A DNA stretch of 64,000 bases from Strigamia acuminata. Lineage: Eukaryota; Arthropoda; Chilopoda; Geophilomorpha; Linotaeniidae. Where the stretch lies: contig OX442314.1 of NCBI GenBank assembly GCA_949358305.1, positions 60,149,369-60,213,368 on the forward strand, given 5' to 3'. The first letter of the stretch is position 1; each line of letters opens with the position of its first letter. Both the position numbers and the translations under genes were made by a program. This document shows positions 1-64,000 of the stretch, piece after piece. The notes below the pieces were generated by a model that made no database searches, had not been told where the DNA came from, and worked only from the letters and a program-made list of their open reading frames with translations.

Positions 1-549
1 CACGTTAAGTTCATGTGAGATTGTTGCATCACTGTTTTGCAACTCGTAAGTTTTAAACCAACAATGCTACGCAAAAAATGTTAATTACAAAGTTGTAGAT
101 CGCCATCTAATTAGTCTAGAACTGTTCTTAAAAAAATTATTTCTTACTGAAAAGTTTTGAGAAAAAAAGGTTTGAAATGTTAGTCTACTCAGCTTTGTAA
201 CCTAAAACTATCATGTGGAATGTATTTCCAAAATAAATTATTTCCTTTCTTTTGTGTTTCCTCTCTTCTACTTACAAGTATGATCCAATAAACTGTCTTA
301 ATTGAGGATTAGCTTGGTTGCCTCAATAGTTTTAGGTTACAAAGCTGAGTTACAAAGCTGAGTAGACTAACATTTCAAACCTTTTTTTCTCAAAACTTTT
401 CAGAAAAAGATAATTTTTTTAAGAACAGTTCTAGACTAATTAGATGGCGCTCTACAACTTTGTAATTGTCATTTTTTGCGTAGCATTGTTGGTTTAAAAG
501 TTACGAGTTCCAAAACAGTGATGCAACAATGTCACATCAATTTAACATG
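1..549. repeat. Foldback (inverted-repeat) element, left end cut by window edge
   Basis: Two arms of about 210-220 bp are near-perfect reverse complements: 1-210 and 327-549, with a ~116 bp AT-rich loop. The pairing runs from the outer end (CACGTTAAGTTCATGTGAG against GTCACATCAATTTAACATG at 531-549) to the inner end CCTAAAACTA / TAGTTTTAGG. The right arm has a small internal duplication (ACAAAGCTGAGTT twice near 340-362). No coding capacity is seen. This is the form of a non-autonomous foldback or MITE-like element, or a palindromic duplication. Transposon family and target-site duplication cannot be judged because the left boundary may lie outside the window. Confidence 0.8.
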
Positions 550-789
550 TTTCATTGAATTCGTCACATGTCATTTACTTAAATTCATAATCAAACGTAT
601 TTTTAAATTTACATGATTATGAAATAATTCACCTGGTAGTGGTTCGGCAAGTCAAATCTGTAATTGCAAATTATTTGTCAACATTAAACATATTTAATTT
701 ATTTCCAGTCAATAGTTTTTAAAAATTTGATTAAATTCATGAATTACCATTTGATGGCTGATGAGTTGAAGTGAAAATCTATTAAAAAA

Positions 790-1106
790 GTCTAAAATGA
801 AGAAATATTTATCAAAAACGGTCTAAAATGAAGAAATATTTATCAAAAACGGTCTAAAATGAAGAAATATTTATCAAAAACGGTCTAAAATGAAGAAATA
901 TTTATCAAAAAAGGTCTAAAATGCAGAAATATTTATCTAAAAAGGTCTAAAATGAAGAAATATTTTTCAAAAAGGTCTAAAATGAAGAAATATTTATCAA
1001 AAAGGTCTAAAATGAAGAAATATTTATCTAAAAAGGTCTAAATTGAAGAAATATTTATCAAAAAGGTCTAAAATGAAGAAATATTTATCAAAAAAGGTCT
1101 AAAATA
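790..1106. repeat. Tandem repeat, 30-31 bp unit, about 10 copies
   Basis: The unit GTCTAAAATGAAGAAATATT followed by TATCAAAAACG starts at 790, 821, 852, 883, 914, 945, 975, 1005, 1036, 1066 and 1097 (last one partial). Early copies are 31 bp; later copies vary between 30 and 31 bp through A-run length changes and a few substitutions. It is a minisatellite, not a CRISPR: there are no unique spacers. It lies in AT-rich host DNA. Confidence 0.93.
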
Positions 1107-2083
1107 CTGATATATCCAAACTCAGAATAATTTTGATTTTAAATCTAATTTTAAAACGAGTGTTTGAAAAGCAATGTAACATTTAGCCTTGACTGACTGC
1201 GTGGATCGATGTGTAGAGTGGAGAACCGATCGAAGCGTATGTGCCAAACTACCGCCAGACGTAGTGGCTACAGTTGTATTTTATTCGTGGTAGCCGATGG
1301 CAACATCGATTACCGCTACCATTATTAGACGTTACGCGCGTGCAGAAATCAATGGTAAACAGCTGCAGGTTTCATACTTGTACGTTTTTGTAGATGATTG
1401 TAAATTTTTTTTCGAAAATATTTTCGGACATATTCGGAAATATGATGTTTTTTTGTTTTTTTTTTGTTGGAATATGAAGATATGTGAATGAAGTTATTGA
1501 CACGAGGGGGGAAGTGGAACCCCTTAAGGAGCCTAATAATTTATAAATTCAATTAAAACAAACAAAGTCAAATAAATTCAGAATAAGGATGATATTGTTC
1601 AATTTAGAAAAACTGAGTTTCCGACAAGCCGTTCACCGGTAGGCTACTGAGAGCTCCAGGAGAACTATTTTAATTGGGTTTCTTTAGCTGAAAGGAAAAC
1701 TCCTATTCTCCCATTCTGCTTACTTGTTAGTTGATCATCCCAAGATGTCATAGTGGCCAAACATCATCTATGGATGCTTTATTGAACTAAACTTGCTGCG
1801 TGCCAATGAATAAATTAAGTTGTTACTGTGACTCTCCCGGTCCCGCTCGCCTTCCGGCGACACTGACCCCGGCGCCGTGGATAATTCGGCCCACAGCCAT
1901 GGACCACTTGGGTAACCCCGTAATGAGCATTTTCGGTTTTGTAACAATAGAGAAATAAAGAATTCATTCGTTTGAAAGTCGTTAAACCTAACGCATAGTT
2001 CTCCTTTCATTTGTCTCACAGTAACTAAAATCCTCATTTAGCAATAAAAGTTGTCATCTTGAAATGTGGTTATGCATACATAT
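1107..2083. other. AT-rich host DNA without a supported gene
   Basis: Only short unsupported reading frames occur here. The one anomaly is a GC-rich block at about 1826-1925 in strongly AT-rich surroundings. It is open on both strands but has no recognisable protein or RNA family; it could be an exon fragment or a retained piece of another repeat. The preceding stretch 550-789 is also featureless AT-rich DNA. Confidence 0.5.
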
Positions 2084-2676
2084 TGTTATGTGAGATTTAA
2101 GTCCTCGGAGGACTATCCAGGTAATATGCTGAAGAGAGGAAAGGAAGAGACTCTGATTTTTAAATTAACTTAACCTTTATTTGGCCAGACAGAACAGTCT
2201 GTCTGAAATCTATTCAATTCAAGATTCTCCAAGAACCAATCAGACTGTTTACAACTGTCTGCTGTCAAACTCCATTAGATGAACTTACATAACTCAATTG
2301 AATTCAAACACAACAGTTATCAACTTTCAAAACATAAACTTAATTAACACAATGTGATAAAATATAAGTTATTAGAAGGCACCGTCAGCCAGACCATAAG
2401 CTGGTCGACATCCGGCCCTATCTTTTCAGCGAGACAAGAGCTCAAACCTAAATGAAATTTTAAAGAGGAGTGAAGTGTCTAAAGTGGGTGGTCATGGTTT
2501 TATAGGAAATCTCCTCTAACCCCCTATTAACTAATTAAATGGTCCGATGACGAGGCGATAACCAAAGTCATCCGCCATTGCCATCTATGGACGAAATTTA
2601 GCAACTGAAACCAAATTATATACTGAATTACGCGTAAAGGATCGGCCGTCCATCGGAACGGTCCGTGCGCGTAGCA
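2084..2676 (-). mobile_element. Probable solo LTR (593 bp)
   Basis: The segment begins TGTTATG and ends GTAGCA (TG...CA) and is flanked by the 4-bp direct repeat ATAT (2080-2083, 2677-2680). Read on the minus strand it has LTR order: a TATAAAA box (complement of 2498-2505) and, 300 bp downstream, an AATAAA polyadenylation signal (complement of 2177-2182). No internal region adjoins it. The target duplication is AT-rich and could be chance, so the LTR identity is likely but not proved; the family is unknown. Confidence 0.5.
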
Positions 2677-2884
2677 ATATACTAGTGTATATATATTTTT
2701 TTAATTAATTAAATTTAATTGGAAAAATAAGCCACACTTTTTTAAAGCCTACTGCATCCCTGGGGGCCAGTCACTGTGCCAGTCACTGCACGATCGAATA
2801 CTTTTTGCCAGGGGTTATAAACTAATGTGTTCTTCGAATTGATGGGTTTGGATGTTGTTTGACACGAATTAGCATGCAACCATG

Positions 2885-3702
2885 TGTGGTGACCCCGCGG
2901 GTGGTCGTCCCTCCAGTGGACGCCATCCGCATGAGTCACTAGGAAAGGTCAGTTCCCTCGCGTTGGCTCCGCCTTCCCCCCCTGGGAAGCGCGTGCCCCG
3001 AGGGGGTGAGGTGATGCGTGGACGGCCCCCATTGGCCGAGCCAGGCCCCTCACCCTGGCCTATATCAGGTAGAGTTTCGCGCCCTACAAGCAGAACTTAC
3101 ACAAACGACACCAAGAACACAGCAACTACCTCACCGTCAGGCCAACTCCACCAAAAGTTAGGATTGATCGAGGACCGCTGATTCCAGTGCAACTGTAACT
3201 CTCACGAATTTACACTGTGCGTTTATTTCCCGCGAAAGCAGGAAAATAACCCTTGTGAATTCACACCGAATAACCGACCCACGGTTATTCCACCACTAAA
3301 GTGTCCGAGTGCCCTGTAAGAAACTCCACGTTTCTGGACGGAGCCTTGCGACGCTAAAACCAACCCCTAGACAACAGGCACGGATAGAAGACTCGAAAGA
3401 GCATTCCACCGCGTCCGTGAACGACGAATCCGTGACAAATTTACGACAACTCGAGACGCCGCCTTTGTTCCGCCGACCACGCGGAACCGACGACGCCATC
3501 TTGAGAAATCCTTTGTTCGACTCTGACCAAGTCGACTCTAGTTTTATACTGAGTGTATTTTAAGGCTTACGCCTATTGAATAAACCTATTTGTTCATTTA
3601 AATATACTTAGTATTCATTTGGGTAATTTACATATTTAGTAGGATCACAAGTAAAGTAATACACGTTAGCTCATTAAACCTATCACCAGGTAGGACGCGA
3701 CA
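2885..3702 (+). repeat. 5' LTR of gypsy element A
   Basis: 818 bp, starts TGTGGTGACC and ends CGCGACA; matches 35032-35849. A polyadenylation signal AATAAA lies in TTGAATAAACC near 3580. A GACGCCATCTTG motif (YY1/Pho-like core GCCAT) is at about 3493-3504. Small reading frames inside it are not genes. Confidence 0.95.
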
Positions 3703-3704
3703 CG

Positions 3705-3722
3705 TGGGGGCCTGTCCGGGAT
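3705..3722 (+). promoter_or_regulatory. Primer binding site of element A, tRNA-Pro-like
   Basis: TGGGGGCCTGTCCGGGAT starts two bases after the LTR end. It matches the classical tRNA-Pro primer site of many retroelements at 16 of 18 positions; the two differences are adjacent. Element B has the identical 18-mer at the same offset, so this is the lineage's true site rather than drift. Confidence 0.8.
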
Positions 3723-3797
3723 TTAGAAATAAATCTCAACTGAACTTGTGATCTCTCATTTAATATAATAACCCAAATCGAAGAATTACTCAAAGAA

Positions 3798-6700
3798 ATG
3801 TCAGACCAAGATGAACAATCCGCGTCTGATAACGAGCGACCTACGCTCGAAAAGGGAAAACGGACCTCCGACTATAACTTAAGGTCGGGCGGCCCGGTTC
3901 CCGAACAATCCGCGAAGGCGAAAGCCCGAGCGAATCGGAGGAAAGCAAAGGCGCAGAAAGAGGAAGCAGCTGCTTCGCTCGAGGCCCTAACCGAGCCCGA
4001 GCGAGAGCCGCTCTCCTCAGATATGCCCTTTGTCGAAGATACCGATACGGAAGTCCTAGAAAATCAAGAAGAAATTCGCAATACAACAGGACGAGTGCCG
4101 ATACTGGTAGCCGAGGAGAAGACGGAAACTCCGAGGCGGACAACCACAATCGACCGCAACCCATCACCGGCAAAAAGTCACCAATCCGCCCCCCTAAACG
4201 AAACTTCGGTACGAAGCACGAGCGGGACCCCGATGGCCTCCAGCGCCTCGGCGAGACCTGCCCCTGTTTCCCCCGAAGTAGCCCATTTAATTCACCTATC
4301 GCAACAAGCAGCCCGACTGAAGGCGGTAACCGATATTCCGCCGGGAACGTCAGTCTGGGACTCTATTACTATACTCACAAAGGCAATTTGCGCAGCACAG
4401 GCCCCGACGCCAGTCGCAAGACCAGCGGCGGAGACGCCTGTATCGCAAGAGACGCCGAGTGACGTAGGTAACTTCGTGCCCGATCCTCACAAAGCCCTTC
4501 ACGAATCTCGGGAGAAAGCCCGAGAAGAATCGAGGCAGGAAACGATAAATCGTCAGCGTAGAGTGAGCGCTGAGAGGAGAGAACTTTGGAACGAGGAAGA
4601 GGAACGACTACAGCGTGAAAAAAGGACCACGGAAAAAACGGAAGAAATGGTACAAGAGATAAGGGAAGAGCAGGAGGCAAAAATACGAAGAGAATGGAAT
4701 AATACAGTAGAAGGAAGGCACAGAGAAGCCCAAGACTACGAAGAACAATTCCGAGCCCTCCTGGCCCAACGAAAAGCCGAGAAATTGCAGAAACTGAGAG
4801 AAGAAGCTCAGCGGCAACACCAGAAGTGGGAAGAGCAATACCACGAAAGGATGAAAGCCGCAAGAGCAAGGAGAGAAAAGGAGCAACTTCTAGAAGAACA
4901 AGAAGAATGGGGGCGGTACAGATGGACCGACGAGTACCAAGCTAAGAAAAAAGCGATAATTGACGAGCAAAAACGATGGGAAGCCGAAAACTGGGAAAAG
5001 GAAACAGAGAAATTCCAAAGAGAGTACGAGCCGGACGTTTCGGAGAGGAATAAAAAGGAGGATCCGAAAACGGACAAAGAGCCCACCAGTGGTTCCCACG
5101 CCGAAACAAAAAAGAGGAAGTCACAGGAAGACGACCAACCGGACAGAAAATCCAGAAACCGTAACCCCTCAAAACGATCCGAAAGAAGCGCCGCAATCGA
5201 CGCGTTACTTAACAAAAAGAACGCGAATAAGGACCGCGAGCGCCCAGAAAGCAAAGAGAATAAATGGTATTCTTTTTACGGGAGCAGCGACGAAAAGGAG
5301 CCGCCGCCCTCCGGAGGCTCGAAGAAATCACGGGATGGCGAAGAAGCCCCCCCGAAGGGACCAAGAGACCGCCCACAAGGCGACCCTTCCGACCCTTCTG
5401 ATTCATCGGACGACGACGACCGTCATCCGGATCACACCGAGAGAGCCGCGGCAGCAACCAACATTATTCGGACCGACCGAATGCCTCCAACCGATCTTCG
5501 CACAGCTCTCGCCCTTCCATACCGGAGGGGAATTTCCAGGACTCTGCCGGCCGACAATATACAATGGCTGAACTGGGACGTGCCTTATTGAACTCTTTCC
5601 GAAAGGAAGGAATCGACTTAGGCCACCCCGGAGATGAACATAACCGCGCCGGTGAAAGGGTCAAACGCAAATATGGCGTGCGTAACGAACCAGCGGCCGA
5701 AGCCACGGGCAACATCCGCTGGCAACACTACGTACAAACGCGATTCGACGGTTCGTGGAAAGCGGGAGACCGCTTCCTCGACGAAGTCATGAGAATTAAG
5801 AAAGCTACAAAGGCGACCGTCGCCGATATGCTTACACACGGCCTAGTGGAGTTAACCACCGGATCAGCCCGCGAGTGGTACCAAGGACTGAAAAATCCGA
5901 CCTGGGACGATTTCCTCGTCCGTTTCGACCTTCGATACGGCGAGACGCCAGACGAAATAAGCAACAAATTGCGTGGCCTACGCTAAGCCCCAGGTGAAAC
6001 ACTCGCCGATTATGACGCCCGAGCGAAATTACTCTTCGCCCGAGCACCGTACGAAATTAACCCTGCCGGGTTTACGATGATTTTCTATGGGGGATTGTCA
6101 GCACATTCACAACGAATATTGCTGGACATGCGTGCTCCCCGCACTGGCAACTATCGGGATGTCAGTAATTATCTCCTAACCAATACGCTGGAGATAGAAC
6201 AAAGATACTACGCCTCACTGCCACCCGAAGAGGCGGAAGCCCACGAAAAGCGACTGATAACCAGCGCCGAACGACATAAAGCTTCCGAGAAACTAATGAG
6301 ACCGAGCGAATACCTCAGCAGCATAATGACCCTCACTGAGGCGTCTTCGGGACGGACGTTGACCCCAAAAACCGGTATAACGCTCCCAAGCAACCCGATT
6401 GCTGCCCCGAAGAAAGCCCCGACGACTACGGCGATGCAGGTGACCTCGACCGACTTAGCCACCTCGGCAAAAGCAGAAGAAGCGTCACCTCCCGCGGCGG
6501 TCGCCGAGCCGACAGAAGAATCAACCGATGAAGAAGACCTGCACGAACACCTCGAGAACTTATCGACGGGGTGCGACGAGCAAGGTCCGTACCTTCATCA
6601 CGCGCACCGAGCGCTGGCCATCACTCAATTCAGAGCTCACGCCCGCGCAGCCAAGGAAAAAGGGGCGCCGGGCCCCAAAAGACGGTTCCCAACAGCATTC

Positions 6701-6904
6701 GTCCCGAAAAAACCGGGTTTCACACCCACGGGCGACAAAAGCAATATTAAATGCTACAGCTGTGGGGAATACGGCCATTATTCCGACAAATGCGAAAAAA
6801 CGGCCAAGATCACTAGCGAGACACAGACTATGATGAAGATGATGGCCGAGTTAAATATCGCCCTGGCAAAAAACTGCCAAGCGCAGGCGTCGTCGAAGAA
6901 ATAG
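3798..6904 (+). pseudogene. gag: gag of gypsy element A (frameshift and one in-frame stop)
   Basis: Structural polyprotein forming the retrotransposon particle and binding its RNA. The start ATG at 3798 follows the primer site by 75 bp. The N-terminus has the motif YNLRSGG, shared with element B, then a long Glu/Arg/Gln-rich stretch (about residues 230-420) that looks like a coiled coil and is absent from B. The capsid part (from ~5560) has the REWYQGL ... WDDFL ... FDLRYGETP pattern of retrotransposon Gag. The end carries a CX2CX4HX4C zinc knuckle (CYSCGEYGHYSDKC, ~6752-6793). Two lesions: the reading frame changes between about 5400 and 5470, probably in the GAC-repeat tract near 5409-5420, because capsid continues in a different frame; and codon 5984-5986 is TAA where B and F have Gln. 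Hence a broken copy. Confidence 0.9.
6868..6874 (+). promoter_or_regulatory. -1 ribosomal frameshift site, A-AAA-AAC (element A)
   Basis: In the gag frame the codons read GCA AAA AAC, a canonical X-XXY-YYZ slippery heptamer, about 30 nt before the gag stop (TAG 6902-6904). The pol frame is exactly -1 to gag and is open across this point. The same heptamer sits at the same place in B and F. A GC-rich stretch follows (CAAGCGCAGGCG), which may form the stimulatory structure. Confidence 0.85.
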
Positions 6905-9900
6905 AATCGACTTCGTCTGCAAAAGCCGAGGAAATAACAAGGAAAAAGAAATTCCATACCGGACCTGCCGGTCACGCCATACTTGATGCGCAAGTCAAAG
7001 ACCGAGCCCGATCCGCACCGGAGAAGGAAGAAAAAGTGATACTGAGGGGCATGCAAGTGAGAACTAAGGCCAAGACAGACGATAGTTGGGCCGAACTCCC
7101 GTTTGACCTGGACGTCGTACCGCAGAAACTGCGAGTATTTCACTGCAACGTCTCAAAGTCACATTGCGAGACACTCTGTATGTTACCAGTGACCATTGAA
7201 AACCAAAAGTTACTGGGACTACTGGATTCCGGAGCGGATCGTTCTTTCATATCCGAAGATCTAGTCGAGAGCCTAGACATCGAAGACAAAATGATGAAAG
7301 TGAACGAGAATGTGGAATTACTCACGGCTAATGGCTATGTAAAGCCAAGGGGCGTAATAAAAATCACCATCGATTGGAGGGGAGGGAACCTATCCCACCC
7401 CTTCTTGGTGTTGCCATCCCACGACAAGGTGTTCCTCCTCGGAATCGACATCATGGCTAAACTAAACATACAGCCAAATCCGATAACGAGATCGTGGAAT
7501 TGGATAAGCCCCGAAGGTGAAAGGCCCGTTCCAGTAGTACCCTAAAAATTACTGGACGAGGCCCAAGATAAGGAGGAATACGAGAGAGGACTGCGAAAAT
7601 TCGTACAGGACTACGATTTCGTAGCCTTCGCTCTGGAATTGCAAAGAAGCAACATGGTGGACACGTTGGTCGAGGAAGCCGCTCTGCAAGTCAACGAAGC
7701 GTCATTGCTGAGGCGAATACTTCGTAAGCACGAGCGGATCCTCACCAAAACGCCCGGAAGGACGACCGAAGCCGTACACGAGATCGAACTAACGACGGAC
7801 AAACCGATTCGCGTGCCATACAAGGGAATGAATCCCCAAAAACGGGACATAGTAACCCAGATGTGTCAAGACATGCTCGATAAAGGCATCGTCACAGAAG
7901 CATTGGGCGAATACGCGATGAGGATCGTCCTAGTAATGCGACCCGGCTCCGAGCCTCGCTTGTGTATTGACTACCGCCCGCTCAATGCAATAACGGTGAT
8001 AGATCCGATACAGATGCCCTCCATCGAAGCGATTCTCCGAGAGCTGGCTCCATTTAATTGGGTAACCACCATGGACCTGTCAAAAGGGTACTGGCAGGTC
8101 GAACTCCGACCAGAAGACAAGCTAAAAACAGCGTTTTACTCGCCTATAGGGCGATTGATGTTCAACGTAATGCCATTCGGACTAGTGAACGCACCAAGCA
8201 CATTTCAAAAATTAATCGAAAGCGTCCTCGGAGACATGTTACATGATTTCGTATGGGCTTATCTCGACGATATCATTATTGCGTCAGACACTTTTGAGGA
8301 ACACATAGAGCACATCGACCGAGTGGTCTCCCGTTTAGCCAAAGCTGGACTCCATGTCCACCCCGGAAAGAGCAAGTTCTGTAGAAAAGAACTTGCCTTC
8401 CTAGGCTATCGAATCGGAGTTGAAGGGATCGCCATTGATCCCGAAAAAGTACGAGCAATAAACGGATTCCCGGCACCCGAAGATATAAAGGGGGTCCAGA
8501 GATTCATGGGAATGATTAATTTTTTCGGCAGGCTGCTCCCCAATTTGGCAGAAGTAGCCGCGCCCGTGACGGACCTCCTGCGAACCGACCGCGAGTTCGC
8601 TTGGACGGCCGAATGCGAGGCCGCCTTCAACGCCATAAAACAAATGCTGGCCGACGTCGACAAAATGCCGCTACCCGATCTAAACCGACCGTTCGTACTG
8701 CATACCGACGCCAGCCGAGTTGGCTTGGGAGCAGCCCTCTTGCAAAAACACACGTACAACGGAGTGGAGCAAGAAGTACCCTGTATGTTCATAAGCCGAA
8801 AAATACAGGGAGCCGAGAAAAACTACACAGCTACAGAACTGGAGTGCTTAGCCGTAATATGGGCTGTTCGGAAATTTCGTGACTACCTAGAGTATACGAA
8901 TTTCGAGGTGCAGACCGATCATCAGGCATTAAGTTGGTTGATGAAATTGAAAGAACCATCCGGCAGACTCGCCAGATGGCAACTCGAACTCATGGCGTGC
9001 GATATAACAATAACATATCGCCCCGGAAAATTCAATCAGGTAGCCGACGCTTTATCGCGAGCCCCGGCGTCCGACCCCCATGGTCCGGACGACGACGGCG
9101 AAGACGATTCGCGTCTACTTTATTGTCCGACGCCCAGACGAATTTGGCGCCTGCGTAAAGCGAACGAATTGCCCGTGATGGAGCCCGCTGATAAAACTTT
9201 TTGTGGTTTCTGGACTCGAACGTACCAGCCAGCTGGAGCAACCGACGCGAAGACGGAGGCAGCCCCTCCAGTCGTCCAAGGAACCCCAAAAACTCCACTA
9301 CGTGCCTTCACGGCCACAATAGAAAAAAAAACGCAATACGCCCCGCCAACAAGACTCGAGTTCATCGAACATCAGGCGACCGACGCCAAATGTCAAATAA
9401 TGACTCGATTTCTAGAAAAGGGAGAATATCCGGTCGACATGACGAACCCTCATCGCAGAAAGCAATTTGCTAAGGAAGCCACCAGCTACCTGATAGACGA
9501 CGGGTTGCTACTCAAATACCACCCGACGTTTCAGGACGACCTTAGCGGAGCGGGAAACGCGATAAAAGTGGTGGTGCCGGTCTCGCTACACACCCGATTG
9601 CTATGGCTGATGCACGGGCACCCACTCGCTAGCCACGCCGGCATAGCAAGAACATTGTACCGTGTGAAGCAGATTTTTTTTTGGCCCGGAGCCCGCCAGA
9701 AAATAACAAAATTTATTCGTCACTGCTCCCGGTGCCAAGCATGTCGACCTCGCGACAAAGTGGCCAGAAACACAATGTCTCTCGGCCCCTATGCTCCCTT
9801 TGACTGTTGGAGTGTTGACTTGATGGGCCCCAAGCCCACAACAAGCAACCGCAACATGTATATACTTGTAATTATGGACGTAGCGACCCGTTGGCCCGAG

Positions 9901-11010
9901 TTGTACGCCCTCGCGAAGCCCTCGGCGGAAAATATCGCCGAGTGTCTTTACGACGTGGCGTTGCGATTTGGGTTTCCTCGGAAACTCATTTCCGATAACG
10001 GGCCCCAATTCAGGTCCAAAATATACAAGGAGTTCTGCAAGAAATTTAAGATGGAGATTTCAAACACCTCCACTTATAATCCTCAAACGAACCCCGTGGA
10101 AAGGCTAAACAAAGACGTGAAATACGCTTTGACGGTGTTCACCGACGTACACAATCGGTGGGATGAGTATCTACGTGAGATAGCGTTCAGCATTCGCTCC
10201 ACCGTATCAAGAACACGCGACTTCTCACCGGCGTTTCTTAATTTCGCCCGCGAACTAAGAATGCCGTGGGACCCACGAGTTGCGGAGGCAGTGAATGTAC
10301 TGGACCCCGCTAACCCACACGAGTACGTATGTCGTTTGGAACAGACGATTTCCGACACATATCAGCACCTAATGACTCACATCTTTGACCTACGGGAAAG
10401 AGTAGCAGAAAAAGAAGGAGAATTGGGATTCACGAATTTCAAGGTCAACGACCTGGTGTGGAAGGAAACACACATATTATCGAATGCTGCGAGGGGCATT
10501 GCCGCGGGTCTGGCCGACAAAAGGGACGGACCCTACGTAGTTGTGGCAGAACACGGCGGCAACGCCTACCAATTGCGCAGATTAACAGATAATAAAAATT
10601 TCCAGTCGATCAACGGCCGGGAATTAAAACCATATCTACCAGAATTTCGCCAAGAAATATGGCTGGAAGGTCAGACGCACAGCGGCCAAGGTGGCACAGT
10701 GGTCGACACATTCCAAAATAACAACGAAATTGGCGAAGGAGCAGACGAAGATGACGAATTTTTCGACGCCGAATCCCAACCCGCAGATGCTCCCAGTCAA
10801 GCGGAGCAAGCAGTCTCGGAGAGGGAGGAAGCAGAAGAAAATACTTCTGAAAAAGAAAAAACAAAATTAGAAGAAGTAAGCAATACCGCAACATCGTAGA
10901 TGAGCGACCAAGTGGGAGCCGATACCACTCGCGAGCAAAAACGCAACCTTCGACCGCGAAAATCGAAGAATCCGTTCATCCAAGACGGAAAAATCACCGG
11001 GAGAAACTAA
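6875..11010 (+). pseudogene. pol: pol of gypsy element A (PR-RT-RNase H-integrase), two in-frame stops
   Basis: Replication polyprotein, read by -1 shift from gag. Domains in order: retropepsin with LLDSGADRSF (~7220-7250); reverse transcriptase with WAYLDDIII (YLDD at 8260-8271); RNase H with HTDASRVGLG and TDHQAL; integrase with an H-H-C-C finger (HGHPLASHAG ... CSRCQAC), then DLMGP, DNGPQF and PVERLN giving the D,D35E triad; a GPY-type module (RDGPYVVV) and a C-terminal NLRPR...NPFI tail shared with B and F. Lesions: TAA at 7543-7545 where F encodes Gln, and TAG at 10897-10899 where F encodes Glu; the frame stays open to the TAA at 11008-11010. A copy with these stops should not make full Pol on its own. 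Confidence 0.93.
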
Positions 11011-11411
11011 AAGAAAGAAAATGGTCAAAACATGTGATTGCGGCGTCGTAAAATTGAAGAAATTCACTTACGAGAGCTGCAACGCATGTCGAGACATAAA
11101 ATTCGGCTAAGTCCGAACTTCGTCGTCAGTTATCACCGTCAATATCGAAAAGCGAGATTGCATGACGTATCGGTCGAAACCCCGTAGCGTAACATGCGCA
11201 CGGCTCGATCGCATGCGTCGGCCCCGTAGCTCCACGCTCGCACGGACAAGTCTCGTACCGTACGAGACGCGTCCGTGACCCATAATCCTCTGCGCCGGTC
11301 GGTTCCACTTCCGTTTGTTTTCTTGAAAGCAAAAGCACGCGTTCTCTCTCTTTCACCGTGAAAGTAGAAAAAACCTCTTTCTTTCAAGTTGAGCAATCTG
11401 AGTTTTTCTTT
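11011..11411 (+). promoter_or_regulatory. Conserved pol-ORF3 spacer of element A, candidate internal promoter
   Basis: Non-coding but shares short blocks with the same place in B and F: CTTACGAGAGCTGC (also in F), AATTCGGCTAAGTCCGAA at ~11100-11117 (all three), TGACGTAT at 11163-11170 (CRE/ATF-like, also in F), and inverted-repeat motifs CCCGTAGCG...GCACGG at ~11181-11203 and ~11223-11246. Conservation between diverged elements in a non-coding stretch suggests control of ORF3. No splice acceptor shared by all three precedes exon 1, which favours a promoter over splicing from the 5' LTR. The promoter role is inference. Confidence 0.55.
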
Positions 11412-11531
11412 ATGGCCGATCGACGCAACCCGAGAATTGACCCCGACGCCTCGTCCTCCAGAGACGAGAGCGAAGGATTGGTCATCGAGGCGGAGGAAGA
11501 AAATTGGGATGAGCCGGAGCAACAACCACAG
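11412..11531 (+). CDS. ORF3 exon 1 of element A (40 codons)
   Basis: Short acidic peptide starting MADRRNPR and containing EEENWDEPE, ending in CAG followed by GTAACA, a 5' splice site. In the genomic frame it would stop three codons later, so it makes sense only as an exon. The equivalents in F (57932-58048) and B (17358-17447) share the ENWD motif, end with the same CAG|GT and are in the same phase (0). Function unknown. The ATG is supported by conservation of MADRRNPR between A and F. Confidence 0.75.
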
Positions 11532-12077
11532 GTAACATAAGATCTTCCCGTAAGAACGAAAATGTAATCCGCCGACATCCGACACCATGTCGGATTGTGG
11601 CGCGTGATAACTTGACTGATGAATTCTTTTTTGTATTTATTTTGTTGATTTTCGGTAGAATCGGAGCTCGGGCGCGGAAACCTTTTTCGTGCTCGAAGAT
11701 CTCCGATCTCCAAACCCAGACAAAGGAATTGTTTGCCAAGATGGCGTCGCTAAAAAATTAGAAAAAATTAAAAACTGAAAGTAACGTTGAAACTTCGTAA
11801 TAAATTAAAATACGAGTAGAAAAGCTTAAATAAAAACAACCGATTCTTTTGTATTACGCGACGTTGTTTTGAGCGGACCTCCTGAATCTAAAAAAAAAGG
11901 TAGCAAGAGAAAGACTGAGCTACACCAGCGGCCATCCACCGCGGACCTGCGAATAATCAGGACGGAGAGGAGCGGCCACAACCGAAAGAAATTTTGGTGT
12001 CACCGCCGATCTCACAATTTTTATTCCAAATATTTATAAAAAGGGCATAAAAAATTAAAATGTATTTAATGCTTCAG
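11532..12077 (+). other. Predicted ORF3 intron of element A (546 bp)
   Basis: Donor CAG|GTAACA at 11531/11532; acceptor TTTAATGCTTCAG at 12077/12078. Phase 0 on both sides. The stretch is AT-rich against its coding neighbours and full of stops. It contains a CCAAGATGGCGTC motif near 11736-11748 also seen in LTRs of this window. Equivalent introns are 847 bp in B and 558 bp in F. Confidence 0.7.
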
Positions 12078-12425
12078 ATCGACCCGCTACAATCATGGGA
12101 CGCCCTGCCGTCTACAGTGCCCACCAAGGGCAACATCTTCCGGCTAGCGATGCCAGAATTTATCCGGCTAGCCTATCCAGAGGAAGACACCGATGTCTGG
12201 GCCCTGAGATTACGCTACTCCCGAGCGATCGAAGAATTCTTTGACCGACCCAGGACGCTGGTCGAATGTTTGCCCAGGCAAATACGAGAAAGGGTGGGGC
12301 CACGGATCGATCCCGACTTCGATCTGTCGAGCCCTATTTTTTCAGAGCTACTGCGAGCTCGGTACGGCGGTACCGAGGCGGACGAGCGCACCGGCCTTCG
12401 ATGGCGCAACGCCGCAACGCCAGAA
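12078..12425 (+). pseudogene. ORF3 exon 2 of element A, 5' part (cut by copia C)
   Basis: Encodes 116 codons that open with DPLQSWDALPSTV (nearly the same as F) after a splice acceptor, and include a conserved block around IFR.AMP.F and TLVECL...RERVGPRI. The frame is interrupted after ...ATPE by copia element C and resumes, in frame once one CAGAA is removed, at 32539. There is no ATG near the exon start, so translation must begin in exon 1. No known domain recognised. Confidence 0.8.
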
Positions 12426-12690
12426 TGTTGGTTTGCGATGAATTATTTGCGATTATCATATTTGTTGTGCATTTCCGAATAGGCACAATAAGCGCGTTAC
12501 TTCATATATTGTTACGAATGGTCAGCCAGTTGTTTCTGCTTTTTAAACTACGCTTGTTTCGTACTCCAACTGGCTGTGTCTATGTGATAACGCGCGTCCC
12601 GTCGTCTGCTTGTTAAGCGACGATCGTTTAATTTGGTTTGGTATTGTTTATCCATTACTTTAGTCTTTACGTTGTATTATTGTAAAGAAT
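12426..12690 (+). repeat. 5' LTR of copia C, first fragment
   Basis: First 265 bp of the LTR, identical by eye to 32069-32333; broken at ...GTAAAGAAT by element B with GAAT duplicated (12687-12690 and 26192-26195). Confidence 0.93.
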
Positions 12691-13708
12691 TGTCGCGCTC
12701 AACTCTAACCGTCGCTAACTCGTGGGTTGATTACTTAATTCGACTAACTCACTACCGCTTTGCTCAAGCGGTTTACCCAAAGAAATGATTACACAGATAT
12801 AAAAGGTAAAATATAATATAGATTTATTCTGCGGGGCAATGTACAGATATATCTTATATATATATCTATAAAGGGTAAGTAAAATGTAAATCGGAATGGG
12901 TGAAGGGAAATGGAAAGGTAAAGGTATGATGAAAGCTGGCTGGAATCGGCGAGGTCGTCTGTTGTCTCGGTCGTGTCCAAGATGGCGTCCTCGTTGTGGC
13001 AACGTGGTGTCGTCTTGGGCCGGCGTGGCAATATGGCGTCCTCGGCTCGTCTCTGGCTGGTCCTTCGGGCTCACGCTGGTCGGGCGCGAGTGAATGCTTA
13101 GTTAAAAGGCTTACTTCGGGCTGTTGTCTAGGTTTTTGTGTGGTGTCCGGCGATCACACAGCGGCGGACTCTTCTGGCTCCCGGCGGTCACACAGCGGCG
13201 GGAACGCTCGTCGTGGTTTTACTGCAGTTTAGGCTTGTGCGACCGTTTGTCTGCACAACTCGCTAAACTGGAGTGGTTTTTACTATTTCTAGCTGGTGTG
13301 CTAAAATAGTGTGGTAATCTTATCTCGCAGGTTACTCTGCGGAGTTTGACACTGACCAAACGTACTCACGGTAAATTGTCCTTTGTCCTTGGTCAATCCC
13401 AGTATATTTACTTGGGCCTGATCTTGTAGGACGACGGGTTTTACGTGTGTTTCTCGTTTGATGGTTGTGTTGGTTCTGCCCGCTCAGTGCAAGGCACATT
13501 CCTTTGCACAAAGCGGGGTCGACAGGTGACCGGAATCACCCAATGGTGGGGTGGACGAGCCATCCCCACTCCCTCAGGGCAGACGCCTGTCCATTGACTA
13601 GATGTCAATGCACTGAGGGAAGGGAGACGCGCTTGCGGCTCCCCTTACACCCGAAACGAGGTCACGAGAGAAACTCTTCGTTGACCCCGGTCCAGTCGGG
13701 TCACAACA
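12691..13708 (-). repeat. 3' LTR of gypsy B
   Basis: 1018 bp; on the minus strand begins TGTTGTGACCCGACTGGACC and ends GAGCGCGACA, resembling the ends of the A and F LTRs. Contains a TA-rich microsatellite-like tract (~12843-12872) and two GACGCCATNTTG motifs (complement of ~12979-12990 and ~13030-13041). Small reading frames inside are not genes. Confidence 0.95.
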
Positions 13709-13719
13709 CTTCCCCCTCC
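13709..13719 (-). promoter_or_regulatory. Polypurine tract of gypsy B
   Basis: On the minus strand GGAGGGGGAAG lies directly before the LTR start TGTTGTG. It is the expected primer for plus-strand DNA synthesis. Confidence 0.8.
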
Positions 13720-13744
13720 GAGCTCAGACCGTGGGGCTGAGCGA

Positions 13745-16510
13745 TCACTTCTTTCCTGGGGGACCCGACACTGAGTCCGTCACCTGGGCGTAACTCACTC
13801 CAGGGACAGGCGGTTGAGTGCCGGGTGGCGCGGGTAGATCGCCTACTAACGCCGAGGACCGATCTCGGGGGTCCTCATGCTCCGTAATGAAGCATAATGC
13901 ATGGCCGTCAACTGGCTCATGCGGGGCACGCGTCCTCTCGTGTAACCAAACGCTCGGGATGTAGGCGGAGAAGCCGGTGTTCGTATGCCGGATGGCATTG
14001 GCTTCCGCTGGCGTCACTGGCACACGGTGGGCTCTCAGCAACCTCTGGTGGAAGATGAGGTCTCTAGTCTTCCGGATCTGGTTGTGAAGCCAGATGAAGA
14101 CTGATTTGCCTTTGTCCCGCTGCGCGAGGATAAACCTCCTGGTCGCCGTCGTCATCGAGAGATGGGGAAACTCTTCGATGATTCGCCCGTAATAGTCTGG
14201 CGGAGGCGGTGCCGGCTTCGGCTTCTGGGTGGCCGCGGGAATAGCGGCTTGCGTCGTTGTCGCCGCTCGGGCCGGTGAGGTCCCGGGCGGTGTCGGCTTC
14301 GTTTGCTCGACGGACCTGACGGGTGGCGTTCGGCACAGCAAGCGCTTTGGTTTACCCGCCACTTCGAACAGGGCGGGTCCTTGCGGGGATATCTCCGCAG
14401 GCATCGGTGGCGGAATCGGAACTCCGCTCGTCGGCGAGATCACCATTTCTACATCCTCTGCCGATTCTTCCGTCTGGATGGTCAAGGCGCGCAGTTGTTG
14501 GGTAGGCGCCGCTGTCCAGGTGGCGGAGGTATAACGAAACGCCGTGCTTCGCAACTTGTACCCCTCAAATTCGGGGTTTACCACATCCCTGGTTAGCTCG
14601 TACCGAGTCAACACAGGGTCGGGCAGAATGGAGCTCCACTCTGCGAGGAGTGCACGGGGAACCTGTACACCCTCTCTGTCCACGACAGACCATGCGGCCA
14701 TCGCCTGACGCCCTTCTCCGAAGAGTGCTGGGGTTAGCAGCTGCATCATGACCTTGGTCAATGATAGCTGTAGGCTGCGACGATTCACTGGATTCGATCG
14801 CTCCGAATCCGCAGTGAAGGCACACGAGAGCTTACTCATCATCGCCGTTGCCCATTCGATGAAATATCGCTGGGCCTGATCCACACCTCGCAAGGCGGGC
14901 GCGGAGACTCTTGGGTCTTCCATCACGAAGCGAAACGCTGAGAGCTCGGAGATAGTCGGATTGGCGGCTTCTCTCGCGAGTCGCGCTTCTTCGTCTCGCC
15001 TCTCGAAAAACAGGGCCGAGGAACCGGATCGGGGTTGGCTCGGCCTGTAAATGCCGGTCAAATTGGCTCGACATTCCTGCGCAATGCTCTGTCCAACGGG
15101 GAGAGGGACTGAGCGGTCGGTGGGTAAATCCGGCGGATCGCTCGAATTCAACAACGACGGCGGCGGCAGGTTCGGAGGCGGCTGCGTCTTGGTCGGCAGC
15201 GTCGGCGTCGGCAGCGGTGGTGTTGGCTGCGTCGGCGGTGGTGGCGTCTCCGTCGTCTGCACTCCAGTCATTGCGACTTGGAGCGCCGGGAGATGTTGTC
15301 CGGAGCCTGAAGGCTGCACGATGGCGGTTGGCATGCCATCGGGTCGTGGTCGCGAATTAATGTAGTCTGCGAGCCACCTTGCCACCTCGTGTGGGGTCAC
15401 CTTCCCGTCGGTGACAACACCCATCTTCCTGGCGTGTTTCATCGCGGGATCGAAACGTGTCAGTTTCGTCCGCTTCATCTGAGTCAGAATCTCGCGAAGG
15501 TCCCGCGTATCTGCCGCTGGGACGTTTCGCTCACCTGACTGGCTACCACCTCGTCGACCCGCTCTCTTGGAGGCGTAGGCGGGTTCGGGGATGGGACGGC
15601 CCCGAGCTTCGCACCTCGCGAAGTATCGCTCTTTGCGATCTTTTTTCCGCTGCTCGCGATGAGTCAGCGGACGTCTAGAAGTGCTGGGACGAGAGACTCG
15701 CTCTTCGTCACCAGACATCCAAACCTCCTTGCACTCCTTACCGTCTTTAATCTGACGGTTTATGAAAATTCGCGGTCGGGAATACTGCGAAGGGTCACGC
15801 ACCGTACTAGTGGATGGCCCAGCTTCGTTGCCTTCAGTCGTGTTTTGAGCGACACGCTGCTTCTTGGTTGTCGCTGGGGAACGCGACTGGCTGTCCCCGG
15901 CGCCTTTGGAGCGCTTGCGCTTCCGCGGGTAGCTGCTCTTGGGCCCCAAAATCCCCAGGTAGTGGAGCTGCCACATCTCGGCTTGGGACGTCAAAATTCC
16001 CATCCGAGGTCTCCACTGGGGCGTACTCTCTCCCAATCGCAGCCTCTCAAACCACAGATGAATATCATCCGCGGTCATCCCCTCGTTTTGGAGGATGCGC
16101 TCGGCCACTGCCGTAGCGGTATCCACCAGCTGTTGTCTATAATGCTGGTAGATGGCCTCACGGGCCTCTTCTGTCTCGGCTGCTCGCCACGCATGCAGCA
16201 CGTGTTCCTCCGCCGGGTTGCCAGTGTACTGACTTGACAATCCGGGGTGGAAAATCGGCGATTTCGGGTCATCGTCACGAGCTAACTCTGTGGCGATGCC
16301 TTCGCGCATTCCCTCCGGGAACGTATCCAGGAGCGTGCAGTCTCGTACCCAACGTCGGGCGATGCATCGGGAATGTAGTATTCGCAGGCGCCAAGGGTCG
16401 GCGTCTTCGCCGAAACATCGTCGGTAAAAATCGGGCAGCGCGCCTCGAAATATCCCGCCACGAGTGATGCAAGCGGGGTCTAATGGTCCCCATGTTTTAC
16501 GTAGTGCCAT
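13745..16510 (-). CDS. ORF3 exon 2 of gypsy B (921 codons), unknown protein in the env position
   Basis: No recognised family. Visible layout: N-terminal block with IFRGALPDFYRR and a tail TSQAEMWQLHYLGIL (residues ~185-200) that is shared with A and F; a basic, low-complexity middle; a Pro-rich stretch (~440-480); a conserved block with REAANPTISELSA ... GRQAMAAWSVVDREGV (~525-640); and a C-terminal block with FPHLSM, FHQRLLRAHR and VWLHERT. There is no signal peptide, membrane segment or furin-type site, so it is not an ordinary envelope protein. The frame extends eight codons upstream of 16510, but that part is a pyrimidine-rich splice acceptor (...CATCCTTCCAG|ATG). Exon 2 happens to start with ATG here, unlike A and F, so direct translation is possible. 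Confidence 0.8.
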   Translation of the reverse strand: MALRKTWGPLDPACITRGGIFRGALPDFYRRCFGEDADPWRLRILHSRCIARRWVRDCTLLDTFPEGMREGIATELARDDDPKSPIFHPGLSSQYTGNPAEEHVLHAWRAAETEEAREAIYQHYRQQLVDTATAVAERILQNEGMTADDIHLWFERLRLGESTPQWRPRMGILTSQAEMWQLHYLGILGPKSSYPRKRKRSKGAGDSQSRSPATTKKQRVAQNTTEGNEAGPSTSTVRDPSQYSRPRIFINRQIKDGKECKEVWMSGDEERVSRPSTSRRPLTHREQRKKDRKERYFARCEARGRPIPEPAYASKRAGRRGGSQSGERNVPAADTRDLREILTQMKRTKLTRFDPAMKHARKMGVVTDGKVTPHEVARWLADYINSRPRPDGMPTAIVQPSGSGQHLPALQVAMTGVQTTETPPPPTQPTPPLPTPTLPTKTQPPPNLPPPSLLNSSDPPDLPTDRSVPLPVGQSIAQECRANLTGIYRPSQPRSGSSALFFERRDEEARLAREAANPTISELSAFRFVMEDPRVSAPALRGVDQAQRYFIEWATAMMSKLSCAFTADSERSNPVNRRSLQLSLTKVMMQLLTPALFGEGRQAMAAWSVVDREGVQVPRALLAEWSSILPDPVLTRYELTRDVVNPEFEGYKLRSTAFRYTSATWTAAPTQQLRALTIQTEESAEDVEMVISPTSGVPIPPPMPAEISPQGPALFEVAGKPKRLLCRTPPVRSVEQTKPTPPGTSPARAATTTQAAIPAATQKPKPAPPPPDYYGRIIEEFPHLSMTTATRRFILAQRDKGKSVFIWLHNQIRKTRDLIFHQRLLRAHRVPVTPAEANAIRHTNTGFSAYIPSVWLHERTRAPHEPVDGHALCFITEHEDPRDRSSALVGDLPAPPGTQPPVPGVSYAQVTDSVSGPPGKK

Positions 16511-17357
16511 CTGGAAGGATGGAGAAATAAACAATTAATAAAAAGTTAATATTTAAATACGTAGATAAATGGTTGGTTTCGAGGGACGTTGCCAGTACGT
16601 GCAGCCGTCCGTCGAGACCGATTCCTGTCTATCGGTGCAAACGTAGGACGAATTGTCCCTCGTCGGATAGAAAAAGAGAAGTCATCACGTGAAAAATCTG
16701 TCTCATGTCCAAAACGCACAGCGAGACGGAATCGAGCCTTTAATCTGGATTCTTATCATCAGATTTTACTTCAAATTAATTCTAACATTAATTAGAACAT
16801 TACTAATAATTAAATTAATAATTATCAGTCATTCGTAAAAAGAATTCGTCGGGTGTAAATTATTACTAAAATCGCACAATAAATGTGCTTGTCGAAATGT
16901 TATTAAATAAATAAACCTAATAAAGAATTATTCCGAAGTCGGACTTTGTCTAATTTTTAAAAAAGTTAAAGTCAAATTAAATTTATCCAACACACCGAAA
17001 AATTCATCGTACGAATGTTAAGTTGCATCAATTTGATGCGTCAAATTACTTGTGGAGAAAAAATATTCTTTTACAGAATATTCTCCCCTTGTCATAAAAT
17101 TATCTATGGCTCGAGCCCATTGTCTCGCTCGTGACTCAAGTCATGAGGAATTTTCGAGACGCGAGGTGACGTGAAGTCTGCGCTCGCACCTCGAAAACAA
17201 ATTAACAAGGAAAAAAAATACGATCGTGTGAGCGATCGCGGTTAATAATTAATTATACGCTATTTCGAGTGCAAAGCACTCATGTCAGGTATTAGTCAAC
17301 AAAATTTCTTCTTCAGCAGCACGGAACTAGTTCTCATGTGCCGATGCCGACTTCTAC
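16511..17357 (-). other. Predicted ORF3 intron of gypsy B (847 bp)
   Basis: Donor GATCAG|GTAGAAG at 17358/17357 and acceptor TTTCTCCATCCTTCCAG at 16511/16510, both phase 0. AT-rich, stop-filled, between two open exons. The acceptor has a clear polypyrimidine tract. Confidence 0.7.
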
Positions 17358-17447
17358 CTGATCGGGCTGGACTTGGTTTACATCGCGGTCCCAGTTTTCC
17401 TCGTCCTCGTGCTCGATGGCCAGCACGTCGTTCTCTTCCTCGTCCAT
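17358..17447 (-). CDS. ORF3 exon 1 of gypsy B (30 codons)
   Basis: Very acidic peptide starting MDEEENDVLA and containing DEENWDRD, ending CAG|GTAGAAG. The ENWD core and splice position match exon 1 of A and F although the rest is diverged. Upstream ATG context GCCATGG is favourable. Function unknown. Confidence 0.7.
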
Positions 17448-17923
17448 GGCGAGGAGCGCGCACAAAAATCTCAATCACGATTTAAAAAGGATGATAAAAC
17501 TATCTCAAAAACTCGGTGAAAAACTCGGTAAAACGTTAAAAACGAGGATCACGCACGAATGCAGCGATCAGCTGTGAAAAGCGGAAGTCTGTGTGAACAC
17601 GAGGTAATCGCGATGGATTCTGGGTAATATACTCCAGAACCCGGGTGTTTGAGACTAGTGCGCACCTACCCGTGCGCATGTTACGCTACGGGTCTCCTTT
17701 GTTCTCACTCCCGTGCGCGATTGCTGCTACGGGGTCTTTTGCACGCGGTATCCGACCCGTGCCGATAATTTTGCTACGGGTCCCGCGTTTCCACGCCATC
17801 TCGTGACGCGAATTCGACCGATATCCGCTTTGTTGGACTTAGCGAAATTTTCTGCGACGTGATGGCTTGCACTATCGGTCGATTACATTTATTTTTAGTG
17901 CCGCCATCGACTCGTAATTTATT
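17448..17923 (-). promoter_or_regulatory. Conserved pol-ORF3 spacer of gypsy B with three inverted-repeat motifs
   Basis: Three copies of an imperfect inverted repeat of form CCCGTGC...GCTACGGG lie at 17669-17694, 17710-17736 and 17756-17782. Copy 1 is closely matched in A and in part in F. The block AATTTCGCTAAGTCCAA (complement of ~17829-17850) is shared with A and F. No open frame crosses the stretch. A likely regulatory region for ORF3; whether it is a promoter or a protein-binding RNA is not shown. Confidence 0.55.
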
Positions 17924-20900
17924 TTACTTCTTTCCTACGACCTTTCCGCCTTTTATGAACGGATTATCTCTTTTTGGTCGCAGGTTACGGATCGAGGCAG
18001 GTACGATATTTTTTGTTGTTTTTTGTGTCTGTACCTCCTCATTATTGTTTTCTTTTTTATCCGTGTTTTTTGTGTTTGTTTCAGGAGTTTCTCCTGTTTC
18101 CCCCCCGACCAAAATTGGATCCGGAACGGATTCAACTATCTCGTTTACCGGAGGTGAAGGGGCGTCGAAATACTCCTCGTTGTCACTTGGCGGTGCTTTT
18201 TCCGACTCGCCAGCGAACATATCGACGATTTGGCCGTCAGTTTTAGACTTGACTTGGCCTTTGGCCCACATTTCTTGCGGGAATTCCGGAATGTACGGAG
18301 TTAACTCTCGTACTTGTATCGACTTATGCTCGGTGTTGTCCTCGAGCTTGCGTAATTTATACGCGTTACCGCCATGCTTGCCGATGATCACATACGGACC
18401 ATCTCTCTTGTCGGCCAAGCTGGCGGTGATTCCTCTCGCTGCATTTGAGAGGATGTGTGTGTCCTTCCACACTAAATCATTGTTCTCGAAATTCACAAAT
18501 TTTCCACCGCTTTTATCTTGTAAAATGCGGTCGCGCATGTTAAAAATGTGCGCCATCATATGTTTGTATGTGCTCGAAATTGTTTGCTCCAATTTATATA
18601 CATACTCATGTGGTTTCTCTGGGTCCACCACATTTACCGACTCTGCCACTCGTGGGTCCCAAGGCACTCGTAGCTCTCGGGCGAAGTTGAGGTAGGCCGG
18701 AGAAAAATCTCTCGTCCTCGAGACTGTTGTTCGTATGCTGAACGCGATCTCCCTCAAGTATTCATCCCACCTATTGTGGATGTCAGTGAATATGCTTAGT
18801 GCATATTTAATGTCCCTGTTGAGTCGCTCAACGGGATTTGTTCTGGGATTGTAGGTCGAAGTATGTGACGCCACAATCCCGAATTTCTCACAAAACTTAC
18901 CCCAAATTTTCGAGATAAATTGGGGTCCGTTATCGGATATAATTTTACGTGGAAATCCGTAACGTAACGCCACGTCGTAGATACATTCAACGATTTTCTC
19001 TGCTGAAGGTCTAGCGACGGCGTACAACTCGGGCCAACGAGTTGCCACGTCCATTATAACGATAATGTACGCATTTTTATTTCCCGTAACGGGTTTTGGG
19101 CCCATCACATCGACACTTAAACAATCAAAAGGCGCGTAAGGCCCTAAGAAAATAGTTTCGAATGGTGATTTACTCCTCGGCTTGCACGCTTGACATCGCT
19201 GACATTGGTGGACAAAAAGAGCAATATCTTTTTTCATCCCTGTCCAGTGAAAAAGCTGTGTAGCACGATAGAGTGTTCTGCTTACTCCCGCATGGCTCGC
19301 AAGCGGGTGCCCGTGTAACAACCACAGCACGCGACCGATTAAGGAAGCAGGTATTACTACCTTTACTGCGGTGTCCGATTCACTCAAGTCATCTTGGTGA
19401 TTTGGGTGATGTTTCACTAAAAGGCCGTCATCCAATAGGTAATCTATGGATTCGTGTGCATAACGACGCTTCTGCCTTCTGGTTAGATTGGGCGGATATT
19501 TTCCTGTCAGTACGAATCTAGCTCTGTCCTGACATTTCTTGTCTAATTTTTGTTGCACAATTATTTCCTCCCTTGTCGGGGGACTGCTTTGCATCTGCTC
19601 GCCGACATGAGCGTGGAAGGCGCTTAGAAGCGGGTCATTTATTCTCCGCTCTAGCTTAAATTCCTTCCTTGCATTTGGGTAATTGTCAGCAGCTGGTTGG
19701 TATAACCGCGTCCAAAATCCACAGAATTTTACATCTGCCGGAGACGCGGTGGGAATTTCATTCATCTTCCTTAAATCCCAACGGTGACAACTCGTAGGGC
19801 AATAAATGATGCGGGAGTCATCCTCGCCATCATCGTCAGCGTCGATTGGATCTGACACTGGTGCCCGTGACAGAGCGTCAGCCACGACGTTATATTTGCC
19901 GGGCTTGTATTGAATGGTCAAGTCGCATGCCATCAGTTCTAACTGCCATCTGGCTAGTCGACCGGCTGGCTCTTTTAATTTCATCAGCCATTGTAACGCT
20001 TGATGATCTGTGTGGACCACAAATTTGGTATATTCGAGATAATCTCTGAATTTCCTTATGGCCCACACAACGGCCAAACACTCCAACTCGGTGGCATTGT
20101 AATTCTTTTCAGCGCCTTGGAGTTTGCGACTTATAAACATGCACGGCAGGTCTTGTTCGACTCCGTCGCGCACGTGTGTTTGGAGCAACGCCGCTCCTAA
20201 CCCAACTCTGCTGGCGTCCGTGTGTAATATGAACGGCCGGTTTAAGTCGGGTAGAGGCATTACGCCGACTTCCGTCAGCATCCTCTTTATTGCATTAAAT
20301 GCGATGTTGCACTCATTTGACCATACAAATTCGTTTTCATTCTTCAGGAGGTCGGTAACTGGGGCTGCCACTTCAGCTAGACCCGGTAGCAACCTGCCGA
20401 AGAAGTTTATCATTCCCATAAACCGTTGGACACCTTTAACGTCCTCGGGTGGTGGGAAACGATTAATCGCATCGATTTTTTCGGGGCCAATAGCTAAACC
20501 ATTGACTCCAATGCGATAACCCAGGAAGGCAAGCTCCTTTCGACAGAACTTGCTTTTGCCCGGATGCACGTGTAACCCAGCTTTTGCCAGCCGGGTGAGC
20601 ACTTGGTCGATGTGCTCAATGTGCTCTTCGAATGTTTTAGAGGCAATAACTATGTCATCTAGGTATGCCCACACAAACTGATGCAGGATATCACCCAATA
20701 CGCTTTCGATTAGTCTCTGAAAGGTACTGGGAGCATTCACTAAACCAAATGGCATGACGTTGAACATCAACCGTCCAATTGGCGAGTAAAATGCTGTTTT
20801 TAACTTATCCTCTGGCCTCATCTCAACTTGCCAGTATCCCTTCGACAGATCCATCGTCGTAACCCAAGAAAAGGGGCTAAGCTCTCTCAAAATGGATTCG

Positions 20901-22050
20901 ATAGACGGCATCTGTATGGGATCTATTTCTGTCACCGCGTTTAATGGGCGGTAATCAATGCATAGGCGTGGGTCCGAGCCCGGGCGCATCACGAGCACAA
21001 CTCGCGTCGCGTATTCTCCCTGGGCCTCGGAGACAATGCCACTGTCTAGCATTTCTTGGCACATTTTTTGCACTATTTCACGTTTTTGCGGGTTCATTCC
21101 CTTATACGCAACTCGTATAGGTTTATTATCCGTCAATTTAATTTCGTGAATAGCCCTATTCGTTCGGCCCGGTTTTTTCGACAGGATCCCCTCATATTTA
21201 AGTAGGACCCTTCGTAGGGCTGCCGCTTCGTTTAATTCTAAAGCGGCGTCGGCGACAAGCGTTTCCACTACATTGTCCCGTTGCAATTCTGTTACGAATG
21301 CTTTAAAATCGTAATCTTGAACGAATTTCTTTAGGCCTTTCTCCCACTGTGTCTTGTCGGCCGCTTCTTTTACAAGAGCTGGTGGCACGACAATTGCGGG
21401 TCTTTCCTTATCATTTCTGATATAATTCCAAGATTTCGTTATTGGATTGGGTTGTATTTCCATTGACGCCATGAGGTCTAAGCCCAACAGAAAAATTCTG
21501 TCGCATGTGGGCAGGACCAGGAAAGGGTGCTGTTCTACTCCTCCGAGCCACTCCATGGTCAATAATATAACTCCTTTTGGACGCGCCATTCCGTTGGCGG
21601 TTTTTAGACGTATATTTTTATTAACGCCTTTTATCTTATCGGTGAGACCCAATGATGCTACTATGTCTTCGGAAACGAACGAGCGATCTGCTCCCGAGTC
21701 TAGTAGTCCCATAATTTTTTCACGTTCTATTGTCATGGGCAACATACATAGGCGGTTGGTGTATTCGACCGCCACGTTGCACATGAAAACACGAAATTCT
21801 TCTGTGTCTTCGACTACTTGAGGTAATTCTTCAAGCAGTAGGTTCGGTTCTTCCGCCTCAGCCTCAGCGTTTGCGGTAATTACCTGCAAAGCGTTGTTGG
21901 CCCTGTCTTGAATTTGGGCGTTAGCTATGTCACTACCCATTTCTTTGACTGGTGGCGGCTTATCGAACCCTTTGTTAAACCCCTTCTTCTTCATGAATGG
22001 CGCAGACGGTCGAGAAGTTATTTCTTCGCCGCCTGCGCTGACTCGTTTTT
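17924..22050 (-). CDS. pol: pol of gypsy B (protease, RT, RNase H, integrase)
   Basis: Intact replication polyprotein; the first ATG is at 21994 (1356 codons) but the -1 frame is open back to the slippery sites, so it is probably made as Gag-Pol. Residues counted from that ATG: retropepsin LLDSGADRSF ~93-102; RT with WAYLDDIVIAS (YLDD ~444-447); RNase H HTDASRVGLG ~588 and TDHQAL; integrase zinc finger HGHPLASHAG ... CQRCQAC ~895-940; catalytic D (DVMGP ~963), D (DNGPQF ~1020) and E (VERLNRD ~1056), D-E spacing about 35; GPY module DGPYVIIG; tail NLRPKRDNPFIKGGK. Gene order PR-RT-RH-IN defines Ty3/gypsy. No chromodomain is visible. Confidence 0.95.
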
Positions 22051-25000
22051 TGACTCGTTTTTTGCCATGGCGAGTTTAATCTCTGCCATCTGCTTCATTA
22101 TTGCGTCAAATTTAGCGTCTTCTTTCGCTGTTCTTGGGCACTCATTGGAATAGTGACCCGGTTGGTTACACTTGAAACAACGAATATTTGATTTGTCTCT
22201 TGGGGCTTCAGTCGATTTTTTCTTTTCAGGGTCTGCTTTCGACGGTGGCGTGTAATTTTTTCGAAAATACTTCGGAATTCGACCGGCATTTGGTTTTAAC
22301 CTGGCGCGAAATTCTTCTACCGCTCTATCTCGATGGATGAGATGTACTAGCGGTCCTTCCTCATCGCAACCCGTTGATAAGGTATCGCGATAGCTTCGTA
22401 TTTCTTCGTCCGTCGAATAATCGTCTTTTTCTTCTTTTTCGTCTGATTTTCCGACATTTTGTTCGGCTTCCTCCCCCTCCTTGACCTCCTCCAGTGTCGC
22501 TTGCATGGCTGACGCTGTCGGTGCCTTTTTAGGGGCGGCCAAAGGGTTGGAAGGCAGCGGGGATGTCAGTTTATTTTTTATTTGCAAACCAACGCTAGCT
22601 TCTGCCAGCTCCATTATACCGCTAAGATATTCAGTAGGGCGCATAATCTTATCTGTCGCCCCATATCTTTCCGCACTCAACTTGAGACGTTTTGCGGTCG
22701 CTGCTTTCTCCGCTTCTGGTAAAGCGGAATAATATCTCTTCTCGATATCTATCGTGTTCTCGAACAGGAAGGCGCTCATCTCCTCGTAGCTACCTCCTGT
22801 CGGTGCCCTTTCTTCAAGTAGCACCCTTTGCGAGTATTCCGACAAACCGCCGAGAAAGAAAAGGTTGAATCCCGTGGCGTGAAATTCCATCGGGGCCTTT
22901 TCGAACAACAATCTGGCGCGAATGTCGTAATCCATTATGGTTTCACCAGGCATCTGGCGAAGACCTCGCATCTTTCGGCTCACCTCTTCGGGTGTCTCGC
23001 CGTAGCGCAGGTCGAATCTCATTAAAAAGTCGTCCCAATTGACGCCTTTCAATCCTTGGTACCACTCACGTGCCGAGCCTGTCATTAGCTCGACAATACC
23101 GTGGGTGAGCATGTCTCCTACGGTGGCTTTAGTGGCAGTCTTAATTCGAATTACTTCGTCAAGGAAGCGATCTCCCGCTTTCCATGACCCGTCGAAACGG
23201 TTCTGAATATAAAATTGCCACCTAATATTCCCGGTAACACTCATGGTGTCACGTCGGGAGACAGCGTATTTTTTCTTTACGCGGTCACCAGTGCTACGAT
23301 TACGATCGTTTCGTTTGCTCAGATCAATTCCCTCGGCTTTTAACGAGCCGAGTAGGGCTCTTCCAAGCTCTCCCATCGTATACTGCCGACCCGTCGAATC
23401 GGTAAACGCGCTTTGTCGGGGAAGGTCCTGAAACTCCTCCCGTCGGTGGTCGCTATTTTCCGATCGACGTCGTTTCTCTCTATCGCGCGGAGAGTTGGAT
23501 CTCTTCCGGCGATTACTTGATTTTTCCTTTCGTCTGTCGTCGTTGGATGAGGGGTCGGAGCTGGGGTCGGGAGACGGTGAGCGGCGTGGCGGGTTGCGCC
23601 GTGAAGAGTTTGACTCTTTCCGGCCCCTACGACGGTCGTCACGTTCCCTTTCTCTGCGTTCATCGCGTTCTCTTTCCCTTCGTCTTTCTCCGGAACCTCT
23701 CTCCGAATCGTGATGACTGGGTGCATTTGACTCCAGTCCATCTGACGACGAATCACTATTTCCGTAGTGAAAATATTTCGGTCTTTCATCGCGTTTGCCT
23801 TCTTCTCGCGAAGAGGTGCGATCATGCGATTGTCTCCTTGACGACTCGTCGTCTTTAAGGATGGGCACTGGTTGTTGCCACTCAGTCCCTTGTGGATTAT
23901 CATGCTGTTGGCTTGTGAGAGCTTGCTCTTCATTTCGCCTAGCATTATTAGCGTTGATTAATCGCGTTATCGCATTATTTGTGGCTGAATCGAGAGCTTG
24001 CATGCGGGGCCGAGTTTGTTGTTCTCTGGCCGACGCATCTCTCTTGCGCGGAGTAGCTGGTGTTGCTCTCTCCGGCTGGGGTTTGGGTTTGGCCTTCGGC
24101 GTGCGCTTTGGGTCTCCCTCTAGGCTCTCGTCGGACAGCTCGGATGAACTGACCTCTGGTTTGCGGACGGATTTCGGGTCATCTCGTCGCAATCTGGCCA
24201 TAAATGCTCGCTCTGCTTCTTGTTGCGAGTGGAAAGCATATCGATGTGCTCTCAGGGCTCGGTCAACTATTTCTACCTCCTCGGGAGTAGTCGGATTGGG
24301 CTGGGTTCTGCCGTACTCGAGAGCTTGCGCTTCTCTTTCCGCCAGCTTCCTCCGTCTCTCGCGAATGGCTTGACGAGCCTCGTTCTCTGCATCCGCTTCA
24401 AATTGAGCGGAATCAACCAATTGTTGAGCGTGTGCACCTTCAACAATGGTGATTTGTGGGGATACACTGTGCGCTTTTAAAGCTGCACGTACGATCCGTA
24501 ACGTTTCGTACACGGTAATTTTCCCCGTCGGAAGGGTGTATCTCACTCCTTCCGCCTGTGCCAATTGCATCGCATCAATCAAGGTGCCCGAGACGCTGTA
24601 AGGCTGGCTCGAAACACGCTTGACAGAGGATGAGTTGGACTTGTGTCCTTCGGACCTGACCGAAGCTGGGCGGCTTTGCGTAATTGGCGTGTTTAGTGCC
24701 GAATTAGCGGTCGTATTTGAGGCCGTCTTTTGTATCGGAGACGCTGCTTTCGGACTGCCCACCTCGGTGTCGTGCGTTAGACGAGGCGATTGGTTACGGG
24801 ATAAAACCTCGTTTCCGCTCGTCTCGCCGTCACGGTTAGAACGCGGCAGTTTGGAGTGAGATTGCTCTTCACCCCGCTCTGTCTCGTCCAATCGCTGCCT
24901 CGTCTCGGTGCGAGACGGGTGCGATGCCTCGGATGCGCTTCTACGATCGGGTTTAGGCTTACGCCGTTTTTGCCTCGCTTCGTGCGCTGAGGCTTTGGGT

Positions 25001-25101
25001 AAGGGACCTCCAGATCGCAAGTGATAGTCGGCGCCTTTACGACTGCCGGCTCTCTTGTTTGCGTCGGAGTCGGAATCTGTTACTCGGGTATTATCTGCCA
25101 T
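22018..25101 (-). CDS. gag: gag of gypsy B (1027 codons)
   Basis: The open frame starts nine codons earlier at 25128, but the ATG at 25101 (MADNTRVTDSD) lines up with the gag start of A. The N-terminal motif DYHLRSGG matches A. The middle (~440-560) is an Arg/Glu/Ser-rich region of alternating RERE and RS dipeptides resembling an SR/RE domain, in place of the coiled coil of A. Capsid region from TMGELGRALL (~585) with REWYQGLKGVNWDDFL and RYGETPEE. Zinc knuckle CFKCNQPGHYSNEC (~972-985). It is intact and serves as the reference showing where A is broken. Role: particle assembly and genomic RNA packaging. Confidence 0.93.
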   Translation of the reverse strand: MADNTRVTDSDSDANKRAGSRKGADYHLRSGGPLPKASAHEARQKRRKPKPDRRSASEASHPSRTETRQRLDETERGEEQSHSKLPRSNRDGETSGNEVLSRNQSPRLTHDTEVGSPKAASPIQKTASNTTANSALNTPITQSRPASVRSEGHKSNSSSVKRVSSQPYSVSGTLIDAMQLAQAEGVRYTLPTGKITVYETLRIVRAALKAHSVSPQITIVEGAHAQQLVDSAQFEADAENEARQAIRERRRKLAEREAQALEYGRTQPNPTTPEEVEIVDRALRAHRYAFHSQQEAERAFMARLRRDDPKSVRKPEVSSSELSDESLEGDPKRTPKAKPKPQPERATPATPRKRDASAREQQTRPRMQALDSATNNAITRLINANNARRNEEQALTSQQHDNPQGTEWQQPVPILKDDESSRRQSHDRTSSREEGKRDERPKYFHYGNSDSSSDGLESNAPSHHDSERGSGERRRERERDERRERERDDRRRGRKESNSSRRNPPRRSPSPDPSSDPSSNDDRRKEKSSNRRKRSNSPRDREKRRRSENSDHRREEFQDLPRQSAFTDSTGRQYTMGELGRALLGSLKAEGIDLSKRNDRNRSTGDRVKKKYAVSRRDTMSVTGNIRWQFYIQNRFDGSWKAGDRFLDEVIRIKTATKATVGDMLTHGIVELMTGSAREWYQGLKGVNWDDFLMRFDLRYGETPEEVSRKMRGLRQMPGETIMDYDIRARLLFEKAPMEFHATGFNLFFLGGLSEYSQRVLLEERAPTGGSYEEMSAFLFENTIDIEKRYYSALPEAEKAATAKRLKLSAERYGATDKIMRPTEYLSGIMELAEASVGLQIKNKLTSPLPSNPLAAPKKAPTASAMQATLEEVKEGEEAEQNVGKSDEKEEKDDYSTDEEIRSYRDTLSTGCDEEGPLVHLIHRDRAVEEFRARLKPNAGRIPKYFRKNYTPPSKADPEKKKSTEAPRDKSNIRCFKCNQPGHYSNECPRTAKEDAKFDAIMKQMAEIKLAMAKNESKNESAQAAKK
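22045..22063 (-). promoter_or_regulatory. Tandem -1 frameshift sites of gypsy B
   Basis: Two copies of A-AAA-AAC in the gag frame (complement of 22057-22063 and 22045-22051), 12 nt apart, created by repetition of the codons for KNES. The gag stop follows at 22018-22020 and pol is in the -1 frame, open through both sites. A and F have one site each. Confidence 0.85.
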
Positions 25102-25153
25102 TTCTTGCTTTGGGTATGATGTAATCACAGGTTAGAATCAGTTATTCGACTTG

Positions 25154-25171
25154 ATCCCGGACAGGCCCCCA
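25154..25171 (-). promoter_or_regulatory. Primer binding site of gypsy B, tRNA-Pro-like
   Basis: On the minus strand TGGGGGCCTGTCCGGGAT, two bases after the 5' LTR; identical to the site in A. Confidence 0.8.
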
Positions 25172-25173
25172 CG

Positions 25174-26191
25174 TGTCGCGCTCAACTCTAACCGTCGCTA
25201 ACTCGTGGGTTGATTACTTAATTCGACTAACTCACTACCGCTTTGCTCAAGCGGTTTACCCAAAGAAATGATTACACAGATATAAAAGGTAAAATATAAT
25301 ATAGATTTATTCTGCGGGGCAATGTACAGATATATCTTATATATATATCTATAAAGGGTAAGTAAAATGTAAATCGGAATGGGTGAAGGGAAATGGAAAG
25401 GTAAAGGTATGATGAAAGCTGGCTGGAATCGGCGAGGTCGTCTGTTGTCTCGGTCGTGTCCAAGATGGCGTCCTCGTTGTGGCAACGTGGTGTCGTCTTG
25501 GGCCGGCGTGGCAATATGGCGTCCTCGGCTCGTCTCTGGCTGGTCCTTCGGGCTCACGCTGGTCGGGCGCGAGTGAATGCTTAGTTAAAAGGCTTACTTC
25601 GGGCTGTTGTCTAGGTTTTTGTGTGGTGTCCGGCGATCACACAGCGGCGGACTCTTCTGGCTCCCGGCGGTCACACAGCGGCGGGAACGCTCGTCGTGGT
25701 TTTACTGCAGTTTAGGCTTGTGCGACCGTTTGTCTGCACAACTCGCTAAACTGGAGTGGTTTTTACTATTTCTAGCTGGTGTGCTAAAATAGTGTGGTAA
25801 TCTTATCTCGCAGGTTACTCTGCGGAGTTTGACACTGACCAAACGTACTCACGGTAAATTGTCCTTTGTCCTTGGTCAATCCCAGTATATTTACTTGGGC
25901 CTGATCTTGTAGGACGACGGGTTTTACGTGTGTTTCTCGTTTGATGGTTGTGTTGGTTCTGCCCGCTCAGTGCAAGGCACATTCCTTTGCACAAAGCGGG
26001 GTCGACAGGTGACCGGAATCACCCAATGGTGGGGTGGACGAGCCATCCCCACTCCCTCAGGGCAGACGCCTGTCCATTGACTAGATGTCAATGCACTGAG
26101 GGAAGGGAGACGCGCTTGCGGCTCCCCTTACACCCGAAACGAGGTCACGAGAGAAACTCTTCGTTGACCCCGGTCCAGTCGGGTCACAACA
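25174..26191 (-). repeat. 5' LTR of gypsy B
   Basis: 1018 bp copy matching 12691-13708 with no difference seen. Same internal motifs. Confidence 0.95.
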
Positions 26192-26195
26192 GAAT

Positions 26196-26395
26196 AAATC
26201 TATTTGGTTATACTAATAGATTTGTTCTCGTTGTTACTCTGTAACCTGAGTTGAGATCAAATAGCCTCAACCCAGATCACTTGTTTTATGCTTTCATGGT
26301 GAATAAAGATGGCGGTCGCGTGTTGCGAACTAACCGCACTTTATAATCGGTTTGCAAGTTATTTCCGCATGCTCCAGGTCCAAATACGCTCTTCA
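26196..26395 (+). repeat. 5' LTR of copia C, second fragment
   Basis: Last 200 bp of the LTR, after the duplicated GAAT (26192-26195). Carries GAATAAAGATGGCGG, combining a polyadenylation signal and an AAGATGGCGG motif (~26299-26312). Ends CTCTTCA. Confidence 0.93.
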
Positions 26396-27512
26396 AATGG
26401 TAGCAGAGGATCGGCGACGACCAGCGCCGGCCAATTTTAGAAGAATTGAAGAGAAACGGACATTTTTCGACTCCAAGAAGTCGCGAAGTGCGCGCCCGCC
26501 CAATTCGTCGTGAAAACGAATTTTCGGTGCGGCAAACGTCTGGATTACGTGTGCGGACCATTCTGCAAAGGAATAGGATTCCAACGGTGTAAGGAATATT
26601 TATTTCGAACGATTTAAACTGTATTTTTGCCGATATAACCGAGTTTTCTCGGGCGGCGCCATTTTTGTTGAGCTTCGCTGCAGAATACGGCGAAGTTAGT
26701 GTGTCTACGCGTGTGTACGGACCGGCACACGCACGCCCAACGATTCTACAACGGAATACGTCGACAGGACGGTATTTTGGAGCAAAGAAGCGTCCCAAAA
26801 CCGTCAATTTTTTCGAGAAATCACCGTGAATCGACGATTTTGTTACGGTGGCCATTTTTCGTCAAAAATAGACGGAAAAACGACGATTTGATTCACCGAG
26901 AAGTCCTGCACACGATAAGCGTGTGTGTGGGCAATTGTTTCCGTACCTCGCACCAGGAAAGCGAGTACGAAGGCGCAGACGGGCGCTACGACGATTTTCT
27001 CCGCGCTTACACGGATGTGTGTACGCGGATTGCACGTCGGCCCCAGTTCCGTGCGAAGACAACGTGAAGCCGACGTTTAATTCAACGTGGGAACCAGTTA
27101 CGACGCGTGAAACCCGTAACTGGCCAACTTCACATCGGAAACTGTATTTTTCGAATTTTTCTCGTGAAACTCTGTTATTTCTTAAGGTTTTTGTGTTGGG
27201 TCACTTAGAATATTCTGTACCCTTCGGGCAGTCGCCCCAGTACAGTCTCATTCCAGTCTGGGCTTGTCCGTGGCCAACTAGTCGTCCCGCGTCCCCCAGG
27301 TGGGCCGGTCGGAAGCTAGTAGGGCGACCAGATTTGGGTTTTTCATCTCACTTATTGAGGTGCCCCTTGGGAAGTGTAAAATTATTTCGCCTTCAATTTT
27401 TGGGGGCAAATTGCTTCTCCGTGCGACATATTCACGTGTATTGTGAATATTTATGTTTTTCTTCTGAAACTTGTGAAAAAGTGTTTTGTGCTACATTACT
27501 CGGAAATCCAGA
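26396..27512 (+). other. 5' leader of copia C with primer site
   Basis: The primer site TGGTAGCAGAGG (from 26398) fits the 3' end of initiator tRNA-Met for the first 11 bases. The remaining ~1.1 kb has no Gag-like frame: the missing first ~115 residues of a copia Gag are not found here in any frame. A 214-codon open stretch at 26923-27567 is low-complexity leader, not a gene. The leader ends with a structured RNA region (27205-27360). Confidence 0.7.
27205..27360 (+). promoter_or_regulatory. Conserved structured leader RNA of copia C
   Basis: Helix I: CTGTAC (27215-27220) with GTACAG (27240-27245), inner GGGC-AGTC-GCCC (27226-27237). Domain II: CCAGTCTGG (27253-27261) with CCAGATTTGG (27328-27337), and inner ACTAG (27277-27281) with CTAGT (27316-27320). 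Hairpin III: CTCA/TGAG (27347-27359). The same order occurs in E and G with different paired sequences. Function unknown; packaging, dimerisation or translation control are options. Confidence 0.75.
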
Positions 27513-30500
27513 ATGGCACTGCCGAGATTTGAGAGAGCACAATTGCGACGGCAGTTCCTGGATTTAAAAATGAACGACAACGAAACAATGCGTGAATTTT
27601 TAGATCGTGTGGACCAAAAAGCGATCGAGGTTAACAATGCGGGTTTGGACTTGACTCCAATTTTCGTCATTTTCCAGTATATGGATGGCGTTAGACTTGA
27701 ATTTGAGGCCTGCAAATTGAAGATTGATGCTTTACTGCAAGAGGACGTCACTCTAGAAAGAGTTAGACAGATATTCTTGGATGAATATGACAGGTTGCAT
27801 CCCCCACCAGTCCAGCCGATGGATACGTCATCTGACACGGATTTCTCCAGCGGAGATGAACGGGATGAAGACCGTGGAATGGGGGCTTCATGTATACAGC
27901 AACCATCGGCGCATTATGCGGCAACGCAATGCCAAATTGTCAAATCAGGAATGGATTCTCCACCTAAACAGCAACAAGGTGCTACGAGAGGAAACCCGAC
28001 AGGACAGTTCAGCAGGGGCAGCCAACGCGGGAAGAGTCGTGGGAAGAGCCAGCAGACGGCCAACGTCACGCAAATGGACATTTTTAGCAATTCCCCGGTG
28101 TCTTATTTCTCCGCAGCGATTTGCCAAGAACAACCCCCTGTTGTAGTGTCTTTATTGTCGCATGCGAACTACGATTCGCAATGGTACGTCGACACAGGTG
28201 CGACGGACCACTTTTCGTTCAACAAAACCTGGTTTTCGGACTTTAAACCATTGACTGGTTATTCTGTTCAACAAGGAGACGGAAAGTCGAAAATCGAAGG
28301 CATTGGAAATGTGACTTTAGTTTCGATTAATGGACAACAAACACGTGAACTAACGTTGAAAAACGTTTATTACGCACCCAACTTCAAAAAGAATTTGATT
28401 TCTTTAGGTCGTACGGATGAAGCTGGGGCGACAACCATTGTGAAGAATGGTAGAATGTTTATTTATGATGTGACAATTGATGACCCTTCTATCACTGCGA
28501 TCCGTACGAGTGATAGGATGTACAAAGTCAATTGTCGCATTAATGCAAAGAATTCTGTAAACACTGTTGCATTGTCTGCGCAACAGAGTGCAACAGTGGC
28601 ATCTAGTCCACCTTTAGCGGGTGAAGAAATTGTTAAATCTTTACTAACACACGTTGATTTTAGAACCGCATTAACCCAAAATTTGAGTAAATCAGGGAAA
28701 CCTGTACCTGCGAATGAGGGGCAAGCGAAAACTGCGAATAATGCGCCAGCGATCGTTGCAAACAATGCGAGTATGGGAATTTCGAATCAACAATCGAGTG
28801 TTTTGAATGACACACAGTCTAGCTTAGTGGCCAGCAAGGGCAATAAGCCCAAGGATGCGAAAATTTTGAGAACAATTGTGCAAAACAATTTAACAAATGG
28901 AAATGGGGTTGTAAATGGAAAGAATACTCCCATTAAACCAGATAAACCCCAAACGATGGACATCTGGCACTCTCGGATGGGACACCTTAATGCAAAGGGA
29001 ATTGCATTGTTAAACAAATCTACTGAAGTGTTTGGTTTAAAGTTGTCCAACACGGAATTGTCGAGTTGTGATGCTTGTTCGAGGGCGAAGAGCACACGTG
29101 CCAGTTTCCCCCCCATTGTGAACATTTCGACCAAAGGGATTTTAGAAATCGTCCACTTAGACGTGTGGGGACCTTCACCAGTTAAGAGCATAAGTGGGGC
29201 GTACTACTATTTGGTCATGGTCGATGACTTTTCACGATTGATGTGGATCGTGATTATGAAGAAAAAGAGCGAAGTTTTGGGCCATTTTAAAAAGTGGTTA
29301 ACCGAAATTGAAAGGACAACTTCTAGGAAAGTCAAATCTATTAAAACTGACAATGGAGGGGAATTTGTATCCAAACAATGGGATGAATATGCCGGTGGCA
29401 TTGGACTGAAGTGTATGCGGACGAACGCATACAGCCCTGAGATGAACTCAGTCGCTGAAAGAACGAACCGGACTATTCTTGGTGGAATCAGAGCTTTGAT
29501 GATTGAAAATAGTCTTCCCCCATCCCTGTGGGCAGAACTTGCAGTTTCTGTCGTTTATTTGAAAAATCGGTTTCCACATGCGGGATTGGGGGGAAGAACG
29601 CCTTATAATGTATTTTTCAACAAGAAATTGTCCCTTCGGCACGTCAAGTGCATTGGTGCATTGACTTATGTACATGTCCCTTCACAAACCAGAGCGGGGA
29701 AATTGCAAGAGAGAGCATGGGCGGGGGCTTTGATTGGATACGCCTCTACTACTCGTGGGTATCGGATTTGGGATCCGAATAGAAACCAAGTTTTTCTCTC
29801 AAAACACGTTAAAATTTTGGAACAGAATTTCTGGTACGAGAAGGTAAAGAATCCCCAAGCTGGCCCATCACCTGCTACTGACGATTCAGATTTATCAGGT
29901 GAAGAGTCTTGTAATGACTCTGACACAGACAGTGTTCATAGCGAACCTATCCCCGAGGAAGAGGTCAAAGTGGTTGAAAAACTCGTAGAGAGACCCATTC
30001 AGGCCAGACCACCTGGGGGACCCGACTATGTAGATGCCATGCAATACATCATTGGAGATATACATGGCCTAAATTTTGATGAAATCGGTGGGGCGAAGGG
30101 GGATGATAGGGATTTCTTCAATATTTATCCCGACGACGATGAAGGAGAAGTTGAAGAGGAAGTTGAGGACCCAGATGCAAGTCCTCAATTGTCGCCCCAA
30201 TTGTCACCCACACCCCCTCGTCGGAACCCGCCTAGAAAAGGGAAAGACATTGGCGAACGCACAGCTTCAACGAGTGACTTGTTGCCTCTAGATATGACTT
30301 TGTGGCAAAGACGGCAGACTGTACGTCAAAGCGGGGCAACAGCTGGGAAAGTTGATGTTTGGTACATCACACCAAAGCACGAGAAGCTCCGCAGCCGTGT
30401 TGAGGTTGTCCGTTGGTGCAAAGCCGAGGGATATGAATATAAATCGGAATTGTTTAACTTCAAAGATGTGACTATCGGTTTTGCTGGTTGCTGCTCTGTC

Positions 30501-32051
30501 GAGCCGGACACGTACGAAGAAGCGGTCAAAGGCGCCAGCAAACCTGATTGGGAAAACGCGATGGAAGACGAAATAAATATCTTCAAAGAGCGTGAGGTTT
30601 ATGTCGAAGTCGACAAAGACCAAGTTAAAGACAAAACCTTATTGGGATCAAAATGGATATACAAGTTAAAAAGGGATCACACGGGTACAATTAGAAGATA
30701 TCGTGCTCGTCTTGTTGCACAAGGCTTCAAGCAGAAGCCAGGCATTGACTTTACTGAGGTATTTTCCCCAGTAGTCAATTTTGTGTTAGTCATGATGTTC
30801 TTCTGTGTCTTAGTGGTACTGAGGGGCTGGCGTGACGTACACCTTGACATTAAGGCCGCATACCTATATGGGGACCTCGACGAAGTGCAATATATCCACA
30901 TCCCAAAAGGATATCGAACGACTGAAAACCAACACAAATGTTGGGAATTGAGAAAGTCTCTTTACGGGCTCCATCAGTCTGGTCGTATGTGGTACCAGCG
31001 ACTCCACGACCAGCTGATTGAAATTGGATTTGAACCGGTCTTGGGTCTCAATTGCGTGTATAGCTTGGGCACTGACGCTATACTTATTTTCTATGTCGAT
31101 GACATTGTATTGTTTTCAAAAGACAACATAGCAGAGGAGTGCGTTTTGGATTGGATTCAACAATCATTTGAGATTGTCAATTTGGGCCCCGTCACCCTTT
31201 TGTTAGGGATAGAGTTTTGTAGGGACGGGGAGAATATCTTTATTCATCAACGCGCTTATATTGCAAAGTTGTGTAAGCAATATGGGATTGACTCTTGTCA
31301 TCGTGTTAGAGTACCTGGCACCCCAGGCACCATGATCCAAAAGGTTCAAACGGGGGAACGTGTCAATTCGAGTTTTCCGTATCGGTCTCTTGTCGGCAGT
31401 TTGCTTTTCATCGCATGTCGTACAAGACCCGATATTCTGTTTTCGGTGATAGTGTTGTCTCAATACAACGAGACTCACTCGACTCGACACGTAAATATGC
31501 TGCTCCAAATCTTGCGATACCTAGGGAATACGCCAAATTATTCCATCAATCTTGGAAACTGTCAAAGTGAAAACTTGACCGTTTATACGGATGCGTCCTT
31601 CGCATTAGACCAGGACAAACGTCGGAGCTTTGGTGGGCACATCATCTACCTGGGAGGCGTCCCGATCTCTTGGAACTGCCATAAGCAGACCATCACTGCA
31701 CTTTCCATTATGGAAAGCGAATTCTTGGCGGTGGTAGACGGTGTGAAGGAAATAATTTGGTTAGAACGCATATTTGGTGCTGACGTGATGGTGGATGGGT
31801 TTAACCGGGAAATACCGTGTGTATACGCTGACTCAATGCCAGCGATCCAATATGCGAAGAATCGCATAGAGAATCGCGCAAACAAACACATAGATGTTAA
31901 ACTACATTTCGTGCGCGACTGGTTTGAAAAAGGTGTTTTTCGAATCAGACATATCCCGGGAACCCTTAACGTGGCCGACCTTATGACCAAGTGGCTATCT
32001 CGCGCAAAACTAGATGCATTGTGCGAGCACATTTTCGCAGCGGCAAAATAG
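27513..32051 (+). CDS. gag-pol of copia C, with MBD-like domain and shortened Gag
   Basis: Single open frame of 1512 codons from the first ATG, MALPRFERAQ. Order: a partial UBN2-type Gag (starts at the position of G residue ~108), no CCHC zinc knuckle; retropepsin WYVDTGATDH (~227); GAG-pre-integrase IWHSRMGHLN; integrase core with DVWGPSP, TDNGGEF, AERTNRT (D,D,E); an acidic spacer; a methyl-CpG-binding-like domain (~925-985: RQSGATAGKVDVWYITP...LRSR); reverse transcriptase ending with YVDDIVLFS (~1195); RNase H with YTDAS, MESEFLAV, NKHIDVK. Integrase before RT defines Ty1/copia. Pol is complete, but the missing Gag half suggests dependence on another element's particle or a very unusual Gag. 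Confidence 0.93.
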   Translation: MALPRFERAQLRRQFLDLKMNDNETMREFLDRVDQKAIEVNNAGLDLTPIFVIFQYMDGVRLEFEACKLKIDALLQEDVTLERVRQIFLDEYDRLHPPPVQPMDTSSDTDFSSGDERDEDRGMGASCIQQPSAHYAATQCQIVKSGMDSPPKQQQGATRGNPTGQFSRGSQRGKSRGKSQQTANVTQMDIFSNSPVSYFSAAICQEQPPVVVSLLSHANYDSQWYVDTGATDHFSFNKTWFSDFKPLTGYSVQQGDGKSKIEGIGNVTLVSINGQQTRELTLKNVYYAPNFKKNLISLGRTDEAGATTIVKNGRMFIYDVTIDDPSITAIRTSDRMYKVNCRINAKNSVNTVALSAQQSATVASSPPLAGEEIVKSLLTHVDFRTALTQNLSKSGKPVPANEGQAKTANNAPAIVANNASMGISNQQSSVLNDTQSSLVASKGNKPKDAKILRTIVQNNLTNGNGVVNGKNTPIKPDKPQTMDIWHSRMGHLNAKGIALLNKSTEVFGLKLSNTELSSCDACSRAKSTRASFPPIVNISTKGILEIVHLDVWGPSPVKSISGAYYYLVMVDDFSRLMWIVIMKKKSEVLGHFKKWLTEIERTTSRKVKSIKTDNGGEFVSKQWDEYAGGIGLKCMRTNAYSPEMNSVAERTNRTILGGIRALMIENSLPPSLWAELAVSVVYLKNRFPHAGLGGRTPYNVFFNKKLSLRHVKCIGALTYVHVPSQTRAGKLQERAWAGALIGYASTTRGYRIWDPNRNQVFLSKHVKILEQNFWYEKVKNPQAGPSPATDDSDLSGEESCNDSDTDSVHSEPIPEEEVKVVEKLVERPIQARPPGGPDYVDAMQYIIGDIHGLNFDEIGGAKGDDRDFFNIYPDDDEGEVEEEVEDPDASPQLSPQLSPTPPRRNPPRKGKDIGERTASTSDLLPLDMTLWQRRQTVRQSGATAGKVDVWYITPKHEKLRSRVEVVRWCKAEGYEYKSELFNFKDVTIGFAGCCSVEPDTYEEAVKGASKPDWENAMEDEINIFKEREVYVEVDKDQVKDKTLLGSKWIYKLKRDHTGTIRRYRARLVAQGFKQKPGIDFTEVFSPVVNFVLVMMFFCVLVVLRGWRDVHLDIKAAYLYGDLDEVQYIHIPKGYRTTENQHKCWELRKSLYGLHQSGRMWYQRLHDQLIEIGFEPVLGLNCVYSLGTDAILIFYVDDIVLFSKDNIAEECVLDWIQQSFEIVNLGPVTLLLGIEFCRDGENIFIHQRAYIAKLCKQYGIDSCHRVRVPGTPGTMIQKVQTGERVNSSFPYRSLVGSLLFIACRTRPDILFSVIVLSQYNETHSTRHVNMLLQILRYLGNTPNYSINLGNCQSENLTVYTDASFALDQDKRRSFGGHIIYLGGVPISWNCHKQTITALSIMESEFLAVVDGVKEIIWLERIFGADVMVDGFNREIPCVYADSMPAIQYAKNRIENRANKHIDVKLHFVRDWFEKGVFRIRHIPGTLNVADLMTKWLSRAKLDALCEHIFAAAK

Positions 32052-32068
32052 TTCATCGAAGGGGGATT

Positions 32069-32533
32069 TGTTGGTTTGCGATGAATTATTTGCGATTATC
32101 ATATTTGTTGTGCATTTCCGAATAGGCACAATAAGCGCGTTACTTCATATATTGTTACGAATGGTCAGCCAGTTGTTTCTGCTTTTTAAACTACGCTTGT
32201 TTCGTACTCCAACTGGCTGTGTCTATGTGATAACGCGCGTCCCGTCGTCTGCTTGTTAAGCGACGATCGTTTAATTTGGTTTGGTATTGTTTATCCATTA
32301 CTTTAGTCTTTACGTTGTATTATTGTAAAGAATAAATCTATTTGGTTATACTAATAGATTTGTTCTCGTTGTTACTCTGTAACCTGAGTTGAGATCAAAT
32401 AGCCTCAACCCAGATCACTTGTTTTATGCTTTCATGGTGAATAAAGATGGCGGTCGCGTGTTGCGAACTAACCGCACTTTATAATCGGTTTGCAAGTTAT
32501 TTCCGCATGCTCCAGGTCCAAATACGCTCTTCA
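32069..32533 (+). repeat. 3' LTR of copia C
   Basis: 465 bp, TGTTGG...CTCTTCA; preceded by the purine tract GAAGGGGGA and followed by the CAGAA duplication. AATAAA lies next to AAGATGGCGG at ~32438-32450. Confidence 0.95.
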
Positions 32534-32538
32534 CAGAA

Positions 32539-34995
32539 GAGCGGAGACGAATCGTCCGCGAGGAAATCGCTCGCCTAGAGCGAACGGCAACCAGTGCCGC
32601 GACACGAACCTTGGAACGGAATGGTTTCTCGACAGGAGAAATTAGAGAATGGTTGCGAGAAGCCCGCGAAGACCGCCAAGCAACACCGTGGGTACCACCC
32701 GTTGGCTTCGTCGCCACTCAAGCCGAAATGTGGCAGCTGCATCGAGTCGGTATCCTGCAGAGCGGCACACGAGTCAGGAGGCTGAAGAGACAGGCCTCAA
32801 GCTCAAACAGCGGCCCCGCTCCGAGTAGGCAGGCCCTTTCCACCGAGGAGAGCGGCCCGTCGACGAGCGGGACGCAACCCGGCCATTCGAACAATTCCGA
32901 CTTAAGAATTCAAACGGTCACCCAGTCGGGAGGCCTGCGCTCCGTCGTAATAGTACCCGCCTCATCCCGCGAATTACGGATAAATCCAGAGGCCGGACCT
33001 TCCAACTCATGGAGCGACCAGGTCGACGAACAGGAGAGACAAGCGGCTGCCACAGCCGCGCCCTCTCTCTTCCTAGTGCGTACCGTCCGGCCGTCGGACG
33101 AAGAGTCGACCATGTTTGACCAAGCGGAACCTCCGTACAAAATCCGAAGAGACTCGGTGACCCCTTCGCACGTCGCAACCGCCAATACCAGGCGCAATCG
33201 AAAGAGCAGAGCTCGCCGCAGGCAAAGAATGCAAACCCTGCTAGCGAAACTCGCCGCCGCCGAGAAGAGGCCGACCGCCGCCGGTAGTTCGGACTCGCTC
33301 AGAGCCAAACCCGCAGCCGTGTCGTCCCCCAATCGGAAGAAGGGACCCGAAGGATGGTGCGAAACCATCGAAGAAAAAATGGATCTGGACGAGGAGATGG
33401 AACCGGAAAAACCCATGTCCCGCAGAGAACTGGCAGAGGTACTCACCAACGCCTTCCGCGGATTCTCCGCAAACCGGCCGACGTCCTCCACAGACCAAAC
33501 AGTGGCGGCGCCGTCCGCACCAACCTTCCATCCTGTCCAACCAAGCTGGCCGCCTCTCCTCGAGGCCCCACCACCAGCCATAACTAGATGGGCGCCCCCT
33601 GAAGGCATGCGACCAGGCAAGGCGTTCCTAGAATACGTCCCGCACCAACCACCAGGACTGGCTCCCCCGCCAGTTCCCCCGCCAACTCAAACACCGAGGC
33701 CGGTTCGTGACGCCATGTGGTACGAAGAGAAAGAGCGGGATGCCCGAAATCGACGAGAGGCAGCGAATCCCACCTTGGGAGAACTACAGGCCCACCAGGC
33801 TGAATGTGAGCACCCCGCTACCGCCGAACGGGCCTTGACGCAGGCTGACGCCGCACAGACGGAGCATATCAATTGGGCAATAGCCCAAATGCGCAAACTA
33901 TCCGCCACTTTTTCGGCAGATCCAAACCGCGCCCTACCGCTCAGCCGAAGCAGCTTAAACGCCGAGGTAACACGCGTGATGTCCGAAATCCTGTCTCCCG
34001 CCCTCTTCCTGGATGGCCGACAGTCGATGGCCGCCTGGACCATAATCGACAGAGAGGGCGTCTTTCTGAACAGGACTCTCTACCAACTTTGGGCCGAGTT
34101 TACGCCAGCCGCGGCCGACCTCCGGTTCGAGTTGGCCCGCTCCATGGAAAACCCGAATTTCCAGTTCGCGAAAATGCGTTCGATGGCGTTCCGCTACAAA
34201 AACCCAGGGGTCCACCCAACGTTGCTACGAAAGGTCGCCGAAGAGGCGTCCGCTAAGGAGGAGGCCGTCCGCCCCATCGTGGTGGCCGAGACGGTTCCTC
34301 CCAAACCTGTCGCCCGGAGTTATATCCCGACTCCAAAGCCCGTATTCCCGAAGGAACGAAGGGCGAGTATGCGGCCAAAGTTAATCCCGAAGCGATCACG
34401 CAAGGGACCCCAGACTCCCCCGCTGCCGTCGCCCTCGCCACCTTCGCCGAGCATGGACACCCTGTCCATAGAGAAGAACACTCCACCACTGGAGATTCCA
34501 CTACCGCCGTCTCCCCCGCCACTGCCTCCATCGGCACCTGCGCCGACCCAGCTCTATCTACGACTGGAAGTAGAATATCCGAATTTACAGATGTCGGAGA
34601 CAACGCGCCGAGCGTTATTGGCCACTCACCGCCAAGGTGAATCGTTCCTGCAATGGATGGCGAAGGAAATCAGGTTGACCAACGACCCGATCCTCCATCA
34701 ACGACTCCAGCGGGCTCACCGAGAGCCCCTCACACCGCCGGAATCGCATCGGATGCGTTGATGTCCCGGCCGCTTCCCCGCTTCGACCCAAATCTGGGTA
34801 CATGAAAGAAGAAGCAGCACGGACGGACCTCCCGGCCACGCTCAATTCTTCATTAACGAATCGGAGAATCCAGCGAATTTGACCACGTCGCTGCCCGATG
34901 GCCTTCCTCCGCCACCGCCAGCCGTTAATCTCCCAATCCTACGTCCCCGCGGAGGGAAGTTGCCCGCTATTGCGCTGAGGGACCAGATAGGGTAA
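32539..34995 (+). pseudogene. ORF3 exon 2 of element A, 3' part (one in-frame stop)
   Basis: Continues the frame broken at 12425. Contains GFVATQAEMWQLHRVGIL (shared with B and F), a basic linker, a Pro-rich region, the block REAANPTLGELQ ... GRQSMAAWTIIDREGV, a second Pro-rich stretch, LHQRLQRAHR, and after a TGA at 34759-34761 the block FPASTQIWVHER. F has Leu at the TGA position and the downstream 77 codons align with F and B to the TAA at 34993-34995, so the TGA is a nonsense lesion or a read-through stop rather than the natural end. No envelope features. Function unknown. Confidence 0.82.
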
Positions 34996-35015
34996 TCGCC
35001 CCGATCGATGATCGA

Positions 35016-35031
35016 AGCTGGGGGAGGGACG
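35016..35031 (+). promoter_or_regulatory. Polypurine tract of element A
   Basis: AGCTGGGGGAGGGACG directly before the 3' LTR; F has the near-identical tract next to its LTR. Confidence 0.8.
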
Positions 35032-35849
35032 TGTGGTGACCCCGCGGGTGGTCGTCCCTCCAGTGGACGCCATCCGCATGAGTCACTAGGAAAGGTCAGT
35101 TCCCTCGCGTTGGCTCCGCCTTCCCCCCCTGGGAAGCGCGTGCCCCGAGGGGGTGAGGTGATGCGTGGACGGCCCCCATTGGCCGAGCCAGGCCCCTCAC
35201 CCTGGCCTATATCAGGTAGAGTTTCGCGCCCTACAAGCAGAACTTACACAAACGACACCAAGAACACAGCAACTACCTCACCGTCAGGCCAACTCCACCA
35301 AAAGTTAGGATTGATCGAGGACCGCTGATTCCAGTGCAACTGTAACTCTCACGAATTTACACTGTGCGTTTATTTCCCGCGAAAGCAGGAAAATAACCCT
35401 TGTGAATTCACACCGAATAACCGACCCACGGTTATTCCACCACTAAAGTGTCCGAGTGCCCTGTAAGAAACTCCACGTTTCTGGACGGAGCCTTGCGACG
35501 CTAAAACCAACCCCTAGACAACAGGCACGGATAGAAGACTCGAAAGAGCATTCCACCGCGTCCGTGAACGACGAATCTGTGACGAATTTACGACAACTCG
35601 AGACGCCGCCTTTGTTCCGCCGACCACGCGGAACCGACGACGCCATCTTGAGAAATCCTTTGTTCGACTCTGACCAAGTCGACTCTAGTTTTATACTGAG
35701 TGTATTTTAAGGCTTACGCCTATTGAATAAACCTATTTGTTCATTTAAATATACTTAGTATTCATTTGGGTAATTTACATATTTAGTAGGATCACAAGTA
35801 AAGTAATACACGTTAGCTCATTAAACCTATCACCAGGTAGGACGCGACA
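35032..35849 (+). repeat. 3' LTR of gypsy element A
   Basis: 818 bp copy of 2885-3702, two substitutions seen; followed by CATG duplication 35850-35853. Confidence 0.95.
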
Positions 35850-35851
35850 CA

Positions 35852-37282
35852 TGTAAGGTTAGGAAATTAACATAAGTCAGTTTATTGAACAGGTGTACAC
35901 AGGTCGTGCTGTACAGACCTAGCATCACAATCTTTAGATAATGGTTAATCCTAACCAATGGAGTGCGAGATACTCCATAAACAAACTAGATTTTTTAATT
36001 GTGCTTGTTATTGGCGAGCAAATCTTGTTTGATACCTGTCCATGTTATCCTTGGTTCATGATGTTGCTAACATCTGAATTGTATACTTTCCAAAAGTGGG
36101 GTCAAGAGCACTTCTTGTTTGACCGTCCAATGGGATGTGTGCCCAACGTTCAGTGGCCGAAATAAATCAAGTGTTATTCAGTTATAATTTGTCCTCCAAT
36201 CAAGTTTATCTAACAGTAAATATTTTCCATAATCTTAAGCGTAATGTCACCAGTCGAGAAAGTTATATTCTGAAAATTGTTGGTCGTCCATCATGCGTTG
36301 AAATGCACTGGGTGCAGAACACAACCCGAACGGCATTCTAGTAAACTGAAAAGTCCCTTGAGGAGTTGCAAAAGCCGTCTTGCACTTGTCGCTGGGCTTT
36401 AACTTTGTCAAGTCCAGTGTCGTGAAAAAGACACTCCCCCAGGCACGTCACGATCATAGAGATTGACGGCATTTGATAGACGTCTTTCTCCGTGACCTTG
36501 TTCATCTGCCGGAAATCGATACAAAGACGATAGTTACCACACTTCTTCGTTACGATCACCAGTGGATTCTTATAACTGCTTTCGCATTTCTCAACCACAC
36601 CCTTACTAAGCGAGTCTTCCACCAACTGGCAAAAAATTTCAGCTTTAGCCGGGTTCATCGGTCGATCTCTGCATTTAAAAGGTGGGTTAACACCAGTGGG
36701 GATCTTATGTTCCGCATCTGGATGACAGCCTGCCTTATTGCTAAAGGTACGGCTGTATTCGTTAATCAAATACGACAGCCTCACTTTTTGCGTGTCACTT
36801 AATTCGCATTTTGACATTAGGCGTTCCGTAAGCGTTTGTTCAGCAGGGTCGCCAGCGTTCCGGATGGATGCGGCGAGCTCCAATTGGTCCACGGCTGAAA
36901 CCGCTAAGTCTACTCTATATGGTTGGGGGTCAAACGGAAATATTTCCTCTGGATTATTAATGTGAAACCAATTGTTCCGGGGTAATCTAATCACGATGTT
37001 ATTCCCTCTAATCCAGTTGCATCCAAGAAGGATAAAACACGAACTAGATGGCAACACCGGGAAACGGATCCTTTGACTCTCGGTTCTCCAGCACATGAGT
37101 AAATCAAGTATTCCAACAGGACTTGTTACTCTGTCACCTGTCATCACCCTGATAGGATTCTTACAGGGCTCAAGCAGGTGCATGAGACTGAACTTTTCGG
37201 CCATAGCGCTACTGATACAAATTGTCAATAGTTTTAACGTTATCAAATGTGTGAACGTTGCACGCACGTAATGCACGTGCAA
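35852..37282 (-). pseudogene. Decayed gypsy-type element remnant (LTR-like end, protease-RT fragment)
   Basis: Minus-strand frame 37282-36338 encodes the second half of a retropepsin (PSSSCFILLGCNWI) and the start of a reverse transcriptase (PLVIVTKK..NYRLCIDFRQMN...VYQMPSI). After a degraded palm region a short frame (complement ~36260-36345) gives FTRMPFGLCSAPSAFQRMM. The YxDD motif, RNase H and integrase are absent. The left end (35852-~36170) has AATAAA on the minus strand (near 35884) and ends TTACA, as an LTR might. It differs from A, B and F and is the oldest element here; A is inserted at its left border. Confidence 0.75.
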
Positions 37283-37288
37283 TTGAAT

Positions 37289-37403
37289 TGTTGTAAAATT
37301 TACCGTAAAGTAAAGACGTGTTATTTTATGTTCCCGTTACAACGTGTGTTTTCATTTATACTTGGACATTCGAAATCTTTGTGGAACCGAATAGGAACCA
37401 ACA
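37289..37403 (+). repeat. 5' LTR of copia D, only 115 bp
   Basis: Begins TGTTG and ends CAACA, perfect 5-bp terminal inverted repeats, and lies two bases before a primer site TGGTAGCAGAAGG (from 37406). Left flank TGAAT. The start is inferred, because the second LTR is not in the window. Confidence 0.6.
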
Positions 37404-37529
37404 AGTGGTAGCAGAAGGCCGGTTTTCTTCGAAAAGAAGTATCCACGGCACTCAGACGACATTTTTCGAAGATTCGAGTGAGAACGAAGTGCGCACGTGA
37501 CGGAATTCGAAAATCGAACGTCGTGAAAA

Positions 37530-39031
37530 ATGGCGGATGCGATTTCGGGCGGTTCGTTGAATCGGATTGATCTTCTTACACCGGAGAACTACTTCATCTG
37601 GCAGTTTAAGGTTGGAACTTTATTAGCAGCTAAAAGTTTGAAAAATATGATAACGGATCCAGCGGTGGTAGAACCGAAGGTGGGCAATGCAACTTATGCA
37701 GACGATCTCGTGAAATACAACACATGGGTGAAAAACAACAACGAGGCACTCGGCATCATTATTTTGACCGTTTCGAACGAGGAAGCGACGAATTGCATGG
37801 GGAAAACCAGTGCAAAAGAAGTTTGGGATGCGTTAAAAGCGCTGTACGCCGGAACGACGGAAGAACGTCAAATCGACGCGGCGGCGGAATTGTGCGAATT
37901 ACGTATGAAACACGACGAGGGAGTGGACAGCTACTTAAACAGGGCAAAGTCAATTCAATCGAGAGCCAAGGCAGTCGGACGTGACATAAAAGATCGCGAA
38001 TTGATGATGTACGTGACGCGTGGTCTCGTGACAAGATTTTCCCACATTGCGAGGAATTTTCGGTCGAATGCAACCGCAACAATAGAAGAATTGCGTTGTG
38101 AATTAAAAATGGAGGACCAATGGTCAACGTTTAATTCGAAAGGAGCGGCGACGGAAAGCGGGACAGTGGCATTCAAGGCACAAGTCGGAAAAAATTCGGG
38201 AGGCAGGAAAACAAAAGGTGGGACAAAATTTGTTTGTTATGAGTGTGGCAAAAGTGGCCATATTGCCAAAGACTGTTGGCAGCGCCATCCAGAGAAGCGC
38301 CCCACGAAAATGACGCAGAGACCGAAGGAGGCGGCAAAAATGGCGCAGGCCGAAGTGGAATTTGCAACAATACAACACGCGCTAGTGGTTGAATTGGAAT
38401 CCAGCGATCACCTTGACAACTGGATTTTAGATTCAGGAGCTTCTGTGCACATGTCAAGCAAGCGCGAGTTGTTTAAAACATTTGTTGAAATGGAGACAAC
38501 AATAACCACAGCCAAGAAAGGTGTGAAGCTTCTAGCGACAGGAAAAGGAAGCATAATTTTGGATTGTCAACTCGATGGAGAGGCAACAATGAAAATTTTG
38601 CTACAAGACGTGCTCTTTGTTCCAGAGCTGAAGGGGAACTTGCTCTCAATTCCGCGCTTGACGGCAAAGAATTACACCGTACAATTCAGGGGAAACTGGG
38701 CGGACATTAATAGTCCAGTTGGAGAGACGATTGGGAAGGGAGCAAAATGTGGCACCATGTATTTATTGCAACTGAAAAAGGAAGAGCAAGCGAATGCGGT
38801 CGCCATGACAACTAAACAAACCAAGGAAATATGGCATAAACGATTGTGTCATGCAAACGAGCGAACAATCGACAAGATGACCAACAAAGAATTGGTTTAC
38901 GGGTTGGAGTATAACAATGCATCATTGGAGAAGTGCACCGCGTGCGTACTCGGAAAAATGACAAAGAGCCCGTACAAACGAATAAACGAGAAGCAGTCGG
39001 ATGATGTTTTACAACTAATACACATGGATTT
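37530..39031 (+). CDS. gag-pol of copia D, first part (interrupted)
   Basis: ATG at 37530, ~125 bp after the primer site. UBN2-type Gag (YFIWQFKVGTLL ... AKEVWDALKALYAG), zinc knuckle CYECGKSGHIAKDC (~38236-38277), retropepsin WILDSGASVHM, GAG-pre-integrase IWHKRLCHAN, and the first integrase residues up to HMD, where the Asp is the first catalytic residue. The frame is cut by element E; the nine codons or so after the junction in the raw sequence belong to E's LTR. It resumes in frame at 44741 when one GATTT copy is removed. Confidence 0.9.
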
Positions 39032-39507
39032 TGTTGGGATTTGGAGCAAGCACATGGCGTCAGCCTGTTGATGTCGCATGTTTCCGGTTAAATGCGACCG
39101 CGATGCATCGAGTTTGTTGCCGTATCTTGTCCTGAAGTTGTGAGTCGCTTGTTCTGGATTTTATCTTGAGTGTTATGGTATTCCAAGCGGCTTATATAGC
39201 GCGGTAATCATTTGTTGTGTCGCCTGCTCAAAAGAGCTTATTGTTTGATTTGTTTTGGCTGCTTATCGATTGATAATGCCACCATTTAGTTGCTTTTTAT
39301 GTAAAGGACAAATCAATGTTGATTATCCATTGATTTGTTCTCTTGTTTTATGTATTTGACTTGTGAAGAACAAATCACAAGCCAAAGCCACTTGTCTTTA
39401 TGATTTGGCAGAATAAAGATGTCTGCCACCATGACTTATGGTTTAGGCAAGTTTGAAAACCATGTCTCGCTCTTTTAGTCTGCACTCACAGCGATTATGG
39501 ATCAACA
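39032..39507 (+). repeat. 5' LTR of element E
   Basis: 476 bp, TGTTGGGATTTGG...GATCAACA, with GAATAAAGATGTCTGCC near 39411-39427 (polyadenylation signal). Confidence 0.95.
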
Positions 39508-41355
39508 ATGGTAGCAGAGGATGGTTTTCGTGAGTGCTACGTTGGTTTAACGCCAAAATTCTAATTCGCGACGATTTTCTGCCCGGGAACGTCTTGTGCG
39601 CGTCGACGAAGTTTACCGGAGCGGCGGGCGGCACTCGAGTGACGATTTCCCCGCACGGCGACCGAGATTCGCGTGCTTGGTTCGGCAGTGAAGTCGGCGA
39701 ATTGCGACCAGAGGAGCGAGAGCGGTTTTTCAACGGATTTCGACGGGAAACGAGTCGAAATCAGCTTTGGACATTAGCCAAAGACAGTAAGGACATTGAG
39801 AATTATATTTCTGAATTTATTTGGCAGTTTATAAGCCATTTTCGTCGTTTGAAATCCCGATGGCGCGTCATTTCAAAATGGCGGCGCCCAGCACCGTTCG
39901 TGTTTAAGGAGCGGATTTGCACTGATAAGTGCATTCAACGTTTGCCAACGCCGAAATAAACGACTTGGAAACGTTGACAAGACGTAGGTCAGCCGGGACG
40001 AGTGTTTTGAGACGAATTGGCGAAGGATTTTCGCCAGGACGACGTCCTGAAGCGACGGGATCGTGTATAGCGACGACGGAGACGTTTTGAAGCGTGTTTC
40101 AACGATTTGGACGAGCCTTATCGACTGGAATATCAACGTGAGAGTTGATAAACGTGGCAAGAATATTTGCAGCCGTGGTAGGCATCGATTGGCATCGAAA
40201 TCATCATTTTTGGCGCGACGAGACACGCTACGAATTAGCGTCGTCGCATTCGACCCTAAAGTGTCGAAATACCAACGGATTTCAACGTGAAATCGCGTGG
40301 ATTAACGTCTGGAACGACGAAGGATTGCCAAAAGCCAAAAGGTTTTTATTATTTGTTGAAAATAATCATTTTTCTTGTGTTTTTGCCGAGATGTGCAGAA
40401 AAGCCACATCCAAGATGGCGTCGCCCATCGCGATACGAGTTTGAGGCCGCGTTTAGACTGTTTACGGGCCGAGAAGTGGTCACAAACGCTAGGATTAGCA
40501 ACGTGGGGCCACATTAAGAGCCAAGGAATCGATTGGACCGGTTTGGAGTCGAAACGGACCATTTTTCGTCGAAAACAAAGCATTTTCCGGCGGCGACGAG
40601 TGAAATTGGATTTCGCAACGTTCAGAAGACGTCGCTCATCGTAATTGAGCATTTCTACGTTGGATAACGTCGGGTAGACGTTCAACGAAGCCGCGGCAGA
40701 CGTCTGGACGACGTCACGGAATTGTTGGCAAACATTTCGAGTTCTTTTGGACGCGTTTGGTGCGACGGGCACAAACGCATCGCGGATTTGCACGTAGAGT
40801 GTATCTGCGCAACGAAGGGACTGGTTAAGTCTTGTGCCGGGTGCACAAGTGAATTACAACGATTCAAGCGACGTTACAACGGCGTCAACGTGGGATTTTG
40901 CGACGCAAAAGTCCCGCAAAGAAGACAACTTGCCAGCAAAGTGTTTATTTTTATTTCTGGGTTGTCGTGAAACTTTGTATAGAGTTTAAGTTTTTGTTTT
41001 GGGGTCCCTTTGTTTGTTTTCCGCCCTTTACGCAGTCGCGTAGCGGAATCCTATTTCCACACAGGCTTTCCCTGGCCACCGAGTGTCCCGCGGTCCTAGG
41101 AGTCCGGTCGGAACTCGGGGGATACTGTGTGGAGTTTGTCATCTCACTTAGTGAGATTAGCCCACGGGAAGTTTTGTATTTTCGCCTTATTTTTGGAGGG
41201 AAAATTAGTGTTTTTGTGAATTTTCAAAGTGCATTTAGTGAAAGTGCAGCAATTGACTAGTGAAAATGTGTTTTGTGCCGTCACTAAATTTATTAGTGAG
41301 TCTAGTATGGTTGCAGTGTACGAGTTTTGTGCGCACAGTGTTTTGTGCGACAAGA
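39508..41355 (+). other. Long 5' leader of element E
   Basis: Primer site from 39509. The rest has many short frames and none recognisable; it contains TCGAAA/GACGAT-rich low-complexity sequence and CAAGATGGCGTCG near 40408. The end holds the conserved structured RNA (40991-41160). Confidence 0.6.
40991..41160 (+). promoter_or_regulatory. Conserved structured leader RNA of element E
   Basis: Helix I: TTCCGC (41019-41024) with GCGGAA (41043-41048), inner TACGC-AGTC-GCGTA (41029-41042). Domain II: CCACACAG (41057-41064) with CTGTGTGG (41125-41132), inner CCGAGT (41079-41084) with ACTCGG (41113-41118). Hairpin III: ATCTCAC-TTA-GTGAG (41141-41155, extends to 41157). Same layout as C and G. Confidence 0.78.
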
Positions 41356-41976
41356 ATGTCTGTAACAGACAATGTGAAGGCCTGCAACAAACAAACAATG
41401 GATGGTACACACGTGGCTCAATTGAAGACGGAAACACACGAACAAACTGTCTTTAACGGACAAACAGTGCATAACGCACCGGATGAACAATTGAAAAAGA
41501 AAATTGATTCTTCTGAAAAAGAATATTTGAAATTGAATCCTGATTTAGATCTGGATAAGATTGTAGTGTTACTAACCCATTTAGCACATAAGAGCGAACT
41601 AACAGGCAACATAGATACTGTGGCAAAGATCATTGCGGATCTTATCTTAGCGATTTGTAAAATGCGTGTGCGTGAAGAGGAAATGAATGGGGCTAGTAAT
41701 GGTAAAGTGCGAGGCACTAACAATGTAAATCAGGGAAATGAAATGGTTGATTCGAATGGGATTTCGGATAACTTGAGTGATTTGAACCTAATCTCAAATG
41801 ATGATGTAGGAAACATCAAAACCCAACATAGACACGGGAATTTAAAATTTTTGAATAAGGTTCAAATGAAAGCTAGCAATGGGAATAAGAAATTGAATTT
41901 CACCACAGTTAAGGTTGGTAACCCTCTTAGTTATGTCAAAACAAAGAAAAGAATTGGATTGTGCAATCACAATTAA
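41356..41976 (+). CDS. Element E ORF1 (206 codons), unknown
   Basis: ATG chosen at 41356 (MSVTDNVKAC) just after the structured leader; the frame is open further upstream but only through leader sequence. The protein is Asn/Lys/Asp-rich and hydrophilic, with no Gag fold, zinc knuckle or protease motif that I can recognise. It occupies the gag position. Ends shortly before ORF2, which is in another frame. It may be a highly diverged Gag or a remnant. Confidence 0.5.
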   Translation: MSVTDNVKACNKQTMDGTHVAQLKTETHEQTVFNGQTVHNAPDEQLKKKIDSSEKEYLKLNPDLDLDKIVVLLTHLAHKSELTGNIDTVAKIIADLILAICKMRVREEEMNGASNGKVRGTNNVNQGNEMVDSNGISDNLSDLNLISNDDVGNIKTQHRHGNLKFLNKVQMKASNGNKKLNFTTVKVGNPLSYVKTKKRIGLCNHN

Positions 41977-42152
41977 AGGTGGTGACCCCCTTAATGGCAA
42001 TAGTCGAAACAATGGAAATAAGAATAGATCCGCAAAAATGGAATTTTTGAACCGGGTTCAAATTAGCAAGAGAGGGGGACCCAAATAGAAGTGATCTTTT
42101 GAAAGAGATTTCAGGGAAATCTAAAAGGGGTTTGAGTAACCAAAAGTCAAGT

Positions 42153-44099
42153 ATGACAACAGGGATTAAACAGAATGGTATTAGAAACCAGAAAAAGAAT
42201 TCTAGAAATGGAAATGTTAGAAAACAGGAAAACTGTAAGGATTTTAGCATAAAGGACAAGGTCCTCCCATTTAAATTATGGCATACCCGTCTGGGGTATT
42301 TGAATAAGGAAAGCATTTATGCTATGAATGGATCAACAGACGTTTTTGGTGTTCAATTGGAGAATACAGGGACCTCTCCTATAACAGGAAATTTGACAAA
42401 GAAGAATATTCCCTCAACACAGAAGAATGATGACAGGAAAGCTTTAGAAGCTGTACATTTGAGTGTTTGGAGGGCCCCACATTCAACTGGGGAAAAATAT
42501 GTCATTATAACAGATAATTATTCTGAATACGCATGGTTTAGACCATTAAAGGAAAACAGCGTTTTAGCAGAATTTCAAAATTGGTTAAATGGAATCAAAT
42601 GCTTGACAGGAACCGTGAATAAGGTTTATTTGAGCCCTGAGATAGATTTTTCTATAGAAGAATTAACAGCATGGGTAGAAACAATGAAGAATTTCGGGAT
42701 TACAATTGATAATGTAGATTCTGATAACCCAATAGCTAATTGCATCTCCGAGAGGGCTAATTCAGATATCATAGACGGGGTGGAAAGTTTAATTGTACAG
42801 AATAAATTCCCCAATTATTTGTGGTTGGAACTGGCCAACACAATGGTCTATTTAAGAAATAGAGCCCCCAGAATCGATTTAAACTGGAAATCCCCATACA
42901 ACGCATTGTATGACCGATGTGTATCGGTACGGCATCTCAGATGCGTGGGGTCGAGAGTTAGAGTTTTCCCCAGTAACGATGGAAAGAGGTGTTCCTGGGT
43001 GGGCGCCTTAGTTGGATATTCGACATCCAATAGAAAATATCGGGTCTGGGACACGAAGAGAAATAGAATATTTCAAACGAATACGGTACAGATTCATGAG
43101 TGGAGTTATTGGCACGAGGGGGAATTAAAACCCTCTCTGGGAATTTCCAACATTGAGAGTTGCATTGAGAGTTTGAAAGCTGAAATTTCATCGAAGGTTG
43201 GGGTGCCAATATCCCCTCAACAGGTAGTCCCCTCAACATTAGAATTGTTGGAATTACAAAATCCCCCATTGTCGTCAAGTGAAGAAGTCAACATTAATAA
43301 ATGTGAAAGTTTTGAAAACGAGGGGAAACATTTAGGAAGTGATGAAGAGTTCTATGAGAGCCTCACTTGTGAACAAGATTCTTCCACTTTAGTGGACACA
43401 GTGGAAGATAAAATTTCCCCACCATTAAGCGAAGGAAGAATGATTGAGATAGAGGGGGAAATTAAAAAGAAACCGAAAGAATTGGAACGAGAACAGAATT
43501 TCAGTAAAGAGGAAATTAATTTAATAATAATTCCCCCAAGTCTAACAACTAGTTTGGTTGATTCGAATTACTGTGAGTCTGTAAGCACAGTGGGGGAATA
43601 TAACAAGCCAAAGAAAAAGAAAAAGAGACGTAAGAAATGTAAGGACGCTGCTTTAATGAAAACAAATGACGATGAATGTCAGTTAACGGTTAATGAACCG
43701 ATATTGGATAACGAAATAACTAAAATAGAACAGTGTTTGGGTCTCACAACTGAGAATGAAATGGTTGAGACCTCGTGTTACTCCACATACTATTATTCTG
43801 GGACGGACCTGAAGTTGCTTGACATGTCCCAGTGGATTAGACAGGCCACGGTTGAACAAACGAAAAATGGGACCAATAAGATTGTTGTTTATTACGTATC
43901 ACCATTTGGAGATCAAATGTATTGCATAGAGGATGTGATAGATTGGTGTGCTGATAATGGTTTTAACCTAGATGTGCTTTGGTTCGATTTTAGTAATAAA
44001 GATCCAATACACCCGGCATATCCCGTTACTAACAAGCGGTGGGTTGAGCCCAAGAATTCAGAATTCATCGAGTATGACTATATAGACATTAGTCTGTAA
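42153..44099 (+). CDS. Element E ORF2: dead integrase-like protein with degraded MBD-like end
   Basis: 648 codons from ATG 42153 (frame open from ~42063). Begins with a GAG-pre-integrase remnant (LWHTRLGYLNKES, ~42), then an integrase-like core that aligns with C and G, but the first catalytic Asp is Ser (HLSVW for HLDVW), the second is lost (YLSPEIDF for TDNGGEF) and only the Glu remains (SERANSD). The chromatin-side region CVSVRHLRCVGSRVRV...YRVWDTKRN is kept. The C-terminus (~548-620) matches the MBD-like domain of C and G but without its two arginines. The frame stops where reverse transcriptase should begin. A long open frame in a recently moved copy hints at a non-catalytic role. Confidence 0.75.
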   Translation: MTTGIKQNGIRNQKKNSRNGNVRKQENCKDFSIKDKVLPFKLWHTRLGYLNKESIYAMNGSTDVFGVQLENTGTSPITGNLTKKNIPSTQKNDDRKALEAVHLSVWRAPHSTGEKYVIITDNYSEYAWFRPLKENSVLAEFQNWLNGIKCLTGTVNKVYLSPEIDFSIEELTAWVETMKNFGITIDNVDSDNPIANCISERANSDIIDGVESLIVQNKFPNYLWLELANTMVYLRNRAPRIDLNWKSPYNALYDRCVSVRHLRCVGSRVRVFPSNDGKRCSWVGALVGYSTSNRKYRVWDTKRNRIFQTNTVQIHEWSYWHEGELKPSLGISNIESCIESLKAEISSKVGVPISPQQVVPSTLELLELQNPPLSSSEEVNINKCESFENEGKHLGSDEEFYESLTCEQDSSTLVDTVEDKISPPLSEGRMIEIEGEIKKKPKELEREQNFSKEEINLIIIPPSLTTSLVDSNYCESVSTVGEYNKPKKKKKRRKKCKDAALMKTNDDECQLTVNEPILDNEITKIEQCLGLTTENEMVETSCYSTYYYSGTDLKLLDMSQWIRQATVEQTKNGTNKIVVYYVSPFGDQMYCIEDVIDWCADNGFNLDVLWFDFSNKDPIHPAYPVTNKRWVEPKNSEFIEYDYIDISL

Positions 44100-44259
44100 A
44101 TACTGTTCAAGTTTTAATGATGTTTTTATAATGGTTGTTGGGATTCACGGATTCAATGCTTTTTCGGGGCGCAGTTAGAACAATGTGCAGTGTCGGGGTT
44201 ATAGCGTATTCAGGTTATTCTCCTGACAGGCTTAGACCATGTGATGCTCAGAGGGGGTA

Positions 44260-44735
44260 TGTTGGGATTTGGAGCAAGCACATGGCGTCAGCCTGTTGAT
44301 GTCGCATGTTTCCGGTTAAATGCGACTGCGATGCATCGAGTTTGTTGCCGTATCTTGTCCTGAAGTTGTGAGTCGCTTGTTCTGGATTTTATCTTGAGTG
44401 TTATGGTATTCCAAGCGGCTTATATAGCGCGGTAATCATTTGTTGTGTCGCCTGCTCAAAAGAGCTTATTGTTTGATTTGTTTTGGCTGCTTATCGATTG
44501 ATAATGCCACCATTTAGTTGCTTTTTATGTAAAGGACAAATCAATGTTGATTATCCATTGATTTGTTCTCTTGTTTTATGTATTTGACTTGTGAAGAACA
44601 AATCACAAGCCAAAGCCACTTGTCTTTATGATTTGGCAGAATAAAGATGTCTGCCACCATGACTTATGGTTTAGGCAAGTTTGAAAACCATGTCTCGCTC
44701 TTTTAGTCTGCACTCACAGCGATTATGGATCAACA
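44260..44735 (+). repeat. 3' LTR of element E
   Basis: 476 bp copy of 39032-39507; preceded by GAGGGGGTA as purine tract. Confidence 0.95.
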
Positions 44736-44740
44736 GATTT

Positions 44741-46849
44741 GATTGGACCATTCAAGACACCATCCATGGGAGGAAGCAGGTACGCTTTTGTAATTACTGA
44801 AGACTTTACGCGCAAGAAGTTTGCTTATTTCATGAGCGAGAAATCTCAAACATTTGATTTCTTCAAGTCATTTAAAGCAATGGCGGAAAAGCAAACGGGA
44901 AACAAATTAAAGCGGATTAGAAGCGACAATGGGGGCGAGTTTGTCAACGAGAATTTTAAACGTTTATGCAACGATGAAGGCATATTGCACGAGCTCACAG
45001 TGCCATTCAATGCAGCCAGCAACGGCATTGCGGAGCGTACAAATCGAACGCTCGTAGAGGCGACACGAACATTACTTTTGGAATCGGGCCTACCGCAAAT
45101 ATTTTGGGCCGAATCATTTTCAACGTCGATACACGTAAAAAATCGAACTTTGACGAAACCAAATGGCGATTTAGTTCCGGAAGAAATGTGGATGAAGCGC
45201 AAACAATCAATAAAACATCTTCGAGTTTTTGGTTGTGAAGCTTTCCCGCACATCCCAGCAGAGAAGAGACAAAAACTTGATCAGAAAGCCAAACATGGAA
45301 TTTTCGTGGGTTATTCGACGGAAAGAAAAGCATTTAGAATTTACGTCCCAGCAGAAAAGAAAATCCAAGAAGGTAGAACAGTCGAATTTAATGAAGAAAT
45401 TCGGGGGGCGGACATCTTTAATTTGACAAAACCGGACGAGAATAGGCGTTTTTGTCAAGAATTCGAAGACGAGGCAATTGGAGAAACAAATGCTAGCGAT
45501 GACAACAATGCTCAACAGCCTGCAGTGATTGTTGAAGATGAACAACAAGAGCTGCAACGAGATCAACCAGCGCAGGTTGGCAGACCTCGGGGAACAACAC
45601 AAGCCGTGCTCGAGCAGCGACACGCGGAACAAATGGAGCAGCGTGAGCGACAATTGCAACAAGAAGGTGTACGACGATCACAGCGCATCGCAGCACAACA
45701 TGAAGCAGTGAACGCAGCGGTTGAGGCAGCGAATGCAGCATTCGAAGGCGTTGACGACTTATTTACACCGGAAACATACGAGCAAGCAACAAACTGTGAC
45801 GACAAAGAGAAGTGGAAAGCGGCGATGGATAGTGAAATAGATTCATTGCACGTGAACAATGTTTGGACATTAGTAAAGAAGGAAAAGCAAATGACTACGA
45901 TAAAGAGCAAATGGATTTATCGGATAAAACTCAACGTAGACAGGAGCGTAAATAAATACAAGGCAAGATTGGTGGCAGTGGGGTATTCCCAGAGAGCAGG
46001 CATAGATTACACGGAAACATTCTCACCAGTTGTAAGAGTTGAATCACTCCACATCATTTTATCCATGGTGGCCAAGCACAAACTGATGACGCGTCAGTTT
46101 GACATAAAAACAGCTTACCTGTACGGCCTGATTGATGAAACGATTTTCATGGAGCAGCCGGAGGGATATGAACAAAAGGACTTGATTTGCAGACTTGAAC
46201 GAAGCCTGTACGGCCTGAGACAATCAGGGAGATGTTGGAACGAGAGACTGGACACGGAATTGCAGAAAATTGGCCTGACACCACTAATTAACGACAGGTG
46301 TGTGTATATTTACAAGAGAAAAAATGACTTTATTATTCTGGGGGTGTACGTAGATGACATTTTGGCAGCGTTTACTAGTAAAAAAATATTGGACCGGATT
46401 CTAAAGAAGATAAAACGAGTTTTTGAAATTGTTGACTTGGGGGAAGTGCATTTTCTTTTGGGAATGGAAATTTCGATAATGGACAACGGAATTCTAATTG
46501 GTCAACAAAAATACATAAACGATGTTTTGAAGAGATACGAGCTGATGAACGGAGTCACTGCAAACACACCAATGGCTACTGGACAAGACTTAGATGATTT
46601 TGAGAAATCGAAAAGAGTCGACCAGCAACTTTATCAGCAAATGATAGGATCGCTGATGCACGTGATGATAATATCACGACCGGACATATCATTCGCAATA
46701 AGTGCGTTGTCAGCATATTCAAGAGATCCGCGCCAGTTACACTTCAGAGCGGTCAAACGAGTGATGCGATATCTGAAGAAGACGATTGAGATGCGATTGT
46801 TTTTCTCAAATGAGGAGGGGAAATTACAAGGATTTGCGGACGCAAGCTT
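44741..46849 (+). CDS. gag-pol of copia D, second part (integrase-RT, cut by F)
   Basis: Integrase continues LIGPFKTPS, with SDNGGEF and IAERTNRT completing the triad. A Gln-rich linker follows (EQRHAEQMEQRERQLQQ); no MBD-like domain is present, unlike C and G. Reverse transcriptase has WIYRIKLN, FDIKTAYLYG and LGVYVDDILAAF (~46346-46380). RNase H starts GFADASLS, where element F interrupts; the few codons read past 46849 belong to F's LTR. Confidence 0.9.
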
Positions 46850-47668
46850 GTCGCGTCCTACTTTGTATAGGTTTAAATAGCGCTAACGTGTAATACTTTA
46901 CCTGTGATCAATTATGCAAATACCCAAATGAATACCAAATGTATGTAAATAAACAGGTAATTTATTCACCAGGCTTTATGCCTTTAAAATACACTCAGTA
47001 TACAACTAAAGTCGACTTGGTCAGAGTCGAACAAAGGATTTCTCAAGATGGCGTCGTCGGTTCCGCGTGGTCGGCGGAACAAAGGCGGCGTCTTGAGTTG
47101 TCGTTAATTCGTCACGGATTCGTCTTCACGGACGCGGTGGAATGCTCTTTCGAGTCTTCTATCCGTGCCTGTTGTCTAGGGTTTGGTTTAGCGTCGCAGA
47201 GGCCTCGTCTAGGAACTTTGGGGTTCCCTACAAAGCACTCGGACACTTACTTCGGCGAATAATCGACTGGGCGATTATTCTGGGTGATTTCACAAGGGCT
47301 ATTCTCGTGCTTTCGCAGGAATAGCTCGCAAGTGACTTCGTGAGAGTTACAGTTTGCACTTTACTCAGCGATCCTCGATCAATCCTAACTTGTAGTTGAA
47401 GTTGGCCTGACGGTGAGGTAGTTGCTGTGTTCTTGGTGTCGTTTGTGTAAGTTCTGACTTTAGGCGGGAAACACAGCCTTTTATGCAGTGGGGTGAAGGG
47501 CCGGCGATCAACCAATGGGGGCTGACCACCAGCCGCTTCCTCCCCCTCGGGGCGCACACCTGCCATGGGGAGGTGGAGCCAACTCGGGGGGGAACGACTT
47601 TTCAATCATAGTGACTCAGAGGACAAGTATCCACCCTGGGGGGACACTTATCCAACTGGGTCACCACA
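46850..47668 (-). repeat. 3' LTR of gypsy F
   Basis: 819 bp; plus-strand ends TGTCGCGTCCTAC and GTCACCACA. Clearly homologous to the A LTR, including CTCAAGATGGCGTCGTCGG (47040-47058), but more diverged than the two A copies are from each other. Confidence 0.93.
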
Positions 47669-47685
47669 CGTCCCTCCTCCAGCTT
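47669..47685 (-). promoter_or_regulatory. Polypurine tract of gypsy F
   Basis: On the minus strand AAGCTGGAGGAGGGACG adjoins the LTR start, nearly the same as in A. Confidence 0.75.
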
Positions 47686-47713
47686 CGATCTCGGATCGGA
47701 GCGATCTCAAATT

Positions 47714-47921
47714 TTATCGCTCCCCTCTGCGAAGCGCCGGTAGTACACCTCTGCATGGGCGGAGGATAACTGGTGGTACTGCCGGTGGCGGCGGTGGTAA
47801 ATCCGGGGGCAGAGTAGTTGTCAGATCCGCGGGATTCTGCCGCTCATTGATGAAATATTGCGGGTGACCACCGACGGGTTCGCCGATCAGTCCCGTACGT
47901 TCATGGATCCAAATCCGGGTA
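47714..47921 (-). CDS. ORF3 of gypsy F, C-terminal part
   Basis: About 68 codons continuing in frame from the break at 54758 (one GATGC removed). Carries TRIWIHER and GGHPQYFINE, conserved with A and B, then a Pro-rich tail, and stops at 47714-47716. This shows the natural length of ORF3 beyond the TGA of A. Confidence 0.8.
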
Positions 47922-47926
47922 GATGC

Positions 47927-48397
47927 TGTTGTTTATCGATGCCAAACAGTCCTCCGTACTTGTTTTGCGCATTTCTTAAAGTATTACGGCATTATGCAGC
48001 CTAGTGTATTTATTAGGATTTATTTCATTATTTAACATTGGGCATAATGCTGCCTCTATACTGTTTACTTTTGTATTACTTATTATTAACACCAGATGGT
48101 GTGCATGTATGTTTTTCTCAATCACAATGGCCGCTTGCATGCCAGCAAGCACTCATGTATTTTCTCCATCTAAATGGACCACATTATGTAAGCATTTTCG
48201 TTTTTATTAAACATTTAGTTTATTTTTACATTGTGTTTGTCACTCATGAGCACTTTAGAGTGCAGTGACTTTATTTTCCACCATTTTCAAGCGCTGGAGG
48301 TGCGCGCACGTCATTGCGCTCATATTAGCCGTGTTTCGGCATTTAAACTCGCTTCCACACACAGTATTTTATACTGTGAGCGCACTCCTCTGCTACA
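47927..48397 (+). repeat. 5' LTR of copia G
   Basis: 471 bp, TGTTGTTTATCG...CTGCTACA. Contains CACAATGGCCGCTTGCATG and ATTAAACATT; small frames inside are not genes. Confidence 0.95.
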
Positions 48398-49252
48398 AGT
48401 GGTAGCAGAGGATGGTTGCTATCCTTGCAGCACGCCGAAACCGCTAATTTTTATCGCCATTTTCGCGAAATTCGCGAATTTGCGATAAATTTTCTATTTG
48501 CAGATTGCGCCGATTTCCGCGACGATTTTCGTCTCTAGAACGTTCGAGACGACACGCCGACGTTCTCACGTAGTCTGCACGACCAGCTCTACGATTTTTC
48601 ATTTAATTTCGTCCGGATTTCTGCGGGTTTCGCAATTTTCGAGACGAATTTCAATTTATTTTCAGATTTTCGCCATTTTCCAACGAAAATCAACGTTGGA
48701 AACCCGCTTTACACAGCGTGAACGACGATTTGGACTAATTCCCGACTTAGTACACCGTGTACGGTCGTTGTCACGACGATTTTCCAGGATTTTCGCATTT
48801 TAAATGCGCAACAACGCCATTTTCGATTCTCGAATATTGGCGCAACGTCTCATCACACTAATTAATACTTGCCTTTCAGTTGTCGTAATTAGCTTGTTAG
48901 TATTTAAGATAGTATTAAGTTTTTGTGGGTCCCTTAGAATAGTTTGTGCCCTCCGGTTCAGTCGAACCACCGCACAAACTCATTCCTAGCCAGTGCTTAC
49001 CGCGGCCAGCAGGTACTCCCGCGCCTCCAGGTAGGCGAACGGACCCCTGTGTGTTGGCTGGCTAGGGTTATCTGACCACTTCAGAAGTGGTTGCCCAATT
49101 CGATTGATATCCGCTTTGACAGTGCTTCGAATAGTGCGCCGTATTTGTGTAGTGCTACGCGATATTGTGCTACGAGACCGTCAAGTTCATCAATTGTACC
49201 ATTTTCCGTCCTGTGTGCTTCGCTTCGGATTGTTTCGTAGCTCCACGTCATT
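48398..49252 (+). other. 5' leader of copia G
   Basis: Primer site TGGTAGCAGAGGATGG from 48400 (initiator tRNA-Met 3' end, first 11 bases). About 850 bp without a supported gene; structured RNA at 48925-49090 near its 3' end, ~160 bp before the gag-pol ATG. Confidence 0.75.
48925..49090 (+). promoter_or_regulatory. Conserved structured leader RNA of copia G
   Basis: Helix I: GTTTGTGC (48942-48949) with GCACAAAC (48972-48979), inner GGTTC-AGTC-GAACC (48955-48968). Domain II: CCTAGCCAG (48985-48993) with CTGGCTAGG (49058-49066), GC-rich interior with CAGG/CCTG. Hairpin III: CCACT-TCAGA-AGTGG (49076-49090). Preceded by TTTTTGTGGGTCCCTTAGAAT, also similar in C. Confidence 0.8.
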
Positions 49253-52200
49253 ATGTCAAAATCCGTCGAAGCCAATTCCGGACGCCTTCCCATTCTCAGC
49301 GTAGGAAACTACGAACTATGGCAGCGCTCAATGCGCATGGTGCTGAGAAGTGAAGAATTGTGGGAACATGTGACGGAAGAAGAAGAGGCAGATTTCCTTA
49401 AAACCGCCGGAGATAAGGAGAAGAAGAAATACAAGCGTCGTAAAGCCAAGGCATTAGGCTTAATATACTGTTCTGTAAGCGAGGCGAAGAAGTCTGCGCT
49501 AGATGATTGTAAAACCCCGAAGGAAGCATGGGACATTTTAGCCAACATTTATGCGCCATCATCTCGCGCACGACAGGCAGCCATGCGCCGCGAATTTTTG
49601 AATTTGCGCCTGGAGCAGGACGAAGATATGGCCGACTTCTTAGGACGAGTAGACTATCATGTCCGCCAAATGAAGGATATCGGAGAGATAACTACGCCTG
49701 ATCATCACGCTTACCAATACTTGGACTTATTACCTCGTGAATATTCACAAATTTCATTCACGACATATCACTTGCCCAAAGGAGAATTTACACCAAAGAA
49801 AGTGTCTGAACAATTGCTCGCGGAACATATGCGACTCAAAGCTATGGATTCGCGCGACATAGACAATTCTAAATCTCCACGTGCCTATGCTGGTGAAAAA
49901 CAGCAACGTGGGAGAAATCGTTCTCGTCCCTCTCGACCGTTATCTTCGGTGCAGTGTTTTAATTGCCAGGAATTTGGCCATTACGCAAATAAATGTCCAT
50001 TACCGCCGCGCCGAGATGACAAAAATCAACCGGCAGCTTCACTTCAAAGGAAGCCAAGAAGTTCTAGCCGCAAACGCAACAAGAACTCAAACCGTGATGA
50101 TTCTAGACCAAGGGGGAATTCCAGCGCAAGACGAGAAACAAACTTTTTCGCAAGTGCTCCGCAACAGTTGCCCACAATTCACTTCATGCAATCACATGAA
50201 TGGATCGTGGATTGTGGGGCAACTGATCATGTGTGCCACGTTCAAGCATGGTTTCAGGACTTTGTCAAAGTTGTGCCCTTTAATATCGCATTGGGTCAAG
50301 GACATTCCGAAGTTCTAGGAAAGGGCAAAGTCCAGATTATCTCCATGATTAACAACGTAGAATGTGTCGTAAATCTCCAAGATGTGTTGTATGCGCCAAA
50401 ATTTGAGGCGAATTTGATTTCAGTGTCAAAAATGGATAAAACTAAACATCACATCCATATTTGGAATGGAGACGTTTATGTCTACAAATCCGACATTAAG
50501 CATCCAATGCTTCGGGCCAAAGAAAAGGGCGGCCTTTACTATGTTGACGGCTTGTGCCCACCTTCAACGTTGATATCAACAGTGGATGTACCTATTGCGC
50601 AGTCAATCGCTCCGACCCGAACATTAGTCACGACAGAAGAGGATTTCATCCAGTATCCAAGAGCAAAGAAAAAGTCGAAAAATCCTGAACTTTTTACTGA
50701 TTTTCGGCTCGAATTCCCTCCTTTGCCAAATGAAATTCCTCCACCTGTACCAATCAAAGTAACCCAGTCCAAGACACCTCCTGTACCTGTTCCTACCAAT
50801 CCTTTACCTCAAGTCCCATCCTTTGCCGATACAATAAAGGCAATTCCTACAACTTCCAAACCGAATCCAAAATCGGCGAATCAAAAGAAAGTTGCAGCGC
50901 CTACGGTTAAAAAGGATGCGACTGGGATATGGCACAGCAGATTGGGTCATCTTCACACTAATGCAATGAAACTTTTGGCCGGAAATAATCAAGTTTATGG
51001 AGTGACACCGGCAGAAGTGAACAAGGAACTTTCGTGTAATCATTGTCGAATTGCGAAATCAACGCGCATTTCCCATAAACCTGATGAACATCCTATTTCT
51101 ACAAAGGCTTTAGATCTCCTGCACATGGATGTGTGGGGAGCCTCAAGAACGACTTCCTACGGAGGCGCGCGTTATGTGCTAACGATTATCGACGACGCCA
51201 CGCGCTATGCCTGGATATTTCCGATGGCCCAAAAATCCCAAGTGTTTGGACTCTTTAAGGACTATGTCACACGAATTGAACGAGTGACGGGCAAACGAGT
51301 CAAGGCCATCCGAACAGACCGAGGAGGGGAATTCTTATCAAACGAATTTGACCGCTATCTAAAAGAGACCGGAATTCAGGCCCAAAGGACCAATCCACAT
51401 AGCCCCGCTATGAATGGCACAGCAGAACGAATAAACCGCACCATGGCGGATTACACTCGTGCCATTTTAGATGAAACCGGATTACCTAATGAACTTTGGG
51501 CGGAATTCGCAGTGACTTTCTCCTATATAAAGAACCGGTGCCCTCATTCTCGTCTCAAAAATGAGGTGCCCTATATCCTGTGGCGACGACGTGCCCTTTC
51601 GCTCAGACACCTGCGCAAGTTAGGCTCCAAGTGCTGGGTTCATCATACAGCGCCCGGCAGGGACAAATTGGATCCACGAGCTTGGGAGGGCTATTTAGTC
51701 GGATACGCCACGACAACGCGAGGTTATCGCGTCTGGAATCCAACAGACAACAAAGTCATCGAATCCATTCACGTCCAAATTGACGAACGGCAATCCTACA
51801 AACGTTCCAACCATTATCGAGGTCCGCAGCAACCGTGGATGGGACCAGATGAGGACCAATCGCATCAAACATCGCAAACTTATCAACCATTGCGCATTTC
51901 ACAACCGCATGTGAGGTTTGACGACGGACTGGAATATACTGATTGGCCCAAATTTCCGGATTCAGAGGATGAATGCAATACAGACTATGACTCTGACGAT
52001 TCAGCTCCGCCAGGCGCCCAAGCCCGGACACCACCAGGGTCTCCAATTAGGATTCCAATACCCGTCCTATCTCCAATAATTTCTCCAGTGATATCTCGAG
52101 CACCAAGCCCACTTATCACACCAGGTAATACACCAACTCACACACCGCCAGGAACACCACCGGGTTCACCTCCGAGTTTTGTGAACGCTCGTCGAGGTTC

Positions 52201-54073
52201 TCGTGGCAATGCGCCACAAGCCCATCCAGCAGCGCATCATGGTCCACCTCCAACTGGAGCTGCAACTGCTTATAAATGGCGTTACGTCGGAGGCGATTCA
52301 GTGTGTAGACACTGGAAAAGAGAGGAACATTTGCGCAAAGTGCAGGAACCTGGCAAATTAAAAACCGATGTTTATTATTTCCCAGAAGCGGGACTCCGAT
52401 TACGTTCTAGAGGTGAAGTTGAGGAATTCTGCCACATGAACAACATTCCGTATGATTCCGAACTATTTTATTTTGGCAATATGGAATATGAATTGGAGGA
52501 TCTCCCACAACCACTTCCCAGAGTGCACCTTTGTCGTCGTGATCCCACTAGTTACGCAGAGGCTGTAAGATTTCCGGATGCGACCAAATGGCAGGAAGCC
52601 ATTAATGAAGAGTTAGACACTTTTGCAGAAAGAGGCGTCTATGAAGAGGTCCCTAAACCGGAAAATACCACCATATTAGGGTGCAAGTGGCTCTTCAAAC
52701 TGAAGGAAGATGCTCTAGGCAAACCAGCCAGATATCGCGCCAGATTAGTGGCACAGGGCTTTCGCCAAACTTTAGGTGTAGACTACGATGAAGTCTTTAG
52801 CCCTGTTGTCAACTTTGTTCTCATACGCCTATTTTTCTGCCTATTAGTAGTCCTCAAAGGGTGGAAGGACGCGCATTTAGATGTGAAGTGCGCGTACCTA
52901 TACGGCGATCTTGCGCACAAAGTATATATGCGCATTCCAGCTGGCGCAACATGTTCAAATCCAAATCATGTATGGCTCCTGATAAAGTCGCTCTATGGTC
53001 TCCACCAGTCCGGGCGCCAATGGTTTGAGAAATTAGATCAAACATTGCGCGATTTAGGATTCCGCAGATTACCAGGATGCAACTGTGTATACATATACGG
53101 AACTTCCGCCGTGATGCTAATATACGTCGATGATATAGTTCTATTTTACGCGACGGATAATGTCCTTACACAATTAATTGCTCTCATTAGCACCAAATTC
53201 GATGTCGTGAATTTAGGACCAATTACGAAACTCTTAGGTGTAGAGTTCATCCGTACTCCCAAAGGAGTCTTCATCATCCAACGTGCATACATACAGAAGA
53301 TTCTCAAGAAATTTGAAATTATCGCCGATAAACTCATCAAGGTCCCAGTAACACCAGGAACGACGCTCGTCAAAGGGTCGAAAGAGGACTTGCCAGAATT
53401 TCCTTATCGTTCGTTAATTGGCTCTCTTCTCTTCCTCGCATCGAGGACACGACCTGATATATTATTCTCAGTGATAATGTTGTCACAATTCAACAATTGC
53501 TACAACCACACTCACATCAAGGCGCTCATGCAGGTTGTGCGCTATGTAGGCAATACTTTGGATTATGCAATTGAACTGTCAAATTGTTCCAATGGACAAC
53601 TATGGGGATATACTGACGCGTCCTGGGCCACCAAAGTCAGCACTTCTTTGAGTTTCGGCGGGTATATAGCCTATATTGGAAACGTCCCCATCGGATGGAG
53701 TTGTCGAAAACAGACCAGCGTGGCGTGCTCAACGATGGAGGCGGAGTTTGTCGCCCTCGTTGAGTGCGTCCGTGAGCTGTATTGGCTCGATTACGTCTAC
53801 AGTTCCGTACCGATGCTGAATAGATCTTCACCACCTATAGTGTTCTCCGATGCGCTTTCTTCCATCCAATTCACATCAAATGACGTGGAGAACAGTAAAA
53901 CGAAACATATCCGAGTGAAATTTCATTGGATTCGGGAATGGTACACAGCAGGCGCATTTCAATTGCGCAAAGTCCCCGGATCAATGAACGTGGCAGACAT
54001 TTTTACCAAATGGTTGGGCTCATCTCAACTGCGTCTCCTGATTTCCCGGATTTTCAATTTCAACCTATCGTGA
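49253..54073 (+). CDS. gag-pol of copia G (1606 codons) with MBD-like domain
   Basis: Order: full UBN2-type Gag (YELWQRSMRMVL, AWDILANIYAP, RREFLNLRLEQDEDM), zinc knuckle CFNCQEFGHYANKC (~235), retropepsin with WIVDCGATDH (~320; Cys where Thr or Ser is usual), GAG-pre-integrase IWHSRLGHLH, integrase with MDVWGAS, TDRGGEF, AERINRT, a Pro/Thr-rich linker, a methyl-CpG-binding-like domain (~1010-1075: HWKREEHLRKVQEPGK, DVYYFPEAG, LRSRGEVEEFC), reverse transcriptase with IYVDDIVLFY (~1290), RNase H with YTDASW, STMEAEFVAL, KTKHIRVKFH. No stops or shifts. Gag and Pol are in one frame, so the Gag:Pol ratio must be set in some other way. Confidence 0.96.
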   Translation: MSKSVEANSGRLPILSVGNYELWQRSMRMVLRSEELWEHVTEEEEADFLKTAGDKEKKKYKRRKAKALGLIYCSVSEAKKSALDDCKTPKEAWDILANIYAPSSRARQAAMRREFLNLRLEQDEDMADFLGRVDYHVRQMKDIGEITTPDHHAYQYLDLLPREYSQISFTTYHLPKGEFTPKKVSEQLLAEHMRLKAMDSRDIDNSKSPRAYAGEKQQRGRNRSRPSRPLSSVQCFNCQEFGHYANKCPLPPRRDDKNQPAASLQRKPRSSSRKRNKNSNRDDSRPRGNSSARRETNFFASAPQQLPTIHFMQSHEWIVDCGATDHVCHVQAWFQDFVKVVPFNIALGQGHSEVLGKGKVQIISMINNVECVVNLQDVLYAPKFEANLISVSKMDKTKHHIHIWNGDVYVYKSDIKHPMLRAKEKGGLYYVDGLCPPSTLISTVDVPIAQSIAPTRTLVTTEEDFIQYPRAKKKSKNPELFTDFRLEFPPLPNEIPPPVPIKVTQSKTPPVPVPTNPLPQVPSFADTIKAIPTTSKPNPKSANQKKVAAPTVKKDATGIWHSRLGHLHTNAMKLLAGNNQVYGVTPAEVNKELSCNHCRIAKSTRISHKPDEHPISTKALDLLHMDVWGASRTTSYGGARYVLTIIDDATRYAWIFPMAQKSQVFGLFKDYVTRIERVTGKRVKAIRTDRGGEFLSNEFDRYLKETGIQAQRTNPHSPAMNGTAERINRTMADYTRAILDETGLPNELWAEFAVTFSYIKNRCPHSRLKNEVPYILWRRRALSLRHLRKLGSKCWVHHTAPGRDKLDPRAWEGYLVGYATTTRGYRVWNPTDNKVIESIHVQIDERQSYKRSNHYRGPQQPWMGPDEDQSHQTSQTYQPLRISQPHVRFDDGLEYTDWPKFPDSEDECNTDYDSDDSAPPGAQARTPPGSPIRIPIPVLSPIISPVISRAPSPLITPGNTPTHTPPGTPPGSPPSFVNARRGSRGNAPQAHPAAHHGPPPTGAATAYKWRYVGGDSVCRHWKREEHLRKVQEPGKLKTDVYYFPEAGLRLRSRGEVEEFCHMNNIPYDSELFYFGNMEYELEDLPQPLPRVHLCRRDPTSYAEAVRFPDATKWQEAINEELDTFAERGVYEEVPKPENTTILGCKWLFKLKEDALGKPARYRARLVAQGFRQTLGVDYDEVFSPVVNFVLIRLFFCLLVVLKGWKDAHLDVKCAYLYGDLAHKVYMRIPAGATCSNPNHVWLLIKSLYGLHQSGRQWFEKLDQTLRDLGFRRLPGCNCVYIYGTSAVMLIYVDDIVLFYATDNVLTQLIALISTKFDVVNLGPITKLLGVEFIRTPKGVFIIQRAYIQKILKKFEIIADKLIKVPVTPGTTLVKGSKEDLPEFPYRSLIGSLLFLASRTRPDILFSVIMLSQFNNCYNHTHIKALMQVVRYVGNTLDYAIELSNCSNGQLWGYTDASWATKVSTSLSFGGYIAYIGNVPIGWSCRKQTSVACSTMEAEFVALVECVRELYWLDYVYSSVPMLNRSSPPIVFSDALSSIQFTSNDVENSKTKHIRVKFHWIREWYTAGAFQLRKVPGSMNVADIFTKWLGSSQLRLLISRIFNFNLS

Positions 54074-54281
54074 CATTCTTAATTTAGTTTTACTTGAATT
54101 TTGAGGATCATCGAGTTCCAGTGGGAATTTTCGGGCTTCCGTAGTGATTAATATAACAGTACCCGGCTCGATGTTCTGAATTATTATTTCCATTATTATT
54201 ATTCTATGTAAAGTTACATTTAAAGTTTTTCCCTTAACTTATTCTTTATTTTTGCGGCTATTTGCCATCGAAGGGGGAAAT

Positions 54282-54752
54282 TGTTGTTTATCGATGCCAA
54301 ACAGTCCTCCGTACTTGTTTTGCGCATTTCTTAAAGTATTACGGCATTATGCAGCCTAGTGTATTTATTAGGATTTATTTCATTATTTAACATTGGGCAT
54401 AATGCTGCCTCTATACTGTTTACTTTTGTATTACTTATTATTAACACCAGATGGTGTGCATGTATGTTTTTCTCAATCACAATGGCCGCTTGCATGCCAG
54501 CAAGCACTCATGTATTTTCTCCATCTAAATGGACCACATTATGTAAGCATTTTCGTTTTTATTAAACATTTAGTTTATTTTTACATTGTGTTTGTCACTC
54601 ATGAGCACTTTAGAGTGCAGTGACTTTATTTTCCACCATTTTCAAGCGCTGGAGGTGCGCGCACGTCATTGCGCTCATATTAGCCGTGTTTCGGCATTTA
54701 AACTCGCTTCCACACACAGTATTTTATACTGTGAGCGCACTCCTCTGCTACA
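54282..54752 (+). repeat. 3' LTR of copia G
   Basis: 471 bp copy of 47927-48397, followed by GATGC. Confidence 0.95.
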
Positions 54753-54757
54753 GATGC

Positions 54758-57373
54758 AGGGAATCGGTCTGGAACGAGCCGAATCCTTCGCGACTCGGCG
54801 CTCGATCCGGGTTTCCTGTGGGCCCGTAGGATACGGCGATGGAAGACGGCGTCCATGGTAGATCGGGCCTCTCTATTTAGCCACTTGAGGATCGATTCGC
54901 CATGATCATCGGAGTCAATGATGCGCTGTCGCGTGAACTCCGACATCTGAAGGAATGGATACTCCACTCCCAACCTCAAGTAAAGCTGCGCTGCTGGGGG
55001 CGGCGGAGGTGATGGAGGAAGTGGAATCTCCATTGGGCTCTCCAACGGTGGCGTAGCCGGCTCTGTTGAAAGAGCGGCCAGCTCTGCCGCTGGTGGTGAA
55101 GGAGAGGGCAGCGGAGGAGTTCGCGGTCCTCGGTTGGAGCGCTTCGGAATCAATTTGGGTCGATTCGCGTACCGCTTCTCCTTCAGGAATACCGGCTTTG
55201 GGGTCGGTATGTATGGTTGGACCGCCGCCTTTGGGGGGGCGGTCTCGATGGCCTGTGGTTGGACCGCCGCCTCTGGGGGGGCGGTCTCGATGGCCTGTGG
55301 GAGGCTCGCTGTCGTTCCCGGTATCTCCGGAGCCTCCCGAATTGTTCGCAACAAGGAAGGGTGGACTCCAAGGTTCCGGTAGCGGAATGCTAACGAACGC
55401 ATCTTTGAAAACTGTAGGCCTGGGTTTTCCGTATTTCTGGCCAGGTCGAAGCGCAGCGAGGCGGGCTCAGGAGTCCATCCGGCCCATACCTGGTACAACG
55501 CTCGAGGAAGGTGAACTCCCTCACGGTCGACGATTGTCCAGGCCGCCATAGCTTGCCGACTGTCCAAGAAGACGCCCAGGGACAACAGCTGGGCCATTAC
55601 GTTCGTCACAGCCAAATTCAAACTGCTCCGATGGCAGGGGTGAGCGCGGTCCGGATTGTCACTGAATTGTTGTGACAGCGTCCGCATCTGTTCGATCGCC
55701 CAATTGATGTGGTGAGTTTGGGCGGCGTCGGCCTGTCGTATGGCCAACTCGGCATTCGCGGGGATCTCGTATTCGGCCAGATATTCCTGCAGCTCGCTGA
55801 GTGGAGGATAGGCCGCTTCACGCCGGCATCGGGCGTCCATCTCTCGCTGTGCGTACCATTCGGCGTTGCGATACGGTCGACACACTCGTGGCGTTGGGGG
55901 TGACGGCGGACGGCCCAACCCGGGTAGGTCATCGTATCTGACCCGTTTTGGAGTTGGATCTCCCACCGGAATCATCCGGGGAGGAGTCCACGCAGTTACG
56001 GCTGGCTTCGTGCCCTCAAGAAGTGGCGGCCATCGCGCCTGTACCTGTGGGGGTACGAGCGCTGTCGGCACGGTCGGGGTTGATCCCGACGGCCGGTTGG
56101 CCGTGTATCCTCGAAAGGCGTTCTTTAACGCTACGGCCAAATCCTGTTTCGTAACCGGTCCATCTTTGTCCGACTCATCTGGGGACATTTGTTCCTCCGT
56201 CAACTCGCCCAAATCGATCTCCGCTTGGAGCCTGGACGGCCCAGCCGTGGGTCCGAGACTTCGGGGTTCGAACCTTTTCACGGCGGCCATCTCTCGCTCT
56301 TTCTCCAATCCTTTAGCGATCAGAGACTGTGCACGCATCTTCTGTCGTATTTTACGCTTCCGATTCCTCCTGGTGCTGGCTGCGACGGATCTTCGTTGGG
56401 CCGTCCTCTGGGGGACGTCCGTCGGAGAATCCGGTCTCTGGTGTGATGAGACGGTTCGTCGCGACGAGGATTGATCTGACGACTGTGTGGTAATCGCCAT
56501 AAACAACGAGGATCTTTTCTTTCCTCGATCTTGATGTGTCTTAGTCCTCGCAGCCCAGTGGGCGGAAGTTTAGATTGTTCGCTCAGCCCGCGCGTCGTCT
56601 GGCGAGGCAGGCTCGAGCGTTACTACTCGGCGACACTCCGAGCGCACGACAACTCGAGTTCGTGAACTGGAGCTGCTCGAGCGGCTGCGGTAGTCAAGAC
56701 TCGTTGACGGGCCGGCCTCTATTGGGGAGACGGCCCGTCTTCTTCGTGCGGGTCCGCGCGGGGCGGACTCCGCCGGACGCTTCGATCTTCTTCGATGGCG
56801 GCGACTTCCCAGGATACCAGCGTGGTATAACTGCCACATCTCAGACTGCGTGGCTGTAAAATTCGCCGGCGGTATACATCTGGGCGTCCAGTGGTCTTCT
56901 TCGACGTCTCGAAGCCATCTACGGATTTCTTCGGGGGAGAAACCGTTTCTCTCGAGAACTCGGGTTACTCCGTGAGTCTCGGTGCGCTTTAAGCGTTCGA
57001 TCTCGTCGTCCACTATTCTCTGGCGGGCTGCCAAGGTCGGGGCCTCGCGCCACCTGTGGGAGGTGTGCAGCTCGGCCACCGTGCCTGGGTAAGCCTCTTC
57101 CAGATACTCGGAGTAAACGGGGCTCGGCGGATCCGCATCGGGTGGGATCCGCGGCCCCACTCGCTCCCTCATCTCCTTCGTCATGCACTCGACCAGCGTT
57201 TTTGATCGCTCGAATTTTTCCTCGAGGGTCCTGGAATACATCAATCGGATTTTCCAGGCGCTGGTCTCCGCAGGATAGGCCTGCCGCAGGTAAATCGGCA
57301 GGGCTCCGCGAAAGATGTTGTTGGCGGTTGACACCGTCGAAGGCAGGGCGTCCCACGATTCTAGCGGGTCGAC
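54758..57373 (-). pseudogene. ORF3 exon 2 of gypsy F, main part (one in-frame stop)
   Basis: Starts after acceptor ATTATTCAG with DPLESWDALPSTV, nearly the same as A, and has no ATG near its start. Then IFRGALPIYLRQAYP, TLVECMTKEMRERVGPRI, TATQSEMWQLYHAGIL. A TAA at 56570-56572 breaks the frame, which then continues unchanged through a basic stretch, a Pro-rich part, REAAYPPLSELQ ... RQAMAAWTIVDREGV, HRRILRAHRK and DRFPAS, where G interrupts. A 12-residue unit PQAIETAPP(E/K)AAV is duplicated near 55240. No membrane or signal segments. Function unknown. Confidence 0.82.
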
Positions 57374-57931
57374 CTGAATAATTTTAGATCACAAGATTAA
57401 TATAATAAATCCCAGTTAACGATGGGGATCAGAAATATGCTCAAGATCGACGGTGGCAGCAACTCCTTTCTTTTGTTGCGGCCGTCGGTCTTATTTTCTT
57501 GTTTCGCAGTTCTGCGATGATCTCCGCCATCGTAGCGCTGATCCAACACTACTTTTCGAACTCCGGTGATCCGCTTTAGGAAGAAGTCGCAGGCAAAACC
57601 GATCGTTAAATTCTTAATTTTACGTTAAACTTTTTATTTTAACTCTAATCGTATTTTAATTCATTACGATGTTTAATTTTAAAAGAAAGAAAACCTTTAG
57701 TTTTGGTTTTGGTTTGCCACGACGCCATTCCGCGAACACTTCCTTTGTTCTAGTTTTTTGGCGGCCTTGACTCCGAGGTGAATCTGGGTCCACTCTCGGG
57801 TTTTTAGCCAGCCTTAAATCAACAATAAAACAGAAAGAAATATATCAGTCACACGTCACGCTCCAATTTGGGTTGGATGTAACAGATTCAAAGAATTATG
57901 TGATCTCTCTGGGGAAATCACACTAATTTAC
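57374..57931 (-). other. Predicted ORF3 intron of gypsy F (558 bp)
   Basis: Donor TTGCAG|GTAAAT, acceptor ATTATTCAG|GTC, phase 0. AT-rich, no open frame. Length close to that of A (546 bp). Confidence 0.7.
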
Positions 57932-58048
57932 CTGCAACGGCGGTTGTTCGTCCCAATTCTCATCTTCTTCTGCATTTACGATTAGGCCGTCGCTCTCGTC
58001 TCTCGACGATGCGCTCGGCTCTAATCGTGGGTTGCGTCGATCGGCCAT
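57932..58048 (-). CDS. ORF3 exon 1 of gypsy F (39 codons)
   Basis: MADRRNPR start, then SASSRDESDGLIV and DENWDEQ, ending CAG|GTAAAT. Nearly the same peptide as A exon 1 with small indels that keep the frame, which is the best evidence that it is translated. Confidence 0.78.
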
Positions 58049-58426
58049 TTCAATTTAGGAAAATGAAGTTTTTTGAGAGGTCTTTGTTTTCTCTTTGGGG
58101 GAGAAGCAAAAAACACGTCTCGTCGTGTTAAAAACAGTCGGAAACTGGGCCTATCGACGCTGAGAATTGTGGGTCTCGAACGCGTCTCGTATTTTGCGAG
58201 ATCCGCCGTGCTGGCAATGACGCTACGGGGTCGACCGCGTGGTTTCATTGTCATGTGGTCGCCCGATACGTCATAACTTCTCGTCTGTTAGTGGTGACTG
58301 CGACAATTCGTTGCGAAGTTTGGACTTAGCCAAATTTTCGCGTCTCAACATGTGCAGCAGCTCTCGTAAGTAAATCTTTTTATTTTACAAGGCCTCCGCT
58401 CCATGTTATCACATTTTCTTTTATTT
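58049..58426 (-). promoter_or_regulatory. Conserved pol-ORF3 spacer of gypsy F
   Basis: Shares with A, in the same order: CTTACGAGAGCTGC, AATTTGGCTAAGTCCAAA (complement ~58315-58335), TGACGTAT (complement of 58266-58273), CCCCGTAGCG...GCACGG (complement of ~58206-58230), and TACGAGACGCGTTCG. Candidate internal promoter for ORF3. Confidence 0.55.
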
Positions 58427-61400
58427 TTAGTTCTTCCCCACGACTTTGCCGTCCCGAATGAACGGATTATTGCTTCGTCGTGGTCGAAGGTTGATTTTCG
58501 ACGTGCTCGTAGATCGTGACTCTACTTGCTCGTTCATCTCCGATGTGTTGGCATTTTTCTCATTATTAATTTTTTTATTTTCCATTTCAGAAGTACATTG
58601 TTCTGCTTCCTCCCTCTCCGAAATTGCTTGCTCCGGCTGAGCTGGAGCCTCGTCGGCTGGGGATTCGGCGTCGAAGAATTCATCCTCGCTCTCCGCTATA
58701 TTTTCAGCTTCATTTGTTTTTTGGAACGTGTCGACCACGGTGCCCCCTTGGCCGCTGTGTGTCTGACCTTCCAGCCAAATTTCCTGTGGAAATTCTGGCA
58801 GATATGGCCTTAAATCTCGGCCATGTATCGACTGAAAATTTTTGTTGTCCTCTAAACGACGCAGTTGGTATGCGTTGCCGCCGTGTTCGGCCACAATTAC
58901 ATAGGGACCGTCCCTCTTGTCGGCTAAACCCGCGGCGATGCCCCTCGCTGCATTGGACAACGTGTGTGCCTCCTTCCACACTAGATCGTTCACTTTAAAG
59001 TTCGCGAAAGCGAGATCGCCTTCCTTATCTGCGATTCGCTCTCTCATGTTGAAAATATGCGCCATCATATGCTGGTATGTGTCGGATATAGTCTGTTCCA
59101 ACCGGCACACGTACTCATGTGGGCTCGATGGGTCTAATACGTTAACAGCTTCGGCAACGCGTGGGTCCCATGGCATCCTTAATTCGCGGGCGAAGTTGAG
59201 GTACGCCGGTGAGAATTCGCGTGTTCTTGACACGGTTGAGCGAATGCTGAAAGCGATTTCTCGCAGGTATTCGTCCCATCGATTGTGAATATCAGTGAAT
59301 ACTGTCAGCGCATATTTTATGTCTTTATTTAATCTCTCGACTGGATTTGTCTGAGGATTATACGTGGAGGTGTTCGATGCATCCATTTTAAATTTTCTAC
59401 AGAAGTCTTTGTATATTTTTGCTCGGAATTGGGGGCCGTTATCCGAAATGAGTTTTCTGGGAAACCCAAATCGCATTGCCACGTCGTAAAGGCACTCGAC
59501 TATATTTTCAGCCGAGGGCTTCACGAGGGCGTACAGCTCCGGCCATCGGGTGGCCACATCCATAATTACGAGAATATACATGTTCTTGTTTCCAGTTGCG
59601 GGCTTGGGGCCCATCAAGTCAATGCTTAAGCAGTCAAACGGTGCGTAGGGTCCGAGTGACATGGCGTTTCTGGCCACTTTATCTCGCGGTCTGCACGCTT
59701 GGCACCGGGGGCAGTGTCGGATAAATTTCGTTATCTTTTGCCGCGCGCCCGGCCAGAAGAAAAGTTGTTTTACTCGATAAAGGGTTCTCGCTATGCCGGA
59801 ATGGCTGGCGAGCGGGTGTCCGTGCATCAGCCACAACAGTCGGGTGTGCAGCGATGCCGGTACGACCACCTTAACCGAGTTTCCCGCTCCGCTGAGGTCG
59901 TCTTGAAACGTCGGGTGGTATTTTACCAGGAGTTCATCATCTATGAGGTAGCTTGTTGCTTCTTTGACGAACTGTTTTCGGCGGTGTGGGTTTGTCTTCC
60001 CTTCCGGAAATTCGCCGTTTAGCAAATATTGCGTTATAATTTGACATTTTGTGTCTGCTGCCTGGTGTTCGACGAACTCACGTCTCGTGGGTGGAGCATA
60101 TTGCGTTTTTTCTTCAATTTTTGCTGTGAAGGCGCGTAGTAGTGTTTTGTGGGTTTCTCCGGGGGGCGGAGATTGAATTTCGGATGTTGAATCGCTCGTC
60201 CCAGCTGGCTGGTACGTTCGGGTCCAAAAACCACAAAACGTTCTATCTTCGGGCTCCATCACTGGTAGCTCGTTCGCCTTCCGCAAGCGCCATATTCTCC
60301 GTGGAGTTGGGCAGTACAAGAGATGGGTGTCGTCCTCGCCGTCGTCGTCTGGACCCTGGGGGTCAGATGCTGGGGCTCTTGAGAGGGCGTCGGCCACATG
60401 ATTGTACTTCCCGGGGCGGTACGTAATGGTTATGTCGCACGCCATTAACTCCAGTTGCCATCGCGCGAGCCGGCCTAAGGGTTCTTTGAGCTTCATCAAC
60501 CAGCTTAGTGCCTGGTGATCTGTCTGAACCTCGAAGTTCGTGTACTCCAGATAGTCGCGAAATTTCCGAACTGCCCAAATTACGGCTAGGCATTCTAGTT
60601 CCGTTGCCGTGTAATTTTTCTCCGCGCCCTGTATTTTTCTGCTTATAAACATACAGGGTACTTCCTGCGAGGTTCCGTTGTACACGTGGGTCTGCAGAAG
60701 GGCTGCACCCAGTCCGATTTTACTCGCGTCGGTGTGCAACACGAACGGTCGGTTTAGGTCCGGCAATGGCATCTTTTCGACGTCAGCCAGCATTTGCTTG
60801 ATAGTGCTAAATGCGGCCTCGCACTGGACCGTCCACTCAAACTCTTTATCCGTTCGTAAGAGATCGTTATAGGCGCGGCCACCTCAGCCAGACCAGAGAG
60901 TAGTCGGCCGAAGAAATTGACCATGCCCATGAATCTCTGGACACCTTTTATATCTTCGGGGGCGGGGAATCCGTTTATTGCTTTGACCTTTTCGGGGTCA
61001 ATCGCGATTCCCTCGACTCCTATTCGATATCCTAGGAAGGCAAGCTCTTTTCTGCAAAACTTGCTCTTCCCTGGATGGATGTGGAGTCCCGCCTTGGCTA
61101 GGCGAGAGACCACTCTATCGATGTGGTCTATATGCTCTTCGAATGTGTCCGACGTTATTATGATGTCGTCGAGATACGCCCACACGAAGTCGTGAAGCAT
61201 ATCTTCCAACACGCTTTCGATCAGTTTTTGGAACGTGCTCGGGGCGTTTACAAGCCCGAACGGCATCACGTTGAACATTAATCTTTCTATCGGGGAGTAG
61301 AAAGCCGTTTTTAGTTTGTCTTCGGGTTTTAGCTCCACTTGCCAATACCCTTTTGACAGGTCCATGGTGGTTACCCACTTGAATGGGCTCAGCTCCCGGA

Positions 61401-62555
61401 GAATCGAGTCTATAGACGGCATCTGAATCGGGTCTATAATTGTTATCGCGTTCAGGGGGCGATAATCAATGCATAGTCGAGGTTCCGAGCCTGGACGCAT
61501 TACTAGGACGATCCGCATGGCGTATTCGCCCAGGGCTTGCGTTACTATGCCCTTGTCGAGCATGTCTTGGCACATTTGCGTCACAATGTCTCTTTTCTGG
61601 GGGTTCATCCCCTTGTAAGGCACTCGAATCGGCTTGTCCGTGGTCAAGACTATCTCGTGGACTGCTTCCGTTGTTCGACCGGGTGTCTTGGTCAGAATTC
61701 TTTCATGTTTCCGAAGCACTCGCCTTAGTAGCGATGCCTCGTTAACACGCAGTGCTGCCTCCTCGACCAGTGTGTCCACGACGTTACTCCTCTGTAATTC
61801 CAGAGTGAAGGCTGCGAAATCGTAATCTTGGACGAATTTTCGCAATCCTCTTCCGTATTCCTCTTTGTCCTTGGCTTCGTCCAGTAATTTTTGGGGAACT
61901 ACGGGGACTAGCCGTTCTCCCTCGGGACTTATCCAGTTCCATGAACGGGTTATCGGGTTTGGCTGAATTTTCAGTTTTGCCATGATATCCATCCCTAGGA
62001 GGAATACTTTGTCGTGGGATGGCAAGACTATGAAGGGATGGGACAGGTTCCCCCCTTTCCAGTCGATCATGATGCGAACTACGCCCTTTGGCTTGACGTA
62101 GCCGTTGGCGGTGAGTAATTCTACGTTCGCGTTCACTTGTGCCACTTTTTTTTCAATATCCAAGTCCTTTACTATATCTTCGGATATGAATGAGCGGTCC
62201 GCTCCCGAGTCCAGCAGACCGAACATTTTCTGATTCTCTATCTCCACTGGTAGCATACACAGAGTTTCGCAATGTGCTTTCGTGACATTGCAGTGAAATA
62301 CGCGTAATGTCTGGGGCTCAACCTCCAGATTGAACGGAAGGTCCGTCCAATCCATGTCGACGTCCGGTTTCGTTCTCACTTGCATACTCGTTAACGTCAC
62401 TTTTTCCTCCTTCTTCGGAATGGTCTGTATGCGGTCTTTGATCTGTGCCTCTGCCAAGGCATGACCTGCGGGTCCAGTGTGATATTTCTTCTTTTTAATT
62501 TCCGCGGCTGGCGCAGACGAAGCTGAATTTATTTCGGCTACGCCTGCGCTTGGGA
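58427..62555 (-). pseudogene. pol: pol of gypsy F (1-nt deletion in RT-RNase H junction)
   Basis: Frame 62457-60754 holds retropepsin (LLDSGADRSF) and RT (WAYLDDIIIT); frame 60793-58427 holds RNase H (HTDASKIGLG), integrase (HGHPLASHSG, DLMGPKP, DNGPQF, PVERLNKD) and the NLRPRRSNNPF tail. The frame changes at 60865/60866, where one base of a Thr codon is missing compared with A and B. Otherwise intact; the -1 frame is open up to the slippery site. Confidence 0.92.
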
Positions 62556-64000
62556 GTTTTTTGCCAGATTAGTATTTAACTCCATCATCATTTTCATCAG
62601 GGTTTGCATGATGTCCTTTTCTTTGACGGTTTTTTCGCATTTGTCTGAATAGTGACCGTATTCTCCGCAGCTGTAACATTTGATGTTACTTTTATCCCCT
62701 GTGGGAGTGAATCCCGGTTTTTTGGGGACGAAGGGCGTCGGGAATCGTCTTTTTCCTCCCAATGCCCCTCTCGCTTTTGTTGCCTGCACGTGTGCTCTGA
62801 ATTGTGCGATTGCTAAGGCCCGGTGCGCGTGGTGCAAATAGGGACCTTGATCGTCGCATCCCGTTGATAAGTTTTCGAGGTGTTCATTTAGGGCTTCCTC
62901 GTCGCTTGACGCTGGCTCCTCTTCTTTAGTCGTGGCGAGAGGTGTTGTCTCTTCGACTTTCTCCATCTGGGTGGAGTCCGTCGAGGTCACCTGCATCGCT
63001 GTCGCTGCCGGTGCTTTCTTTGGGGCAGCTATCGGGTTGGCTGGAAGAGTACTGCCTGCTTTAGGCGTCAGCATTCGTCCGAAGGATGCTTCGGTGAGAC
63101 TCATTATGCCGCTCAAATATTCACTTGGCCTCATTAATTTCTCTGAGGTCTTGTGACGTTCGGCGCTCGTCTGCAACCGTTTCTCGTGTGCGTCAGCTTC
63201 TTCCGGGGGCAGAGTGGCGTAATACCGCTGTTCTATTTCTAACGTGTTTGTTAGAAGATAGTTACTGACATCTTGGTAATTGCCAGTGCGGGGTGCACGC
63301 ATGTCCAGCAGAATTCTTTGCGAGTGGGCCGATAATCCTCCGTAAAAGATCATCGTAAAACCAGCGGGGTTTATTTCATACGGCGCTCTTGCAAACAGTA
63401 GTTTCGCTCGGGCGTCGTAGTCGGCTAATGTTTCTCCTGGGGCTTGTCGTAGACCACGTAATTTGTTACTGATCTCGTCTGGAGTCTCGCCGTATCGGAG
63501 ATCGAAACGGACGAGAAAATCGTCCCAGGTTGGGTTTTTCAGTCCCTGATACCATTCTCGAGCTGCCCCCGTGGTTAGCTCCACTAGACCGTGGGTTAGC
63601 ATGTCGGCGACGGTGGCCTTTGTCGCTTTCTTGATACGCATTACTTCGTCCAGGAAGCGGTCTCCGGCCTTCCACGAACCGTCAAACCGCGTTTGAATAT
63701 AGTGTTGCCAGCGGATGTTACCCGTGGCCTCACCGCTTGGTTTGTTGCGTACGCCATATTTGCGCTTAACCCTTTCTCCTGCGCGGTTATGCTCGTCGCC
63801 TGGATGGCCTAGATCAATTCCTTCTCTTCTGAAAGAGTTCAGCAGGGCTCGGCCTAGCTCAGCCATCGTGTAATGGCGGCCAGATGAGTCCTGAAAGTTC
63901 CCTTCTTCTGAGCGAGGGTTGGAGCTTCGGGAAGAGCGGTTTGAAGCATTCGGTCGGTTCGACCGGTGCCCATCGCTGCCCTCTCGACTCCTCCCTGTAG
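62538..64000 (-). CDS. gag: gag of gypsy F, C-terminal part (runs off window)
   Basis: Open from the window end to the stop at 62538-62540. Capsid region from TMAELGRALL (63866) with REWYQGLKNPTWDDFL and RYGETPDE, zinc knuckle CYSCGEYGHYSDKC (~62640-62682). About 90% like A by eye and free of A's two lesions in this part. The region before the capsid start is Ser/Arg-rich; the N-terminus lies outside. Confidence 0.92.
   Translation of the reverse strand, partial: TGRSREGSDGHRSNRPNASNRSSRSSNPRSEEGNFQDSSGRHYTMAELGRALLNSFRREGIDLGHPGDEHNRAGERVKRKYGVRNKPSGEATGNIRWQHYIQTRFDGSWKAGDRFLDEVMRIKKATKATVADMLTHGLVELTTGAAREWYQGLKNPTWDDFLVRFDLRYGETPDEISNKLRGLRQAPGETLADYDARAKLLFARAPYEINPAGFTMIFYGGLSAHSQRILLDMRAPRTGNYQDVSNYLLTNTLEIEQRYYATLPPEEADAHEKRLQTSAERHKTSEKLMRPSEYLSGIMSLTEASFGRMLTPKAGSTLPANPIAAPKKAPAATAMQVTSTDSTQMEKVEETTPLATTKEEEPASSDEEALNEHLENLSTGCDDQGPYLHHAHRALAIAQFRAHVQATKARGALGGKRRFPTPFVPKKPGFTPTGDKSNIKCYSCGEYGHYSDKCEKTVKEKDIMQTLMKMMMELNTNLAKNSQAQA
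62556..62562 (-). promoter_or_regulatory. -1 frameshift site, A-AAA-AAC (gypsy F)
   Basis: Codons GCA AAA AAC in gag, 15 nt before the gag stop (complement of 62538-62540); pol in -1 frame continues open. Same site as A and B. Confidence 0.85.

Follow-up and report, generated by a model that had tools for sequence, protein, structure and literature searches.

A methyl-CpG-binding domain within the Pol protein of one clade of Ty1/copia retrotransposons in a centipede genome

Element C, a Ty1/copia retrotransposon of the centipede Strigamia acuminata, encodes within its Pol protein a module that its profile match and predicted fold make nearly certain to be a methyl-CpG-binding domain (MBD). 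The domain lies between integrase and reverse transcriptase (RT), is conserved within a single copia clade, and is present in recent copies in the same genome. It is a real, conserved candidate for a targeting module, and apparently an undescribed one. The account we favor, with fair but far from full confidence, is that the domain, acquired once, serves as an integrase-linked tether to CpG-containing host DNA.

Results

Element C and its neighbors

The window, the whole stretch of DNA analyzed, covers 64,000 nucleotides of the forward strand of contig OX442314.1 (positions 60,149,369 to 60,213,368; assembly GCA_949358305.1). It contains the following features.

12426..12690, + strand: first 265 bp of the 5' LTR of element C, which is split by a nested gypsy-like element
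12691..26191, - strand: the nested LTR element, with identical 1018-bp LTRs and target duplication GAAT
26192..26395, + strand: remainder of the 5' LTR of element C; it opens with 4 bp (GAAT) that belong to the target duplication of the nested element
27486..32051, + strand: gag-pol open frame of element C (partial gag, Pol_BBD, integrase, SH3, MBD, RVT_2)
30303..30467, + strand: MBD domain (PF01429) of element C Pol, from hmmscan, genome profile search and predicted fold
32069..32533, + strand: 3' LTR of element C, 465 bp, identical to the 5' LTR
37530..46880, + strand: copia D, interrupted by element A and used as an outside control
39032..44735, + strand: element A, an LTR element with 476-bp LTRs (99.8% identical) and target duplication GATTT
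43833..44003, + strand: MBD-like region of element A, degenerate (15.9 bits, below the cut-off of 21)
47927..54752, + strand: element B, copia, with identical 471-bp LTRs and target duplication GATGC
49253..54073, + strand: gag-pol ORF of element B, 1606 aa, from ORF and domain scan
52310..52453, + strand: MBD of element B (21.8 bits, cut-off 21), with Arg, Asp, Tyr and Arg kept

The first-pass annotation, made from the letters of the window, had proposed an MBD-like module between the integrase and RT of element C and had named a search with the Pfam MBD profile and a structure prediction as checks. Both bear the proposal out. By hmmscan, PF01429 matches at E 1.6e-10 (40.8 bits against a cut-off of 21), after the SH3-like domain of integrase and before RT, and a search of the whole genome with the same profile recovers the domain at the same place. 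The predicted fold agrees with MBD/TAM structures, including the beta hairpin and helix expected of them. The annotation had also read a full set of MBD contact residues in element C; here the two arginines and the aspartate stand, but the equivalent of Tyr34 is Trp.

The domains of element C follow the Ty1/copia order of gag, Pol_BBD, integrase and RVT_2, with a partial gag match that falls below its own cut-off (23.9 bits against 27) and begins at position 80 of the 172-position profile. The gag end of element C is short; in its sibling copy L026 the open frame runs to 1626 codons. Element C is bounded on both sides by the 5-bp target duplication CAGAA; like elements A and B, it has TG..CA LTRs (ends located by BLAST) and 5-bp duplications. 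The nested element, called gypsy-like by eye from its ORFs rather than from a domain scan, also has identical LTRs, and so both insertions (window positions 12421-32538) look very recent.

Element B has a gag match well above the profile cut-off. Element A, inserted inside copia D, combines near-identical LTRs with an MBD-like region from which both arginines and the aspartate have been lost; its long ORF, when scanned, matched SH3 but neither the integrase core nor RT, and the element is likely non-autonomous. Copia D showed no MBD match in its integrase-to-RT part (scanned over the second half, 44739-46877). Long ORFs that look alike by eye recur in or near gypsy-like elements (13745-16534, -; 32611-34761, +; 54698-57334, -), apparently as a third ORF, and elements C and B apparently lie within or beside such frames.

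MBD copia elements across the genome

The PF01429 profile was run over the genome to which the window belongs (237.5 Mb), and the best 150 of 1092 first-look candidates were scored. All 150 lie above the cut-off, many of them within open frames of 1,500-1,640 codons. Twenty places were fetched with flanks from these 150, and at 18 an MBD and an RT match share one open frame; the other two (L010 and L014) are cut short. LTR pairs were found at 11 of the 20, with identities of 99.4-100%. Seven of these 11 pairs have TG..CA ends together with a 5-bp duplication, which is not independent evidence, since the end-finder favors duplications. By eye the sequences fall into seven groups beside A and B, that is, six besides the group of element C:

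C, L026, L027
L015-L018, L022-L024
L013, L019-L021, L028
L025
L011, L012
L009, L010
L014

These further copies, along with the matches to a clade-specific profile described below, rule out the domain as a private oddity of one copy. The first-pass annotation, which had seen an MBD in the Pol of a single element, was thus right about the domain, while the feature belongs to a clade.

Public relatives and a single clade

With the query confined to the MBD region (residues 880-1035), a homology search gave 230 candidates, none at E <= 0.01. It succeeded once the query was extended to include RT, and two protein searches retrieved public copia proteins as relatives of the MBD elements. Six of these already carry an automatic PF01429 annotation (P0003, P0005, P0016, P0124, P0125 and P0127), and PF01429 matches at E <= 0.1 in 10 of the first 32. 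By alignment the module is present in 21 of the 22 nearest public proteins, P0023 being the exception. It is degenerate in seven of the 21 carriers (P0006-P0012), a subclade that keeps an MBD-like region in which the residues aligned with the DNA contacts have been lost.

Thirteen public copia MBDs, with no sequence of this genome among them, served to build an HMM. It matches 37 of 144 proteins: all 23 MBD elements of this genome (20 of them preselected by their PF01429 match, and element A weakly, at 2.5e-4) and 14 of 120 public proteins, namely the 13 used in building it plus P0021. It matches neither the other 106 public copia proteins, seven of which are the degenerate relatives, nor copia D. 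Where both module and RT were matched (34 cases), the module lies 49-104 residues upstream of the RT match. Among 84 further proteins the HMM matches seven. A protein from the spider Trichonephila clavipes, P0129, matches it at 1.1e-6 with no Pfam match and with Arg22, Asp32 and Arg44 all lost, and so is weak evidence for that species as a host. A scan of IMG/VR with P0019 gave one pattern match and no relative.

For a tree of RT sequences, 141 of 143 proteins had an RT match, 132 RT pieces exceeded 180 aa, and 8 near-copies were excluded. In the resulting IQ-TREE tree of 124 rows, the 23 MBD rows and the 7 degenerate rows form one clade (support 100/99), with the degenerate rows nested inside it; outside it fall the other 94 copia rows, among them that of element D, which lacks an MBD. 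The simplest reading of the tree is one gain of the MBD followed by at least one loss of the contact residues.

Conservation and contact residues

The MBD is a conserved domain within a hypervariable linker. Element C and L016 are 17% identical over the linker, 64% over the MBD and 78% over RT; for distant families of this genome the figures are 4-17% over the linker and 27-43% over the MBD. The segment immediately upstream of RT, at 31-52% between distant families, roughly equals the MBD in conservation. For five close pairs, three of them drawn from the same three copies, dN/dS (Nei-Gojobori) is 0.076, 0.070, 0.063, 0.024 and 0.038 in the MBD, against 0.130, 0.171, 0.146, 0.270 and 0.104, in the same order, in the linker; in RT, where computable, it is 0.031, 0.034 and 0.010. 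More distant pairs are at or close to saturation; among them, C and L013 give 0.117 in the MBD, and C and L021, with synonymous sites near saturation, give 0.191 in both MBD and linker.

We take Arg22, Asp32 and Arg44 to be the DNA-contact residues of the MBD, and the equivalent of Tyr34 to be its methyl-sensing residue. Over 34 MBDs, counted with the seven degenerate rows (P0006-P0012) left out, Arg22 is present in 30, Asp32 in 30, Arg44 in 29 and Ser45 in 33, and position 34 is Tyr in 27 and Phe in one (28 of 34 together). Arg22, Asp32 and Arg44 are all present in elements C and B and absent in element A; P0021 too has lost residues aligned with Arg22, Asp32 or Arg44. Position 34 is Tyr in element B and in L025, L012, L009, L010 and L014, so that B has the residue expected of a methyl-selective MBD, while C, with Trp, does not; it is Ile in the L016 group and Val in the L021 group, and these Val and Ile groups are the commonest among the 150 scored PF01429 matches. 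MBD3, which has Phe at position 34, reads CpG with little methyl selectivity. A literature search on Tyr34 and Phe34 returned no relevant work. With Tyr34 replaced by Trp, Val or Ile, CpG reading is a safer proposal than strict methyl reading, which on these residues is doubtful for element C itself.

Insertion sites

Sixty of 107 further places were taken as 601-base 3' windows, and the junction was found in 58; with 10 fetched loci (L014 left out) and the three window elements, this gave 71 3' flanks. They were compared with 20 self-chosen 2-kb windows at round-number places, rather than with flanks of MBD-less copia. Over the first 100 bp, CpG density is 0.078 in the flanks and 0.038 in the control. 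GC content is 0.47 against 0.37, CpG o/e 1.39 against 1.15, and TpG o/e 0.92 against 1.09. The flanks are thus rich in CpG and not eroded, and the targets do not look long-methylated. The richness is regional, spanning 400 bp: CpG density at 20-160 bp exceeds that at 200-420 bp by only 0.0096, with a standard error of 0.0046. Nesting accounts for part of the richness, as the gypsy-like element inside the LTR of element C is CpG-dense in its own right (0.078), and transposable-element (TE) proteins match 33 of the 71 flanks against 20 of 100 control pieces. The 38 non-TE flanks are also CpG-rich (0.067 against 0.035 in non-TE control pieces). Around the target duplications there is a weak palindromic bias, and CG occurs inside 7 of the 71.

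Insertions of three MBD groups fell within 1-Mb islands of other MBD groups in 11 of 50, 7 of 26 and 8 of 30 cases, against 3/32, 1/20, 2/24, 0/20 and 2/43 (0-9%) for five MBD-less copia groups, in a leave-one-family-out count. Because each list covers the 150 best-scored places, the sharing is suggestive only. Groups were assigned for this count by score and frame length in the search lists, without recourse to a tree; ungrouped places, small contigs and C7 were omitted, and places within 30 kb were merged. The element C family had none of its 8 insertions in territories of other MBD groups. Since the groups are relatives, two of them close, a shared integrase feature could explain their co-localization. 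Compared with MBD-less copia, MBD copia is concentrated at some contig ends and on small contigs, with concentrations at C1 60-67 Mb, C6 13-16 Mb and C9 0-4 Mb. These regions were picked after the lists had been viewed, and we therefore rely on the leave-one-family-out count.

Host methylation machinery

The DNA methylase profile PF00145 is above cut-off at five loci of the genome; DNMT1-RFD is matched at four of the five and also at a separate place. The four loci with both matches (C1:11.84M, C1:30.37M, C3:32.74M and C3:35.9M) are DNMT1-like, with stops inside some of the methylase matches that may be introns or decay. Machinery for 5mC is therefore probably present.

Discussion

Profile, fold, conservation across the clade and selection all support the presence of an MBD in copia Pol. 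The most likely account of what the domain does is as follows. The Ty1/copia clade of element C would most simply have gained the MBD once, and purifying selection has kept it where the integrase region ends, some 50-100 residues ahead of RT. There it would act within the C-terminal region of integrase or within an unprocessed integrase-RT protein, binding CpG-containing host DNA and tethering the pre-integration complex to it, much as the chromodomains of gypsy chromoviruses do. Most of the clade keeps Arg22, Asp32, Tyr34 and Arg44 and is likely to prefer methylated DNA; that preference is probably weakened in the C family and the commonest scored groups, where Tyr34 has given way to Trp, Val or Ile. 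Perhaps these groups, like MBD3, read CpG with little selectivity for the methyl group. Tethering to methylated DNA by the MBD-carrying Pol is plausible: the domain sits where a targeting module would be expected, and the two arginines, the aspartate and the tyrosine are retained across most of the clade. A bolder version, which we hold only tentatively, is that host DNA methylation is the beacon for integration and that sublineages were retuned through the changes at Tyr34 to unmethylated CpG-dense DNA, or gave up reading DNA.

Perhaps the MBD fold does not read DNA at all but offers a surface for contact with other proteins or between integrase and RT. Seven relatives keep the region after losing residues aligned with Arg22, Asp32 or Arg44, element A and P0021 also lack them, and the corresponding tail of Ty1 integrase contacts RT, according to the available text of PMC9673352. 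Yet the residues for DNA contact are exactly those that most members keep, and we regard this reading as unlikely, though it deserves more weight than those that follow. Less likely again is action after integration, in which the MBD would bind methylated or CpG-rich DNA of the element or host, compete with host readers and relieve silencing. In its favor are the DNMT1-like genes of the host and the low dN/dS of what is a compact reader module; however, the domain is fused into Pol beside integrase, where a separate protein would seem more natural for such a role. Moreover, the bodies of five fetched elements show no CpG erosion (CpG o/e 1.05-1.20), and hence no trace of heavy methylation against which such a function would work. 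A last alternative, a passenger without function or a linker motif that resembles an MBD by chance, could draw on the shortness of the domain and on the scores of elements B and A, which lie at and below the Pfam cut-off, respectively. It is very improbable given E 1.6e-10, the fold match, the single clade and close-pair dN/dS of 0.024-0.076; chance is ruled out by profile, fold, clade and selection together.

If the tethering account is right, the nearest parallel is among gypsy chromoviruses, LTR retrotransposons that carry a chromatin reader, the chromodomain, at the C-terminus of integrase, some without the reading residues (PMC12786077, PMC3605345, in the parts available). Both features recur here, with degenerate modules P0006-P0012 resembling those chromodomains that lack the aromatic cage. 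Unlike the chromoviruses, element C is a copia, and an MBD reads DNA where a chromodomain reads histones. By membership element C is a copia with a true MBD; by analogy it would function most like a chromovirus, with methyl-selective binding putative. Within its own superfamily, Ty1 offers a parallel: the region that follows its integrase core, as the MBD does in element C, includes a C-terminal stretch that directs integration and binds AC40 of Pol III (available text of PMC9673352 and PMC12786077), and the AC40-binding region also contacts RT (PMC9673352). The Ty1 tail ends disordered and binds protein, whereas the region in element C is predicted to be a folded MBD. Plant Ty1/copia elements lack conserved integration-directing domains, according to the available part of a 2025 review (PMC12786077).

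The domain shares family, fold and DNA-contact residues with host proteins such as MBD1, MBD2, MBD4 and MeCP2, the family through which animal cells detect methylated DNA, and differs from them in being embedded in a retrotransposon Pol and in the change of Tyr34 in the C family and the commonest scored groups. Retroelements have captured DNA-methylation machinery before, in the DNMT-encoding retrotransposons of Symbiodinium and others, but there it was a writer enzyme and here a reader domain; the available text of that report contains neither 'MBD' nor 'methyl-CpG' and mentions copia once, as lacking a DNMT domain (PMC5890265). The first-pass annotation knew of no copia MBD; likewise, a search of titles and abstract openings among the papers listed, in literature lying mostly outside subscription papers and preprints, found no published description of an MBD in a retrotransposon.

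In the available parts of the literature cited, the targeting modules described for LTR elements act by reading histones or by binding proteins. A reader of DNA methylation in Pol would directly link a host epigenetic mark to the behavior of a mobile element. The proposal is directly testable, as the same genome supplies natural variants with and without Tyr34, variants with lost contacts, and MBD-less copia elements, and the clade offers evolutionarily distant MBDs for the study of methyl-CpG selectivity. These findings suggest that, for the MBD elements, the choice of where to insert or persist may involve reading a mark on host DNA.
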